Part shown: in pieces, positions 1 through 64,000 of the stretch | Position numbering within the stretch: position 1 is the first letter of the stretch | Layout: every line of letters begins with the position of its first letter | Assembly: GCA_001800315.1 (NCBI GenBank) | Contig: MGVE01000006.1 | Span: forward strand, 62,001-126,000 | DNA: 64,000 nucleotides | DNA from: Elusimicrobia bacterium RIFOXYA2_FULL_47_53 | Lineage (GTDB): Bacteria; Elusimicrobiota; Endomicrobiia; Endomicrobiales; XYA2-FULL-47-53 | Direction: 5' to 3' | The notes under the pieces: generated by a model | Databases searched by the model: none | The model's input: only the letters and a program-made list of their open reading frames with translations | What the model was told of the DNA's origin: nothing | Program-made: the position numbers and the translations under genes

Positions 1-23
1 TAGACTAACCGTAACCTTGAATT

Positions 24-611
24 ATGAAAAAAATATTGAGAATAGGCATATTCGGCGGATCTTTTGACCCGGTTCATATTGGACACATCGGCCTGGCCAG
101 GGCCGCGAAACTTCAGTATAAGCTTGATAAAGTAATTTTCGTTCCGGCAAAGTATCCTCCTCACAAAATATCCAAAAGGCTCTCGTCCCCGGCTGTCCGC
201 CTTAAGATGCTGAGAGCCGCGCTAAACAATACCGCCGCTTTTTCCGTAAGCCGTTTTGAGCTGGTCCGGAGCGGAACAACTTATACTTACCAGACTCTTA
301 AACACTTTAAAAAGGTTTATCCCGGGGCAGAACTTTTTTTTCTGCTCGGGAAAGATTCACTGCTTGATGTAAAAAACTGGAAGAACGCCGGCCTGCTGCC
401 CCGCTTGTGCGGATTTATAGCGGCCGGCAGAGCGGGAGCTTTCGGGCATGCGCCGGCCTGGCTGACGGCAAACACTGAATTTATTTCCGGAAAACTGCCA
501 ACCGTGTCCTCCTCCGGCATAAGAAAAGATATCTCGCTGGGAAAATCCGTTTCGCGGCTTCTGCCGCGCGGCGTGGCGGGGCTTATAAAAAAATATGCGC
601 CATACAGATAA
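24..611 (+). CDS. nadD: Nicotinate-nucleotide adenylyltransferase (NadD)
   Basis: N-terminal RIGIFGGSFDPVHIGHIGLA nucleotidyltransferase motif and C-terminal SSSGIRKDISLGKSVSRLLPRGVAGLIKKY typical of NadD; followed by yqeK as is common. Confidence 0.95.
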   Translation: MKKILRIGIFGGSFDPVHIGHIGLARAAKLQYKLDKVIFVPAKYPPHKISKRLSSPAVRLKMLRAALNNTAAFSVSRFELVRSGTTYTYQTLKHFKKVYPGAELFFLLGKDSLLDVKNWKNAGLLPRLCGFIAAGRAGAFGHAPAWLTANTEFISGKLPTVSSSGIRKDISLGKSVSRLLPRGVAGLIKKYAPYR

Positions 612-1164
612 AATACTGCCTTACCTTAAGAAAAAACTTGGCAGCGCCCGGTTTAAGCACACTCTCGGAACGACTAAGACGGCCGAGGCGCTGGCTCTCG
701 CTCACGGAGAAAACGCCGAAAACGCGGTTCTCGCGGCTCTTTTGCACGACATGGCAAGATGGATGAGCGCCAGACAGATGATAGCCTATGTCAAAAAATA
801 TAAAGTCCGCGTTCCCGACCTTGAAAATGTTGTAAAATATAATCCTTCACTGCTTCATGGATTTGTCGGCGCGGACATGGCGCGGCGAATATTTAAAGTC
901 AAAGACCGTTCGGTCCTTGAAGCAATAGCTCTGCACACTCTCGGCGGGCCGAATATGTGCAGGCTGGCCAAGATACTATACCTGGCTGACATTACCTCTC
1001 CGGACAGAAGGCATAGCGGAGTAAAAACAATAAAACGCCTCGCCGAAAAAGACCTGGATAAAGCCATGACGGCCGCTTCGGCTTCAAAAATCGCCTTTGT
1101 GCTCAGAAAAAATGCCTGGCTCCATCCGGATGCCGCCAGAACATGGAACAGTCTTATAAAATGA
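595..1164 (+). CDS. yqeK: HD-domain hydrolase, YqeK family
   Basis: HTLGTTKTAEALA...LLHDMARWM, LLHGFVGADMA, ALHTLGGPNMCRLAKILYLADI HD-domain pattern; overlaps the nadD stop. Confidence 0.88.
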   Translation: MRHTDKILPYLKKKLGSARFKHTLGTTKTAEALALAHGENAENAVLAALLHDMARWMSARQMIAYVKKYKVRVPDLENVVKYNPSLLHGFVGADMARRIFKVKDRSVLEAIALHTLGGPNMCRLAKILYLADITSPDRRHSGVKTIKRLAEKDLDKAMTAASASKIAFVLRKNAWLHPDAARTWNSLIK

Positions 1165-2348
1165 ATAACTTTAAACTAAAACCCGCGCATATAATTCTTC
1201 TGGCGACCCTGGTCCTGGCCACGGCAGCCATTTTTCTTTCCTGGAGAAGCCCCCTCTCAAAAGCCATAAGGAACGGGGAGCGCATAAACGGCGTAATCAT
1301 AGGCACCGACTGGGTGGATTACGCGCGCCATTCGGATACGCTGATCTTCGTGAGCTATGACCCGTCAAAAAGATTTTTGGATGTAATCTCCATACCAAGA
1401 GACACGCATTTCAGCCCGGCCGGATACAATTTTCAGAAAATCAACGAAGTTTACGCGTACCATTACAGGACTAAAAAAAGCGACAAGGCCGCCTGCCACG
1501 AAGTTATGCTGGCGGTTGAACAGCTTTTCCAGGACAAAGCGGCAATTCCCTATTTTGTGAGGGTGGACTACTCAAGCTTTAAAAAATTCATAGACCTTGT
1601 GGGCGGCGTTGACCTGGATGTGGAAGAGCCCATGAACTATGACGATTCGTGGGGCAAACTGCACATTCATTTTGAACCCGGCCCGCAGCACATGAACGGC
1701 CAGAAAGCTTTGGAATATGTCCGTTACCGCGGCGCGGCCGGCGACATAGGCAGGGTTTACCGTCAGCAGAGATTTATGAAAGCCGTGGTTTCAAGATTCA
1801 AGAACCCGTACAACCTTTTCAAATTGCCAAAAATAACGGCGGTGCTCGCAAAAGAAATTGACACAAATGTCTCGCTCTGGGATATTTTTTCCGGCCTTAT
1901 TGAGCTGAAGGACCTTAAGGTCCGCAATATACGCTTCGCCCAGCTTCCGGGCGCCCCCAAAAGAAACTACTGGGAAGTTGATATTGAAAACTCGGCCGGA
2001 CTCATGGAGAAGATAATCCCTTCAAGCTCAACCGTGGTTTCACAGGGCCCGAAAATAAGAATTGAGGTCTGGAACGCCTCCGGAAAAAACGGCCTCGCGG
2101 AAGAGATTTCCTGGATACTCAGAAAACAGGGCTTTGATGTCATAGACTGGGGCACCTTCTCGGTCAGGCAGAAAAAAACACTGATCAAGGATCTTAAAGG
2201 CGATATAAGGTCGGCGCAGAGAATAGCCGAGATCCTTTCCTGCGGCGAGGTTGTGACGCGGTTTGACGAAAGAAAGCTTGTAAATATATCCGTTATTCTC
2301 GGCGAAGACAGTATCCCGGTGCCGGGGGCGCTCAAGCGCGAAGAATAG
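1143..2348 (+). CDS. LytR-CpsA-Psr (LCP) family protein with LytR_C-like C-terminal domain
   Basis: N-terminal TM; GTDWVDYARHSDTLIFVSYDPSKRFLDVISIPRDT, INEVYAYH, DLVGGVDLDVEEPMNYDD, GPQHMNGQKALEYVRYRGAAGDIGRVYRQQRFMKAV are LCP motifs; RIEVWNASGKNGLAEEISWILRKQGFDV is LytR_C-like. Confidence 0.92.
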   Translation: MEQSYKMNNFKLKPAHIILLATLVLATAAIFLSWRSPLSKAIRNGERINGVIIGTDWVDYARHSDTLIFVSYDPSKRFLDVISIPRDTHFSPAGYNFQKINEVYAYHYRTKKSDKAACHEVMLAVEQLFQDKAAIPYFVRVDYSSFKKFIDLVGGVDLDVEEPMNYDDSWGKLHIHFEPGPQHMNGQKALEYVRYRGAAGDIGRVYRQQRFMKAVVSRFKNPYNLFKLPKITAVLAKEIDTNVSLWDIFSGLIELKDLKVRNIRFAQLPGAPKRNYWEVDIENSAGLMEKIIPSSSTVVSQGPKIRIEVWNASGKNGLAEEISWILRKQGFDVIDWGTFSVRQKKTLIKDLKGDIRSAQRIAEILSCGEVVTRFDERKLVNISVILGEDSIPVPGALKREE

Positions 2349-2420
2349 AACATCAAGAACAGCACAACCTATAACCTGTTACACCCCGGGGGTGTTACGG
2401 GTTAAGCACGGGAGGTATTT

Positions 2421-3488
2421 ATGGAAATGTTTGACATCCTCAAAACCGCCGTAGACAGAAACGCCTCTGACATCCACCTTGTGATCGGGAAACCTCCGAT
2501 GCTCAGAGTCAGGGGAAGCATCCTCGCCATAGAAGAAATGCCCGTGCTCTCGCTGGAAGATTCAAGAAAACTGATTTACTCCATCCTCAACGACGACCAG
2601 AAATCCAAATTTGAACAGAATATGGAGCTTGACTGCTCCTTCTCGCTGCGCGGAGTTTCGCGTTTCAGGGTAAATGTCTTTATGCAGAAAAACGGCCCGG
2701 AGGCGGTGCTCAGGGTAATATCCTCTAAAATCCCCGAACCGGAGGAATTAAAGCTGACGCCCTCTATTCTTCAGTTCGCGGATATGCCAAGAGGGCTGGT
2801 GTTAGTTACCGGCCCGACAGGATCCGGCAAATCCACGACACTCGCCTGCCTTTTAAACCTTGTCAACCAGAAAAGATACGAGCACATTCTGACAATAGAA
2901 GACCCCATTGAATTTGTTTATGAAAACAAAAACTGCATCGTAAGGCAGAGAGAAGTCGGCCAGCAGACAAAAAGTTTCAGCAACGCCCTGAAGTACGCCT
3001 TGAGGCAGGACCCGGATGTAGTGCTTATCGGCGAAATGCGCGACTTGGAAACCATCTCCGCGGCCCTGACTATCGCGGAAACCGGGCATCTGGCTTTCGC
3101 AACCCTGCATACGACCGACGCCGCGCAGACGGTGGACAGGATAATTGATGTGTTTCCGCCGCACCAGCAGCAGCAGGTCAGAGTCCAGCTCTCGGTAACA
3201 CTAAAGGGTGTTGTTTCTCAGACGCTGCTGCCAAAAGCCGACGGTATCGGGCGCGTGGCGGCCCGCGAGGTAATGGTGGTTACACCGGCTATTTCAAATC
3301 TTATCAGGGAAGGAAAGACGCATCAGATCTATTCGGCCATTGAGACCGGCGGAAAATTCGGCATGATAAGCTTAGATCGCGCCATGCTCCAGCTGGTCCA
3401 GGAAGGGCTTGTGAACATGGATGACGCCGTGGCAAAAGCCCACAATCCGGAGTATGTGAAATCCGGCGGCAAACTGAGCGGACTATAA
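2421..3488 (+). CDS. pilT: Type IV pilus retraction ATPase PilT
   Basis: DILKTAVDRNASDIHLVIGKPPMLRVRG; Walker A GPTGSGKSTT; EDPIEFVYENKNCIVRQREVGQQT; DPDVVLIGEMRDLETISAALTIAETGHLAFATLHTTDAAQTVDRIIDVFPPHQQQQVR. Confidence 0.95.
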   Translation: MEMFDILKTAVDRNASDIHLVIGKPPMLRVRGSILAIEEMPVLSLEDSRKLIYSILNDDQKSKFEQNMELDCSFSLRGVSRFRVNVFMQKNGPEAVLRVISSKIPEPEELKLTPSILQFADMPRGLVLVTGPTGSGKSTTLACLLNLVNQKRYEHILTIEDPIEFVYENKNCIVRQREVGQQTKSFSNALKYALRQDPDVVLIGEMRDLETISAALTIAETGHLAFATLHTTDAAQTVDRIIDVFPPHQQQQVRVQLSVTLKGVVSQTLLPKADGIGRVAAREVMVVTPAISNLIREGKTHQIYSAIETGGKFGMISLDRAMLQLVQEGLVNMDDAVAKAHNPEYVKSGGKLSGL

Positions 3489-3506
3489 TTTTCCGGGAGA
3501 AAACCT

Positions 3507-4442
3507 ATGGATAAAATATCCCTTTTGAAATCTGTTTTTATTTTCAGCGGCCTGAGCGACCCCATAGTAAAAGATATGAGCAAATATCTTAAGGAAGCCG
3601 CTTTCAAAGCCGGAAAATCAATATTTCTGGAAAATGACAAGGCCGACGCTTTTTACATTATTGACAAGGGCGATGTCTCCATCTCAAAGAGAATGGGAAA
3701 GGATAAGGAAAAAATCCTTTCCATGCTCGGGCCCGGCAGCGCCTTCGGTGAAATGGCTTTCTTTTCGGACTCGCCCAGGATCGCCGACGCCACAGCCAGG
3801 ACCGATTCTCTGCTGTACAAAATTGAAAGGAAAGATTTTCTGGATTTTATTTCCAGGGAATCCGCGGCGGGATTAAAGATACTGTCGGCGCTGCTGCAGA
3901 TCTCCATGAACAGGCTTGAGCACACCAGCAGAGAGCTTGCCACGGTATATCACACGGGAAAGATAATTTCCTCGGGCAAAAAATTAGAGGAAATCCTGGC
4001 GCAAATTAAAGAGGAGCTGCTGCTCGCCGTCCCGGAAGCCGACGATGCCGCCATTTACCTTTATAACGAATTCAATGTTGAGTTTGAGCCGGCTTCAGCG
4101 CCCTCCGCCATGAAAGAGGTTCTGCCCGATGATCCGCTCATTCTTGAGCTCAAGTCAAACCCCGAGGGGCTTTTATTTAAAGATTTCGGAAAGTCCGGTT
4201 TTAAGCTCGCCGGTATTGATAATATCGTTAAATCAATTATTATAGCTCCCGCCATGAAGGGCGAGGCTATGGAGGGTTTTTTGTGCCTCTGGTCCGCTAA
4301 AGACGCCGACGGGCTCAAGAACAGCTACAAACTTCTGCTCTCAAGCGTCGCCGGACAGCTCGCCGAAGCCATTGAAAACATACACCACCAGCAGGAAGAG
4401 CGCGACAGACAACGCCTTAAAAGCGCGAGAGAGTATATCTAA
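3507..4442 (+). CDS. Cyclic nucleotide-binding domain protein with C-terminal GAF-like region
   Basis: CNB-domain pattern GKSIFLENDKADAFYIIDKGDVSISKR...LGPGSAFGEMAFFSDSPRIADATARTDSLLYKIERKDF; the C-terminal ~160 aa resembles a GAF-type fold (weaker). Confidence 0.85.
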   Translation: MDKISLLKSVFIFSGLSDPIVKDMSKYLKEAAFKAGKSIFLENDKADAFYIIDKGDVSISKRMGKDKEKILSMLGPGSAFGEMAFFSDSPRIADATARTDSLLYKIERKDFLDFISRESAAGLKILSALLQISMNRLEHTSRELATVYHTGKIISSGKKLEEILAQIKEELLLAVPEADDAAIYLYNEFNVEFEPASAPSAMKEVLPDDPLILELKSNPEGLLFKDFGKSGFKLAGIDNIVKSIIIAPAMKGEAMEGFLCLWSAKDADGLKNSYKLLLSSVAGQLAEAIENIHHQQEERDRQRLKSAREYI

Positions 4443-4793
4443 ATGAGCAAAATTAACTATTTAAAACTTGCCAAAGAAGCCGCGAAAATAGCGGACGGGA
4501 AAAAGTGTTCCGCCGTGCTGCTTTTAAGCATGAAAAAATTCACGGTTATCGCCGAGTATTTCGTGATAGCTACCGCCGAATCCTCTCCCCAGAGAAACGC
4601 CGTGATAAACGCCGTTGAAAAGCATTTCAACGAGTCCGGAGGCCCGGCTGTTTTGCACAGGGACGGCCGTTCGTCGGAATCCTGGTCCGCGCTTGATTAC
4701 GGCGGGCTGATAATTCACATAATGTCGCCGGAAGCCAGGTCGTTTTTCTGCCTGGAGAAAATCTGGGACGGCGCCAGGCAGCTGGAGTTTTAG
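4443..4793 (+). CDS. rsfS: Ribosomal silencing factor RsfS
   Basis: AAKIADGKKCSAVLLLSMKKFTVIAEYFVIATAESSPQRNAVINAVEK...GLIIHIMSPEARSFFCLEKIWDGA, RsfS/Iojap family pattern. Confidence 0.93.
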   Translation: MSKINYLKLAKEAAKIADGKKCSAVLLLSMKKFTVIAEYFVIATAESSPQRNAVINAVEKHFNESGGPAVLHRDGRSSESWSALDYGGLIIHIMSPEARSFFCLEKIWDGARQLEF

Positions 4794-4796
4794 CGT

Positions 4797-5900
4797 TTGG
4801 ATAAAGTTGAGATCGCCGTCATCGGAGCGGGCGCGGCAGGCCTTGCCGCGGCCCTCAAGCTTTCTTCCTCCGGGAAAGAAGTGCTACTCCTTGAAAAAAA
4901 CGAAAGCTACGGCCGTGAAACTTCAAGCCGCAGCAGCGAAGTGATTCATTCCGGGTTATACTACCCCCAAAACTCCCTAAAAGCCTCTCTCTGTGTCAGG
5001 GGCAATTCCCTGATTTATTCCTACTGTCGTAAAAAACGCATACCTTTTAAAAACACGGGCAAAATTGTAGCTGCCTCCGGTAATTCCGAACTTGAGCAGC
5101 TCGCGGACCTTATGCGAAGCGGCAGCAAAAACGGCGTTAAAGGGCTGCGGCTGTTAAGCACGGCGGAACTGCGCTCCCTGGAGCCGGATATTAACTCGGC
5201 CGGCGGCCTTTTCGTTCCCTCAACCGGTATAATGGATTCTCACTCTCTCATGAAATCTTTGTATAGCGAATTTAGAGCCTCAGGCGGGCTTGCGGTTTTC
5301 AACTGTGAGGTCACCGGGATACAAAAGAGCGGTAAGGGCGGTTATGAGATAAAGTCTTCCGGCGACAGCTACAGTTTCCTGGCCGGCAAGCTGATAAACT
5401 GCGCCGGGCTCGGCAGCGAACGGATAGCCCGCGCGGCCGGCATTGATACCGTCAAAGCGGACTACAGGCTTCATTTCTGCAAGGGTGATTATTACAGAAT
5501 AAAAAAACGCTTCGCGGTCTCAAGGCTGATTTACCCGGTTCCGGCCCCGGAGCTCCACAATCTCGGCGTTCATCTGACAACCGGCCTGTCCGGAGGCTTA
5601 AGGCTGGGGCCTAACGCGTATTATGTTGACTCCATAGATTATTCTTTCGGAACAAAAGACAGCTCTGTTTTTTTATCTTCCGCGAAAACTTTTCTCCCCG
5701 GCCTTGAACCCGGCGACCTCTGCCCCGACACCTCGGGCATAAGGCCAAAACTCCAGGGGCCGGGAGAGGCTTTCAGGGATTTTGTGATAAAAGATGAATC
5801 CGACAAAGGTTTGCCCGGCCTTATCAACCTTACCGGGATAGAGTCCCCCGGGCTTACCTCCTGCCTCGCAATAGCCGAGTACATTGAACAAATCCTTTAA
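4797..5900 (+). CDS. FAD-dependent oxidoreductase, L-2-hydroxyglutarate oxidase (LhgO)-like
   Basis: GAGAAGLAAALKLSSSGKEVLLLEKNESYGRETSSRSSEVIHSGLYYP dinucleotide-binding motif and the HSGLYYP motif typical of LhgO-like DAO proteins; C-terminal GLINLTGIESPGLTSCLAIAEYI. TTG start at 4797. Confidence 0.85.
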   Translation: MDKVEIAVIGAGAAGLAAALKLSSSGKEVLLLEKNESYGRETSSRSSEVIHSGLYYPQNSLKASLCVRGNSLIYSYCRKKRIPFKNTGKIVAASGNSELEQLADLMRSGSKNGVKGLRLLSTAELRSLEPDINSAGGLFVPSTGIMDSHSLMKSLYSEFRASGGLAVFNCEVTGIQKSGKGGYEIKSSGDSYSFLAGKLINCAGLGSERIARAAGIDTVKADYRLHFCKGDYYRIKKRFAVSRLIYPVPAPELHNLGVHLTTGLSGGLRLGPNAYYVDSIDYSFGTKDSSVFLSSAKTFLPGLEPGDLCPDTSGIRPKLQGPGEAFRDFVIKDESDKGLPGLINLTGIESPGLTSCLAIAEYIEQIL

Positions 5901-5952
5901 TTTATATTAATAAATCATGGCTGATCAAATTGTATGCGTATGGCAATAAATA

Positions 5953-6022
5953 GAAAATCCCTTATCTAAATTTTACCGCAAACCGGGGCCTAAGAATACG
6001 GAATAAATGACAAGGGATTTTC
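5953..6022. terminator. Inverted repeat between convergent genes, candidate bidirectional terminator
   Basis: GAAAATCCCTT (5953-5963) and AAGGGATTTTC (6012-6022) are complementary 11-mers, located between the + gene ending at 5900 and the - operon ending at 6046. The loop is long (~48 nt). Confidence 0.4.
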
Positions 6023-6045
6023 CAGGAATAACCGCGTTTTCTCTG

Positions 6046-8130
6046 CTATTTAATCTCCTTTAACAACACGGTAGGATATTTGTATATTTTGCCGGCTTTT
6101 TCAGAGCAGACCCATAGGGCTGAACCGGAACCGGCAATGCCGCTGAGGCCGTAGCCCTTCTCCTCGGCGTCAGGCGTAATATATACAGCCAGCACGCTCA
6201 ACTCGTCGTCAAGATTGTGTTTGTATATCTTATTGGTCTTTGAATCCGAGCTCCAGAGGTTAGTGCCGTCAAAATACAGGCTTGAGGGGCTCGTGCCCGG
6301 GCTTTTGTATTCCCTTTCAACGCTCAACTGCGCGTCAAGCCTGTGGCGGTAAATCGCGGCTTTCGCGCTGTCGCAGGTCCATAGAACTTTCCCGTCGCCG
6401 GCAATACCGCTCGGCGCGCCGTTCGGAGCCGGATAGGAGTTTACTATCGTGAGCGCGGCGTCCACATTGTGCTTATAAATTTTCTTGTCCCAGGAATCAG
6501 CCGACCATATAAAACCGTCGGCCCAGCTTAAGGCTGTGATGTGTTTCCCGGGGAAATAGAATATTTTTGAGATTGAGAGCGAACTATCCGTTTTGTGTTT
6601 ATATATGCCCTGGCCCATCCAGTCGCAGGACCATATGTTCTGGCCGTCAAAGGCTATGCTGGTGGGCTGTGAATAGGGCGTTGAAAAAGCCAGCGCCCTT
6701 ATTTCCGCGTCTGCCATTTTTTTAATAAAATAGTCCGCCCCAAAATAGAGGCCGGCGCATATCAGGAGCGCGGAAAATACCGTAACCGCGATTTTAAGCA
6801 GTTTCCCGGCGGGTTTAATCTTGCCCCAGAATTCCGGAACAGCCAGGCTCTGGTAGGCGGCTCTGCTGACAATATTCCAGGTGTCGTCGGTTGAGTAAGG
6901 CGGCGACACGATGTCAAAACCCTCCCTGGCCGCCCTTACACCGTCCCTGCTTTTGGCGTCGCCAAACAACAGCACCGGCACAGAAGGGAACTTTGCCCTG
7001 ATAAGGGATGCCTTTTTGATGTGCCGGACCGAAACAACAGCGACCCTTGGTTTTATACCCTCCACCGCCGCCGCGACATTTTTATCTGGAAGAGCAACCA
7101 CTTCGGCCTGAGATTTTGCCGCGGCCTTCTCTATGACTGCCGCCTCGTCGGCGGCGAGCAGTACCGCTATTTTAAAATGTTTCTGCGTGGTCTGGGGCAT
7201 ATCAAAAACCAGCGAATACGCCTCAATTTCATTTTCTATATTTTGCACGACTTTCGCGAGAATATCGGAAGCTCCCCGGCCGGTCTTTTCTTTCGCGAAG
7301 AGTTTAGCTATTCCCCTTAAAGGGCCGGTATGCTGTTTGAGGCCCGCGACAAAGTTCCTCTGGGACTCTTTTTCGGCGTTAACCGCCTTCTTTCTGTCTT
7401 CCTCGGACTGAATTTTAATAAAAGCGAGGTCGTTGAGCGCCGCGGCCTTTTCTTTTTCGGATTTTTCTTTTGCCTCGGCCAGGCTTTTTATTTCCTGCTC
7501 GTTATCTGAAATTTTCTTCTCAAGCTCGGCTCTTTTAGCGGCAAAATCATCGGTCAGCCTTTTAATTTCGGAGTCAATCTCGGCGATTCTTCCCTTAAGC
7601 AGTTCTGCCTGCGTTATTCCCAGCGAAATCTTCTCCTCGTAAGAAGCTCTTATTTTGTTAAATTCTTCTTCCTGCTCCCTGAGTCCGGCCTCGTTTTCCT
7701 CTTTCTCGGAGATTAATTTTGCGTTCAGGTCGTTTAAGCGCTCCTGCATTCTCTTTACTTCCGTCTCGGCGCTTTTAACCTTTTCTTCGTTCAACAACCG
7801 GTTTTTTTCTATCAGCAGATCGGCTTCTTTTGCCTTTAACCTGTTCTCCCATTCCATCCCCTCTTTTTCCAGGCGCCTTTCAAATTCCCGGAGCTGCTGA
7901 TTATACTGGTCAATCTGGAGCTGCTGCTGGGAAAGCTTTGCCTCAAGCGCCTTTTTTTCCTCGTCGCGCGCCAGCACCTTTTTATTCCACAGGATCTTTT
8001 CTTCGTCTATCCTGCGCTTCCAGTAGTCGTCGGGGGAAGGAAAATTAAAATTTCGGACCGCGTCGTCCTGCACGGCCATCTCGGCCTTGAGCCGCTCCAG
8101 CTCACTGTCTAAATCTTTAAATTCATCCAT
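6046..8130 (-). CDS. Coiled-coil protein with receiver-like domain, TM helix and C-terminal ~48-aa propeller-like repeats
   Basis: N-terminal coiled coil; receiver-like segment FKIAVLLAADEAAVIEKAAAKSQAEVVALPD...PRVAVVSVRHIKKASLIRAKFPSVPVLLFGDAKSRDGVRAAREGFDIVSPP; TM LLKIAVTVFSALLICAGLYFGADYF; five C-terminal units of the form DGxxLWSxDSxxxxIYKHxLDxxLSV. Confidence 0.8.
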   Translation of the reverse strand: MDEFKDLDSELERLKAEMAVQDDAVRNFNFPSPDDYWKRRIDEEKILWNKKVLARDEEKKALEAKLSQQQLQIDQYNQQLREFERRLEKEGMEWENRLKAKEADLLIEKNRLLNEEKVKSAETEVKRMQERLNDLNAKLISEKEENEAGLREQEEEFNKIRASYEEKISLGITQAELLKGRIAEIDSEIKRLTDDFAAKRAELEKKISDNEQEIKSLAEAKEKSEKEKAAALNDLAFIKIQSEEDRKKAVNAEKESQRNFVAGLKQHTGPLRGIAKLFAKEKTGRGASDILAKVVQNIENEIEAYSLVFDMPQTTQKHFKIAVLLAADEAAVIEKAAAKSQAEVVALPDKNVAAAVEGIKPRVAVVSVRHIKKASLIRAKFPSVPVLLFGDAKSRDGVRAAREGFDIVSPPYSTDDTWNIVSRAAYQSLAVPEFWGKIKPAGKLLKIAVTVFSALLICAGLYFGADYFIKKMADAEIRALAFSTPYSQPTSIAFDGQNIWSCDWMGQGIYKHKTDSSLSISKIFYFPGKHITALSWADGFIWSADSWDKKIYKHNVDAALTIVNSYPAPNGAPSGIAGDGKVLWTCDSAKAAIYRHRLDAQLSVEREYKSPGTSPSSLYFDGTNLWSSDSKTNKIYKHNLDDELSVLAVYITPDAEEKGYGLSGIAGSGSALWVCSEKAGKIYKYPTVLLKEIK

Positions 8131-8151
8131 TTTAACCTCCGTTGCGAAAGC

Positions 8152-9612
8152 TCAGGGAATCACTATTGTCTGTCCCGGCTTTAGGGATCCCTTTTCAATT
8201 TTGTCTTTGTTCGCGTCGTATATTTTAAGCCATTCGGATTTATTTCCGTAGTATTTTTCCGCAAGCAGCGGCAATGTTTCGCCGTCAAGCACCTTGTGGG
8301 TTTTCAGGCCCTGCTGTATGTATATTCTCCCAGGCACGGAAACTTTCTGCGCCGGCGCCGGCTGCTCCGCGATTTTATCAGGAGCGGCACGCAGCAGAGG
8401 AACCGCCGTTGTGCCGGCGGACAGAACGGCCTTACCGTTGCCTGCCGTTGACGAAGAGAGAACTACTTCGGCGGCGCTTGAAGGCCGCACATCGTAGTCC
8501 GATCTGGCAGCCGAAGAAGACACTGCCACAAGCCCGGAGTTGTCCAGCATTCCTGGCAGAACGGGATAAGACAAAGGTTTTATGTCCGGCTCCGCCGGTT
8601 TTTCAACCGGTTGGAGGACTTCACTTTCTTTGGGGACGGCCGCTGATTTTGTTTCGGCTTTACCGGTTTTCAGAAGCCCCGAAAACCGTGTGGTCAATGT
8701 AATATAATGAGTCCCGTTTGTCTTCTCTACTCCGTTGACCGGGAAATCTATTCCGTAATCCAAAGAAAATCTTTCTACATTGAGGCCCAGGCCGGCCGTC
8801 AGTTTATTGAACCTGGCATCCTTAAGAAACAAACCGAACCTTACGGCGAGCATATTGTTTAAAAGTATTTTTTCCGTACCCGCCGAAAAACTGCTTTTTT
8901 TGTTAACCATCCCGGCTTCCACGGCAAAGCTGAATCCCTGCTCGGCATAGCTTACGCCGGCGTAATCGCCCGGCTCAAGCTTATACGCCTCTTTTATTCC
9001 AAGGTCAGCCCCAAAAATATTGTGCCTGGTGTAAGATAGATTCATTGAATAGGGCAGTTTTACAAGTATGCCGGCGTCAAGATCAAAAGCGCTTTTAGAC
9101 TGTGCCGCGGCAAAGACCGGGTCTATGCGGGTGTAAGCGTCGGAACCGTATTTTATGCTTAAATATTTCACCGCTCCGCCGACGGACAGATAATTAAGCG
9201 GGCTTATGGCGCCCGCGACAACCCCGGATTCTTCCGAATAGGCACCGTCAAGCCTTATGCTTTTGTAGCCGGCTCCCGCGACCGCGCTCCCGGAAACCGG
9301 CAGGGCGAATGTAAATATGCCGTCTGAAATTGAGGATCTGTCGCTAAGGCCGTAAAATAGCCTGCCATAGGTTATTGAAAGCCGCGGGTCTTTAATACCG
9401 GAGAGGCCGGCGCTCTGAAGGAAAACAGAGCCCGGCTCGGGCAACAGCGGGGAATAAGTGTCCGCCATCGCGCGCGACCTGGCGCTCGCGGTGTTTTCCT
9501 CAAAAGCGCTGTAGGACGCCGAAGCGCAGGCGGCAACAACAGCCGCCGCGCATAAAATCCGCGTCATAAACCCGTACCTGGAGATAATGGCCTTCATAAT
9601 AATATTTGTCAT
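8152..9612 (-). CDS. PorV/UPF0164-like outer-membrane beta-barrel protein with C-terminal LysM domain
   Basis: Signal peptide, then ENTASARSRAMADTYSPLLPEPGSVFLQSAGLSGI...alternating beta segments; C-terminal LysM HKVLDGETLPLLAEKYYGNKSEWLKIYDANKDKIEKGSLKPGQTIVIP. Confidence 0.78.
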   Translation of the reverse strand: MTNIIMKAIISRYGFMTRILCAAAVVAACASASYSAFEENTASARSRAMADTYSPLLPEPGSVFLQSAGLSGIKDPRLSITYGRLFYGLSDRSSISDGIFTFALPVSGSAVAGAGYKSIRLDGAYSEESGVVAGAISPLNYLSVGGAVKYLSIKYGSDAYTRIDPVFAAAQSKSAFDLDAGILVKLPYSMNLSYTRHNIFGADLGIKEAYKLEPGDYAGVSYAEQGFSFAVEAGMVNKKSSFSAGTEKILLNNMLAVRFGLFLKDARFNKLTAGLGLNVERFSLDYGIDFPVNGVEKTNGTHYITLTTRFSGLLKTGKAETKSAAVPKESEVLQPVEKPAEPDIKPLSYPVLPGMLDNSGLVAVSSSAARSDYDVRPSSAAEVVLSSSTAGNGKAVLSAGTTAVPLLRAAPDKIAEQPAPAQKVSVPGRIYIQQGLKTHKVLDGETLPLLAEKYYGNKSEWLKIYDANKDKIEKGSLKPGQTIVIP

Positions 9613-12600
9613 CTTGCCACCACTACGGTGCCGTTATAAATCCTGTCTCCGCATCTTACCTGATAAATATATATTCCGGGCACAACCCTGTTTCCGGAAT
9701 CGTCCGTCCCCGGCCAAATGAGCCAGTAATCGGTTTTCGCCGACATTCTCGCGGCCCGGCTGCCGGAAAGCTCGTAAATATAGCCTTCAACGGGGTCAAG
9801 GCCCGGATTTTCAAATGTGTAGTTTAGTTCGTCGTTGACGCCGTCGCTGTTAGGCGTTATTATTTTTGGCCATACGGAAAGCGTGTTAAACTCGGTTGAC
9901 CTGGATACCGTCCGGAGCTGATACAACCCCGTATGCACGGAATCCACCGTTACCGAGCCGTCCGCGCTCTCGCCTCCCAGGAAAACCCACTCCACCCCGT
10001 TAAACCAAAAAACTCCGGTCGTCAGTGTTTCCGAGCCGGGGGCGCGGCGCTGACGCGCCGCGGAGAGCGCGGAATATTTAAACGAAAATTTCACGGATTT
10101 TGAAAATTTATAGCCCGGCAGTTCCCCCGACGCGCCAACGGCTTTGACCGAATAGGCAGCCAGCACCGAGCCTGTTTCAAGGTCGTTGTGCCTTTCAATA
10201 TTTAACTGCACCTCGGGGGAAATAGACTCAACGGGTATTTCCACCGTAAGCGACTTGTCGGCGGGGTACAAAAGATAAGTATTTTCGGAACCGGCTTTGA
10301 ATATTTTTGAAGGCTGGCTCTCGGTGCCCCAGGCGTTAAACGCCTTTACCATGTAAAAAAAACTTCTGCCGTACACATCATCGTCGGACCAGGAGAGCGT
10401 TGCCGCGCCAAGCGTGGCTGCAGCCGTCGCGGTGAAAAGGCTGTCAAAATCGTAAGATCTGTAAACCCTGTAGCCGGAAAGATTGCCGAGCGCCGTTCCG
10501 TCCTCGTTTTTCGTCACGGCTTCCCAGGAGAGAACCGCTTTTTTCTTATCGGCGCTGACCGCAATGGCAAACCCCGAAGGGGCGAGCGGTTTCGCGAATT
10601 CAACGACAACAAAACTTCTGTCGGCGGACTGCGCGGTGAGACTGTCCGTTCCGGCCGCGTAAACTCTCCAATAGTAAGTCGCGCCGATGACAAGGTCTTC
10701 GGTGAAGGTGTAGGCCGCCGAGGTTAAGGAGTTTATTTCGGTTCTTGAGGTGAAGTCCGGGCTTCTTGAATACCACAGCGAATAGGTCACGCCTTCTCCG
10801 GGGTCGGGATCGCTTGTTTGATTCCACAAAAGCTGCGGTTTTGTTGTTCCCACGGCCGCTTTGTCGGCAGGAGAGTTTAAACTGAAAGCCGCCGGCGCCT
10901 CGGCCAAAGCGTTTATATAAAAACTGAATGTCTGAGAGGAATTCCTCTCGTTGTTCCAGCTGTCAACGGCCCTGGCGTACCAGAAGTACTGAGCGTTTTC
11001 CTCCAGAGAGGAAAGCGCGTAATTCGCGGCCGTCAGCCCGGCGGAAGATATGGCGGCGGAGAAATCGGAATTCCGCGAATATATGAAAGTGTAGGTAAAA
11101 TTATCCGATTCCGGGTCGGAGGCCGCCTGCCAGGAAAGCAGGGGCGAAGCGGTGCTGATTATTCCCGAAGAGGACAGCAGGCTGAAGCTTGAAGGCGGCT
11201 GGTTGGCCGCGGTAAAATACCATGTTGAATTTGAAAACCGCTGGCCGCTTATCTGCGAAGCAGCGAGAACCTTCCAGTAATAGGTGGCCCCGTTCTCAAG
11301 ATTGGAAGTAAGAGAATATGAAGATACGCTTATTCCGGCAACCTGGGACTGAACCGAAAAATCCTGATAGGTGGAATAAAACAAAGTATAGGATGCCACA
11401 TAGTCGCCGGGATCGGGATCGCTCGTATCACCCCAGTCAAAAATGGGGTTCAGATAAGCCGATGCTGAGCTGTTGGCGGGAGCAACCAGCTCAAAAGCCG
11501 CCGGCGGTTCGGCTATAGCGTTGATAAATATTTTAAACGACTGGTTTGAGGCTCTGGTATTTGAAAGGTAATCGTAGGCCTCAACTTTCCAGTAGTATGT
11601 CGCGTTCTCGTTTAAGGGAGAGGCTGTATAACCGGTGTTGAGAAGTCCCGCGGAAGACGAGTATACCGAGAAATCCTGGGCGGTGGAAACAAAGATATTA
11701 TAGCGAACCGTATCGCCGTCGGGATCCACGGCGGTTTCCCAGGTAAATACCGGGGACTGGGTGCTTACAATTCCAGAGGAACTAAGTAAATTGAATGCCG
11801 AGGGCGGCGCCTCAACGGCATTGACAAAAAATGACCTGATAGCCGTGAAAGTGTCAAGCGGCGTAAGGTCTATGGCATGGACCTGCCAGTAGTAGGAAAC
11901 GGCTTCGCTAAGCTCCGGAAGTTTGTAGTAAGTTGCCCCTATGCCGTCAATGCGGTGGTACTCCGCGGCGTCTAAGAGCGTCGGGTCGCTGGAAGAATAA
12001 ATAACGGTATAACTGAAGCTGTCGCCGGGATCCGGGTCGGAACTCGCCTGCCAGGCAAGCGTCGGAGTGGATATTAAGACCATCTCGCCGTTCGCCGGAG
12101 CGGTCTGCGCGAAAGCGGCCGGCGCTTCGGGAGAAGCGTTTATCTCAAAAACTCCCGTTGAAGCGCTCTGGGTCTGCATGGAAGTAAAGTCAACGGAAAA
12201 TACTTTCCAGTAATAGGTCGCGTTCTCTATAAGGTTAAAAGTAACCTGATACTGAATATCCGCGACCGAAGGCACCGTCGTGGTCGTCTCCAGGGAAAAA
12301 TTCGGGTTTGTGGAAAAGAATACCGTGTAGGTTATAAGTTCATTGGGGTCCGGGTCGGTCGCGGCGGCCCACTGAAGGTTTGGTTGAAGCCCGCCGAAAA
12401 TCTGATTGTTTATGGGAGAAGCCAGAGCGCAGCTGGACGGAGGCTCGCTGGAAGCGTTTACGATAAACCTTCTGTCGGCCTGCGTTGGATAACTTAAAGA
12501 GTAAAGCCCCTCCGAATCCATGGCTTTGACTCTCCAGTAATAGGTTGTATTTTCGGATAAGGGCGGCGTTACCCAGGAATCCGACGCATGGCTGTCTTTC

Positions 12601-13247
12601 GTGATCTTGTTGACGAACAAAATATCGGTTGAAACTTCAATAGTGTAAGATGATATAAAATCGCCGTAGTTTGCGTCGCTGCTTCCGCAGGACGGCGCGC
12701 CCCAGGTCAGCGTCGGGGTTGAGGTATAAACTATCTGGCCGTACATCAGGTTATTTACATTTACATTGCCGGGATTGGTGTTATAGGGGGACGAGAACGG
12801 CTCGGGAGAAGAGGTGTCAAGGCCCGACCAGTTTATTCCGTCCGTGGACGACTTTACGGCGAAAAAGTAATTTACTCCGTCTACAAGCCCGGTAACGGTA
12901 AAATTCACGGGCTCGCCGCCGCCAACTCCGGAGGTTGAAACGGAAATATTATATGGCGCCGAATTAATTGATGAGTTTGAGTTCCAGTCGCCTTCCGAAA
13001 TAATCGGGGTATAGGTTGACATCCGGATGTTGTAAAACGCCGCGGCGGTGCTTGAGGCGGTATCATAGGGCGCGGTCCAGGAAAGAACCAGGTGCCTGAA
13101 ACCTCCGGACGCGATTTTCAGGTTTGTGACGGCATCAGGCGCGCCGTAGGACCGTGAAGCGGCAAAAATGGCGGCCAGCAGGAAAAGCCCGGCTCCCCTG
13201 GCGATTTCGCGCAATAATCCTGAGTGTTTTGCCTTATTTATGCCCAT
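9609..13247 (-). CDS. Secreted FN3-type repeat protein with C-terminal gliding/FlgD-type domain
   Basis: Signal-peptide-like N-terminus; ~100-aa repeats PxFxWxxASDPDPGDxxxYTxxYSxxxDFS...YYWxVxAxD; C-terminal NTLSVWPKIITPNSDGVNDELNYTFENPG...WPGTDDSGNRVVPGIYIYQVRCGDRIYNGTVVVAR. The stop of this ORF overlaps the start of the downstream ORF by 4 nt. Confidence 0.85.
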   Translation of the reverse strand: MGINKAKHSGLLREIARGAGLFLLAAIFAASRSYGAPDAVTNLKIASGGFRHLVLSWTAPYDTASSTAAAFYNIRMSTYTPIISEGDWNSNSSINSAPYNISVSTSGVGGGEPVNFTVTGLVDGVNYFFAVKSSTDGINWSGLDTSSPEPFSSPYNTNPGNVNVNNLMYGQIVYTSTPTLTWGAPSCGSSDANYGDFISSYTIEVSTDILFVNKITKDSHASDSWVTPPLSENTTYYWRVKAMDSEGLYSLSYPTQADRRFIVNASSEPPSSCALASPINNQIFGGLQPNLQWAAATDPDPNELITYTVFFSTNPNFSLETTTTVPSVADIQYQVTFNLIENATYYWKVFSVDFTSMQTQSASTGVFEINASPEAPAAFAQTAPANGEMVLISTPTLAWQASSDPDPGDSFSYTVIYSSSDPTLLDAAEYHRIDGIGATYYKLPELSEAVSYYWQVHAIDLTPLDTFTAIRSFFVNAVEAPPSAFNLLSSSGIVSTQSPVFTWETAVDPDGDTVRYNIFVSTAQDFSVYSSSAGLLNTGYTASPLNENATYYWKVEAYDYLSNTRASNQSFKIFINAIAEPPAAFELVAPANSSASAYLNPIFDWGDTSDPDPGDYVASYTLFYSTYQDFSVQSQVAGISVSSYSLTSNLENGATYYWKVLAASQISGQRFSNSTWYFTAANQPPSSFSLLSSSGIISTASPLLSWQAASDPESDNFTYTFIYSRNSDFSAAISSAGLTAANYALSSLEENAQYFWYARAVDSWNNERNSSQTFSFYINALAEAPAAFSLNSPADKAAVGTTKPQLLWNQTSDPDPGEGVTYSLWYSRSPDFTSRTEINSLTSAAYTFTEDLVIGATYYWRVYAAGTDSLTAQSADRSFVVVEFAKPLAPSGFAIAVSADKKKAVLSWEAVTKNEDGTALGNLSGYRVYRSYDFDSLFTATAAATLGAATLSWSDDDVYGRSFFYMVKAFNAWGTESQPSKIFKAGSENTYLLYPADKSLTVEIPVESISPEVQLNIERHNDLETGSVLAAYSVKAVGASGELPGYKFSKSVKFSFKYSALSAARQRRAPGSETLTTGVFWFNGVEWVFLGGESADGSVTVDSVHTGLYQLRTVSRSTEFNTLSVWPKIITPNSDGVNDELNYTFENPGLDPVEGYIYELSGSRAARMSAKTDYWLIWPGTDDSGNRVVPGIYIYQVRCGDRIYNGTVVVAR

Positions 13248-13267
13248 TTTTGGCGTTGCCGCCCCTT

Positions 13268-16200
13268 TTATTTCGTTTCGTTTTTATTTTTATCTCCGGT
13301 ATTTATTTCTATCACCGGCTGGTGCAGATTTCTCCAGAATTTAGACATAACCCGCGACAAGGCTATTTTGTCGGACTCCGAATCGCTTCTAAAGGCGTGG
13401 GCCGCGTCTGTAATTTCAGGAGGCAGAATGACCGTGTCGGAGGCCTCCATATTGACTGCCGACGGAACCGTTTCCGTTCTTCCGGATTTATCCAGCTCTT
13501 CTCTGAGCGATATGCTTTCGTCCACTTTTTTAAGAAACTCGCTCTGCAGCTCCTCATATTTTGTTCTTAATTTGGCAAGATCTTCCCTTCTGGCCTTAGC
13601 GTCGTTCTCTGTGTCTCTTATTCTGGCAAGCAGATCATTCTTCTCGGTATCCGTTAAGCCGTGCGTCGCGAGCCTTTTCTCAAGCTCTTCTCTTAAGGCC
13701 TTCTCGCGCGTCGCGGCGTCGTGCGTCTCGGCAAGCTGCCTGGCAAGCTCGCTGGCGGCTTTCTCTTTTTCCAAAAGGGACTTATTCCACTCCGAACGCT
13801 CCAGATTAAGCTGCTGTTCCAGAGCCGCGAGTTCATCCTGCATGCTCCTGCGAACCGCGGAAACCTCGTCTTTAAGAACTTTCGTAAGCTGCCATTTATC
13901 GTCTTCCAGCTTTGACAAATCCTGCCTGTATTTAGTCTCAAGCTCCTGCCTGAGCTGGCTTTCAAAAGTCGCGCGCGCGGCCCTTATCTGGGAAAGCTCC
14001 TCTTCCCTCTGGCTGATAATTTCCTTGAGCTCCTCTCTTTCCTCGCGGGCTCTCTGGTCTAAATTGAGAAAATCCTCGCGCGCCTTGTTCTCCGAATTGA
14101 GTTTCTCTATTTTCATTCTCTCTATCTCCCGGGCTCCGGAGGCTATTTCAGCTTTCATGCCCGCTATGCTTTCCTTGAGCTGCGCGGCGGACGAGGCAAA
14201 GGCTTTTTCCTTCTCGGCCAGAAGAGCGTCTTTCCTGAGGATTTCGTTTTTGCCGTTTTCGGCGGCTTCCCTGGCGCTTCTTTCGGCGGTTTCCAGTTTC
14301 TGCTGAATTCTTGAAATCTCTTCTTTGTGAAGCGATTCTCTGCGTTCTATTTCCAGCGCGTTGTCCTTGAGTTTGAACGCGAGCTCGTTTCTTGACTTCT
14401 CCATTTCCTGTCTGTGAGCTGCCGCGTCGGCGGAATGTTTTTTTACTTCGTTTTCAAGGTTCTGCCTGATAAATTCCGCCGCCCTCTTTTCATCCGCAAG
14501 TTTTTCCTGGGCCGCCTTCAGAGCCTTATCGGACTCGGAAACCGCAAGGAGTTTTTCTTCCCTGAGAGCCGCTATCTGGGCGTCTTTCTCGCGCAGAAGC
14601 CTTTCTCTTTCTTCTTTAAGGTTTAATATCTGCCCTTTTATGGATTCAATTTCTTTTGAGTGCGCCGCGCCCAACAGGGCCTTTTCCTGCTCGGCGGCGG
14701 ACTTTACTGAAGCTAATTCCTTTAAGGCCTCTTCCAGCCTGCGGCCGTTACTGAGAATGGCTGCGGCCTGCTCGCTGTTTTTGTTTTTTAATTCAGCAAG
14801 CGAGTTTTCGTACTGGCCGAGCGCCAGCTTTAAGCCCCGTTCCTTTTCAACAAGCTGAGAAACGGCTTCTTCCTTTTCGGCCAATTTTGCCTTAAAAGCG
14901 TTGAGCGAGGCCAGGTGCTCATTTTCTTTCTGAGCCAGGCGGGCGGCCGCTGATTTTTCATTTTCAGCCGAGCGCTCGCGTTCTTTTACAAGCTCCTGGT
15001 TTTTGGCGTCAAGCAGAACCTGAGCCTGAGCGGCTTTGCCCTCAAGGGCATTCTCTTTAACCTTAAATTCCATTTCCTTTTCCCTGAAACTCTTTATGTC
15101 TCTGTCCCTGGATTCAATCTGCGAGGACAGCCAGGCGATTTTTGACTCTTTCTCAAGCAGCGCCTCTTTGGCCGCGTCAAGCCTGGCGACCAGCTCGCTT
15201 TCCCTGTTTTTTAACGCTCTTTCCTTCTCGTGCCACGCTCTTATTTCGTTGTCGCGCGCTCCTATCTGAGCATTAAGATTTTTGATCTCGCCCTCTTTCT
15301 GGGCTATCACCTGGGCAAGCGCCCTTTCTTTTTCCGCGTACATGTCTTTCTCGCGGGCGAGCTCTCCGTTTTTAACCTCAATTCTGGAATTCATTTCGGA
15401 AAGTTTTTGCTCGTACCTGCCAGCCTCAAGCTTAAATTCTCTTTCCTTCTCGCGCCATGAAGAAATTTCCGACTCCTTCGCTTTTATGGCGTCAGCAAGC
15501 TGCGCGCGTTCCAGCTCAAACTGTTTCTGCGCGTGGGCCGAGGCCGCGCGGCCGGATTCCAGAGCCGCCGCGGAGGCGCTGATTTTTTCCTCAAGGTCGC
15601 GCAGTTTATGCTCGTACCTGAAAATGGTTGTCTTGTACTCGCGCTCCTTTTCCAGAAGCCCCTTTATCTCGCCGTCTTTCTCCTGCAGTTTGGAATTAAC
15701 CGCGGCGATCCCGGAGTTGAACTCGGTTTCCTTCTGCGATATCTCGCGCAGGGTTTCCTGTTCCTTGGCTTTAAGCCTCTCCTCGTGCATCCTTGCCAGC
15801 GACGACAACTCCATATCCTTTTTGTCTATCGCCTGCTTTAATTCTGTTTCTTTTTCCCTGGCGGCATTTTTAACAAGGTTAAGCTCTTCTTCTCTGGACC
15901 TGGTTGTGACTTCCCACTGCTGCCTTTCCCTCTGGGCCTGCTCTTTGACAAGGAGCATTTCCTTGAGCGTTTTTTCCTGCTCGGCCTTGGCTCTCGCCTG
16001 ATAAAGGGCGAACTGTGTTTTTAAAAGGAAGAACTCCTTTTCTTTGTTTTCAAACTGCGCCCCGATGCCTGATTTTTCCGCTCTCATTTTTTCCAGCAGC
16101 TGGCGCATCTGGTCAATTTTTTCTTTTTCCTGGCGGTTCTGCGTGACGATCATGGCCTGCTGGGCCTTGATGCCAAGGTACTCTTTGTCCCTGGCTTCCA

Positions 16201-17002
16201 GTTTGGCAAGAAGATTTTCTTTCTCCTGCTCTCTGACGGCGTTCATGTCCTTGAGCTCTCTTTTAAATGATTCTCTTTCGCTCTCGGCGTGAAGGATCCT
16301 TTTTTCAAGAGCATCGCGCTCCGAAGACAGAGCTTTTTCAAATTCTTTGTTGAGCTTACCTATCTCTTCATCTTTATTTTTCAGCGCCTGCGCCCAGCCG
16401 AGTTTCTCCTCATGCCAGCGCCTTTCCAGCTCTTTAAGACGCAGTTCAAAGTGGGTTTCAAGCTCTTTTTCCTGACCTTCCCGCTGGCTGAGCTGGGTGC
16501 GCAGCGTTTCAACCCAGGTCTGCCTCTCGGAGGCAAGCCTCTGCTCCATGTCCTTTATCTGCGATTCGTATTTTGTAATGGAATCCTGGAGTTCCTGTTC
16601 CCTTTTTTCGCGGCGCAGGCGATCCTGAATATCCTTTAGCGATTCTTCAACTTTTGAGGCCAGCGCTTCTTCTTCCTTGGCCCTGACTGTCTGGAGCAAA
16701 AGCTTCTCGCGCTCTTCCTGGAGCTGGCGCTGAAGCCCGGATATCTGAGCGTCCATCTGTTTGCGCATCTCTTCAAGTTCCGAAGAGCTGGCTCCGTGAG
16801 CCTCAACCTGAAGCTCGGACTGCGCGGCCTGTCTTTCCGGTGTTCTGACGGGAGGCATCATTGGAGCGGCCGTCGGAAATTTAGGCGCGGCCTTGGGCCC
16901 CGCCAGAGGGGGCAGGGGAAGTTTAGCGCCCTGATTTGGTTTCGGCGGAAATTTGCCCTGGGGGAGCGGCGGCGGCAGCTTCGGTTTCTTTTCGTCAGTC
17001 AT
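13268..17002 (-). CDS. Very long coiled-coil protein with Pro-rich N-terminus
   Basis: 1244 aa; N-terminus MTDEKKPKLPPPLPQGKFPPKPNQGAKLPLPPLAGPK; the rest is nearly continuous heptad sequence rich in K/E/L/A/Q; no signal peptide seen. Confidence 0.85.
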   Translation of the reverse strand: MTDEKKPKLPPPLPQGKFPPKPNQGAKLPLPPLAGPKAAPKFPTAAPMMPPVRTPERQAAQSELQVEAHGASSSELEEMRKQMDAQISGLQRQLQEEREKLLLQTVRAKEEEALASKVEESLKDIQDRLRREKREQELQDSITKYESQIKDMEQRLASERQTWVETLRTQLSQREGQEKELETHFELRLKELERRWHEEKLGWAQALKNKDEEIGKLNKEFEKALSSERDALEKRILHAESERESFKRELKDMNAVREQEKENLLAKLEARDKEYLGIKAQQAMIVTQNRQEKEKIDQMRQLLEKMRAEKSGIGAQFENKEKEFFLLKTQFALYQARAKAEQEKTLKEMLLVKEQAQRERQQWEVTTRSREEELNLVKNAAREKETELKQAIDKKDMELSSLARMHEERLKAKEQETLREISQKETEFNSGIAAVNSKLQEKDGEIKGLLEKEREYKTTIFRYEHKLRDLEEKISASAAALESGRAASAHAQKQFELERAQLADAIKAKESEISSWREKEREFKLEAGRYEQKLSEMNSRIEVKNGELAREKDMYAEKERALAQVIAQKEGEIKNLNAQIGARDNEIRAWHEKERALKNRESELVARLDAAKEALLEKESKIAWLSSQIESRDRDIKSFREKEMEFKVKENALEGKAAQAQVLLDAKNQELVKERERSAENEKSAAARLAQKENEHLASLNAFKAKLAEKEEAVSQLVEKERGLKLALGQYENSLAELKNKNSEQAAAILSNGRRLEEALKELASVKSAAEQEKALLGAAHSKEIESIKGQILNLKEERERLLREKDAQIAALREEKLLAVSESDKALKAAQEKLADEKRAAEFIRQNLENEVKKHSADAAAHRQEMEKSRNELAFKLKDNALEIERRESLHKEEISRIQQKLETAERSAREAAENGKNEILRKDALLAEKEKAFASSAAQLKESIAGMKAEIASGAREIERMKIEKLNSENKAREDFLNLDQRAREEREELKEIISQREEELSQIRAARATFESQLRQELETKYRQDLSKLEDDKWQLTKVLKDEVSAVRRSMQDELAALEQQLNLERSEWNKSLLEKEKAASELARQLAETHDAATREKALREELEKRLATHGLTDTEKNDLLARIRDTENDAKARREDLAKLRTKYEELQSEFLKKVDESISLREELDKSGRTETVPSAVNMEASDTVILPPEITDAAHAFRSDSESDKIALSRVMSKFWRNLHQPVIEINTGDKNKNETK

Positions 17003-17045
17003 TTTCTTTTCCTCCTGTAGTTTTATATATTTTTATTACCTTTAC

Positions 17046-20000
17046 TTAAATTAATGACTCAAGCCATTCCTTTAGCTGTTCATTTTGCGGTTCCAGCTCA
17101 TAGGCTCTCTGCGCCATCTTTCTGGCTCCCGCTTTGTCTCCCGTGTTCCAGCAGCACAAAGACAGATACTGGTAGGCTCCGGCGAAATTCGGCCTGAACT
17201 TAACTATTTTATTGAGTTCTCTCGTCGCGGCCTCATACTCCCCTTTGTTGAACAGCTCAAGGGCAGACTCAAACAGCACGGAGAGCTTATCGGAGCTTTT
17301 TATCTCAAGAGAAATATTCTTTGAGGAGATGCGCCGCCTTAAAGCCTCGGCTTTTTCCTTAAGGCCGGAAACCAATTCCTGTGTTTTGTCGCGCTCCAGG
17401 GTAAGCGCTCCTTCTTTATAATTCATAAGCCTTGAGAGATTTTCCACCTGGCTCTGTTTGGCTTTTAAAACCTTTTCAAAAGTTTCGTTAACGGCCCTGA
17501 GTTCAATTTCAAGTTTCTCCACGCCGGCTTCCACCGACCCGGCGGCCTCAACGAGAGCGGTCTGCCTGCCGTTTTGCTCTTCCTTCCATTCTTTTTCTTT
17601 TTTCTCAAGTTCGGACCTTATGCCGGCGAGTTCCGAGCGAAGCTTTTCAACTTCTTCGTTCCTGGCCGGGACTTCTTTTCCGTACTGCTGTTCCAGCAGC
17701 TCTATTTCACCGGAAAGCACAGCGATTATCTTGTCGGTTTCTTCCTTGCGGCGTTTGGTCTCCGAGGCCAGCCTGTCTTCTCTCATCGCGAGCCTGATTT
17801 TAAGCGTATTAATCTCTTCTTCCCTGGAACTCAGCTTTATCGCCCAGGTCTCCCTGGTTTCGGAAAGGTTTCTCTGCAAAGCCGCAAGCTGGTCCGAGAG
17901 CTTTCTGTGAAGCTTGCGGGACTCGCGTTCAGCCCTGTTTTTCTCGGACTGAACCGCGGTGTCTTTAAGGGCAGCGTCCAGCTTAACGCGCTCAATTTCT
18001 CTTTCTATATCTTTTCTGTCTTTTTCTATTCTCAGTATTTCATCTTTAATTTTCTTTTCCAGGAAAGCTCTCTCGGAAGACAGCTTTTCTCTGGCTTCAG
18101 TAAAATCGCGCTCATAGCGTTTTAATATCTCCTGTTTTTCCTCTTCGGTTTTTACGGCCTCGGCGCGCAGAGCGGAAAGCATTTTATCCTTTTCATCAGC
18201 CTGTGCTTTCAGCCTTGACTCGGCTTTGGCTATGTCCTGCTCGGTATCCGCGATCTTTGCCTCAAGCGCCATTTTTTCTTCTTCCCATTCCGAGAGGCGT
18301 TTTTCCTCTTCAGTTCTGGCTCTTAACTCCCAAAATTCAAGGTTTGATTTGAGCATTGAAAGCTCTTTCTCTTTCGCTTCCCTGGCCTCAAACCATGTTT
18401 TCTGCATATTCTCAAGATTGTTCTTTAATTCGTTAATCTGCGCGCTCATGCTCTTAACAGATTCTTCCCACTCGCGCTTTTTTTCGGCGGCCTCGGCCGA
18501 CATTAGGCCGACCCTGGATTTGTGCTGCTCCTGGAAACGGGCTAACTCGCTTTCCTTCTCCGCGATAACCCGCCTGGCATTCTCTTCTTCCTCGCGGAGC
18601 ATCTGGCTTATGTTTTCCAGCTCTTTTATCAATATGGCTTTCTCCGCGGCCAGCTCCGCCTCCCTTTGTTTCCAGGACGCCTCAAGGGATTTTTCCTTTT
18701 CCGCCAGCTCGGCCTGCAGGGAGATCAGCTCTTTTTCCTTTGCGCGCAGCTGTTCATGGGACTCAACCTGCAGATCTCTGAGTTTTTCGTCCAGCTCCGC
18801 CTTCTGCTTCTCAAGTTTGAATTTCTCTTCGGTAAACAGTCTGCTTCCTCTTGCCAGCTCGTCCTCAAGGCTTTTTTCTTTCGCCGCGAACTCACTCTGG
18901 GCCGTGGCAAGCTTTTCGCCCAGGGCCTGCAGTTCAGAATTTCTTTTAGACTTTATTTCTTCTATGGCTTTCGCGGACTGCGAGAGCCTTCTTTCGGCTC
19001 TGTGCTGAAAATTCTCAAGGCTTTTTTCCGCCAGCCCGCGCTGCTCGGAGTAATATTCTTCTCTTTCCTTTATATGTTTTTCAAGCGCTTCTATCTCAAC
19101 GCGCCGCGCGTTTACAAGAACCGGGTATTCACTCTCAATTTTTTCGGTTTTAGCCTGAATTTCCTCTATTTCCCGGTTTATCTGCCTGACGCTTTCCGCC
19201 GCGGCGGCTTTAGCCTCTGACAGTTTTATTTTAATGGCCTCTAAACGGGCCGAGGCCTCATTTTCAAGCTTCCCAAGCTCCTCTTCTTTTTCCAGCTTTG
19301 AAGCGTTGAACTCTGAAATCAGCTTTTGTTTCTCTTCTTCCATGGAATCCGAAGCGGCCTTAAGTTCCGCTCTTGAACGGGACAGTTCCTCCCGGAGCTG
19401 CCTGAGCTGATTCTCGTATTGTTCCTCTTTGGCTGACTGCTCGGAACGCAAAACCTCCAGTTGCTTCGTTTCGGCGAAGAGCTTCTCCTCATAGCCGGTT
19501 TTTACTTTTTGCGAAATCGCCTCAAGCTCGGCGCGTCTGCCGGCGAGCGGCTCAAGGCGCTGCTTAAGTTCCGTTTCTATGGCGGCGAGTTCCGCGGCCA
19601 TTTTATTTTCATTAAGGCTCAGCTTTTCCTTAAGTTCCGAGATCTCCCGGGTTTTTGACTTTGTTTTTCCGTCTATTTCCGATTTTACGGTTTCAAGTTC
19701 TGCCGCAAGAGCCGCAAGCTGTTTTTCGCTTTGAGCCTTTGCCGCGGACAGCTCCTGTTCCTTTATTCCAAGCTCCCTGGCTCCGCCAAGCTCCAAAGCT
19801 TTAAGCTTATTCTCTTCTTCCAGGAGTTCTTTTTCTTTCGCGGCTATTTCTATGCCGAATTTTTCCTGCTGGCGTATATATTCTTTTTCCAGAGACCGTA
19901 TTTCCGAATTTATGGCTTCGGTTCTCAGTGAGAATTCATTTTCAAGTTTTGACTTTTGAGCTTCAAAACCCTCTCTTTCCTTTGATAGCGCGGCCTGGAG

Positions 20001-21851
20001 GCTGTCCTCTTCGGCTTTGAGCCTGTTGTATGTTTCCGCCGACTGCACAGACTGCCTTTCAATCTGAGAGCGTATTTCCGAGAGCTTTTCCGCGGCTATT
20101 TTTTCACTCTGGGCAATCCTTTCGGCCTGCGCGGCGATTCTGGCGCGAATCGCATCCTCCTGCCTCTTGTGCTGTTCCGCCAGGGTATTTTTCTGCGTTT
20201 CCCTTCTGAGCATTTCTTCCTGCGAGGAACGGGAGAACTCCTTTAGCTTTTGCTTTATTTCGTCCAGCTGCCTTAAGACAGGCTGCTGCTGCTCCTTTAG
20301 CTCCGCGTCCAGAGCCGCCAGATCCCTTCTTACCAGCGCTTCTCTGGCGGATATTTCGCCTTTGCAGACGCTGACTTCTTTTTCCTTCTGGCTGATGACT
20401 CCGCTCCAGTGCGCCTTTTCCTGCTCCAGCGCCGCCTGCGTGTCGGCGAGTTCCTTATCAAGGGATTCCTTGCGTTTTTTGCAGTCGGCGATCGCCTGCT
20501 CCTCGGCTTTCAGCAGGCCGCTTTGTTTTGCCTGCCATTCTTTCTGGTAGTCCGCGAACTCCGCGGTTTTAATTTCCATCTGCTTCTGCATGGAGAGCTT
20601 TTCTTCCCTGAGCTTGCTTTCAAGGCTTGAGAGTTCGGCGACAAGGCCGGCTTTCTCCTGTTCGGAGCCGGCTTTTCTTTTTTCAAGCGTTTCCCTCATC
20701 TCCCTGAGCTTTATCTCCGATTGAATCTTTATGAGCTTGAGCTCTTCGTCTTTGGACGCTATCTCCCTTGACCAGTTTTCTTTTTCCTGGGAAATTTTCT
20801 GCCTGATATCTTTTAATCTTCTATTGGCGGCGTTTTCCGCTTCCCTGAACTCCTGTATCTTTTTCTCGCCCTCGGCTTTCTCCTGGCTTTCGCGCAGCAT
20901 CAGCTCGGCCTTAAGCGCTCTAAGCTGTTCATCCTTTTCGGATATTACCAGCTGCCAGCGCGACTGTTCTTCGGCTATGCCTTTTTCCAGGGTTTTTATG
21001 CGGTTCTGCGCGCTCAGGCGCAAGGACTCTATTTCCTTTTCCTTTTTCTCCGATTCAATTTTAAACCGCGAGATTTTCTGTTCCAGGGCGCTTTTGAAGG
21101 CTATTAGTTCGGCTTCCTTCTCGGAATAGGCCCCGGCCAATTCGCGGTGCTGGCCTTCCAGCCTGTTTTTGAGCTCATCCTGCTGTTCCTGCCAGGCCGC
21201 CTCAAGATCGCCTTTCACTTTTCTTGACTGCTCTTCCTCCAGGCGCGACTGCGCGTCTTTAAGCGAAATCTGGGTTTTAATGCCCAATATATCGCCCTCC
21301 TTCGCCTTGAGCCTCGCGACCCACTGGTTCTGCTCTTCAAGCAGCTGTCTTTCCATGCTCTTTAATTTATTTTCGGCCTGGGCCAGATCGGCCTGCAGTT
21401 TGCGCAGGGCCTGCTCGCTTTCAAGTTTTTTCTGGGTCTCGGCGAAAACGGCACGGTGTTTAGCCTCGTCAAGTTCCTTGTCTTTGGCGGATATCATTTC
21501 GTTCCATTCGGCGGCCCCGCTCTGAAGTTCGCTGTTTAACTGGGCGAGGCTGTCTTGTATATTTTCCTGCATTATTTTAAGCTCTGACTCTCTTTTTAAC
21601 TTTTCCTGCTCCGCGGAACTGATAAGCGAGTCTAAGCGCGCTTTAAGAGTAATGCCTTCCTCTTCCTTATCTTTTATTTTTTTAAGAAACAGCTCGCGCT
21701 CCGAAGCTATCCTTTTCTCTATAGCTTTCAGCTGTTCTTCGGCGCGGCCGCGCGCTTCCGCGAGCTGGCCGCTTTCGGGAACCGCCGCTTTCGGGGCCTC
21801 AATAATTTCTTCTTTTTGTTCCTGAGTGTTTCTTTTTTTGAAAAATTCCAT
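17046..21851 (-). CDS. Very long coiled-coil protein with C-terminal TPR
   Basis: 1601 aa coiled coil; C-terminal LFESALELFNKGEYEAATRELNKIVKFRPNFAGAYQYLSLCCWNTGDKAGARKMAQRAYELEPQNEQLKEWLESLI is a TPR pair. Confidence 0.87.
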   Translation of the reverse strand: MEFFKKRNTQEQKEEIIEAPKAAVPESGQLAEARGRAEEQLKAIEKRIASERELFLKKIKDKEEEGITLKARLDSLISSAEQEKLKRESELKIMQENIQDSLAQLNSELQSGAAEWNEMISAKDKELDEAKHRAVFAETQKKLESEQALRKLQADLAQAENKLKSMERQLLEEQNQWVARLKAKEGDILGIKTQISLKDAQSRLEEEQSRKVKGDLEAAWQEQQDELKNRLEGQHRELAGAYSEKEAELIAFKSALEQKISRFKIESEKKEKEIESLRLSAQNRIKTLEKGIAEEQSRWQLVISEKDEQLRALKAELMLRESQEKAEGEKKIQEFREAENAANRRLKDIRQKISQEKENWSREIASKDEELKLIKIQSEIKLREMRETLEKRKAGSEQEKAGLVAELSSLESKLREEKLSMQKQMEIKTAEFADYQKEWQAKQSGLLKAEEQAIADCKKRKESLDKELADTQAALEQEKAHWSGVISQKEKEVSVCKGEISAREALVRRDLAALDAELKEQQQPVLRQLDEIKQKLKEFSRSSQEEMLRRETQKNTLAEQHKRQEDAIRARIAAQAERIAQSEKIAAEKLSEIRSQIERQSVQSAETYNRLKAEEDSLQAALSKEREGFEAQKSKLENEFSLRTEAINSEIRSLEKEYIRQQEKFGIEIAAKEKELLEEENKLKALELGGARELGIKEQELSAAKAQSEKQLAALAAELETVKSEIDGKTKSKTREISELKEKLSLNENKMAAELAAIETELKQRLEPLAGRRAELEAISQKVKTGYEEKLFAETKQLEVLRSEQSAKEEQYENQLRQLREELSRSRAELKAASDSMEEEKQKLISEFNASKLEKEEELGKLENEASARLEAIKIKLSEAKAAAAESVRQINREIEEIQAKTEKIESEYPVLVNARRVEIEALEKHIKEREEYYSEQRGLAEKSLENFQHRAERRLSQSAKAIEEIKSKRNSELQALGEKLATAQSEFAAKEKSLEDELARGSRLFTEEKFKLEKQKAELDEKLRDLQVESHEQLRAKEKELISLQAELAEKEKSLEASWKQREAELAAEKAILIKELENISQMLREEEENARRVIAEKESELARFQEQHKSRVGLMSAEAAEKKREWEESVKSMSAQINELKNNLENMQKTWFEAREAKEKELSMLKSNLEFWELRARTEEEKRLSEWEEEKMALEAKIADTEQDIAKAESRLKAQADEKDKMLSALRAEAVKTEEEKQEILKRYERDFTEAREKLSSERAFLEKKIKDEILRIEKDRKDIEREIERVKLDAALKDTAVQSEKNRAERESRKLHRKLSDQLAALQRNLSETRETWAIKLSSREEEINTLKIRLAMREDRLASETKRRKEETDKIIAVLSGEIELLEQQYGKEVPARNEEVEKLRSELAGIRSELEKKEKEWKEEQNGRQTALVEAAGSVEAGVEKLEIELRAVNETFEKVLKAKQSQVENLSRLMNYKEGALTLERDKTQELVSGLKEKAEALRRRISSKNISLEIKSSDKLSVLFESALELFNKGEYEAATRELNKIVKFRPNFAGAYQYLSLCCWNTGDKAGARKMAQRAYELEPQNEQLKEWLESLI

Positions 21852-21865
21852 CTATCCCTCCGCTG

Positions 21866-23701
21866 TTACACTGTTCTTTTCTGGGATGAAAGCCAGTTTC
21901 TGAGTTCCTGGTTTGAAGGGTCAAACTCAAGGGCTTTTTCATAGGCGTTTACGGCTTCATTGGCGCGGCCAAGCGCGTAGTAGGCGCCGCCAAGGTACTG
22001 GTAAACCGCGGCATTGCCCGGATCCATCTGCTGACAGTATTCAAAATATGTTATCGCGTCCTCATACTGGCCCGACTCGTAGTACTGCACGCCCGCGTTG
22101 AAATAATCGTTTATGGAAGAGGTTTCCGAAGCCTGTTTCTGCTCCTGCTCAGCCTCTATGTCCGAGGAACCTTCAAGTATGGCGCTTTTCGGTTTCTCTC
22201 GTATGAATATCTTGCCGTCTTTTTCAAGCTGCTTGATAAGGTCCACTATTTTCTTTCTTTCTTCTTCAATTTCTTCGTTTGTGGCCGGCCTGCCGTACTC
22301 CATCTCTTCCTTAAGCATTGCGGCCGCGCTCGTGGACATATTCGTAAAGAACTTATTTAATATTTCGGGAGCAGCGTTGCGAAGGCCGCGGGCCAGGTTG
22401 TCGGACTTAAGCTCCCTTATGATTGTCTGCATGGCCTGGTCCGGAAATGAGGGAATATCCTCAAAAGTGATTATGAATTTTCTGACTTTGTCATACAGGT
22501 CCGGCTTCTCATTTTTTAAATAATCCAGTATGTTGTCAAGCGTGATCCTGTCAACTTTCTCCAGCACATTGAGCAGGTGGTCAAGCCCTCCGATGACAAA
22601 ATCTATCTTTTCTTTGAGCTCGTTATCATAGGACATCAGCTCTTCCTGGGTCATCAGCCTTACTTTGGCCATCTCAACGGCCACCTGGGCCTGCAGCTCC
22701 GGAGGGAAGGAACCGAGTATTTCCTTAACATATTCCGGCTTCAAGTAGCTCACGACAAGCGCTATTTCCTGAGGCTCCTCTCTTCTTATAAGATATATCA
22801 GCTGCCTTAAATTCTCGTCGTTTACATAGCTGAACGGTATATATTTTTCTTTTTCAAGCTCTTCAATCTCTTCCTGGGTCATACCCTCGCCGACCCCGCC
22901 GACTCCGCCGCCGGCCCCGTCTTTGCCGGCTTCATCCTCGGGCCCGCCCTCAAACTTTGAATCCACGGTAACCTCGGTGCCGCCTTTCTCTTTGAGCGTC
23001 TGCACATAATGACGAAAGAAGCTCGCGAGCGGCCCGAACAAAAACATAAGGAGCAGAAGGGCCAGAATAGCCGGTATCAGCACCTTGGGTTTAAAAAGCT
23101 CTTCGCTGAAGCCGGGCGTGAACTTGGTTTTCTTGAAATCTATCTTGTCGCCTCTTTTAGGGTCAATCTTGAGCGAAGTGGTTATGGCGTCTTTGACCAT
23201 ATCAAGGCCTTCCTGCGAGACTTTTTCGTCATAAAGAACCGTGACCAGCTGCTTTTTGATGACTGTTTTTGTTTCCACTTTAACTTCTTCGGCGGTGCCG
23301 GACTCTTCCTTTGATTCTCCCGGCGCCGATTCCTGAGATACGGATTTGGGGTTGGGTATGCCGGGCAGGAGATATTCCACCTCTCCGAGCCTTTTCTTTT
23401 TCTCTGTCTTTTTTTCTTTCGCGGCCTGATTGGAGGTCTTTGTTTCCATGCCCAGCTCCACATCCACTATGACGATGGCTTTGCCGGGGCCGAGTATCTT
23501 GTCAAGTATGAAGGTCTGAATGTATTCAGCCTTGTCTTTCTCGTACCTTACTTCCTGGTCCATAAGGGAAAAGGGAGAGTTGTCGTTGGCCGCGAACAGC
23601 GGAAAAATAAAAAAACAAACCAAAACGGCAGCCAGGCCTGATGTTTTTTTCTTTTTCATTGAGTTTGTCCTTTTGTGAAAATAATTAATATTAAGGTTCA
23701 T
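21866..23701 (-). CDS. FliF-like periplasmic segment + TM + FliG middle/C-terminal domains + TPR fusion protein
   Basis: FliG_M-like YVNDENLRQLIYLIRREEPQEIALVVSYLKPEYVKEILGSFPPELQAQVAVEMAK; FliG_C-like VRKFIITFEDIPSFPDQAMQTIIRELKSDNLARGLRNAAPEILNKFFTNMSTSAAAMLKEEMEYGRPATNEEIEEERKKIVDLIKQLEKDGKIFI; N-terminal signal peptide, FliF-like ring-building segment YEKDKAEYIQTFILDKILGPGKAIVIVDVELGMETKT...VLYDEKVSQEGLDMVKDAITTSLKIDPKRGD; TM KVLIPAILALLLLMFLFGPLASFF; C-terminal TPR. Likely start is the internal ATG at 23659 (MKKKKTSG). Confidence 0.88.
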   Translation of the reverse strand: MNLNINYFHKRTNSMKKKKTSGLAAVLVCFFIFPLFAANDNSPFSLMDQEVRYEKDKAEYIQTFILDKILGPGKAIVIVDVELGMETKTSNQAAKEKKTEKKKRLGEVEYLLPGIPNPKSVSQESAPGESKEESGTAEEVKVETKTVIKKQLVTVLYDEKVSQEGLDMVKDAITTSLKIDPKRGDKIDFKKTKFTPGFSEELFKPKVLIPAILALLLLMFLFGPLASFFRHYVQTLKEKGGTEVTVDSKFEGGPEDEAGKDGAGGGVGGVGEGMTQEEIEELEKEKYIPFSYVNDENLRQLIYLIRREEPQEIALVVSYLKPEYVKEILGSFPPELQAQVAVEMAKVRLMTQEELMSYDNELKEKIDFVIGGLDHLLNVLEKVDRITLDNILDYLKNEKPDLYDKVRKFIITFEDIPSFPDQAMQTIIRELKSDNLARGLRNAAPEILNKFFTNMSTSAAAMLKEEMEYGRPATNEEIEEERKKIVDLIKQLEKDGKIFIREKPKSAILEGSSDIEAEQEQKQASETSSINDYFNAGVQYYESGQYEDAITYFEYCQQMDPGNAAVYQYLGGAYYALGRANEAVNAYEKALEFDPSNQELRNWLSSQKRTV

Positions 23702-23703
23702 AG

Positions 23704-25320
23704 TTATTTAAGTTGATTTAAGAACTCGGCTACGACCTTGTTGGTCGGGTCAAGCTCCATAACCTTCATCCAGACCGCTCTGGCTTTGTCAGTCTGATCC
23801 ATCATGAAGAAGGCCGAACCCATTATTTCAAGCGCCGTAATGTTGGCCGGCTCAAGGTTGAGTATTTCCTGAGCCTTAATCAGCGCCTGGTCATACTTGC
23901 CTTCAATAATGGACTGTCTGGCGTCATAGATCTTCTGGTCTATGATGGTAAATCCGACGACATCCTCTTTCTGGGCGTCGGTAACCGTGATGCCGAGGTC
24001 TTTCTCTATCTTGTTAAGCAGAGCCAGCAGTTTCATGTTGCCGGGATTCTTGTAATAAGCATACCTGAAGGCATTAATAGCGGCTTTGTCGTCGCCTTCA
24101 ACAAAACCGGCCACGCCTTTGCGTATGGATACAGCTTCTTCGCTTTCTCCCGGAGCCGCCGGCAGGTAGCCGGTAACAATCTGTATCTTGCCGAACATTC
24201 TCTTGACATCCTGGCTGCCCGGATCAATATCAAGCGCGGCTTCCAGGCGGCTGAAGGCCAGCAGGAAATTGCCTTTGTTGTAAGCTTCCATGCCTTCCTG
24301 AATATAGCGGCGCACAAGGGTTTCTCTGTCCTGGCTGACCGATGGTCCGAAGCGCCAGGAACCTGAAATTCTGTGGGAGAGCCCGAGGTCGTGCAGGGCA
24401 AAAGCGTAGTCCAGGCCGTAATCTTTATATTTGACTCCGAAACCGGCCGAGGTCTCGCGGATACCCTGTTCGCCCTCAAAGCCAAGCCTTAAACAGGCGA
24501 AATTTACAACCCAGTATTCCGCGCCGATGTGCCAGCCCATATTTGCTTTTAAATTCTTGTCTATATCAAAAGCTACGAGAAGTTTTTTTCTAAGGAAGGT
24601 GTGGCTGGCTCCGAACCTGAAAATAAGCGGGAGTTTGTCGTCCGTGTCTCCGAATTTCGCGCTTAAAAGGTTCTGTATGCCGAAACCGAGGTTAAGCTCC
24701 TGGAACCTGTGGTTAAATCCCTGTATGAGAATGTCGGTATCAAATGTGACAAAACCGTTGGTTGAATAATCCAGGGTATGAGTTATGTATTTGCCGGAAA
24801 CACCGACAGAAACGTTTTCTTTGATTTTCTTTCCGTACGCGCCGGTAAGGGCCATCTGCACATCGTCAAAATACCCGAGAGTCTGTATATCTATGATATC
24901 TTCTTTATTTTGGTCAAAGGTAATTGCTATTTTTTCAAATCCGCCCGAATAAAGCCGTGTGAGGTTAACGCCGAAAACGCCGAGTTTGGGGGTGGGGTGA
25001 ACATATGAAAGGAAATCGTAGCTTGTGTCCGCGAAAAGGTTAACATGAAGCGCCATAACCTCTTTTCTGTCCAGCTGTGTCAGGCCCGCGGGGTTCCAAT
25101 AGGTGGCTGAAGCGTCATCCGATACGGCGAAGAAGGCTTTGCCCATGCCCAGAGAACGCGCGCCTGCTCCCCATGAAAGGAACTGGCCCGGCTGGCCTCC
25201 GGTACCCGCGCCAAATACCAAAGCAAGAGGGCACGCGGTAATAAGTATCGCGCAAGCCAATACTTTTGCCGCCCTCTTAAGCCCTGCTATTTGATTGATC
25301 AGGCCCGTTATTTTATTCAT
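23704..25320 (-). CDS. PorV/PorQ-family outer-membrane protein with C-terminal TPR region
   Basis: Signal peptide, then GQFLSWGAGARSLGMGKAFFAVSDDASATYWNPAGLTQLDRKEVMALHVNLFADTSYDFLSYVHPTPKLGVFGVNLTRLYSGGFE (PorV/UPF0164 signature); C-terminal TPRs ending ARAVWMKVMELDPTNKVVAEFLNQLK. Confidence 0.88.
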   Translation of the reverse strand: MNKITGLINQIAGLKRAAKVLACAILITACPLALVFGAGTGGQPGQFLSWGAGARSLGMGKAFFAVSDDASATYWNPAGLTQLDRKEVMALHVNLFADTSYDFLSYVHPTPKLGVFGVNLTRLYSGGFEKIAITFDQNKEDIIDIQTLGYFDDVQMALTGAYGKKIKENVSVGVSGKYITHTLDYSTNGFVTFDTDILIQGFNHRFQELNLGFGIQNLLSAKFGDTDDKLPLIFRFGASHTFLRKKLLVAFDIDKNLKANMGWHIGAEYWVVNFACLRLGFEGEQGIRETSAGFGVKYKDYGLDYAFALHDLGLSHRISGSWRFGPSVSQDRETLVRRYIQEGMEAYNKGNFLLAFSRLEAALDIDPGSQDVKRMFGKIQIVTGYLPAAPGESEEAVSIRKGVAGFVEGDDKAAINAFRYAYYKNPGNMKLLALLNKIEKDLGITVTDAQKEDVVGFTIIDQKIYDARQSIIEGKYDQALIKAQEILNLEPANITALEIMGSAFFMMDQTDKARAVWMKVMELDPTNKVVAEFLNQLK

Positions 25321-25338
25321 CTTAGTTTACCGCTGCTG

Positions 25339-25728
25339 TTAATGCACTACGCCTATTTTTCTGACCGATGAAAGCCTGGCATTTGAGTTCTCTATTTCCA
25401 CCACAGCCAGGTAACCGCCCATTGATACTTTCTGTCCCGATTCGTCGGTTCCGTCCCAGACTATTTTGCTTGTTCCGGGATTTACGATGTTCTGCGGGTA
25501 ATCCCTCACGACATTGCCGAAAAGGTCAAATATCCTGACCCTGACTTCCGAGTGGCCGGAAAGACGGTAAATTATCGTGGTTGATTCCCTGCGGGAGTCA
25601 AAAGGGTTCGGATAATTACTGACCTGTCCGTCCTGCCAGAGATTCAGGCCGGCGGTGGAAACTTTACCGGTCCCGATCAGGGCTGTCAGCAGAAGCAGCG
25701 TGATAATCATCCTTATCGACCTTTTCAT
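25339..25728 (-). CDS. Small secreted protein made almost entirely of a FlgD-type C-terminal domain
   Basis: Signal peptide, then VSNYPNPFDSRRESTTIIYRLSGHSEVRVRIFDLFGNVVRDY...KIVWDGTDESGQKVSMGGYLAVVEIENSNARLSSVRKIGVVH. Same fold signature as the C-terminus of the giant protein (…IRKVGIIH). RBS-like GGGAG upstream. Confidence 0.85.
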   Translation of the reverse strand: MKRSIRMIITLLLLTALIGTGKVSTAGLNLWQDGQVSNYPNPFDSRRESTTIIYRLSGHSEVRVRIFDLFGNVVRDYPQNIVNPGTSKIVWDGTDESGQKVSMGGYLAVVEIENSNARLSSVRKIGVVH

Positions 25729-25759
25729 TTTTTTTCTCCCTTAATAAGAGCCGTTCCCG

Positions 25760-25799
25760 AAAAAATAAAAGCCGAATCGCCTTACCACGGGCAATCCGG
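25760..25799 (-). terminator. Intrinsic terminator in leader, downstream of the proximal GEMM aptamer
   Basis: Minus-strand RNA CCGGAUUGCC-CGUGGUAA-GGCGAUUCGG forms a 10-bp stem (two G-U pairs), followed by CUUUUAUUUUUU, ~30 nt before the start codon at 25728. Confidence 0.75.
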
Positions 25800-25910
25800 T
25801 TACCTTTGTGCAGTTATGCCCAGAAACTCCTGGGATACTGCTGTGATCGCGGCCTTCGGGGGCTTGAAAACACCGGGCTTGCTGCCGCCTTCGGTGTACG
25901 ATGGCCTAAT

Positions 25911-26005
25911 CTTCGGTAACCCGGCTACCCTCTCTCTTAATTGTACAACTTTGAGTAGGGCCCGTGGCTTTGCGTCCTCCGATTTCTCGGAGTTTGCCTT
26001 TATCG
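25911..26005 (-). promoter_or_regulatory. GEMM-I cyclic-dinucleotide riboswitch aptamer (proximal)
   Basis: Minus-strand RNA AUAAAGGCAAACUCCGAGAAAUCGGAGGACGCAAAGCCACGGGCC...GGGUAGCCGGGUUACCGAAG. Matches the GEMM-I consensus: GGCAAAC, 6-bp P2 with GAAA tetraloop, GACGCAAAGCC, GGUAGCCGGGUUACCG. Confidence 0.93.
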
Positions 26006-26061
26006 GAAACTGCTTTTTAAAGAACGGTGGCGCCTTTTTCGGCTGCGGTAGGGGGCTTTTT

Positions 26062-26106
26062 AAAAAACTAAAACTACCGCGGCTTTTTTGTGGCAAGCTC
26101 GGTAGT
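26062..26106 (-). terminator. Intrinsic terminator between the two aptamers
   Basis: Minus-strand RNA ACUACCG-A-GCUU...AAGC-CG-CGGUAGU followed by UUUUAGUUUUUU. Confidence 0.65.
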
Positions 26107-26198
26107 CTAAAGATAGGGGACTTTTTATAGAGGTTCCGGAAACAATAACCGCAGTTACGGTTCTGTCTCCGCGTTGTTAACTGTCTTTTTGAATGTCG

Positions 26199-26285
26199 TT
26201 TTCGGCGGCCCGGCTAGCGTAGATAGCCCCTATCTTTAGCTCCGTGGCTTTGCGTCCCCGGGTTTCCCCGGGTTTGCCAGTTACA
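26199..26285 (-). promoter_or_regulatory. GEMM-I cyclic-dinucleotide riboswitch aptamer (distal)
   Basis: Minus-strand RNA GUAACUGGCAAACCCGGGGAAACCCGGGGACGCAAAGCCACGGAGCUAAAGAUAGGGGCUAUCUACGCUAGCCGGGCCGCC. Same conserved blocks; P2 CCCGGG-GAAA-CCCGGG. Confidence 0.88.
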
Positions 26286-26343
26286 TAATTTATCGACGAC
26301 ATTTCAAATGTTAAAATCAGACAGTTTCTTTCTTTCCACTATA

Positions 26344-26372
26344 TAAATAGCAGAGATGCCATAATATGTCAA
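26344..26372 (-). promoter_or_regulatory. Sigma70-type promoter for the riboswitch-led operon
   Basis: Minus strand TTGACA (26372-26367), 17-nt spacer, TATTTA (26349-26344, followed by TATAG). Perfect -35, imperfect -10, ~50 nt upstream of the distal aptamer. Confidence 0.6.
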
Positions 26373-26481
26373 GGGTTTTAAAAAATATATTTTTTGAAGT
26401 TTCGCGGTAAAATCAATGTCATTTTTTTAAACCTGTTTCCGGGCTTAATATTCCGCGCCAAAATCGCTTCCTGGAAAAGAA

Positions 26482-26515
26482 AATTGCTTGAAGATTATTA
26501 AGTCTTCAAGCAATT
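26482..26515 (-). terminator. Intrinsic terminator candidate downstream of the response-regulator gene
   Basis: Perfect 13-bp inverted repeat AATTGCTTGAAGA / TCTTCAAGCAATT, followed on the - strand by TTCTTTTCC. Confidence 0.6.
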
Positions 26516-26675
26516 GTTCCCCAGCGCTTTTCTTCCCCAGTAAGATAATAATACCTTACCCCGCTACGCAGAGGAGCAATTACTTTGCCAGCTGATAATA
26601 TCACGAATAAAACATTCACGGAGAAACTATTGGTAATTTAGCTCAATGTTGAGCAAGCGAGCTGCCGAATTGAAC

Positions 26676-26705
26676 AAGTATTGCACATATTTATGTGCAA
26701 TACTT
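26676..26705. repeat. Perfect 14-bp inverted repeat at the 3' end of the response-regulator gene
   Basis: AAGTATTGCACATA (26676-26689) and TATGTGCAATACTT (26692-26705). Confidence 0.6.
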
Positions 26706-28096
26706 TACTTTTTTGACCAGTTTTTGATTTCTTTAGCGATGCCGTATTGGGCTATTTTATTTATCAGAGCGTTGCGGTGTATTCCGAGTATCTGAGCGGC
26801 TTTTGTCTGATTTCCGCTTGTTTTTTTAAGCACTTTTAGTATAAGGCCCTTCTCAAAATCGCCCCTGGCTTCCTTGAGCGAGAAATTGTCGGCTTCGGAG
26901 GCAACGGCGTCATCGGGTATCAAAATATCCAGTGGGAGCCGTTTGTGGGTGATAGTCTCCTCTTTGCCAAGGGAGACCAGCCGTTCAATGAGGTTTTTAA
27001 GCTCTCTGACATTGCCCGGCCAGGAGTAGCCGTTTAATATGTCAAGCGCTTCCTTTGAAACACCCCTGACCGATTTGCCGAACCTGGTATTGAAGTAGCC
27101 GATATAGTAGTTAATAAGTTTTGGGATATCGCCGGTTCTTTCCCTCAAAGGCGGCAGGTGGACAGGGATCACATTGAGCCTGTAATAAAGATCCTGCCTG
27201 AACTTGCCATCGTTGACGGCTTTACGCAGGTCAATATTTGTGGCGGAGATGATCCTGGCGTCAACTTTGATAACCTTGCTGCCCCCGACCCTCTGAACTT
27301 CGCGGGTTTCAAGCACCCTTAATATCTTGCTCTGAATATCGTGGCGCAGGTTTCCGATTTCGTCTAAAAAAATTGTGCCGTCGCCGGCGAGCTCAAATTT
27401 TCCGAGCTTCTGGCTGGTGGCGTCGGTAAAAGAACCTTTCTCGTGCCCGAAAAGCTCGCTTTCAAAAAGGCTTTCGGGTATCGCGGCGCAGTCAACCGCC
27501 ACAAAAGGTTTTTTTTTGCGGGCGCTGGAAAAATGAATGGCGCGGGCCACCAGCTCTTTGCCGGTACCGCTCTCGCCTGTAATAAGCACCGTGGACTGCG
27601 TGTCGGCAACATCTTTTATGACGGAAAAAACGCCCTCCATGGCTGGGCTGTCGCCGATCATGCGGTCGGCTTCGCAGGTTTTGAGCTCTGATTTAAGATA
27701 AACGATTTCTTTGGCCAGGTCGCGCTTTTCAAGGGCCTTGTCCAGGGTTACCTTGAGATTGTCAACATCAAAAGGCTTGGGCAGAAAATCATAGGCGCCG
27801 AGCTTAATGGCCTCCACGGCTGTTTTCATGGTCTTTACGCCAGAGATCATTATCACATCGGCATCGCTTATTTTTTTTATGGTTTTGAGAATCTCAAGCC
27901 CGCTTATATCCGGAAGGATAATATCCAGCAGGACAATATCCACGGATTCCTTTTTAAGGTAATCCAGGGCGCCTTTGCCGGTGGTGGCGGTGACAACATT
28001 GAAACGGTTTCTAAGTATAACCTTAAAGGATTCAACGACATACTGCTCATCGTCAACGCAAAGGATGGTAGGCTTTGTTTCCGTAATTGTCATCAC
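26705..28096 (-). CDS. Sigma54-dependent response regulator, NtrC family (receiver, AAA+, Fis-type HTH)
   Basis: Receiver PTILCVDDEQYVVESFKVIL...VDIVLLDIILPDISGLEILK; AAA+ GESGTGKELVARAIHFSS, ESELFGHEKGSFTDA (GAFTGA-type loop as GSFTDA), LDEIGNL; C-terminal LILKVLKKTSGNQTKAAQILGIHRNALINKI. Confidence 0.94.
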   Translation of the reverse strand: MMTITETKPTILCVDDEQYVVESFKVILRNRFNVVTATTGKGALDYLKKESVDIVLLDIILPDISGLEILKTIKKISDADVIMISGVKTMKTAVEAIKLGAYDFLPKPFDVDNLKVTLDKALEKRDLAKEIVYLKSELKTCEADRMIGDSPAMEGVFSVIKDVADTQSTVLITGESGTGKELVARAIHFSSARKKKPFVAVDCAAIPESLFESELFGHEKGSFTDATSQKLGKFELAGDGTIFLDEIGNLRHDIQSKILRVLETREVQRVGGSKVIKVDARIISATNIDLRKAVNDGKFRQDLYYRLNVIPVHLPPLRERTGDIPKLINYYIGYFNTRFGKSVRGVSKEALDILNGYSWPGNVRELKNLIERLVSLGKEETITHKRLPLDILIPDDAVASEADNFSLKEARGDFEKGLILKVLKKTSGNQTKAAQILGIHRNALINKIAQYGIAKEIKNWSKK

Positions 28097-28169
28097 TCTC
28101 CTCTAAATATGGGCACAATAATGCCGGCGCGTGTTCCGCTCCGGCAAAAAAACAAAATGCGCGACAGAA

Positions 28170-28480
28170 TTAATGTATTATTCCCACCTTGCGGATAGCG
28201 GTCACAACACCTCTGTCGGACTTAACCTTGATATGGACTATATAGCCGCCCTTGGCCACCTTATCGCCGGCCTCGTTTGAGCCGTCCCAGGGAACCCTGT
28301 TGGCTCCCCGTTTGCCGCCTTCCTGTCCCGGCGAGAAGGACCAGTTCATAACCTCGTAGCCAAGCAGGTCGTAAACCGTTATGGTGACTTCGGCATCCTG
28401 ATTGAGAATGTAAACAATATTTGTCTTGGCCTCTTCGCCGCCCTTGCGGGTATCCACAGGGTTAGGGAAATTGGAGACCG
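28170..28480 (-). other. FlgD-type C-terminal domain of the giant protein
   Basis: VSNFPNPVDTRKGG…ITVYDLLGYEVMNW…VPWDGSNEAGDKVAKGGYIVHIKV…AIRKVGIIH; parallel to the 25339-25728 ORF. An FN3 domain precedes it (~28480-28870: PSSPSNVMPGP…FEIQWSHAKDYESGVELYEIQERVD…FLYYRMRAKNNAGSWGPWS). Confidence 0.8.
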
Positions 28481-31400
28481 AGGAAATAACTTCATCGGGC
28501 AGGCTTGTGGCCGCGGGCGCTGAAGGCGCGGACCACGGGCCCCAGCTTCCCGCGTTGTTCTTGGCTCTCATCCTGTAATACAGGAAATGGCCTTTTGCTC
28601 TCGGCTCGTCGGCCAGAGGCTCGCCTTGAATATTGTTCGCGACCGTGTCTCCCACATTTATGCTCATCTTGTCGCCGGCGACCACATCTATCGTCTTCCA
28701 AACCGGGTTTGTATCAACGCGCTCCTGAATCTCGTAAAGTTCAACGCCCGACTCGTAGTCCTTGGCATGGCTCCACTGAATTTCAAACTTGCCTTCCTCG
28801 GCGGGAATGCCGGTTCTGGCGGGCCCGGGCATCACATTAGACGGAGAGCTCGGCGCCGTCAGGTCAATCCTGACAACCGCCCATTTTTCCGGAGTTTCGC
28901 CGGCAAGGTCGGTCTCGGCCTTGACTTTAAAGAAGTAGGCCTTGTTTGTGACCTGTTCGCCCTTATAGTGGCTCTCAATGGGAGTCTCCATGGCGCCGCG
29001 GGCAATACCCGTAAAGGTCGTAGCTGTTTTTCCGCTGTAGGATATTATCTCAAGGCCAATGGTTAGATAACCGGAGTTGTCAAATAAGTCGGTCGGGTTG
29101 GAGCCTTTCTTGGGATGGCCGTCAGGATATTCCACGGTTATGCTTCCTTCCGTCTTGGAAGTCAATACATCTTCCGCGAGGAATACCACTGCGGGCTCTG
29201 AAAGCGAGAGGCCCTTGATTTCAATGGTCTGCTTATCGGTTGAAGACCAGCCGTTTTCACCCATACCGAGGGTCGCCTGCACATTGTTCGGCTGGCTCCC
29301 GATAGCGGCCTTAAACGCTTTGACATTCGCCTGATCAACCTTAATGATTTCCCACTTGGCGCCCACGGTGGTGTTTGAATTGTGCCAGGCTTTTTCCTGA
29401 ATACCCTCTTTGTCGGGCCTTACATCAACATCCGTTATAAAGACATCGGCTATCGTCGTATTCGCCGACTTGTACGGGAAGGCGTTGTTCGTGGAAGAAA
29501 CGGCCGTGACGGGTATTATTTTCAGAGAATCATAGCTCGTCAGCTTAAGGCCCGCGGTGTGGCGGTAGACGGTGCGCCCTCCGAGGTCAGTCAGGCCCAT
29601 GTCCGCCGATACGAAGAATGTCTTGCCTGTGGTATCCACCTGGACTCCGCACTGAAGAATTGCCAGAGCTCCCGAGAAGTTTCCGACTAAGTTGGGGTCA
29701 AGGCTGTTGGCTATTACCCAGCTGCGGTGAGGAATATTTGAAAGCAGGGTATCAGACTTGGCGTTAAATTCTCCGTCGCCGTTATCAAGCCATAGTTTTA
29801 GTCTTGAGAAATCCCCGTCGCCTATGCCGGGATAATACCCCGCGGTCGTCGGAGAAGTTTCTATGCTTCCCGTCTGCTGAACGGCTATTGAGGATACCGT
29901 AATAGTATGCGAGTTGGATACAAAACGCAGTTTTAGTATTCCCACATCGGTATCGCCGGGCAGTTTCACCAGCGGCGCTATGCTCTCGCCCTGGACGGTA
30001 ATATTGAGCGGCGATATCTGCGCCAGCGAGCTGTCAAAGTAGCCGAGGCTGTTGAAAGGCGCCGTTACAGGGAAAGGATTGACGAGGTTCGGCTGGGAAA
30101 CCGTGATCCAGGAACGATCCTTTACTCTTATGCCCACGCTGTCGTTGGCCGTAGCGGTAAGCGCTATGTCATAGACCACAAAGAATACCTGAGGCGTCGG
30201 CCTTAAAGTCTGGGGCGCCATAAGCGTAATATCCACCGTCGGGCCGACGGCGTCAAGCGGGAACTGATCGGTGCCGGACGATATCAGCGAATCGGCGATA
30301 TCAAGGGTCTGGTTAAAGTTTGAATCCGAGTAAATTTTGACATACGCGACATCCGCGTTGGAACCTGTGACGGGCTGGCCCGGCGCGCCGGTGCCTATGC
30401 GTTCCACGCGCATCTTGGTCCATATAGCGTCGGCGGTGTCCGTCATAAGTCGGAATTTCATGACGGGCAGGTTCGTGTCGCCCTGATTAGTGACCACTCC
30501 GCTTAATATATCCCTGTTGTTAACGGGATCGCTCCACGGCCACGGCTCAAAGGTTATGGTGTCATGGTATTCGGAAATGGGTATCTGGTTGGTCAGATAC
30601 GGCGCGGCATTAATAAATTCCACGAGATCCGGGCTGTCTATTATGAAGTAGCCTGTGTTTGCAATGGATATGCCGACGGTATTGCCGACGGTAGCCAGGG
30701 AGTTCATGTCGTAAGTCACAAAATAGTTCGTGCCTGAGCCGGACGATACTATTACCTGCGGAGTCTTAAGCGTAACAGTCACTGTTTTATTGGAGAAATT
30801 TTCGGTGCCGTAAGAGAGCAGGCCGGGATATTCTCCGTCCACAACTACTTTGTCGGCATCGTCTAATATGGAGTTGCCGTTTAAGTCCTTCCATACTTTA
30901 ACCATGCTGACATCGTTGTCTATGCAGTTGCCCGTCAGGTCAACCCGCAGGCCCTGCCAGATAGCGGTGTTCTGGGTCGTCTTTAAATTTATCCTCATCA
31001 GCGCTTCGCTCTTGGCGTTCTGGCTTATGCTGACGAGCTTGTAATCCTCGTATTTGACTTCCATGGTATCAACTGTCGCGAAGACAAAGGCGTCGCCGGA
31101 CTTGAACGGGAAGGGATCGCCGGGGTAATCAGTTATGGGGCCGTCAATGATCCTGTGAACTCCGTCGTCGCGGTAAGTCGCGCCTATCTGCACATAGTCA
31201 AACAGCGCGGCGCGGACTCCCAGCACGGCGCCCTTTGTCGCGGTCTGGTCTATATCCATGGTAACCCAGTAGATAGTGGGGGTTGTATTAATGAGTATGT
31301 AGCTTTCATACTGCTGGCTCGTCGGGTTGTAGCTTTCGCCTTTTCCGCCGAGAATAATGTTAGACGAACCGCTGGTAAATACAGCCGTGCCGCTTGAAAC

Positions 31401-34400
31401 AAGCTGATCGGCCGCTATAAGTCCCGAAACCGGGTCGCGGTCTAAAATGCCGTTTCCGTTGTCACGGTAAACTCTTATTTGTTTTACATCGGTATCGTAA
31501 CCTGTAAGGCCGGCCGGCTGAGAACGGTCCAGTTTTAGACGGTACCAGCGAACCTGGAAACCGTCGCAGGAAGCCGTGAGTTTGAGGAACGGCGCGTTTA
31601 CTGTGCCCTGCAGATAGCTTCTTGAAACCGTAGCGCCTGCCGAATGGGCGGACGCGATTGTGTTCCACGCTCCGCGCGTAAGGCCCGTGAAGCTGTTGTT
31701 TGCCACGGTCCTTGAGCTGTAAATAATTATCTCGGAATCTATCACCAGGCCTCCCTCGTCGGGGAAGTCGGCAACCGAGTTGACATATATGGTTCCGCTG
31801 TTGTCGGCAAGCGGCTGGGCCAGCGCCGAGACATTTATCGCCGCGGGCACGATAGTCACATTCCTGCGCGAGGCGACTATGGGGCGCTCAAGAGAATCAA
31901 AGAGCGGCATCGCCGGATTAACAAAGTTGGGAGCGGACACCGAAACTACCGTCGGGCCGGCTATCCTGGCCCCGAGCGTTTTTTCCGGCTCCCCGACATC
32001 AGATATGTCGTAGGTAACAAAGTAGCGTTTGGTGGCCTTGGCCGTGATCGTAAGCTTGCGCCAAAGTTCAGGCTGAACGGCATAGCCGCCCTCAAGAACT
32101 ATCGTTGAAGTTGTCAGGGTTATGCGCGTCTCTCCGGAGTTGCCGGTATCGCCGAATATTCCCTCGCCGATAACCCAGTCCTGGGTCGTGCCGAGATTTA
32201 ACAGGGCATCGTCATTGCCGTCAAACCATATCTTGACTTTGGTGACATCGGCATCCGTGGCAGTGCCCATGCGGTTAATTACCAGGTTGTTGAAAAGCGC
32301 TTCCGACTTGCTGGTTTCCGCGGTAAAGGTAATGATAGCCTGGTTGGTCGCCGACTGGCTTAAGCTGCCGCCAAGCGTGGTATCCTCGGGCGAGAGGGTA
32401 ACCGTGTCGGCATACTCCAGCGCCTGGGCTATCTCGCTGTATACCGGCAGATTATTCGGCGCGAATTGTTTTGGTATATTTACGGTGAAGTAGTCGGTTG
32501 ACTTAATGTCAAGGCCGAGATAGAACTGGCCGAGCGAACAGAAATCGTCAATATCGTAGGCTATGAAATATACCTTGCCCTCGCCAGAAGCCTGCGAGAG
32601 TATCTCCTGTCCGCCCTTGGGGCCCAGGAGGCCGATGGTGGTGGTAGAAGACACAAAAACCGATTTCTGGGGAGGAGCCGGCGAAATAAGCTGGTCAATA
32701 TTCTTGTCAAGCGCGCTATCGCCCGTGGCTACGACCTGGTCTCCGGCATAGTGTTTTAAGGGTGCTGTATTAAGCACTCCTCGGCCGTTGGCCGCTATAA
32801 TTACCGTCTGCGCGCTGGAATCAAGCGAATAATACCTGAGTATTTCATCGCCGATGTAGAGATTTCCCGACGGAGCAAAACCGTAGGTCGTAGTCAGCTG
32901 GATAAGGCCAGTCGTAGTCTCCGAGAGAGCCGTCGTCAGGTAGCCGACTCCGCGGTCATAATAGACCTTTACATTGGCGACATCGCTGTCCACATTTGCG
33001 TTTTTCGTGTTTCTGCGGTCAATTTTTATGCTCTGCCATATAACGCTTCTCGCGTCGGTTCTAAGGCGGATACCTATCAGGGGCACATCGGTGTCGCCCT
33101 GCGTCACAAGTCCGGGAGCAACGCTTATGACATCATCAATAATTATTGAGTCTTTCGTGGATTCAATCATGGACTCTGAAGACTCTATCGCGAACAAAGC
33201 GGCCTGCTCGGGATGAAGCAGAGCCGAGGCTCCCGCCATATTGCCGTCTAAAAGCCCGAAGTAATCCGGGTACAGGGTGCCGCCTATGGTTTTGCCTACC
33301 TCGGCTCCGTCGGCCAGCTTATAGGCAATGAAGAAATACTGGGTGGTCTGGTTTATTATCCTGTTATTAAGGTCAATAAGAGCTATACCCTGCGAGAAGG
33401 TAGACTCGGGAGATATGGCCACATCGGTAGCGGGCTCAAAGGTCTTTGAGAAGTTTGAATCTTCATACAGCCTGCAGGAAATAATATCCGCGTCTGAGCC
33501 GGTGCCGGACCTCTGGACCTTAAGAGTGTCCCAGGTTGCTGTCAGTTCGGGCGTCCATAAAGCCAGCCTCAATATTCCCGTGGCGTAATAGCCCTGCGGC
33601 ACCGTCGCGAACTTATTCTGCACCAGAGGCCCGATACCGTCGGGGTCGTACCAGGCGCAGATATCCTGCGGCTCAATAAACACTTCGGCAGGGTTGGCGG
33701 CGACAATAGACTCAAAAGAACTGAACGGGAAATTATTTCTCGCCAGATAGGAGCCGCTTAAGGTAAAGGCATTGACGGGCAGGGTAAGCCCTACGGTCGC
33801 GCCCTTTGTGGCGTCATCGGGCAGTCTTATGCAGAGGAAATAGGTCTGGCCATTCTTTGTTATCGTCTGGGGCTGGTTAAGCGTGAGAATAAGGTCGTTG
33901 GTTCCGTCCGTGAAAACACCGCTTGAGATAAACAGGTCCGGCGCGCTGTAAGGATCGCCGAGCACCGAATCGCCGTTAAATGTCTCGCCGCCGTCAATAT
34001 CCTTATATATTGATATCTCCTTAATCTGGCTGAAATTCAAGGTGCCGAATCTTCTGACGGTCAGATGAGACCAGGTGGCCGTTGAGGTCACAAGCGGGTC
34101 GTTGGGCATGACGCTGACCCTCATTCTGAGCATCGCGACAGGCGCAGTTTTTGAAGGTATGGTTCCGACACCCTGATAGAGAGACGCCGGCTGGCCGTAG
34201 AACTGGGTCTTTGTAGTGTTGTTGGCCTCGGGAGCGAAATCAGTCGGAGTCATGACAACGCCTACCGTCACCACATGGTCGGAGGAAACGCTCCTGCCGT
34301 CTCCCGTGGGGCCGTTGTCGTCATCGTGAATTTTTCCGTAAGTTGAACCGTACATGTTAGGGTTATTCTGCTCCGAGGCTCCGACCATCAGATATTCCTG

Positions 34401-37400
34401 TATGAGGTCTGTAACCTGCAGGTTGACGAATTTGCCCGGCTCCGGCTGTTCGGCGGTTACACTCCTTGTATATGTAAACGAAGAGGGAGTCAGAGTTACA
34501 ACTGTACTGCTTGATCCGGCATTCCAGAATATAGCCGTTCCTGTATAATAGTTTCCGTTTACGGAATCGCCGGTGGCTTTATTGCTGTACTGGTCTCTGA
34601 CCTGAACCGTCAACGGGCCCGGCTGCTGGACTGAAAGCGGATTGGCTTTTGTAAACGGATGTTCAATGGTGTATAAGTAAGGCGCGGCCGGGGTTATAGT
34701 CTGATTTTGAGTCGCGGACTCAAGCCCCGTGTAGGTGACCTGAAGCGGCACGGTGCCGGCCAGCGTGGCTTTAAAATAGAAACCTGTCTCCGACTGTCCG
34801 GGTGTTAAGGCCGCCAGCGGCATGGGCGAGTCTGTCGGGTTTATCGGGGTCCAGCTTATGCCGTCTTTTGAAGCCGAGGCGTTAGGCAAAACAGGAGGCG
34901 AGACGGCTCTTAAAGATATGATAGTCGTTGACGATACGGGCGAAATATTGCCGTAAAAATCGTTGACCTGAATTTTTATAACCGTCGTTGTGCTCTGGCC
35001 CGTCTCAAAATCAGGGTAGAACTGCAGAGTTGTGCCGGCGACAAGCCTTCTGGCGGGGGTCGCGAAAACAAGCTTGTAAGGCGTTCCGCCCACAACCGTA
35101 TAAGTCTGAACGGCCACGGCCCAGCCGCGAGGCAGGAAGGGGTCTTCGTCGGCGCTCACGGTATAATTTCCGACGAGGGTATCTATCATGTAGAAGGAAG
35201 TTGTATGAGAGTTCACGGGGATTGCCACTGTGCCGGTAGTCGCCGCGACATAGCCTTCTGACCAGAACTGCTTTTGTCCTGAGGAATTAGAAGTCAGCGC
35301 GAAGCGGACGCCGATGCCTCCGGGGTCTGACTGAATGAGCTTGACCGGCGAAGGGTTAGAATACTGGTCCTGGGTCTGTATAAGCAGAGCCTGAGATGTC
35401 GCGCCGGCCGTCAGCGTCTGGTTTGCTGAAACTATGGCTGTCCTTGATATGGCGTCGGGCAGAATATTCACGAACTGCTGGCCCATGGTCCAGCCCTGGT
35501 TGGGGGTTTCCTTGGCCTGGATTATGGGTTTTGTTCCGGCAGGCGTATAGTTGTCGCTCGCGCGGGTGTCTTTATAATAAACCCTGGTCTGATAGGTGTT
35601 GGTGGCTATCTCAATGCTTGTCGTGGCAACAAACGGAGTACTTGAAAGAGAGAAGGCGTAGAAATCGTTTGTGGGCGACGGCAGCCTGTCTGAAGTCAGG
35701 TTGACAAAAATGGAAGTCGTGGTTGAAATCGTCGGGTTGGCGAAAGTGTCCTGCGGCTGAACCGCGAAGTCGCGCACAATGCCGTTGTCGTCCACAAGCC
35801 GGTTGGCAAACAGCGTTCTCTGGGAGTTCGCGAAAGCCAGCTTGATGGTTGATGCCGGAGCAATAACTATGTTCGCGGTGCCCGGCACATTATAGGCGTT
35901 TGCCGTCAGAGTCCACTGGCCGGTTCTGCCGCTCTCGCCTGAAGGAAGCGAAGACATCTCGTCGTAGTAGTAGAACTGCGCTTCCGAGGCTCCGTCGGCT
36001 ATTATTATGCTTGTGACGGCATTTTCCGCTCCGGAAGGCCACCTGAACTGCTTGTTGGCTCCAAGGGAATTAGAGGTCAGGAAAATAGTGCCGGCTCCCT
36101 GTTTTGTGAGGTTTCCGAATACATCGTAGCGGTGAACGGTTATTCCGGCGCTTTCTTCGCCCGCCGTCAGCGATGAAGGAACTCCCGAGAAACCAAGCTC
36201 GTAGGGGTCGCCGCCCGTGGTTATCAGGCGCCCTGAAATATTTTTGTATTCAGCGAGATAAGAGGAAATACTGCCCGGCGCCGTGAAGGTGCCGACCCAG
36301 ATTCTCGCGTAATCTCCCGCCAAGGTTGAGACATAGTAATAGAGCGGAGGGTTGAACCCTATCTGGCCGTTGGCGTCGGTTGTAGTGGAGGCCCAGACAT
36401 TACCGCCGCCGTCCTGCACGGTTCCCGTTGAACCGAAAACATCCAGGACATTTATATAGACCGTAAGCCCTGCCGAAGAAATCGCGTTGTTGTACGGGTC
36501 CACCAGCTGAGCAATTATCTGTTTGCGGCCGTAGTTGTCCAGATTGCCGGCCGGCACCTCAACATTGCCTACCGGCGTTCCGGTATCGCCGGCGTTTGTG
36601 GATATTACAACCTTAAAGAAGTTTCCGGGAGCCACCGTGATGTAGGGCCTGTTGGAATACAGAGACCTTTCGGTGGACAGGGTATTGTCCCAAAGGTCGT
36701 AGGCCTTAATCCAGCGCGATCCGGACTTGCGGATAGTCAGGCTGTTTGAGAATATATGAGTGCCGGCGTCGGCGGTAAGGAAATCATAGTCGGGCGGCAC
36801 ACTCGCGTTCTGCGGCGAAGCGTAACTCTCGGCCTCAAAGCGCACCGAGCGCGCCGCGCCGGCGTAGCTGTCCCAGTTGGCGCCTGTTGAAACGATGTTG
36901 TGGAACTGGTCGTCGGCGTTTAACCTGAAACTGAAAGCCGAGCCCGCCACGACGCTCGTTGGGTAATCGCTGAAGTGGAAATGATGCACGGCGTCGGGCC
37001 AGACTCTTACATCGGAAGATACTCCCGGCATAAAGAGAGGATCTGCGGCATCTATGTCGGAAGCCAGCGCCGTCCAGGTTGAAGAAGCGTATTTAGGCGC
37101 GAGGCTGAATGAATTTGATCCGCTGATAAGCGCCTTTGAAGGAGGATCGGTGTCAACATGGTCCCAGGTCGTCACTCCAACCGTGGGCATATCAACTCCG
37201 GAGTATATCCTGTTGTAGAACATATCAGTCAGGTTTACCGTGACCGTAAGGTTCTGGCCAGCTATTCTGGACTGTGCCGAGCCGTACTTGCCGGCCGATG
37301 AACCGGGCAGAGGCGTTTCGCCCGGAAGAATAACCTGGAGCCTCGCGGCGCTTGAATTTAGAACCGTAAACTGAGCCGAAGAATCGGGCAGATAGACGGA

Positions 37401-40400
37401 GTTTATGTCAACCGCGGTGGCTATGTGCGTCGTGGCGGCAGTCTTAAGCGAGAGCTGGTAAACATTGGAGCCCGAGGTCAGCGCCGCTGTGTCGGGTTCA
37501 ATATCAAAACTGTCCGAGGTATTGACATGCACCTGAGGCGAAACCGTGGTATTCACATTGTAGAAGGTATCCACCACATTGACAGTCACATTGAAAGCGA
37601 CGCCGGCGGTAACCGCGTCCGGGCTTCCCGTTTTGCCGGTCGCTGTTCCGGGCACGGCCGTGGTGCCGGGCAGAAGGATCTGCAGGCGCACCGGCGAATC
37701 CGGTATACAGGTGAAGACCTCGGAATCAAAAGCGGTGTAGAGCGGCGCGTTTCCGTCAACATCGGAAACTCTTATGTAATGGAATGTGGTTGCCCTGCGC
37801 AGAGTAAAGGCAAAGAGAGCCGTGCCGCTGGGCAGGTCAACAGAAGACGAAGAAGGTTCGGTGTCGTAGGGGTCAACCGGGCTCTGCGCTCCTATCCATA
37901 TCGGAGTATTGGGGACCGGGTTCCAGTATGCGTCGCATATGGCGGCCCTGACATCAAACGAAGCTCCGGCGGTCTGCACATCCGGGGTTCCCGACCTGCC
38001 GGTCGGCGTTCCGCCCATGTAGTCTTCACCTTCAAGAACGGCTATAAGTTTAGTCGGAACTCCGGGATCAACCGTAATGCCCTGGGATTCGTGCTCAAGC
38101 AGAGCGCCCGAAACATCTTCCACATAAACTCTGTAAGTAACGCTTCCGGTGGAGGCTGTCACCATCGTTATATCCACGGTGCCGGAAGAGAATATCTGGC
38201 CCGTCCATGAGGGATTAACATCGTTGGGGTCTTCGGTCCAGAGATTTATTATGGGAGCCGATGAAGCCATATTCCAGTAATCGTCGCAGACCGTCACGGT
38301 CGCCGTGAAAGACTGGCCCGCCTGCACATGGGCCGGCAGCGAACCGTCGCGCCCTGTCGTTGAACCCGGCACCCTGTTTTCGCCCGGAACTATTACCTGG
38401 AGTTTCTTGGGCAGGCCCGGGTTGACATTAAACGAAGAGGATTCATGGCTTGCCAAAACCGGCTCCGCGGCCGCGTTGTCCGCGGCGGTAACCGTTGTCG
38501 GCTCGGCGGTCTGAACTTTGCATACGGCCGTAAGCTGTCCGGAAGCCATCACTTTGTTGCCGGGATCGGTATCGTTAAGGTCGGAAGTGGCAACAGTTAT
38601 CGGGTTCTGGCTGACGGTGCTTACTAAATTGAAATAGTTATCAACCGCGCAAACCGTGACCGTGAAGTTTTCTCCCGCCGTCTGAACTGAGGGCGTTCCG
38701 CTCCTGCCGAGAGTTCCCGTGTTCTTTCCGTTAGCCTGCGTTTCGCCGGGCAGAACCACAAGCAGTTGAGTAGGCGCGTTGGGGTTTACGGCTATCGACG
38801 ATGAAACACCCTGCGTATAACCTCCGGCTGAAGCCGTTATGGTTTGAGTTGAGGCCGTGACAAACACGGCGCTGAAAGTTCTTGTTCCGTTTGAAAGCGT
38901 CTGGGCCGTCGGAGTTGACCAGTAGAGGTCGGTGGAGCCGAGGCTGGCCTGAGGCATGGTGCCTGTCATGACCTTGTTCCAGTAATTATCGCAGAGGTTT
39001 ACCGTAAGCGTAAATGGGTTGCCGGCGGTCTGGTGCTTTACCGTTCCGGTTTTGCCCGAAGCCGTTCCGGGATCGGCCGTCTCGTCGGGAACAAGCACCT
39101 GAAGCCTGGTCGGCGTATTGGGCCTTATATAGACGGGGGATGAAACGCAGACAGACATCGGTTCGGCTCCATCGGTGTCCGTCGCGGTTATCGTCCAGGT
39201 AGAAGCCGTGACCATGGTAACTGAGAAGGTCTGCATTCCGCCGACCAGCGAAGAAATTCCGGGGTTGGAATCGTTGGGGTCCTGGGTTGTTATGCTGACC
39301 TGGGATATCTCAGATACTGCCGTGTTCCAGTAGGGGTCTACTCCGCGGGCAGTAACTACGAAAGCCGCACCGGCCGTCTGAGGGACAGGGCTTCCCGACT
39401 TTCCGCCGCCGATAGTATAGGGGGCCCTGCCGGGGTTATAGGTTTCTCCTGGCAGCAGCACCATCATCTTAACCGCGTCGGAAGAAGTCAGAGTGAATAT
39501 TTCGCTTGTATAGCTCTGCAGATTTGGAATGCCGCCGTTTTTAACGGGTATGCCTATTCCGTTGGCGACTATCGTATGGGTTGAAGCGGTGTAAAGCGTA
39601 TTGGTAAATACCGCCTGGCCGTTGGAGTCAAGGCCCAGCTGTTGATAATTCAGCGGCAGGTCGTCGTAAATATCGGTTGTGACAAGCTCGGCAACGGAAG
39701 TCTCGCCGGGGACATAGTTCCAGTAGGCATCGCAGGCGTAAACCCTGGTGTTGAAGGCAAGCCCGGCAGTCATGGTGTCAGGCGAATCGGCCTTGCCCGT
39801 CGGCGTACCCGGCATGTAAGTTTCTCCCGGGACAAGGGCAAGCAGTTTAACCGGGCTTCCGGCGCTGACAAAAACAGGCGTGGATATCGCCGGCACATGA
39901 TAGGGCACCTGTCCGTCGGTATCGGAAGCGCTTATCACCGAGAACATGTTCGCGGTCACAAGGTTAAAGCTGAATACCTTTGAGCCGCTTACAAGCAGGT
40001 CGGGCGTAGGCTCCGTGTCGCTCGGGTCGCTGGACTCAAGCGTGACTTCAGGCGTGGATGTTGTAATGTTGTACCACTGGTCAACGGCTCTTACGGTTAT
40101 GTCAAAGGCGACTCCGGCGAAAACCTGGTCCGGGTTGCCGGATTTGCCTTTTGGATCAACATTGAATTTGCCGTTTACGGCGCTTTCACCGGGCACAATA
40201 ATCTGCAGTGCGTAGGGGCTGTTGGCCACGACATTTATGCTTCCCGTGTAGTCGCCGAGATAACCCGCGGCCGTTGCCGAAGCAACACTCACCTTGGCTG
40301 TCGCAAAAGTCAGCTGGAATGTGGTGGTGCCGTTGACAAGAGTTTTTGTGCCGGGCTCAATGTCATAGAGATCGTTTGTAAATACACCCGCGTCGGGCGT

Positions 40401-43400
40401 TGCCGTTGTCGGGTTGAAATAATTATCGCAGGCATTGACCGTGACGGTGAACGCGGAGCCCGCGGTGCGCTGTGAGGGCGTGCCCGAGCGGCCGCGCGTT
40501 GAGATGTTTCCGGCCTGCATATTTTCACCGGGTGCCAGGATCTGCATCTTTGTGAACGCGTTGGGGCTCATGTATATTCCGGACGAAGTGTTGGAACTTA
40601 TGCCCGCGCCCGAATATATGGCTCCGATGGTCTGAGTGGAGTAGGTGACCATGGTAATATTGAATGTCTGCTCGCCGAAATTAAGCGCTTTTGCCGTGGG
40701 ATGGATGTCGTAGGGGTCTGTCGTGACAATGCTAACCGAGTTGCCCTCATCCGAGCGCGGATTGTAGTATTTATCGGTGGCGCGAACGGTTATGGTAAAG
40801 GTCTGGCCCGCGGTCTGGCTCGCGACCGTGCCGTACCTGCCGCCGGTGCCGTCGTAAGGCGGCCGGCCCGGCACATACGACTCGCCGGGCACTATCACCG
40901 AGAGGCGGGAAGCCGTGTCAACCGCTATGGTGAAACTTGTAGAGGTTCCGGTTGAATAAACGAAATCAACATCGTAAGCAAATACTATCTGGCTCGTGCT
41001 TGCCGTGGGCAGTGTTATGGGGTAAGCGCGGGTTCCGTTGACGAGAGTCAGGGTGTCGGGCTCTACATCAAAATTATCGCTGGACCTGACGCTTACAAGC
41101 GGATTGGCCGAAGTATTAGTATTCCATAAAATATCGGTGCAGTTAACCTGCACATAGAACTGCTGGCCCGCGGTTATGGTGTCCGGCGTGCCGGTTTTGC
41201 CGGCGGCGGTATTGGGGTTTGCCGTTTCGCCTGGCAGCAGGACCTGCAGCTTGGTCGGGTTGCCGGGCGAAACATAAATATAGTCTGAGTTGGCCTGGCC
41301 GTAATAAGGGTTGGAGCCGTCGTTGTCTCTGGCGTTTAAGTAATGGTTCGTATTGGCTGTTACGAGGTTAAGCATAAATACCGTGCTGCCGTTTACAAGC
41401 GGCTGGTTTAACGGGTCCCAGCCGAGGCCCGTTTCGGCGCCCACTCCGTCGTTAGGATCGCTTGAGACAAGTTCAACCACGGGGTTGGCCTCGGGAACGA
41501 TATTGTTAAACGAATCAACGCAGTGCACGGTAGCGGCAAACCAGACTCCCGCGGTAGAACCCGCGACTGAGAAGGCCGTATTCTTGCCCGTCGGAGAACC
41601 GGGGGCGTGGACCTGGTTGGGTACCATCACAAGCAGTTTGGAACCGCTTACTTCCGAGCGGACGCTGAAGGTGCTCTGTTCCGCGATATATGAAGGTGTC
41701 GCCGAATTTTCAAAAGCCAGTATGGTCGTGGAGCTTATGGAAGTGTTCTGATTAATGGTCGCCCGGCGCAGATTAACCGGATAAGTCTTGCTACCGTTGA
41801 CCAGGCTCACCGAAATAGGATCGTTGTCGTAAGGATCGGAAGTGACTATTTTGACAAGCGGATGCTCGTTGGAGCTTATATTCCAGTAGCGGTCGCAGGC
41901 GTTTACGGTCGCGTAATAGGTGACTCCCGCGACAAGCGTTGACGGAGCGGAGAGCCTGCCGCCCCCTCCCGTGTAGCCGCCGGAATAATAGGGCGGCCTT
42001 CCGGGCTTATGGGTTTCGCCGGGCAGCAGCAGCTGCAGGTAGCGCGCGTTGGCCGCGTCGGGCTGAACCTGGACCTGGGCGCTTCCCGCCGTCAGGAAAG
42101 CCGTGCCGGGGGTAACATCCGAAGCGGTAATCGTCGTCGTGCTGTTGGACGCGGTCATGGGGCCGGCATTTCCGACGATAAGTGTTGAGTCAAATACGGC
42201 GTAACCGTTTACAAGCTCCTGAGTAGAAGGAACCGGCGCGTAAGAATCGTCGTACGAAATACTGACTGTCTGCGTTGAATCAGCCTGGTTCCAGCGCGAG
42301 TCAGTGGAATAGACTTTAACCGCGAACACGGCGCCGGCCGTCTGAACCGCCGCGGTTCCGGTTTTGCCTGTTGAGGAACCGGGCAGGAGCGATTCGCCGG
42401 GAAGAAGAACCAGCAGTTTTGTCGCCGGCGCGGGAGTAACCCTTATATTAGGAGTATTTGACGAAATCAGGAATTCGTTTGAAGCGCCCGGGGCCGTGGA
42501 AACCGTTATCTGCCAGCCGGAAGTGGTGGCTGTCGGCAGCGAGGTCCAGATGGCGGCCTGGCCGAAAGATGTGCCGGCGTTTGCCGGAGGAGTATAGAAA
42601 CTGTCGTTTGCGGTCAGCTTGACAGTAGTGTTAGTGTTGGTGTTTAAGTTCCAGTATTTGTCAACTATCCTGACCGTCACCTGATAGGAGGTGTCGGCCA
42701 GCCATTGAGAAGGCGAGCCGCTCTTGCCCCTTGAGGAACCGTCCTCGGCGCTTTCTCCCGGGGCGAGTATCTGGAGTTTAACCGCGTCTCCGAATGTTGA
42801 GTTAATGTACGGGCTTCTATATGAGGTAAGAGTGCTCGCGGTTTCGGATCCGCCTCCGGTGGAAACGGTTATCCTGTAAGAATCGCCGACACCCCTGTGG
42901 AATTCAACATTGCTGAATATTACGACACCGCTTGTAGTGGTGGCGCTGTCGGGGTGAATATCAAACGGATCCTCCGTTGAAAGCGCTATCATTGAGTTGG
43001 ACGACGCGACCAGGTTCCAGCGGTCGTCGGTGATAAGCACCGTAACGCCGAAAGGCACGCCTGCCGTCTGGTTAATAACGCTGCCCGATTTTCCTGTTGA
43101 GGAACCGGGGTTATGCGTCTCGTTTGGAACAAGGCACAGAAGCCTCGTCCCCGGCGAGGGATTGGTTATGATTTTCGGCGTCGTGTAACTTGAATAGGCG
43201 CCGGAGGCCGTTATAGACCAGCCGGCCGTTGTCGCCGTGACAAGCGTCGGCGAGAACTGGCGCTTGCCGTTTACAAGAGGCGCCGCCGTGGGATCGGAAT
43301 CGTTGGTGTCCTGGGTTGTCACCGTCGTGTTAGGCGTAACATCGCAGACATTCCACCAGTCGTCGCAGGCCCTGACCTCAATATTAAAGTTTACTCCCGC

Positions 43401-46400
43401 AGACTGAGAATTAACGACCGACGAATCCGACTTGCCAGCCTGGCCCGTGAGTTTTCCAGGAGCCGCCGTTTCGCCGGGGAGTATTACCTGATATTTTTTG
43501 ACTGTATTAGGCCCAACGGTAATATTGGGGCTGACATCCTGCGTATAAAGCGGGTTGCTGCCGTCCACATCGGCGGCCGTGACGGTCCACTGATTGAGGC
43601 TCAGCGGATCGCTGCCGGAAGTCACAAGCGCGACCTGGAATGTGGTCGTGCCGTTTACCAGCGGCCTTGACGAAGGATGAGTGTCATAGTTATCCGTCGT
43701 GGTAATTTCAATCCAGGGTTCGTTTAAGGCGACTCTGTTCCAGTAATTATCAACCAGGTTAACCGTCACCGCGAAGGAGCTTCCCGCGGTGCGCTGAGAC
43801 GGTGAATTAATTTTCCCGAACGGCGCGGCGTTTACGCCGTTGTCGTATTTTCCCTGAACCGCGGTCTCGCCGGGCACTATCACCTGAAGTTTCTGGGCGC
43901 TGTTGGCCTCCACCGTAAGGTTAGGGCTTGAAATATTTGACGAAAGATAAGCGCTGTCGGTGTCAACGGCAGTTAGTGTGTGCGCGTTGCCGGCGGATAC
44001 CAGGGTGACATCAAAGGTCACGCTTCCGGACACAAGAGCCGCCGTGTCGGGATGGATGTCCCAGTTGTCCGATGTGTCCACCCTGACAAGAGAGATATCG
44101 GCCGACTGTTTATTCCAGTTGGCGTCTGTGGCGTTAACCGTCACGGTGAAAGCGACACCCGCAGTCTGGTTTATCAGGGTCCCCGTCTTGCCGCTGCCGG
44201 AACCCGGCACTGCCGTCTGGTTGGGAAGCAGTACCTGCAGTTTCGCCGCCGCGCCAGCGACAACATCTAACTCGTCGGAAGTATTTAAAGCCATATAGGG
44301 AGCCGTCACATCGCCGGCTACCATGTAATGTCCGGTGGCGGCCGTCACAAGCGTCAGCCAGAAATGAGTCGTGCCCGCGGACAGCTGCCTTGTGGAAGCG
44401 TGAATATCATAAAGGTCGCTTGTACCCACGCAAACCGACGAGACATCCGCGGGCTGGAAGTTAAACCAGTTATCGCAGGCGTTGACCGTTACCTTGAAGG
44501 CCGTGCCGGCCGTCTGGTTGTCGGGCGTTCCGCTTCTGCCGGGCTGGGCGCTCTGGTAGGTTCCCCACTCCTGGCTCTGGCCGGGAAGAAGGACCAAAAG
44601 TTTTGTGGCGGTGTTGGGCGCGACGGTTATCAGCGGCGATGAATACCCGAGATAACCGGAAGCCGCGGCGTCAATCGTCCAGCCGGTATCGTTTCTTGTT
44701 ATAAGCGTAACCAGATAAGTCGTGGAGCCGTTGGCAAGCGACTTGGCGCCCGGATGAGTATCGTTGGGATCGTCGGTCGTCAAATTCGTTGAGGGATTAA
44801 AGCTTGAATTTCTGTTCCACCAGTAGTCGCAGGCCTGAACCGTCACGATAAATCCCGCGCCGGCCGTCTGTCCTGTTACTGAACCGGTTTTTCCGCCGGT
44901 GTTGCCGGTATAGGGGCTCTTGCCGGGAGCGGCGCTTTCCGTCGGGAGCAGTACCTGGAGCCTGCGGCGCGTATCGGAAGTGTCGGGATTGGCGGCAACG
45001 GCCACATCGGCCGAGGTATAGCTTGCCATTGTGCCCTGAGTGTAGGCGGTAATATTCCAGCCGGAATTATTCCAGTTGTACGGATCGGTCGCTGAAACCA
45101 GGGTCACGGCGAAAACCGTAGCTCCGGAAATAAGCGTCTGCGTCGCGGGCGAAATATCGTAGCTGTCCGAGGTTTCAACCCAGACCGCGGTGACGCTTGA
45201 GGTTTTGTTCCACCAGCTGTCGCAGGCGTTAACAGTCACATTAAACGGAGCTCCGGCCGTCTGTCCCGAGGGAGAACCGTTTTTGCCGTTGGGCGAGACA
45301 TTGTATTTTCCGCCGACATTTGTTTCGCCGGGCAGCAGCACCTGCAGTTTAGCCGGCACATTGGGAGTCACCGTGACTCCGTAAACGGTGTAAGGAGTAA
45401 GCGGAGTGCCGTCCATGTCGGTAGCCGTAAGCGTATGCGTCGTTGCCGTTACAAGAGTAATGGGTATCTGCACCGTGCCGCCAATAAGGTTGGCAAGCGA
45501 AGGCGTTGAATAATATATATCGGTTGAGGTCAGCAATACCTGGGCCGCGGCGTCGGTGCGCCTGTTCCAGTAAGCGTCGCAGCCGTTCACGGTCACGGTG
45601 AACTGCTGGCCCGCGGTGCGCATGGTGGTAAGGCCTGTCTTGCCTCTCGCGGAACCGGGAAGCACCGTCTCTCCGGGCATAATGACAAGCAGTTTAGTGG
45701 CGGAAGCCGCCGTCGCTGTGGCAATTGAAGTGGCATACGGCTGATAATTTATGTTGACACCGTCAATGTCCGTCGCCGTCACCGTGAAGGTACCGGCTGT
45801 CACGACGGTCAGGCTGAATGTGTTTGATCCGTTAGAAAGCGAGTTGTCGGAGACGGCCGGCGCGTTGACATCCGAAAGCGAAATGCTCACCAGCGGGTTG
45901 CCTTCCACGGGCGATATATTAAATTTCGCGTCGTCAATCCTGTTCCAGTAATGGTCGCAGGCGTTAACAGTTATCGTGAAGGCCGCTCCCGCTGTCTGCA
46001 GGGCGAAGCCGCCGGTTTTACCGCCTGAAATATCGGTATAGGGCGGACGGCCCTCGGAAGCCGTTTCATTGGGAAGCAGTACCTGAAGTTTTCTCGGTTT
46101 GCCTCCGGGGAAATCATCGGCGGCCGGCACAACGCTTATAGGCAGAGACTGGGCCGTGTTGTAAACCGAACCCTGATCGGTAGCGGTAATTGTCCAGCCT
46201 ATCGTGGTAGCCGTGATAAGGGTCCATGAAGGCGTTACGGAATAGCTGTTGCCGCTGTTTAAGGTCTGGTCAGCCGTGTTAAAGGGATCGTCGTTGGCAT
46301 CGGTGGCCGCCAGAAGTATTGAGACATCGGAACTCGGGTTTGAGGTATTGTGATATTTATCGGTCACCTTAACCGTTACGGTAAAGGCCGTGCCGGCGGT

Positions 46401-49400
46401 CTGGACATCCGGCTGGCCCGATTTTCCTCCGGTGGAATCGTCATAAGGAGGTTTGCCTGGAACGGCGCTTTCGCCGTCCACAAGCAGCTGCAGCCTCCAG
46501 GCGCTGTCGGGCATCATCTGAATGCTCTCGCCCTGCTGAGCAATGAGGTTGCCGGTAAATTTCTCGGCCCTGACATAGCGGTAAAGGTTTCCGGCGCTCG
46601 CGCCCGTGTAGAAAACCACGGTGTGAGTAGAGCTTGTGACAAGAGTTCCCGTGGAAGGAGTCGCCAGAGCGTAAGGGTCTTCCACACCCGTTGATATCAG
46701 AGGCAGGACCTTGACGATCACATTGGTTGAAGAAATATTCCAGTAGGAGTCGCAGGCGTTGACGGTAACCGTAAAGGGCGTGCCGGCAGTCTTAGGTGTC
46801 ACGCTTCCTGTTTTTCCGAACGGAGAACTGCCGGCGTTATTGGCGCCAGACCACCTGCCGGCCTGGTTTGTCTGCGAAGGAGTCAGCACCTGAAGAGAGG
46901 TCGCCGCGGCCGGCACCACAGTAAAGTTGGGCGTAGTCGTTGAAGTGTATATGGGCGAGGCGTTATCCACATCGTCAACCCTTAACTGCTGAACTACGGC
47001 CTTAAAGGGCTTGTAGGCGTTGGCATCGGTGAACAGGAACTGGCCCTCGGTCATGTTGGCGCTGGAAGGCACTATGGCGTAAATATCGCTTAAGGCCACT
47101 AACTCAACTCCCGCTGAAATTCCGGAGAGCCTGTTCCACTGGTTGTCGGTTGCGTTGACGGTAACGGTAAGATTACTGCCCGCGGTTATGGGACTGGGCG
47201 TTCCGGTTTTTCCGTTGGCGTGGCCCGGAGCCGCCGTCTCACCCGGCAGTATTACCTGAAGCCTGTTCTGTGTTGTATTGGGATTGACGGGTATTCCGGT
47301 TATGGTCTGAGACGACCAGCCGAGCTCTTCGTCCGAGTAAACGGTAAGGTCATGGGTAACCGCGTTAATATCATTGTTGTCCGAGCGCGCTTTTCTGAGC
47401 GTCACCGATACGGTTCTCTGTCCGCCGGAGAGGTTTCCTCCGGGAACCGAGGGCTGTATATATGGATCGGTTGAGAGAATCTTGACGCTCGCCGCGCCCG
47501 TGGAATTATGGTTCCAGAAACTGTCAACGGAACGGAGCGTCACATTAAAGGCAGTGCCGGCGGTCTTGGCCGTAACGCTGCCGGATTTGCCTTCGGCAGT
47601 GCCGGGAGCCGCGGCCTCGTTTGCCACAAGGATCTGCAGTTTTGTTATCGGCGCCGGCGCTACGGGTATGCCGGTCACGGTATCGGGATCATAGGCGGTG
47701 GCGGGCGAAGAAGTGCCCAGGTCCGTCACAACAGCCTGCCTGCTCGCCGGGCCGTTGGTCTGGCCGGTGGAAACCCTGTAATTAACCGGGAAAAGCCTTG
47801 TGCCGTTTGAGAGCGTCGCGCTCTGCGGATTTTCTTCAATGGCGTAGGGAGACATATCCAGAGAAACTTCAGGCATAGTGGCGTTGGTGACAAGGTTGTA
47901 GAACCTGTCCACAAGGTTGACTGTAACCTGATAAGTTGTGCCCGCCGTGAGAGTCGCCAGAGAGCTGTCCTTGCCGTAGGGCGCGCCCAGGCCGTAATAG
48001 TTGCTCTCCGCCTCATCGGCTTTTCCGGGTTTGGCGGTTTCACCGGGCGCGAGAAGCTGAAGTTTTATGGTATCGGTTGAAGCCCTTAAGTAAACCGCGT
48101 TTGAAGTGCCCGACGATAATGCCGTGCCGGAATAGACTGAAGCCCAGACATATTGAGTGGCGGCGGTTATAAGCACCACATTGAAGGTTGTCGTTCCTCC
48201 GATCAGGGAGCGGGTTGAAGGTTCAACATCGTATTCATCCGAAGTGGCCACCTGTATGGCCGACACGATATTTGTTTTCAAGTTCCAGTAATAATCGCAG
48301 GCGTTGACGGTGACCGTAAAAGCCCGGCCGGCAACCTGCGATACAACCGTGGTCGTAGAACGGCCGCCGGTTTCGTCCGTGTAAGGAGGTTTGCCCCAGA
48401 CAGCCGTCTGGTTGGGAAGAATAACCTGCAGCTTGGGCGAGGCGTTGCTGGCTACAACCGTGATCGGGGCCGGAGTAGTATGCTGGCTCCAGGCCGTGGA
48501 ACCGGTATCGGCCACCGTTATATTCTGGCTGCCGCTCTGAACAAGCGTGACATCATAGGTAATGGTTCCGTTTACAAGCGCCTTGTCCTGCTGAGCGGGC
48601 GAATCGTAGGGATCCGAGGTTGTAAGGCGCGCCGTCGTGCTTGTAGAGGTATTTATATTCCAGTATTTATCGCAGGCGTCCGCCGTCACGGTAAACATGG
48701 AACCGGCCGTCTGGGTGACGGGAGAGCTGGTTATGCCGCCTATTATGCCGGGAGCCCTGTTGTTTCCGGGGACCAGCACTCTGAGTTTCTCGGGGGCCGC
48801 GGCTGAAATTATCAGCGGCGTCTGCCCCAGAATTGTATTGTTGTCTATATCGGTAGCGCGCAGGGTCCTCGCTCCGGCCTTTACGAGCTTAAGAGTCTCG
48901 GATGAAATAAGCGTGCTGAAAGTCTTCAGTCCCTGGTCTCCGGTTGTAAACGAGAAGTCTGCGGGAGCCCAGCCTTCCTCGGGCTGATAACTGCCTCCGG
49001 TGTAAATATACTCGGGGCCTCCCGGCGCGCTTATGGGGCCGTCAACGCTGAAACGGATCCTGCCCTGATAATTTCTTGCCCTGTCGCCGTTATTATCCTT
49101 CGCTTCCACCGACGCGCTTATCAGAGAACCGGCTACCGTGTCCGAGCTGTTGACCGTGACCACGAACTGCGAGGCCGGCAGTGTCACCGAGAACCTTATC
49201 CAGGGAGTCAGCGTATCGTCCTGGGTGTTGCCTGCCTTGTCGGTTACGCGGGCCTTGACTATGTACCAGCGGCCCGAATACCACTTGTCAGTCATGTCTT
49301 CGGAATACCACGACAGGCCGCCTGAAGCTGTGCGCCAGTTGAGAGTTCCGGTGTACTGGGTCCAGGTGGAACCGTTCCATATATAATCAAACCCGGAGTC

Positions 49401-52400
49401 CGGAGCTCCATTTTCGTAGGTAACCGTGTTTGACTCCATCAGCACGCAGTATTCCACCGCTCCCGCCGAAGGTATACCGCTGTAATTAAGCGAAGGGTGG
49501 CTGTCAAGCGCGGTGCCTTCAATGTATTTAATGTTCTGTATATACTGGTTTAAAAGAGGAGACACCACGGTACCGTCGGGCTTCCTCGCCTGGGTTATGG
49601 ATGATGTCGGCTTTGTGACATCATATATGAAGGTGTTAGACGAGACATTGGCCTCAAGGTTATTGATATTGTCGGTGCCTTTTACACGGACCCTGTAATA
49701 ATGGCCGTCGGTCCAGTTTAAGGTCGGTTCAATATAGTCCCACCTGACGGTGGTGTTGCCGGGCGAAGAGGTGGTAATGGTTATCCAGTATTCGTCTATG
49801 TCGTTCTGCCAGCCTTTTGAGCCTCCGTCGTCGTACCAGAAGCGCGATGTGCCGCCGTCCAAATCCTTAACCGAGATCTGGACCTGTTTGGGCCCCGCGG
49901 TGGCGTCAAAAGAGGTGCCGGAAATAGTTCCCAGCGTTGAATAGGCCCCGTTTTCCGAAGGCAGATTAACCTCGGAGGTGGGCCCGAGATTATCATAAGT
50001 GAAGGTGCAGGTGGAAATAAACGCGGCGGAGTTCGGAGCCGGGAGCGCTTCGTCGCGCGATTCCACATCTATGGAATAGCTCTTACCGCTTTCAAAAGCC
50101 GGATACAAACCGCTGCCCGTGTTCCAGAAAGCGTCATGGGTATAGGTCCAGTCTATGGTTCCCGCTCCGGAGCCCGACGCGTTATTCCAGGTTGAGGCGG
50201 AATTCCATCCCGTAAAGGTCCAGTAGAAGTTGTCGGTAATCCTTCTGATCTTGGCCCTGACAAGCACCGTATTAGTCTCGTCTTCTCTGCTCTTTCCGGA
50301 AATAGTCGGAAGAGAGGAAACCGTTGTCCCGTCGCCGGGCACGCTAACCCAGGCGCGAGGCGCGGTATTATCATACTTAAATGTCGCCGTGGTCCAGGCC
50401 GTTTCATAGTTGCCGGCGAGGTCCTGAATTCTTGAATTTATCCTGTAAACATGGTTGTTGGACGGCGTAGAACGCCATATCGTATACGACCAGGTTATGG
50501 TTCCGCCCGTAGAGCTGGTGCCTGCGGCGATATTCCAGACGGCGTTGTCTCCTGCGGCCCAGTCGCCGAGGCCGCCGTTTAGGGAATCATCCCAGGTCTG
50601 GGCCAGCGAAACATCAAAAATTCTTGCGTAGGATTTCATTATGCCGTAAGCGTCATTTGCCGTACCAGAAATGGTGGGTATGCTGTTATAGGATTTTTCG
50701 GGCATCGCCGGCAGCACTATGGCCGATGTGGGGCCGGATTTATCGCAGCGCCAGGTTGCGCCGGCGTGCAGAGGCTCTATTTCGGAATTTAGGGCGTTGT
50801 CGTAGGCCTTTGACTGAATCTGGTACCTCTCGGCGTTGACCCAGGTTGGGAGATTGGTATCTCTGTACCAGCGGTTCTCGGCAGGCACCCAGGTGGTTGA
50901 AAGTTCCTGAGGCAATACCTGCCAGCCGCCGGAGCCGTCGTAATATTTATTGAGCCTTGAGGCATCGCCTTCCACGCATTTAATTAGTACTTTCACTTCT
51001 TTTATGCCCGTGAAAGGAACGCTCGCGATACCGGTCAGCGTCGTAACCGTCTCAAAATACGAGCCGTCGGGCGGGTAATAAACACGGGAATACGGCTTAT
51101 TAGTGTCAAAGCTGAAGGTATTGGTCTGGCCGGTTCCCGGCGTTTCTTCGTTGCCGGCGGCGTCGTAGGCTTTGGACTTTACCTGATAAATAGTGCTGTC
51201 GCTCCAGGCCGGGGCTGTAAGGGTCCAGACCTCTCTGCCCGTCGCGGCATGGAAGGTTTCGCTTGAGCTCCAGAGAGTTCCGCCCTGCCAGTAGGTGCTG
51301 GGATAAGTCAGGTCGCGCACGGAGACTCTTACCTGCGAGAGGCCGAAGGTGTCATAAGCGGTTCCCGAAAGAGTCGGCAGTTCGTTTACATTGGCGAAAT
51401 TTGCCGGCAGCACGACCGTTGAGGTCGGTTTGCTTATATCATATATGAATGTTGACGAGGCAAGCACGGTTTCATAGTTGCCGGAAGCCGGCAGGGCGTT
51501 ATCATAAGCCCTTGAGAAAACCGTGTAGGTGCTGTAATCGGTAAGATAAGTTCCGAAACCGCTGTAAGCCCAGGTCGTGTTGCCGCTTGAAAGCGGGTTG
51601 GAGGCGTAATAGGCCTCGCCGCCGGTAAAGTCGGAACCGTTCCACCAGCCGGAGGGCGCTGTCACCTTGTAGATTCCCACCTCGGTCTGAGAAACTCCGG
51701 CCAGCGTATCAACCGATGTTCCTGAAATAGAGGTCAGGGTTTTTGTTATAAGCCTGTTGGTGGGCCAGGTCACGGTGCTCGTCGGAGTAGAGCGGTCGCA
51801 TATGTAGGTGACCGAGTTTACGGTGACATTGAAGGCCGACTCTATATTTCCCGGGGCCGGTTTGGATTTATCCGTCGCCTTTGAAAGCACCAGATAGGCC
51901 TGCCCGTCAGCCCAGTTGGCATTGTTGAAATTGTAAGTCCAGGTCTCGGAACCGGTCACGACAAACCACTGAGCCGCCGGCTGGTCAAAATCGGCGCCGC
52001 CCCACCAGTTGCTGCCGGGTTTTGTTTTATTCTCTATTGCGATTGATACTTCCTCAACGCCGCTGGCGCCGCCCGCGGGAAGGTCAGAGGCGGTTCCGGA
52101 AATCGTAGGCAGGCTTCTGTAATAATTATACTGGGCAACTCCCGGCTGAAGCGGCCTTGTAAGCGCCGACTGAGGCGCGGCATCGTCGTAATTAAATTCC
52201 GTATCGTAAGCGGGTACATCGGCCGCGGCCTCAGACGAACCGGCGATATCCCAGGCGCGCGACGCGACTCTGTAGGTGCGGCCGGGCACATAGCTCACTG
52301 ATGTATTGTAGGCCCAGGAAGAGGTATAGACCGTATTTGAAGGCACGGGCACCCAAGAGGAAACATTTAACTGCCAGCCGCTTGAACCGTGCCAGTAGAG

Positions 52401-55400
52401 GTTGTCGTTTACATTGTAAATCCTCAGCTCAACTATTGAAATGCCGCTGTTTCCGTCGTAGGAGTTACCGGCTATGTTTATGCCGGAGCGGTAGAAATCC
52501 CCTGAAATTGGCGAGGTCACCGTTGAAGTCGGCTTAACGGAATCGTATGTAAACTGCGCGTAGGGATACGGCAGGTCCACTTCGTTGCCGGCGTTATCCA
52601 TTGTCTTGGCAACGACCTTGTAGCTGGCTCCGTCTTCCCAGGAGGGCACCGGTGTCCTGTACCATTCGCCGCCGACTACGGTCGCGGGCTGCCAGACGGC
52701 GCCGGCTTCATCCTGGGTAAATACCGAACCGTCCCACCAGCCGCCGGTCGGAGGATTTTTCTGGTAAGTCACATTTGCCGAGCCGGTCCCGAAAGCATCG
52801 CTGGAAGTTCCTGAAACAGTGGACAGAGAGCTGTACCAGCTGTTGTTGGCGGGAAGCGTGACCGCGGCGACCGGACTGGTTTCATCAAACCTGAAAAGCA
52901 CCGGAGTGGAAGCGTTGCCGAAATTTCCGGCCTTATCCACGGCTCTTGCCTGAATCAGGTAGCGGTAACCGTCGCGCAGAGGCGGCGCGGCCCATTCCCA
53001 TCTGGTGCCGAGCCAGGTGGCCGTTGAATATACGGGCACGCTCGCGTTGAATGTTGAGACGCCGTTCCACCAGGAGCCGAGCGGATTCTCCTCGCGGATA
53101 GCCACATGAACTCTTGAAATGCCGGCCGGCGCGTCGGAAGCGGTGCCGGTAATAGTCGGTATGGTGTTGGCGTAAGCCGTGGACGGATAAGTGACCGTTG
53201 CCGTCGGCTTTTCCAGATCGTAAATAAATGTCCAGCTGCTTATGACAAGCTGCGTATTGGGATTATCCGGAGTCGTGACATCTATCGCGTTATCCTTGGC
53301 GCGCGCGTAAACTTTATACTGCCTCGGCTGGCTCCAGCTGATACCGGAAGTATTATAGTACCACTGAGCGGGATTGCCCGGCACGGTCGTGGCGCTTATG
53401 TAATAGGCCGTAGGCTGGTTTATCCAGGCGGAACCGTTCCACCAGGTTGTGCCCTGCGAGAGATCCTGTACTGCTATGTCAACAGCGCTTATATCGCTTA
53501 AGTAGTCAACAGCGGTTCCGGAAAGCATGCTGATACCGTTGGCGTAAAGCTGGTTGGGGTACGATATAGTCGCGGTGGGCACTCCGACATCGTAAATAAA
53601 TGTTATGGTGTTAACTCCGACCGTGTACGCGATTTCCTGATTCTGCGGCAGAGAATCGTCCGTAGCCCTGCTGGCAAGGGTATAGGAGCGGCCGCTCTGG
53701 AGCCGTGAGGCAAAGCCCGTGGAATAGATCCAGTCCGTCGTGCCGGAAGGAAGTATCCAGGCGAACTGGTTGGCCGGATCGGTGTTGAAATTGTCGCCGT
53801 CAAAACACAGCCCCGCGGTATTATCCTTTAAGAATATGTGCGTAAGGCTCATTCCCGCCGTGTAAGGACCGTCGGGAGAAACCATATCGGCCGCGGTGCC
53901 GGACAAAGTGGGCAATACCCTGTAATATTTCAGGTTCTCCGGCTGGGTTACGACACTGGCCGGCTTTGTGTCGTCGTAGCGGAATGTTTTAGCCGTGCCG
54001 GTTGATTCGTTACCGGAATTATCCCGCGTCCACGGTATTATCTTATATTCCTTTCCGCTCTTCCAGCCGGGGATAGTGTTGGCGCCGGAAGGATAATGCC
54101 AATCCGTGGTTCCGAGCGCCAGCGGCCAGTGCATGGCTCCGGGCACTATTTCCCAGGCCGAGCCGGTCCAGTATTTGTTCGGAGCTATATCCTGAAGGGC
54201 CACTCTCGTTTCTTCTATCCCGGCGGTAGAATCAAAGGCGGTTCCGGAAATAGTTGCAAGCGACGAGTAATATGTCACGCCCGCGGCCGGCAGAGTCACA
54301 ACCGAGGTGGATTTTGAAGTATCGTACGAGAATGTGTAACTTGTCGCGGAAACCTGGTAATTCTGCGCCGCGTCTTTAGCCATCACATAAATTCTGTAAG
54401 TCCTGCCGTCCAGCCACGAAGGAATATGCCAGGTCTGCTGCCAGTCGGCGAGCGTTCCGGCGTCAACTGCGGTGTAGGAAGCGGTTCCCTGAGTAAATGT
54501 CTGGGCGGCCCAGTCCCAGTAGTTGCCGCCCTCGGGGTTGTACTGAATGGCTATCTCAACCGACTCAAGGCCGCTGACATTTGTGCCGGGGTCCTGCGCG
54601 GTGCCCGAAATTGTCAGCAGCTCTCCCGACTTGTGATATTGTTTATTGGGCAGTGTTATTGACGAAAGCGGAAGCGAAGAATCGTACAGGAAAGTCCTTG
54701 TGGTCCAGCCGCTTAAGTTTCCGGCAAGGTCAAGCGCCCGTACATTGACATTGTAATAAACCTGGTCGCTGAAAGCCGGGGAGGTGGAACCCCACACCGA
54801 GCTGGAGCCAGCGCCTGGAGTTGACATCGTAACATTCCACACGCTTCCCGTCTGCCAGGAATGAGAAGGCTCATTATAGAACCATGCCGGGTTAGCCGCG
54901 GGGCCTGTTGAAAGCCTTATGTAAACATCTCTTACGCCGGAGAGAGCGTCAACCGGCGTGTCAACCGCGGTGCCTGTGATGTAAGTAAGCGTGTTGGAAG
55001 GGCCGTAAGAAACGGAAGCCGCCGGAGCGCCAAGGGTCGTGGACGGAGCGTCTCTGTCAAACAGGAACTGAACCGTGGTTCTGGCGCCGAGGTTCGTCGC
55101 GAAATCTTTTGCCCGGACCCTTATGGAGTAGTATCTCTGGCTTTCCCAGGCCGGCAGCGAGGAGGTCGCAGTCCACACGCTGTAGAGAGCCTGAGGCGAC
55201 AATACCCTGCCGCTGATCTCTGAGGTGGGTGCGTTAGACGAGAAGGCGACCCCGGTCCAGTAATAAGTATCGCCGGTCAGCAGGTAGGCTATCTGCACCT
55301 TAATCTCGGTTACTCCGCTGAAATCGTCTGTCGCGGTGCCCGAGATAGTGGGCATGGAATTATAGGTGCTTAAATTTGCCGGAAGCACTATGCTTGCCGA

Positions 55401-58400
55401 TGGAGCGATATCGTCGTAGGAGAATATCACCGATGAAACGCCGACGGTAAATGTGTCGTTCTGGTTATTCGCGTTATCCAGTCCGCGCGAGGCTACCATG
55501 TAGCGGTGGCCGCTGGTCCAGGTAATATTTGGAGGCGCGCCGTAATTCCACGCGTCAAGAGTTCCGCCGGTCCAGTCGTTCCAGGTACTGGACCCCCAGC
55601 CGCCGCCGTTCCAGTAGGAGCCGTTGTTTAAATCCTGTATCAAAACCTGAACATTGGCGACACCCGTGAAATCGTCTCCGGATATGCCCTGTATCTCAGG
55701 CAGCGAATTATAGCCCGAAAGGTGCACCGGCACTTGTATGGTGGTTTCCGGAGCCAGGGTATCAACATAGAATGTCGTGGCGGAATATATAGACTGAGCG
55801 TTGTTGGCCTTATCGGTCGCGGAAGTATTTAAATAATAGGTTTTGCCGGAAATCCAGTTGATCTGGGTCGTATACTGCCAGTAGGTTCCGCCGGGCGTGA
55901 GGTTTGAGGTCATAAGCCAGGTGGAAACATTTACCTGCCAGCCGGTGCTGTTCCAGTAATAAGGCGAACCTGTCTCTTCATAGTAAACTCTTATCTTAGT
56001 ATAGGATACATTGTCGGGAAGGTCGTCAAGCGCGGTTCCCGAAAGGGTCGTCAGGGCATTGCCGGAAGCGTTATACTGGCCGCCGCTGGTGGGCCTTAAG
56101 GACCCTGAAAGCGGAGGCTCTATATCTACCGTGCAGGTTCTTGTGGAAAGCGGAGCCTCGTAGTTGGGAGTGGAAGGCACGTTGTCGTTAGCCTTAACTC
56201 TTATTCTGTATTTCTTGCCTGATATCCAGTTTGGCGCCGCCAGCGTCCAGGCCACCGACGGGTCGGAAGGATAATCGTTGTAGTATATAGAGGCCGAACC
56301 CATTGTGGTATTCTCGGTCGTCGCGGCGTCTCCTCCGTAATAATTGTAAACCACCCAGGTTGAACCGGCAAAATCCCACCATTTGTCCGAGCCCGACGCG
56401 GTATTGGGGTCAAAGGGCGATTCGTCAAGCCTTACGGAAACTTTTATGATAGAAACGCCGGCGTAGGAGAATCCCGCTCCTTCATAATAATCTGCCGAGG
56501 TGCCGGAGATTGTAGTAAGCGGGTCTGCCGTGGAATAGCCCTTGTCTTCCAGGGGCCTTGAAACCGATGAAACCGGCGAATGAGTATCAAAGTAAACCGT
56601 ATAAGTTACCGAAGAACCGACAAGGTTTATGTTATCGGTGGCCTTAATGGAAATATTATACGACTTGCCGCTCTCCCAGACCGGCAGGTCGGTATATTCA
56701 AAATTCGGTGTCGCCTGCGTGTCTCCGCTTAAAGTTGCCGAAGGCCAGGAGCCGGGCATGGCGCCCCAGGAGCCGTTCCAGTAGGAGCTGTCGGAATTTC
56801 TCTTTATAAGAACTTCCACTTTCTGGACTCCGGAGTGATACAGCGAATTCTGGGGATAATCTATCGCGGTGCCGGTTATGGATGCCAGCGTGGTATAATA
56901 ACGGCCGTTGACGGGGCTTACGAAGGCCGCCGTCGGAGCCGAAGAATCAAATTTGAAATAATTTTCCACCGCCGCCTGCACATTCCCGGGCAGAGGCAGC
57001 GCGTTGTCGCTGGCCCAGGTTTTTACTTTATACCTGTGGCCCTGCTTCCAGTTCGCGTTGGGCACATCGGTTGAGGACCAGTTAACCCAGAGGTCTGCGG
57101 TCATCGCGGTCCAGGTGGAAGGCGTGCCCGAGGTCCAGCCGCCGGACGGGTATTCCCAGTACAAATTCTCTTCGGCAACGCCCGGAGTAATATCCTGAAC
57201 AAGGAATTGCACTTTCTTCACCCCGGATTTAAGCGGCCCGAAGGCGGCTGTCGTATCCTGGGCGGTTCCGGATATTGTGGAGAGGCTTGAATAGAATACC
57301 TCGGGGTCAGCCGGAGCGAGAATAACGGCTGAAGGGGCGTCTTTATCGCAGATAAATGTGGAGCCTCCGACATTGTACCAGTCCTGGGTATTGCCGGCGT
57401 AATCAACCGCCTGGTTGGTGACATAATAGGAGACGCCGGATTTAAGAGCGCTTAAGAAATTGGCGCTGTAATAGTTCCAGTCACCGTCGCCCGTGTTTAT
57501 GCCGAAATTTTTGCTGTCGGGAGTGCCCGAGACAAAACCGCTGCCGTCAAACCAGGTTCCGTCGGTATTCTGCCTCACGGCTATAAGCCTGCCCTCGGTG
57601 CCTGAATTGCTGCCCGGGAACGGCATATCCTGGGCTGTGCCCGAAAGCGTGGCAAGAGAAGCGTTCCAGTATTCCCCGCTTAACGGCTTGGCGACTATAA
57701 TTTCCGGGTCCTGATTATCGTAAAGGAATGTTTTTGTTGAGTAGCTTGTGGACCACTGGCCCGATTTATCCAGTACTCTGGCGTTAACGCTGTAGTTTCT
57801 GCCCGAATTTAAGTTGACATCCGAGAAGGTGGTAAACCAGACTTCCCAGGCCGATGTGTTGGTGGCGACAAACCAGGCCGTCTCGGGAAGGTTAAAGTTT
57901 ATCCTGAAATCGTCGTACTGGCGCGAATACCACTTGGTTATCTCCTGGTCGTAGACCCTCACCTGAACATATTCAATATTTCCCGTGGCCGCGCCGGCGG
58001 AATCGCCCGCGGTGCCGGAAATCGTGGTAAGCGTGTTATGGTACGACTGGTCCGGCTTTGTCACGGACAGCGTCGGAGGCGTCTGGTCAAAGGTAAAGAC
58101 CTGATCCGCCGCTGTTGAGATATTTCCAGACATATCCGTGGCCCTTGCTTTAACAAGGTATGTTATGCCGTTTGACCAGGAGGGAGTTGAAACGCTCGGC
58201 ACAACCCAGGTAACGGTAGAGTAATCGGCCGAATAAGTCTGCGCCGTTATCCAGTTTGTCGTACCGGGAAGGAATCCCGAACCCGGCACAAACCAGTCTC
58301 CATTGTCCTGGCGCTGGAAAGCCACCTCAACTTTGGAGAGGCCTGAGTTATTCGGGTAAACCGATTTCCAGTCGTAGGCGGTACCGGAAATCGTCGGGAG

Positions 58401-61400
58401 AGCCGTCATCCAGTCTTTATTGGGCATTGACAATTTAACTCTCGGCACTGTGGCGTCCCACCTGAACTGCGCCGTAGTCCAGCCCGCGAGGTTGTCGGTA
58501 TAGTCAATGGCGCGGGAATTGACATCGTATATTCTGCCGTCGTCCCACGCCAGGGAAGTAAAGGTCCAGGGAGATGTGCCGGAAACAACGGTCCAGGAAG
58601 TGCTGTCAACCGTCCAGCCGTTGCCCACCGAATAATATTCGTCGCTCGGGGTTGCCGTGCGTTTTATTCTGACATAAACCTCTTTTACAAGCGAGTTTAT
58701 CGCGCTACCGCCCGAGGGCTGATCCTGCGAGGTGCCGGATATTGTCGGCAGAGTATTAACGGGCCCATAGAAGCTCTGGTCAGGTTTTGTTATGGCGCTG
58801 GCCGGAGGCAGGCTGTCAAAAAGTAATGTCACGGTGCTTAATAGAACATCGTAATTAGAGGCGCGGTCGCGCGAACGCGAAATCAGGCGGTACCTTGTTC
58901 CGTCACTCCAGGCGCTGTTTGAAATGCCGTAATCCCAGGTTTTCGTTCCCGTACCTGCGGTAACATTGACCGCACACCAGGTGGAAAATGCAACCCACTG
59001 ATTCTGGAAGTGGCTCCAGTAATTGCTGTCTCCGTCAACACCGGCTACTCTCTGAATTGAAACTGAAACCGAAGCTATCCCCGCGAGGTCTCCCGAGGCC
59101 GTGCCAGTGATAGATGTAAGCGAGCTGACACTGGCGCCGTCCTGCGGTGTGTTTACCGATGACAAAGGAGGCGTGGTGTCCACGACAAAATCGTAACCCG
59201 CGCCGCCGTTAAGCCAGGAACCGGCATTGCCGGTATTTAAGGCCGCGTCATGGCCCCTGGCCGAGAAGTTGTACTGTTTATCGGATACCCAGTTGCCGAA
59301 ACTGTTGGACCAGGTTCTTGAAAGGGTCCCGGCGCCTAAATCTTCGGCGTTAAAGGTCACGGTGCTGGTGGACCAGACCGCTCCGGTCCAGTAGAAGGTC
59401 GTAGTATCGTCAACTTTTGTGAGTTTGAGCTCAACCGTCGCGCCTCCGGCCAGATTATCTGTTATGTTACCGGAGAAATTTATGGGGCCGGTGGGGCTTA
59501 TGGCTGAATTCTGCGTCGGATAAGAAACCGTCGCCGAGGGCGCTTCTAAATCCATAAAGAAACTGTAGGAGGAAACGCCCACCGCGTACTGGCTCTGCGA
59601 GTTATCGGCCGAATCGTAAGCTTTCGCGGCCATATAATAGGTAGTGTTGTTTTCCCAGTCAAGGGCCGCGGGCTTTGTCCAGCTCCACGAAGAGGTATAA
59701 ACGGTTATGGGGTTCCACGCTGGGCTTAACTTCCAGCCTTCCGAAGGGGCGTCTTTCCAGTATCTCCAGTCGCTTGAACGCTGCAGCAGGAACTCCACTT
59801 TGGAAAGCAGGCCCGGCGCCGGGTCCGCGCAGTCACCGGCCGCACCGGCCACCGCCGAGCGCACGATATTCTGCAATGGCTCTGTCAGCGTCGCTGTCGG
59901 GAAAGAAACATCATAAATAAAGTTTTTGTCGGCCGTGGCGTTGAAGTTTGCCACCGGCGAAACATGGTCATAGGCCCTTGCTTTGACGGTATAAGATATT
60001 CCGTCGGCCCAGGGAATAGCGCCCAGATCCAGGCGCCAGACTCCGCCGGACCAGGCGTTCGTGGAATTCCATACAACCGATTCGGCCGTCCAGGAGGAAT
60101 CGGATACGCGCCAGTAATGGTTGTCGGCGCGTTTGATATTTATTTCTATGGTTTTTACTCCGGACGGAGCGTCGCTCGCGGTTCCGGAAATCGTAGGCAG
60201 GCTCTTGTGATAAGAATTGACCGGCAGAGCCATGGCTATTCCGGGCACCTGATTATCTATCCAGATTGTGACAATCGTGTTGGGAGCTGGAGGAACGGTA
60301 TCCGTGCCGAAAGGCGAGGGATTCCATTCGGGCACATTCGCGTCGCTTACGGCCCTGGTCTTTATGGTATAACTTGAATTATGCACAAACTGCGCGCTTT
60401 CAAGGCTGAAAGACCAGTCGGGTATTGAAAGAGCCGTCAGCATCCAGGTTGACTGGGCTATCCAGTAACCGTAAGTGTTTGTGTCCACGCTCGTGTAATA
60501 TTTTCCGTCGGACTGGCGCTGGATCTGCACCTGCGCGTACTGGGCCTCGGCGATTCCAACGCCCGTTTCTGAGGCCGTACCGCCTATGGACGCGACCTGA
60601 TAATAGAAATATCCGTCTTTGACCGTGGTAATAGTTGACTGCGGCTTGGGCGGAATAAGCTTAAATGTGCCGGCGTCGGAATCGGCGCCCTGGTTCGCGG
60701 CTTTATCAAAGGCCCTGGATTTTATTTCGTAATTCTCGCCGTCGCTCTCGGGATCCGGCTGCCAGTTCACCGCTAAAGTTGAATAGGTCCACACCCCGGT
60801 GCCTGAATTATAGGTCGTGGGAAGCCAGGTGGATCCGCCCCAGTCGCTGCCCGTCCAGAACTGGCCCGAAGCGGGATGCTTTATCTGCACCTGAACATAA
60901 TCAACGCTGCCTATGTTCGCGTCCGAAGCCGTTCCCGAAAGAGTCGGCATCTGGTTCTCGTTGGGATATGTCGGCAGCGTACCCGTCGGAAGCGTTACCA
61001 CCGAGACGGGCGCCGTGGTATCATAGATAAAGTAATTCGTGGTTCCCCATTTCAAATTGCCCGACATATCAAGGGCGCGGGAGGTTACGGTATAGGAAGT
61101 GTGGTTGGTCCAGAAGCTGTCTCCGCCCATGGAGTAGTTCCAGGTATAAGACGAGAAGGCGGTTGAAGTTAAGGCCGCCGTGCTCCAGACCGCCGAAGCG
61201 GAATCAAAACCTGTGCTGCCGTTCCAGTATTTATCGTCGCTGAGCCTGCCTATGGCTATCTCCACATTCCTTATATCAGAAGGAATTCCTCCTGCGACAA
61301 TGTTGGGGTCATTAGCCGTGCCGGCGATAGCTGTCAGCGTTTTTTTCCATACCCCGGTCAGAGGAGACGAAGTGTAGTTGTTGGGCCCGGCGGTATCGTA

Positions 61401-64000
61401 ATAATAGGTATTGGTGGGAATGTTAATTTCATAGTTTGGCGCGGGCACCTGGACATTGTCCTGGGCTCTGGTGTTGACATAATAGGCAAAACCGCCGTCT
61501 AAGACGGTGGCGTCAATGGCTTTCTCCCAGTATACGCCCGCGGGGCATGTCGTCGGATCCCAGGAACTGCTGTCACCAGTCCAGTCTTTTGAGACCCAGT
61601 TGAGCCAGTTGCCGTCGGAGCGCTGTATTCTTATCTTTACTCCGGCAACGCCTGTCCCGGCTCCGTCGGCGCAGGTACCGGAGGAAAGCGCGACTTTTGA
61701 ATTTCTGAAATCAAGAGCCGAGGGATTTACAATTGTGCTTGTCGGCCTTGACCAGTCTATCCTGAAATACGAGGTAGTCCAGTTGGAAATATTGCTGGCG
61801 CTGTCTATAGCGAGCGCGTAAACATAGTAGGCTCCGCCGTTGGACCAGGCGTTCTGGTCGGCAATTTTTGTGTATATCCACGGCGAGGTTCCCGTAGCTA
61901 CGCTCCAAACAGGGTTTGCCGGGTCCGAGTCAAAGGCGTTTGTGCCGTTCCAGTAGAAACCGCCGTCAATCCTGACCGCGACCTTAACCTGGCTTATGCC
62001 CGCCGGGCCCTGGTCCTGCGAGGTGCCCGATATCGTGGGCAGTGACTGGTAGTAGACGCTGTTCTGCGGAAGAGTAACCGCTACCTGCGCCGGCAGAAGG
62101 TCAATGGTAATATTTACGCCGGCGTTTCCTTCGCCCGCGCCCTCATACTGGGAAACATTGACTACTTTATCTTTGGAACGCGATTTAATCAGGTACTGTT
62201 CGCCGTTCTGCCAGGCGTCGGTGGAAATATCAATTTTCCAGTTCGGCGCTATCCCGTCGGGATAAACCGCGGAATTCCATCTGAGCGCCGTATCGGTCTC
62301 CCAGGTTTTTGTTCCCTCTTTCCAGTAATCGGAATAAGAAACGCGGTATATGGAAACCTCCACGCTTTCCATGCCCGCGCCCGCGGCGCCGTTGTAGTCG
62401 TAAGCCGTGCCGGAAATGACGGGAATATTTTTATATATTTCACCCTCGTCGGGGTAGGACAATACCGAAGCGGGTTCCGTTGAATCATTTTTGAAAGATA
62501 CCGTGGCGCTCGCGCTGCCGGTGTTGCCGGCCGCGTCTATGGCGCGCGCCTTAACCGAATAAGAATGGGCGTCGTCCCAGGAAACCGCTCCGGAATTATA
62601 GGACCAGTTGCCCGCGACAACACCCGTGGAGAACCAAAGCTCGCTGGCGCTGTAAACCCAGCCGGAGCCGTTAAAATATGTCGTTCCTCTGGTAAGGTCC
62701 CTCAGCGAGATCTCGGCCGTCGTAACCGCGCTGTGGGTATCGGAAGCCGTACCGGTTATCATGGCAAGATTCTTATAGGCCTTGCCGGTAAGCGGATAAT
62801 TTACCGTCGCGTCGGGATTCTGCCGGTCAAACTTGAAGTAGCGGATTATCGCCGGGTTCTCGGTTTTATCGGCATTGTCGGTTGCCCACGATTCAACTTT
62901 ATAGGTGCGCCCGGTGGTCCACGCGCTGTGGCTTACAAATTCGCTGTGTGTGTAGGACCACTCGGTAGTGCCCGTAGCGAGCACACCGTTGGCGGGATAG
63001 CTGTAAGAACTCCAGTATTGGGAATAACCGCCGCCTCCGGTCCAGTAATAGGTATCGCCGGTCAGAAGATAACTTATCTTTATTCTCTCTTCCTTAACAT
63101 CCGAATAGAAACCGCCGGGAAGCGCCGTGGCGTCAACGCTGGTACCGGTAATTGTTGCAAGGGAATTATAAGTGGGCGTTCCTGCCGCCGGGATAACCAG
63201 GGCGCTTTGCGGAGCCTCATCGTCAAAGACGAAGGTATTGGAATTGACATTCACGCTGTAAGTATTTGTAATATTTCCGGCGATATCCTCGCCTTTGGCA
63301 TAGACTATGTATTTTCTACCGCTTGTATATGTCACCGCCTCGGTCACTTTCCAGGTTTCCGTTCCGGTTACGGCCCTCCAGTTTTCGCCGCTGACAAATC
63401 CGCCGCCGTTCCAGCTGTCGCCGCTGGGAAGTTCCTTGATTATTACATTTATGCCGGGGTCCTTTACACCGCTTAAATCGTCGGTTGAGGTACCGGTTAT
63501 GGTAGCCAGTGACGAATAGGCTCCGTTATGCGTCGGCGCGACTATATAAACCGTGGGCGCGGCCGTATCAATTGAAATAGTTATCCATGGTTTCGCGGGC
63601 CCGTCCTCGGTATTGTTGGCAAAGTCGCGGGCGCGCGAACGGAAACTGTAGGTCTTGCCGCTGGTCCAGTTGGGCACTGAAACATAATTCCATGATGTAT
63701 TTGAAGCGGCAAGGCTGTTTGTGACAACCCAGGTGGAGGGCGCGGCCTGCCAGCCGGAGCCGTTCCAGTAACCGAAGGTGGCGTTATAGATCTGCAGCTC
63801 GGTCTCTTTTACTCCCGAAGAAGTCACGGAGTCGTCCTGGGCCGTTCCTGAAATTGTGGGAAGAGTAATGTAGAACAGCCCGTCCTGAGGCGTTGTGATT
63901 CCCGAAGCAGGCGGCAGGTTGTCAACGCTGAAATTTCTCGTTGAGGCCGGCGCTTCGTAATTAGCCGACGGGTACGAAACATTATCGTAAGCAACCGTCT
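28170..64000 (-). CDS. Giant secreted repeat protein (N-terminus outside window), C-terminal FlgD-type domain
   Basis: ORF track gives 11,885 aa starting at 63827, but that 'M' is a GTG inside a repeat. Reading the - strand on from 64000 stays open (…TVAYDNVSYPSANYEAPASTRNFSVDNLPPASGITTPQDGLFYITLPTISGTAQDDSVTSSGVKE…), so the gene continues off the window. Ends …VSNFPNPVDTRKGGEEAKTNIVYILNQDAEVTITVYDLLGYEVMNWSF…RVPWDGSNEAGDKVAKGGYIVHIKVKSDRGVVTAIRKVGIIH. Confidence 0.93.
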   Translation of the reverse strand, partial: TVAYDNVSYPSANYEAPASTRNFSVDNLPPASGITTPQDGLFYITLPTISGTAQDDSVTSSGVKETELQIYNATFGYWNGSGWQAAPSTWVVTNSLAASNTSWNYVSVPNWTSGKTYSFRSRARDFANNTEDGPAKPWITISIDTAAPTVYIVAPTHNGAYSSLATITGTSTDDLSGVKDPGINVIIKELPSGDSWNGGGFVSGENWRAVTGTETWKVTEAVTYTSGRKYIVYAKGEDIAGNITNTYSVNVNSNTFVFDDEAPQSALVIPAAGTPTYNSLATITGTSVDATALPGGFYSDVKEERIKISYLLTGDTYYWTGGGGYSQYWSSYSYPANGVLATGTTEWSYTHSEFVSHSAWTTGRTYKVESWATDNADKTENPAIIRYFKFDRQNPDATVNYPLTGKAYKNLAMITGTASDTHSAVTTAEISLRDLTRGTTYFNGSGWVYSASELWFSTGVVAGNWSYNSGAVSWDDAHSYSVKARAIDAAGNTGSASATVSFKNDSTEPASVLSYPDEGEIYKNIPVISGTAYDYNGAAGAGMESVEVSIYRVSYSDYWKEGTKTWETDTALRWNSAVYPDGIAPNWKIDISTDAWQNGEQYLIKSRSKDKVVNVSQYEGAGEGNAGVNITIDLLPAQVAVTLPQNSVYYQSLPTISGTSQDQGPAGISQVKVAVRIDGGFYWNGTNAFDSDPANPVWSVATGTSPWIYTKIADQNAWSNGGAYYVYALAIDSASNISNWTTSYFRIDWSRPTSTIVNPSALDFRNSKVALSSGTCADGAGTGVAGVKIRIQRSDGNWLNWVSKDWTGDSSSWDPTTCPAGVYWEKAIDATVLDGGFAYYVNTRAQDNVQVPAPNYEINIPTNTYYYDTAGPNNYTSSPLTGVWKKTLTAIAGTANDPNIVAGGIPSDIRNVEIAIGRLSDDKYWNGSTGFDSASAVWSTAALTSTAFSSYTWNYSMGGDSFWTNHTSYTVTSRALDMSGNLKWGTTNYFIYDTTAPVSVVTLPTGTLPTYPNENQMPTLSGTASDANIGSVDYVQVQIKHPASGQFWTGSDWGGSTWLPTTYNSGTGVWTYSTLAVNWQPDPESDGENYEIKSRAFDKAANQGADSDAGTFKLIPPKPQSTITTVKDGYFYYQVASIGGTASETGVGIAEAQYAQVQIQRQSDGKYYTSVDTNTYGYWIAQSTWMLTALSIPDWSFSLESAQFVHNSSYTIKTRAVSDANVPEWNPSPFGTDTVPPAPNTIVTIWIDNQVPGIAMALPVNSYHKSLPTISGTASDAPSGVKTIEINIKRADNHYWRVSDSSWTAESVVWNSTNAWSGGVWRLDLGAIPWADGISYTVKARAYDHVSPVANFNATADKNFIYDVSFPTATLTEPLQNIVRSAVAGAAGDCADPAPGLLSKVEFLLQRSSDWRYWKDAPSEGWKLSPAWNPITVYTSSWSWTKPAALDWENNTTYYMAAKAYDSADNSQSQYAVGVSSYSFFMDLEAPSATVSYPTQNSAISPTGPINFSGNITDNLAGGATVELKLTKVDDTTTFYWTGAVWSTSTVTFNAEDLGAGTLSRTWSNSFGNWVSDKQYNFSARGHDAALNTGNAGSWLNGGAGYDFVVDTTPPLSSVNTPQDGASVSSLTSITGTASGDLAGIASVSVSIQRVAGVDGDSNYWSHFQNQWVAFSTWCAVNVTAGTGTKTWDYGISNSAWSDGTRYRLISRSRDRASNYDVLLSTVTLLFDSLPPASAITKPDQSFYGPVNTLPTISGTSQDQPSGGSAINSLVKEVYVRIKRTATPSDEYYSVGNGWTVDSTSWTVVSGTSPWTFTSLAWDDGRIYDVNSRAIDYTDNLAGWTTAQFRWDATVPRVKLSMPNKDWMTALPTISGTAYDWKSVYPNNSGLSKVEVAFQRQDNGDWFVPGSGFLPGTTNWITAQTYSADYSTVTWVVPSVSTPSWSNGITYLVKARATDMSGNISTAADQVFTFDQTPPTLSVTKPDQSYHNTLTTISGTAGDSAGAATGNIEYVQVRVYDQEITKWYSRQYDDFRINFNLPETAWFVATNTSAWEVWFTTFSDVNLNSGRNYSVNARVLDKSGQWSTSYSTKTFLYDNQDPEIIVAKPLSGEYWNASLATLSGTAQDMPFPGSNSGTEGRLIAVRQNTDGTWFDGSGFVSGTPDSKNFGINTGDGDWNYYSANFLSALKSGVSYYVTNQAVDYAGNTQDWYNVGGSTFICDKDAPSAVILAPADPEVFYSSLSTISGTAQDTTAAFGPLKSGVKKVQFLVQDITPGVAEENLYWEYPSGGWTSGTPSTWTAMTADLWVNWSSTDVPNANWKQGHRYKVKTWASDNALPLPGNVQAAVENYFKFDSSAPTAAFVSPVNGRYYTTLASITGTAIDYPQNSLYHSGVQKVEVLIKRNSDSSYWNGSWGAMPGSWPSATLSGDTQATPNFEYTDLPVWESGKSYNISIKATDNINLVGSSVTYTVYFDTHSPVSSVSRPLEDKGYSTADPLTTISGTSADYYEGAGFSYAGVSIIKVSVRLDESPFDPNTASGSDKWWDFAGSTWVVYNYYGGDAATTENTTMGSASIYYNDYPSDPSVAWTLAAPNWISGKKYRIRVKANDNVPSTPNYEAPLSTRTCTVDIEPPLSGSLRPTSGGQYNASGNALTTLSGTALDDLPDNVSYTKIRVYYEETGSPYYWNSTGWQVNVSTWLMTSNLTPGGTYWQYTTQINWISGKTYYLNTSATDKANNAQSIYSATTFYVDTLAPETTIQVPVHLSGYNSLPEIQGISGDDFTGVANVQVLIQDLNNGSYWNGGGWGSSTWNDWTGGTLDAWNYGAPPNITWTSGHRYMVASRGLDNANNQNDTFTVGVSSVIFSYDDIAPSASIVLPANLSTYNSMPTISGTATDDFSGVTEIKVQIAYLLTGDTYYWTGVAFSSNAPTSEISGRVLSPQALYSVWTATSSLPAWESQRYYSIRVRAKDFATNLGARTTVQFLFDRDAPSTTLGAPAASVSYGPSNTLTYITGTAVDTPVDALSGVRDVYIRLSTGPAANPAWFYNEPSHSWQTGSVWNVTMSTPGAGSSSVWGSTSPAFSDQVYYNVNVRALDLAGNLSGWTTRTFLYDSSLPLSSITLPNKQYHKSGELLTISGTAQDPGTNVSGLESVEIAIQYNPEGGNYWDWAAQTFTQGTASYTAVDAGTLADWQQTWHIPSWLDGRTYRIYVMAKDAAQNYQVSATSYTFSYDTSKSTSVVTLPAAGVTYYSSLATISGTAFDSTAGIEETRVALQDIAPNKYWTGSAWEIVPGAMHWPLALGTTDWHYPSGANTIPGWKSGKEYKIIPWTRDNSGNESTGTAKTFRYDDTKPASVVTQPENLKYYRVLPTLSGTAADMVSPDGPYTAGMSLTHIFLKDNTAGLCFDGDNFNTDPANQFAWILPSGTTDWIYSTGFASRLQSGRSYTLASRATDDSLPQNQEIAYTVGVNTITFIYDVGVPTATISYPNQLYANGISMLSGTAVDYLSDISAVDIAVQDLSQGTTWWNGSAWINQPTAYYISATTVPGNPAQWYYNTSGISWSQPRQYKVYARAKDNAIDVTTPDNPNTQLVISSWTFIYDLEKPTATVTYPSTAYANTIPTITGTASDAPAGISRVHVAIREENPLGSWWNGVSTFNASVPVYSTATWLGTRWEWAAPPLRDGYRYLIQARAVDKAGNFGNASTPVLFRFDETSPVAAVTLPANNSWYSSLSTVSGTSSDAFGTGSANVTYQKNPPTGGWWDGSVFTQDEAGAVWQPATVVGGEWYRTPVPSWEDGASYKVVAKTMDNAGNEVDLPYPYAQFTYDSVKPTSTVTSPISGDFYRSGINIAGNSYDGNSGISIVELRIYNVNDNLYWHGSSGWQLNVSSWVPVPSNTVYTSSWAYNTSVSYVPGRTYRVASRAWDIAGSSEAAADVPAYDTEFNYDDAAPQSALTRPLQPGVAQYNYYRSLPTISGTASDLPAGGASGVEEVSIAIENKTKPGSNWWGGADFDQPAAQWFVVTGSETWTYNFNNANWADGQAYLVLSKATDKSKPAPGNIESAFNVTVNSVTYICDRSTPTSTVTWPTNRLITKTLTSISGTSVDTLAGVSQTEVGIYKVTAPSGWWNGSDFTGGEAYYASNPLSSGNTTWAYSGFGTYLTDYSTYTVFSRAYDNALPASGNYETVLASSTFIYDISKPTSTVVLPANFANVNELPTLSGTAYDTFGLSQVRVSVRDLTYPSTYWQGGTLWSSSETFHAATGREVWTLTAPAWSDSTIYQVKSKAYDAAGNEETPGTGQTNTFSFDTNKPYSRVYYPPDGSYFETVTTLTGIASVPFTGIKEVKVLIKCVEGDASRLNKYYDGSGGWQVLPQELSTTWVPAENRWYRDTNLPTWVNAERYQIQSKAYDNALNSEIEPLHAGATWRCDKSGPTSAIVLPAMPEKSYNSIPTISGTANDAYGIMKSYARIFDVSLAQTWDDSLNGGLGDWAAGDNAVWNIAAGTSSTGGTITWSYTIWRSTPSNNHVYRINSRIQDLAGNYETAWTTATFKYDNTAPRAWVSVPGDGTTVSSLPTISGKSREDETNTVLVRAKIRRITDNFYWTFTGWNSASTWNNASGSGAGTIDWTYTHDAFWNTGSGLYPAFESGKSYSIDVESRDEALPAPNSAAFISTCTFTYDNLGPTSEVNLPSENGAYSTLGTISGTSFDATAGPKQVQISVKDLDGGTSRFWYDDGGSKGWQNDIDEYWITITTSSPGNTTVRWDYIEPTLNWTDGHYYRVRVKGTDNINNLEANVSSNTFIYDVTKPTSSITQARKPDGTVVSPLLNQYIQNIKYIEGTALDSHPSLNYSGIPSAGAVEYCVLMESNTVTYENGAPDSGFDYIWNGSTWTQYTGTLNWRTASGGLSWYSEDMTDKWYSGRWYIVKARVTDKAGNTQDDTLTPWIRFSVTLPASQFVVTVNSSDTVAGSLISASVEAKDNNGDRARNYQGRIRFSVDGPISAPGGPEYIYTGGSYQPEEGWAPADFSFTTGDQGLKTFSTLISSETLKLVKAGARTLRATDIDNNTILGQTPLIISAAAPEKLRVLVPGNNRAPGIIGGITSSPVTQTAGSMFTVTADACDKYWNINTSTSTTARLTTSDPYDSPAQQDKALVNGTITYDVTLVQSGSQNITVADTGSTAWSQHTTPAPITVVASNASPKLQVILPNQTAVWGKPPYTDETGGRSTTTVVSQVAGRAFTVTVNACDYYWNLKTNIVSAIQVATSDEYDVEPSTRSLIGGTTTFNVVLITAATQYVWASVYSGTALSSGTSNAVYLRASTDTIKLQLLAPGETAKPGKADEAESNYYGLGAPYGKDSSLATLTAGTTYQVTVNLVDRFYNLVTNATMPEVSLDMSPYAIEENPQSATLSNGTRLFPVNYRVSTGQTNGPASRQAVVTDLGTSSPATAYDPDTVTGIPVAPAPITKLQILVANEAAAPGTAEGKSGSVTAKTAGTAFNVTLRSVDSFWNHNSTGAASVKILSTDPYIQPSVPGGNLSGGQRTVSVTLRKARSDNNDINAVTHDLTVYSDEELGWSSQTITGIPVNPNTTQNRLQVILPGETAAPGHANGKTGTPSPITAGSNLTVTVNATDNQWNRLSGISAGVELVALSDIYAIVPSSANMTEGQFLFTDANAYKPFKAVVQQLRVDDVDNASPIYTSTTTPNFTVVPAAATSLQVLTPSQTNQAGRWSGANNAGSSPFGKTGSVTPKTAGTPFTVTVNACDSYWNISSTNVIVKVLPLISTGVEDPYALATPSTGTLVTSSTHTVVFYTGASAGNLYRYVRAEKFTGNLIAQQGESIQMMPDSAWRLQLLVDGESAVPGKPPYDDSTGGKSGQPDVQTAGTAFTVTVKVTDKYHNTSNPSSDVSILLAATDANDDPFNTADQTLNSGNSYSVTPSWTLITATTIGWTITATDQGSVYNTAQSLPISVVPAADDFPGGKPRKLQVLLPNETASEGRPPYTDISGGKTGGFALQTAGAAFTITVNACDHYWNRIDDAKFNISPVEGNPLVSISLSDVNAPAVSDNSLSNGSNTFSLTVVTAGTFTVTATDIDGVNINYQPYATSIATATAASATKLLVIMPGETVLPGSARGKTGLTTMRTAGQQFTVTVNGCDAYWNRRTDAAAQVLLTSTDIYYSTPSLANLIGGTVQIPITLVTATTHTLTATDMDGTPLTPYTVYGVTVTPNVPAKLQVLLPGETNVGGKYNVSPNGKNGSPSGQTAGAPFNVTVNACDSWWNKTSSVTAVWVETSDSYDISPATQTLISGATVFAVTLVSATDPYNWNNSGWNITAYTQGTMASYTSADVAVAANPDTSDTRRRLQVLLPTESAAPGKSPYTGNTGGKTGSVTGQTAGAGFIVTVQACDYWWNRNSSFNPSTNLTTDDPNDTHPGAKSLANGSTTYLVTLITRNDTGWTIDAAASGYLGYSSPLITVAPNTATKLLVLLPGQSQEWGTYQSAQPGRSGTPDNQTAGTAFKVTVNACDNWFNFQPADVSSVCVGTSDLYDIHASTRQLSAGTTHFWLTLVTAATGHYMVAGDVTAPYMALNTSDELDVVAGAAAKLQVLLPNQTAVPGSGSGKTGTLINQTAGVAFTVTVNATDANWNKQSADISLVRVDTSDNWDIHPDTAALVSGSVTFDVTLVSAGNAHTLTAVDTDSAYLSSNISSPNLTVEANSAQKLQVIVPGETAVQGKYDNGVNAAPFGKINSPSQRTAGSSFAVTVNLVDNYWNRVALNEPWIEITTTDNYDTHPSSRPLVNGTTTFQVALVTSGSDPLSLNQWTVTAADVDGSNPLYTQDVSPNITVGPNTVKKYQVILPGETAAPGKLTGQAGKSDSSVVNSQSAGVNFNIEVRACDDWWNVCDVTPNTTVTTQDTNDSDPTAAPLVNGKRQFSPTLVTATTAGWSITASGAYSSYTTPKIITNPSPGTRLLCLVPNETHNPGSSTGKSGSVINQTAGVPFGVTVLITDDRWNLVASSNSMIALSTEDPFDIHPDSATTTSGVVIFSNVEFHRGVGDSYRITVSTGGGSETASTLTSYRSPYINSTFGDAVKLQILAPGESAEDGSSRGKSGSPSQWLADTSYQVTVRIVDKYWNLNTNTNTTVKLTANDSFYTPPANAGTSFGQAAIWTSLPTATTSGWQITVSTAPGASNEFLISSNTPNIRVTPAPATKLLVLLPGESLLPGSSTGKTGTAAVQTAGAVFAVKVYSTDSRWNQADSTQTVSISYDDSYAPVPSTQELVNGYAVFDSTLIVGNAGPMTASNSTTTITASDVTPGTAFLTAGSAQVQVQPDAANARYLQLLLPGETHKPGRPPYYSGGYTGGGGRLSAPSTLVAGVTYYATVNACDRYWNISSNEHPLVKIVTSDPYDNDPISVSLVNGSKTYPVNLRRATINQNTSISSTTILAFENSATPSYIAEQSTFSVRSEVSGSKLLVMVPNQVHAPGSPTGKNTAFSVAGSTAGVWFAATVHCVDSFNNIVPEANPVVELVSSDPNDGVGAETGLGWDPLNQPLVNGSTVFMLNLVTANTNHYLNARDNDGSNPYYGQANSDYIYVSPGNPTKLQVLLPGETANPNTAAGKTGTPDTITAGQQFYVQVNCTDILWNTNTSANPLVSVRSSDNFDVEPDTLTLVNGTRAYPITLPTASTSQIVFAYDVDFVYSTGTSTSFTIAVDTASRLSVIVPGESYVPGRPPYDGTGGRYGTVASQTAGQTFTITVRATDKYYNPRSDEGNSVSIVTTDPYDIHPTAKALNFGEQTFNITMVTYSTQTIGAIYSGAGISSNTSSGIYMSPNAFTKMQILAPGENMQAGNISTRGRSGTPSQRTAGSAFTVTVNACDNYFNPTTATPDAGVFTNDLYDIEPGTKTLVNGTTTFQLTFATAKVSVASATAAGYLGDYTGSINVVANSPYALQIIVPGESAVNGKFNVDPKGKSGNPDQVFAGVAFDITVRAVDQWYNITTSTPEVTLESSDPSDTEPTPDLLVSGSKVFSFNLVTANMFSVISASDTDGQVPYHVPAISTPVFVSAGSPVKLLALVPGETYMPGTPTGKADSPDTMTAGLAFNTRVYACDAYWNYVPGETSVAELVTTDIYDDLPLNYQQLGLDSNGQAVFTNTLYTASTHTIVANGIGIPVKNGGIPNLQSYTSEIFTLTSSDAVKMMVLLPGETYNPGRAPYTIGGGKSGSPVPQTAGAAFVVTARGVDPYWNTAVSEISQVSITTQDPNDSNPGISSLVGGMQTFSVTMVTASTWTITATDTDGAEPMSVCVSSPVYIRPNTPTRLQVLVPDETADPGTASGKTGTVKHQTAGNPFTLTVNLCDNYWNKVMTGTMPQASLGSTDLYWSTPTAQTLSNGTRTFSAVFVTASTQTITASAGGYTQGVSSSIAVNPNAPTQLLVVLPGETQANGKNTGTLGRSGTPSVQTAGENFTVTVCAVDNYFNLVSTVSQNPITVATSDLNDTDPGNKVMASGQLTAVCKVQTAEPTTVTAADNAAAEPVLASHESSSFNVNPGLPKKLQVIVPGENRVPGSTTGRDGSLPAHVQAGQSFTATVTVCDDYWNMASSAPIINLWTEDPNDVNPSWTGQIFSSGTVDITMVTASTGSVTYRVYVEDVSGALLEHESQGITVDPGVPTKLIAVLEGEDYMGGTPTGRSGTPDVQTAGASFDVRAAICDAYWNPVPNTPIWIGAQSPVDPYDTEPSSSSVDLPSGTALFAFTLRRATTFHYIRVSDVDGNAPLYTAFDSEVFTCIPDSPVRLQILLPGTTAVPGTATGKTGSPDAVTAGVAFNVTVNVVDTFYNVNTTVSPQVHVNTSDSFDIEPDTAALTSGSNVYQLSLKTAATTHIATAVDINSVYLPDSSAQFTVLNSSAARLQVILPGETPLPGSSAGKYGSAQSRIAGQNLTVTVNLTDMFYNRIYSGVDMPTVGVTTWDHVDTDPPSKALISGSNSFSLAPKYASSTWTALASDIDAADPLFMPGVSSDVRVWPDAVHHFHFSDYPTSVVAGSAFSFRLNADDQFHNIVSTGANWDSYAGAARSVRFEAESYASPQNASVPPDYDFLTADAGTHIFSNSLTIRKSGSRWIKAYDLWDNTLSTERSLYSNRPYITVAPGNFFKVVISTNAGDTGTPVGNVEVPAGNLDNYGRKQIIAQLVDPYNNAISSAGLTVYINVLDVFGSTGTVQDGGGNVWASTTTDANGQIGFNPPLYYYVSTLAGDYARIWVGTFTAPGSISSYLAEYKNISGRLITTGGDPYELGFSGVPSSLTAGEESAGITVHRYDVFGNLTKQGAGTIFLTSNSLGANKQFRWPSGAENAVTSIIIADGASEAQFYYYDEMSSLPSGESGRTGQWTLTANAYNVPGTANIVIAPASTIKLAFANSQRTLFANRLVDDNGIVRDFAVQPQDTFANPTISTTTSIFVNLTSDRLPSPTNDFYAFSLSSTPFVATTSIEIATNTYQTRVYYKDTRASDNYTPAGTKPIIQAKETPNQGWTMGQQFVNILPDAISRTAIVSANQTLTAGATSQALLIQTQDQYSNPSPVKLIQSDPGGIGVRFALTSNSSGQKQFWSEGYVAATTGTVAIPVNSHTTSFYMIDTLVGNYTVSADEDPFLPRGWAVAVQTYTVVGGTPYKLVFATPARRLVAGTTLQFYPDFETGQSTTTVIKIQVNDFYGNISPVSSTTIISLRAVSPPVLPNASASKDGISWTPINPTDSPMPLAALTPGQSETGFYFKATLAGTVPLQVTYTGLESATQNQTITPAAPYLYTIEHPFTKANPLSVQQPGPLTVQVRDQYSNKATGDSVNGNYYTGTAIFWNAGSSSTVVTLTPSSFTYTRSVTAEQPEPGKFVNLQVTDLIQEYLMVGASEQNNPNMYGSTYGKIHDDDNGPTGDGRSVSSDHVVTVGVVMTPTDFAPEANNTTKTQFYGQPASLYQGVGTIPSKTAPVAMLRMRVSVMPNDPLVTSTATWSHLTVRRFGTLNFSQIKEISIYKDIDGGETFNGDSVLGDPYSAPDLFISSGVFTDGTNDLILTLNQPQTITKNGQTYFLCIRLPDDATKGATVGLTLPVNAFTLSGSYLARNNFPFSSFESIVAANPAEVFIEPQDICAWYDPDGIGPLVQNKFATVPQGYYATGILRLALWTPELTATWDTLKVQRSGTGSDADIISCRLYEDSNFSKTFEPATDVAISPESTFSQGIALIDLNNRIINQTTQYFFIAYKLADGAEVGKTIGGTLYPDYFGLLDGNMAGASALLHPEQAALFAIESSESMIESTKDSIIIDDVISVAPGLVTQGDTDVPLIGIRLRTDARSVIWQSIKIDRRNTKNANVDSDVANVKVYYDRGVGYLTTALSETTTGLIQLTTTYGFAPSGNLYIGDEILRYYSLDSSAQTVIIAANGRGVLNTAPLKHYAGDQVVATGDSALDKNIDQLISPAPPQKSVFVSSTTTIGLLGPKGGQEILSQASGEGKVYFIAYDIDDFCSLGQFYLGLDIKSTDYFTVNIPKQFAPNNLPVYSEIAQALEYADTVTLSPEDTTLGGSLSQSATNQAIITFTAETSKSEALFNNLVINRMGTATDADVTKVKIWFDGNDDALLNLGTTQDWVIGEGIFGDTGNSGETRITLTTSTIVLEGGYAVQPELWRKLTITAKATKRYFVTYDISDVGEPEKTLGARIAGPTVVSVSAPNFVNPAMPLFDSLERPIVASRRNVTIVPAAINVSALAQPLADNSGTIYVNSVADFPDEGGLVIDSEIIIYSSRTVANNSFTGLTRGAWNTIASAHSAGATVSRSYLQGTVNAPFLKLTASCDGFQVRWYRLKLDRSQPAGLTGYDTDVKQIRVYRDNGNGILDRDPVSGLIAADQLVSSGTAVFTSGSSNIILGGKGESYNPTSQQYESYILINTTPTIYWVTMDIDQTATKGAVLGVRAALFDYVQIGATYRDDGVHRIIDGPITDYPGDPFPFKSGDAFVFATVDTMEVKYEDYKLVSISQNAKSEALMRINLKTTQNTAIWQGLRVDLTGNCIDNDVSMVKVWKDLNGNSILDDADKVVVDGEYPGLLSYGTENFSNKTVTVTLKTPQVIVSSGSGTNYFVTYDMNSLATVGNTVGISIANTGYFIIDSPDLVEFINAAPYLTNQIPISEYHDTITFEPWPWSDPVNNRDILSGVVTNQGDTNLPVMKFRLMTDTADAIWTKMRVERIGTGAPGQPVTGSNADVAYVKIYSDSNFNQTLDIADSLISSGTDQFPLDAVGPTVDITLMAPQTLRPTPQVFFVVYDIALTATANDSVGIRVKDRSWITVSQPNLVNPFPVTAPFNSLGYFDSSLAQISPLNITVQGESIAPLVKLPGDTDVGILKLRFVSNSHTITVSSIAVQQTGSIETSPTTAGYYPGIGDGDFSRLKLWLDNGDGEFNAKSDTLLSNIPHRSWVIANSLDPNLVGNFSGALAILQCGVQVDTTGKTFFVSADMGLTDLGGRTVYRHTAGLKLTSYDSLKIIPVTAVSSTNNAFPYKSANTTIADVFITDVDVRPDKEGIQEKAWHNSNTTVGAKWEIIKVDQANVKAFKAAIGSQPNNVQATLGMGENGWSSTDKQTIEIKGLSLSEPAVVFLAEDVLTSKTEGSITVEYPDGHPKKGSNPTDLFDNSGYLTIGLEIISYSGKTATTFTGIARGAMETPIESHYKGEQVTNKAYFFKVKAETDLAGETPEKWAVVRIDLTAPSSPSNVMPGPARTGIPAEEGKFEIQWSHAKDYESGVELYEIQERVDTNPVWKTIDVVAGDKMSINVGDTVANNIQGEPLADEPRAKGHFLYYRMRAKNNAGSWGPWSAPSAPAATSLPDEVISSVSNFPNPVDTRKGGEEAKTNIVYILNQDAEVTITVYDLLGYEVMNWSFSPGQEGGKRGANRVPWDGSNEAGDKVAKGGYIVHIKVKSDRGVVTAIRKVGIIH
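29400..34350 (-). repeat. Repeat family C in the giant protein: ~8 units with Asp-rich D-x-N-x-D-like loops
   Basis: Units such as AIWQGLRVDLTGNCIDNDVSMVKVWKDLNGNSILDDADK, AIWTKMRVERIGTG…SNADVAYVKIYSDSNFNQTLDIADSL, ALFNNLVINRMGTATDADVTKVKIWFDGNDDALLNLG. Confidence 0.75.
34400..36990 (-). repeat. Region of degenerate filamin/invasin-like units in the giant protein
   Basis: Recurrent VxAGxxxxFxxxxxDxFxNxxS (SVVAGSAFSFRLNADDQFHN, LTAGEESAGITVHRYDVFGN, LTAGATSQALLIQTQDQYSN, TVIKIQVNDFYGN, GPLTVQVRDQYSN). Confidence 0.65.
36990..48815 (-). repeat. Repeat family B in the giant protein: 32 units
   Basis: Counted by eye: 32 units of KLQVLLPGETAxPGxxxGKTGTPxxQTAGxxFxVTVNACDxYWN…SDxYDxxPxxxxLxNGxxxFxVTLVTAxTxxxTAxDxD; about 123 aa per unit; boundaries approximate. 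Confidence 0.87.
49180..64000 (-). repeat. Repeat family A in the giant protein: ~40 Ig-like units
   Basis: Consensus by eye: SLPTISGTAxDxxSGVxxVxVxIxxxxxxxYWNGxxW…W…WxxGxxYxVxSRAxDxAGNxE…FxYDxxxPxSxVxxP; about 124 aa per unit; boundaries approximate. Confidence 0.85.

Follow-up and report, generated by a model that had tools for sequence, protein, structure and literature searches.

Two c-di-GMP-I riboswitches in series upstream of a FliF/FliG-like operon in Elusimicrobiota

The window analysed here is a stretch of 64,000 nucleotides corresponding to positions 62001-126000 of contig C6 in an Elusimicrobia genome of 2.41 Mb from the order Endomicrobiales (G000; other G numbers denote other genomes, and C numbers denote contigs). 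On its minus strand, an NtrC-like gene is followed by a hairpin, a promoter, a first aptamer (A1) with its terminator (T1), a second aptamer (A2) with its terminator (T2), and the ATG at 25728 that opens a run of eight genes, about 20 kb long, with gaps of at most 43 bases. The features are the following:

28096-26705, minus strand: NtrC-like gene, upstream of the leader
26515-26482, minus strand: terminator-like hairpin, from a terminator scan
26372-26344, minus strand: predicted promoter, with TTGACA (26372-26367), a 17-nt spacer and TATTTA (26349-26344), 9 of 12 consensus matches
26179-26326, minus strand: two outer helices around A1 (26326-26319/26186-26179 and 26303-26296/26199-26192), 8 bp each, perfectly complementary
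26288-26201, minus strand: aptamer A1, c-di-GMP-I (RF01051, full length, 83.9 bits, E 4.5e-15)
26227-26239, minus strand: P3 5' strand and GGGG loop of A1, CUAAAGAUAGGGG, putative antiterminator partner, a 13-bp perfect complement to 26119-26107
26107-26119, minus strand: putative antiterminator element CCCCUAUCUUUAG, kept beside T1 in each of the six tandem leaders and at two single riboswitches
26062-26107, minus strand: terminator T1, stem 26107-26100/26079-26072, then UUUUAGUUUUUU (hairpin of -13.6 kcal/mol and U-tract)
26007-25911, minus strand: aptamer A2, c-di-GMP-I (RF03167 72.9 bits, RF01051 73.9 bits; E 2.4e-15)
25784-25804, minus strand: putative A2 antiterminator strand, GGUAACC (25804-25798) and GCCCGUGGU (25792-25784), from complementarity and the free fold
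25760-25799, minus strand: terminator T2, stem 25799-25790/25781-25772, then UUUUAUUUUUU, from the terminator scan
25339-25728, minus strand: first gene, 129 aa, FlgD_ig domain (Pfam PF13860, 1.3e-9)
23704-25320, minus strand: PorV-like outer-membrane protein (UPF0164) with TPR (Pfam PF03687, 8e-9)
21866-23701, minus strand: FliF/FliG-like rotor protein with TPR (FliG_C 4.7e-29, FliG_M 7.2e-14, YscJ_FliF_C 9.6e-6; structure 1lkv, 5.8e-40)
6046-21851, minus strand: two coiled-coil-like proteins (1601 and 1244 aa), an FN3 protein (1212 aa), a LysM-like protein (486 aa) and a 694-aa protein, tightly spaced and in an order kept in relatives

A preliminary description of this DNA had proposed that the minus strand carries two independent GEMM-I aptamers, one after the other, and had suggested a covariance-model search with RF01051 as a check. 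Scanning the whole window with cmscan at gathering thresholds (35 bits for RF01051, 59 bits for RF03167) returned two Rfam matches, both GEMM-I, both on the minus strand and both where that description had placed them. A1 and A2 each exceed the RF01051 cut-off and span model positions 1-87. Both contain GGCAAAC, GACGCAAAGCC and a 3' ...CCGAA, and with them G20, A47 and C92 (Vc2 numbering), which we take to be the c-di-GMP pocket residues of the c-di-GMP-I aptamer. Judged by their sequences, these are two real c-di-GMP-I aptamers, and the original observation is confirmed. The genome as a whole has five GEMM-I aptamers; in 14 well-known control genomes none scored above the cut-off.

The two aptamers share a GAAA loop in P2 and part company in P3. 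In A1, P3 contains CUAAA but its loop is GGGG, and it carries AGCUAAAGRUAGGGG(G) in all six tandem leaders we found; this motif is absent from A2, whose P3 is without receptor sequence and has insertions that vary among the six. By these features A1 and A2 are distinct subtypes and not copies. A recent duplication was considered and rejected, since the two differ from each other, A1 matching the A1 of relatives and A2 their A2.

The arrangement around the aptamers is also as first described. The predicted promoter lies upstream of both, the ATG downstream of both, and each has its own hairpin and U-tract, so that two aptamers of the same class, each with a terminator, stand between a promoter and a first gene. 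A stricter promoter scan did not list the TTGACA-17-TATTTA pair because its second hexamer ends in A. CCCTTGAC and a -10-like hexamer occur upstream of A1 in 6/6 tandem leaders, and the -10 reads TATACT in two orthologous ones.

The same ordered pair, A1 then A2, also stands in front of this operon in five relatives belonging to other families (G003, G005, G007, G087 and G090), which makes the order constant in 6/6 tandem leaders; G007 belongs to the same order as the window's genome. Homologous operons were examined in 13 other genomes: besides these five, there is a single aptamer in G085, G089, G092, G095 and G099, and no leader aptamer was found in G094, G096 and G100. Single GEMM-I aptamers precede the operon in at least 53 further genomes, and GEMM-I scores above the cut-off in 140 of 342 genomes, phylum-wide. 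For at least 59 of 115 FliG-like genes, the aptamers listed include a GEMM-I aptamer on the gene's own strand, 1.7-3.1 kb upstream; this count took in only aptamers seeming to belong and comes without a fair negative control.

Aptamers, terminators, antiterminator elements and their conservation, the promoter and the gene order can all be read from the sequence; the sign and tightness of control are what we infer from them. We consider it likely that this c-di-GMP-I tandem acts as two transcriptional OFF switches on one long transcript, A2 being strong and A1 maybe weak. Two complete riboswitches in series would control the transcript that starts from the promoter at 26372. During transcription, each aptamer could fold with c-di-GMP. 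In the unbound state, a downstream strand would pair with aptamer strands and form an antiterminator; in the bound state, this strand would be left free and the intrinsic terminator would form. c-di-GMP would thereby switch the operon off, and RNA polymerase would have to pass two checkpoints, an arrangement of the same-ligand tandem type for which a sharper response is expected. Where the preliminary description had anticipated ligand-dependent read-through, folding and the conserved antiterminators point to termination in the presence of ligand; the prediction is clear for A2 and for the A1 of relatives, and weak for the A1 of the window.

In the window, A2-T2 would be the strong switch. GGUAACC (25804-25798) pairs with GGUUACC (25921-25915) of the aptamer, and GCCCGUGGU (25792-25784) with the P3 strand GCCACGGGC (25968-25960); both segments lie in or against the 5' arm and loop of T2. 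This antiterminator forms in the free fold and is gone when the aptamer is held, and the pairing of T2 rises from 0.00-0.01 to 0.93-1.00 in the same comparison. In folding, A2 thus behaves as a transcriptional OFF switch of the Cd1 type. The longest perfect complement here is 8 bases, which is not unusual against shuffles, so the case for A2 rests on position, double changes and fold. The A2 pairs show two double changes in G001 (A-U to G-C and C-G to G-C) and a G-C/G-U/A-U series, with no excess of double changes over shuffled controls among the five sequences. Under our crude 'aptamer held' model, the A2 of G005 and G007 switches little. Covariation as a proof of the antiterminators was discarded, the changes being few and in no excess over shuffles.

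For A1, the candidate antiterminator is a strand that adjoins or overlaps the terminator stem and is complementary to the P3 strand; the complementarity spans 13 bases in the window, 16 bases in relatives. None of 500 shuffles gave a complement longer than 11 bases, against the window's 13. Pairing would most naturally begin at the GGGG loop of P3. T1 is present in 6/6 tandem leaders; the terminator scan missed it, its loop exceeding the length that the scan allows. The 19-mer CCCCTATCTTTAGCTACCG, which combines the element and the start of the terminator, has five exact matches in 342 genomes, and a GEMM-I aptamer lies beside every one of them (G000:C6:182 kb, G003, G005, G087 and G090); G007 has it with one mismatch. 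No aptamer was seen alongside near-matches of the 19-mer in G003:C3, G003:C1, G005:C22, G092:C70 and G099:C16. The single riboswitch G005:C17 has one A-U to G-C double change in the A1 helix, but also two broken pairs. The outer helices around A1 have versions of other sequence in G005 and at G000:C6:182 kb and are absent in other relatives; present in only 3/8, they were not retained as a conserved part of A1.

Does A1 switch in the window as it seems to in its relatives? In the five relatives the element ends in AGCU and takes the terminator base, and the basal pairs of the terminator fold at 0.00-0.32 free versus 0.88-1.00 with the aptamer held. In the window the element ends in AGAC, a two-base change that brings the overlap with the terminator down to one outer pair, and the basal pairs of T1 fold at 0.64 without and 0.90 with the 5' leader when free, and at 0.96-0.97 when held. 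As T1 already pairs at 0.64-0.90 in the free state, switching by the window's A1 is doubtful. A1-T1 may switch weakly according to these folds, because its element misses the terminator base and the aptamer gains stability from two outer helices. The AGAC ending, the small difference between free and held folds and the outer helices that hold the A1 aptamer would suit a reading in which only A2 switches here, with A1-T1 acting as an attenuator, either decayed or hardly dependent on ligand, that keeps the maximum output low. We regard this as a real possibility, although not the favoured one: A1 is near consensus and has kept its 13-bp element, neither of which decay would predict, and co-transcriptional folding may be misjudged by equilibrium folding. 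We keep to two OFF switches, the first perhaps weak. Separately, within 26050-26079 (minus strand), GCGGUAG in the 3' arm of T1 can also pair with a downstream CUACCGC, which hides T1 in the fold of the full-length leader.

ON switching, in which c-di-GMP would allow read-through as in Geobacter pilM or in the AND reading of tandem c-di-GMP riboswitches, appears unlikely. ON GEMM-I switches do exist (PMC9262584), and one GEMM-I aptamer of the same phylum has the ON layout, its 3' strand being the 5' arm of the terminator (L193, G275:C43). In the window, however, no aptamer strand forms a terminator arm, and terminator pairing rises when either aptamer is held.

The OFF reading also supposes that c-di-GMP is the ligand, and we infer that it is for both aptamers. 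GGDEF enzymes that make cGAMP alter the GD motif; the window's genome has nine GGDEF matches, 9/9 of them with the ND..G...GD motif, and nine HD_5 (HD-GYP-type) matches. In the aptamer itself, G at the specificity position goes with c-di-GMP and A with c-AMP-GMP (PMC9481103). GEMM-Ib riboswitches for 3',3'-cGAMP, of the Geobacter pilM type, have the same fold as A1 and A2 but carry A at the G20 position, where both of ours read GGC; 3',3'-cGAMP, put forward earlier for probing, is accordingly an unlikely ligand. Another indication of a different specificity might be sought in RF03167 (c-di-GMP-I-GGC), which cmscan ranks above RF01051 as the top Rfam model for A2, and with which A2 shares a P3 without canonical tetraloop receptor. 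Yet the consensus of that model is CGCGAA (GACGCGAAgCc), whereas A2 has CGCAAA, with A, not G, at the variant-defining position, and its best match to RF03167 was rejected on this ground as the mark of a new ligand. Since both aptamers carry the c-di-GMP pocket residues, they would belong neither to the cGAMP type nor to the GGC variant, and it is very improbable that one or both bind another cyclic dinucleotide or a variant ligand. c-di-GMP is expected for both because of the G at the specificity position and the CGCAAA of A2. The affinity of A2 may differ from that of A1, as A2 is without the usual tetraloop receptor. As to A1 and A2 being chance or vestigial matches with no regulatory role, this is scarcely credible given their E-values, their conservation across families and the terminators placed between aptamer and gene.

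What would the two OFF switches control? The name 'FliG-like' given to the operon is borne out by the FliG_M, FliG_C and FliF C-terminal matches within one of its genes, and the aptamers do stand upstream of the whole eight-gene run. A surface or motility function, also proposed at first, still goes beyond the gene content, but gains weight from the MotA/MotB-like genes that lie next to FliG-like genes and from the absence of FlhA. The flhA gene (PF00771) was found in 0/101 genomes, the window's own included, by a search that recovered it in E. coli, B. subtilis, C. vibrioides and T. maritima. MotA/ExbB-family genes occur in 20/20 genomes searched; the window's operon itself has no MotA gene. 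In G099, a GEMM-led operon continues with MotA and two OmpA/MotB-like genes. On contig C8 of the window's genome (L094, 7182-12828), a giant protein is followed by a second cluster of FlgD_ig, PorV-like, FliG-like, MotA and two OmpA/MotB-like genes; no GEMM-I match was found at this C8 cluster. Contig C15 (L092, 10336-11376, minus strand) encodes a 346-aa FliG M/C paralogue, which lacks the FliF part and shares 62% identity with the FliG-like protein of the window. A flagellum-independent motor is plausible, and the target operon is probably such a surface motor, used at low c-di-GMP.

The RNA device is of a known kind. The preliminary description held tandem GEMM aptamers to be uncommon; tandem c-di-GMP-I is instead the most frequent tandem riboswitch class, with 347 doublets and 12 triplets (PMC9481103). 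As in the Bc3-5 tandem of Bacillus thuringiensis, a complete aptamer and expression platform are repeated for the same ligand, with a sharper response expected (PMC4759541, PMC9481103). Unlike other tandems of this class, the present one has distinct conserved subtypes, different antiterminator wiring, an Elusimicrobiota host and a FliF/FliG-like operon. In Clostridioides difficile, class I riboswitches act as OFF switches, one of which represses the flagellar flgB operon (PMC6200980), and Cd1 uses an aptamer/antiterminator/terminator logic (PMC9262584). Cd1 (Cdi-1-3) resembles our case as a GEMM-I switch with an antiterminator that takes aptamer strands, an intrinsic terminator and a repressed motor-type operon (PMC9262584, PMC6200980). 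It is, however, a single switch on a true flagellar operon, whereas the present operon has two switches, and FlhA was absent from the 101 genomes searched; moreover, in A1 the P3 5' strand and GGGG loop would carry the switching contact.

The conserved link with a FliF/FliG-like operon is notable and deserves follow-up. The literature search found no paper joining Elusimicrobiota with c-di-GMP riboswitches. The new part would be the predicted phylum-wide c-di-GMP control of this operon, with no FlhA in the genomes searched. A FliG-type rotor operon outside the flagellum would thus come under the direct control of c-di-GMP in a phylum that is mostly uncultured, and the predicted sign can be tested: like motility genes elsewhere, the operon would be on when c-di-GMP is low. 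More tentatively, Elusimicrobiota might possess a flagellum-independent FliF/FliG-like rotor with MotA/MotB-like stators, coupled to PorV-like proteins of the outer membrane and to surface proteins of very large size, and serving surface movement or adhesion, with c-di-GMP riboswitches repressing it across the phylum and the two-subtype tandem in Endomicrobiia. In the A1 element, a conserved strand further downstream captures the loop and one strand of P3; this offers a clean model in which working and weakened versions of a switch can be compared across species.

Other GEMM-I aptamers of the phylum deserve mention. Seven (L165, L183, L189, L190, L191, L176 and L197) are candidates for the 3',3'-cGAMP type, with UAGCA for GGCA and A at the specificity position. 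At four single aptamers (L197, L176, L163 and L160), a terminator-like hairpin with U-tract seems, by eye, to lie inside the signal-peptide coding part of the next gene. Finally, positions 28170-63827 of the window (minus strand) belong to a single open reading frame that is 17,343 codons long and runs on to C6:142201 (C6 142201-90170). The encoded giant protein looks secreted and has a C-terminal end resembling FlgD_ig; 1.65 kb upstream of the frame, beyond two small genes, is a GEMM-I aptamer (C6:143855-143987).
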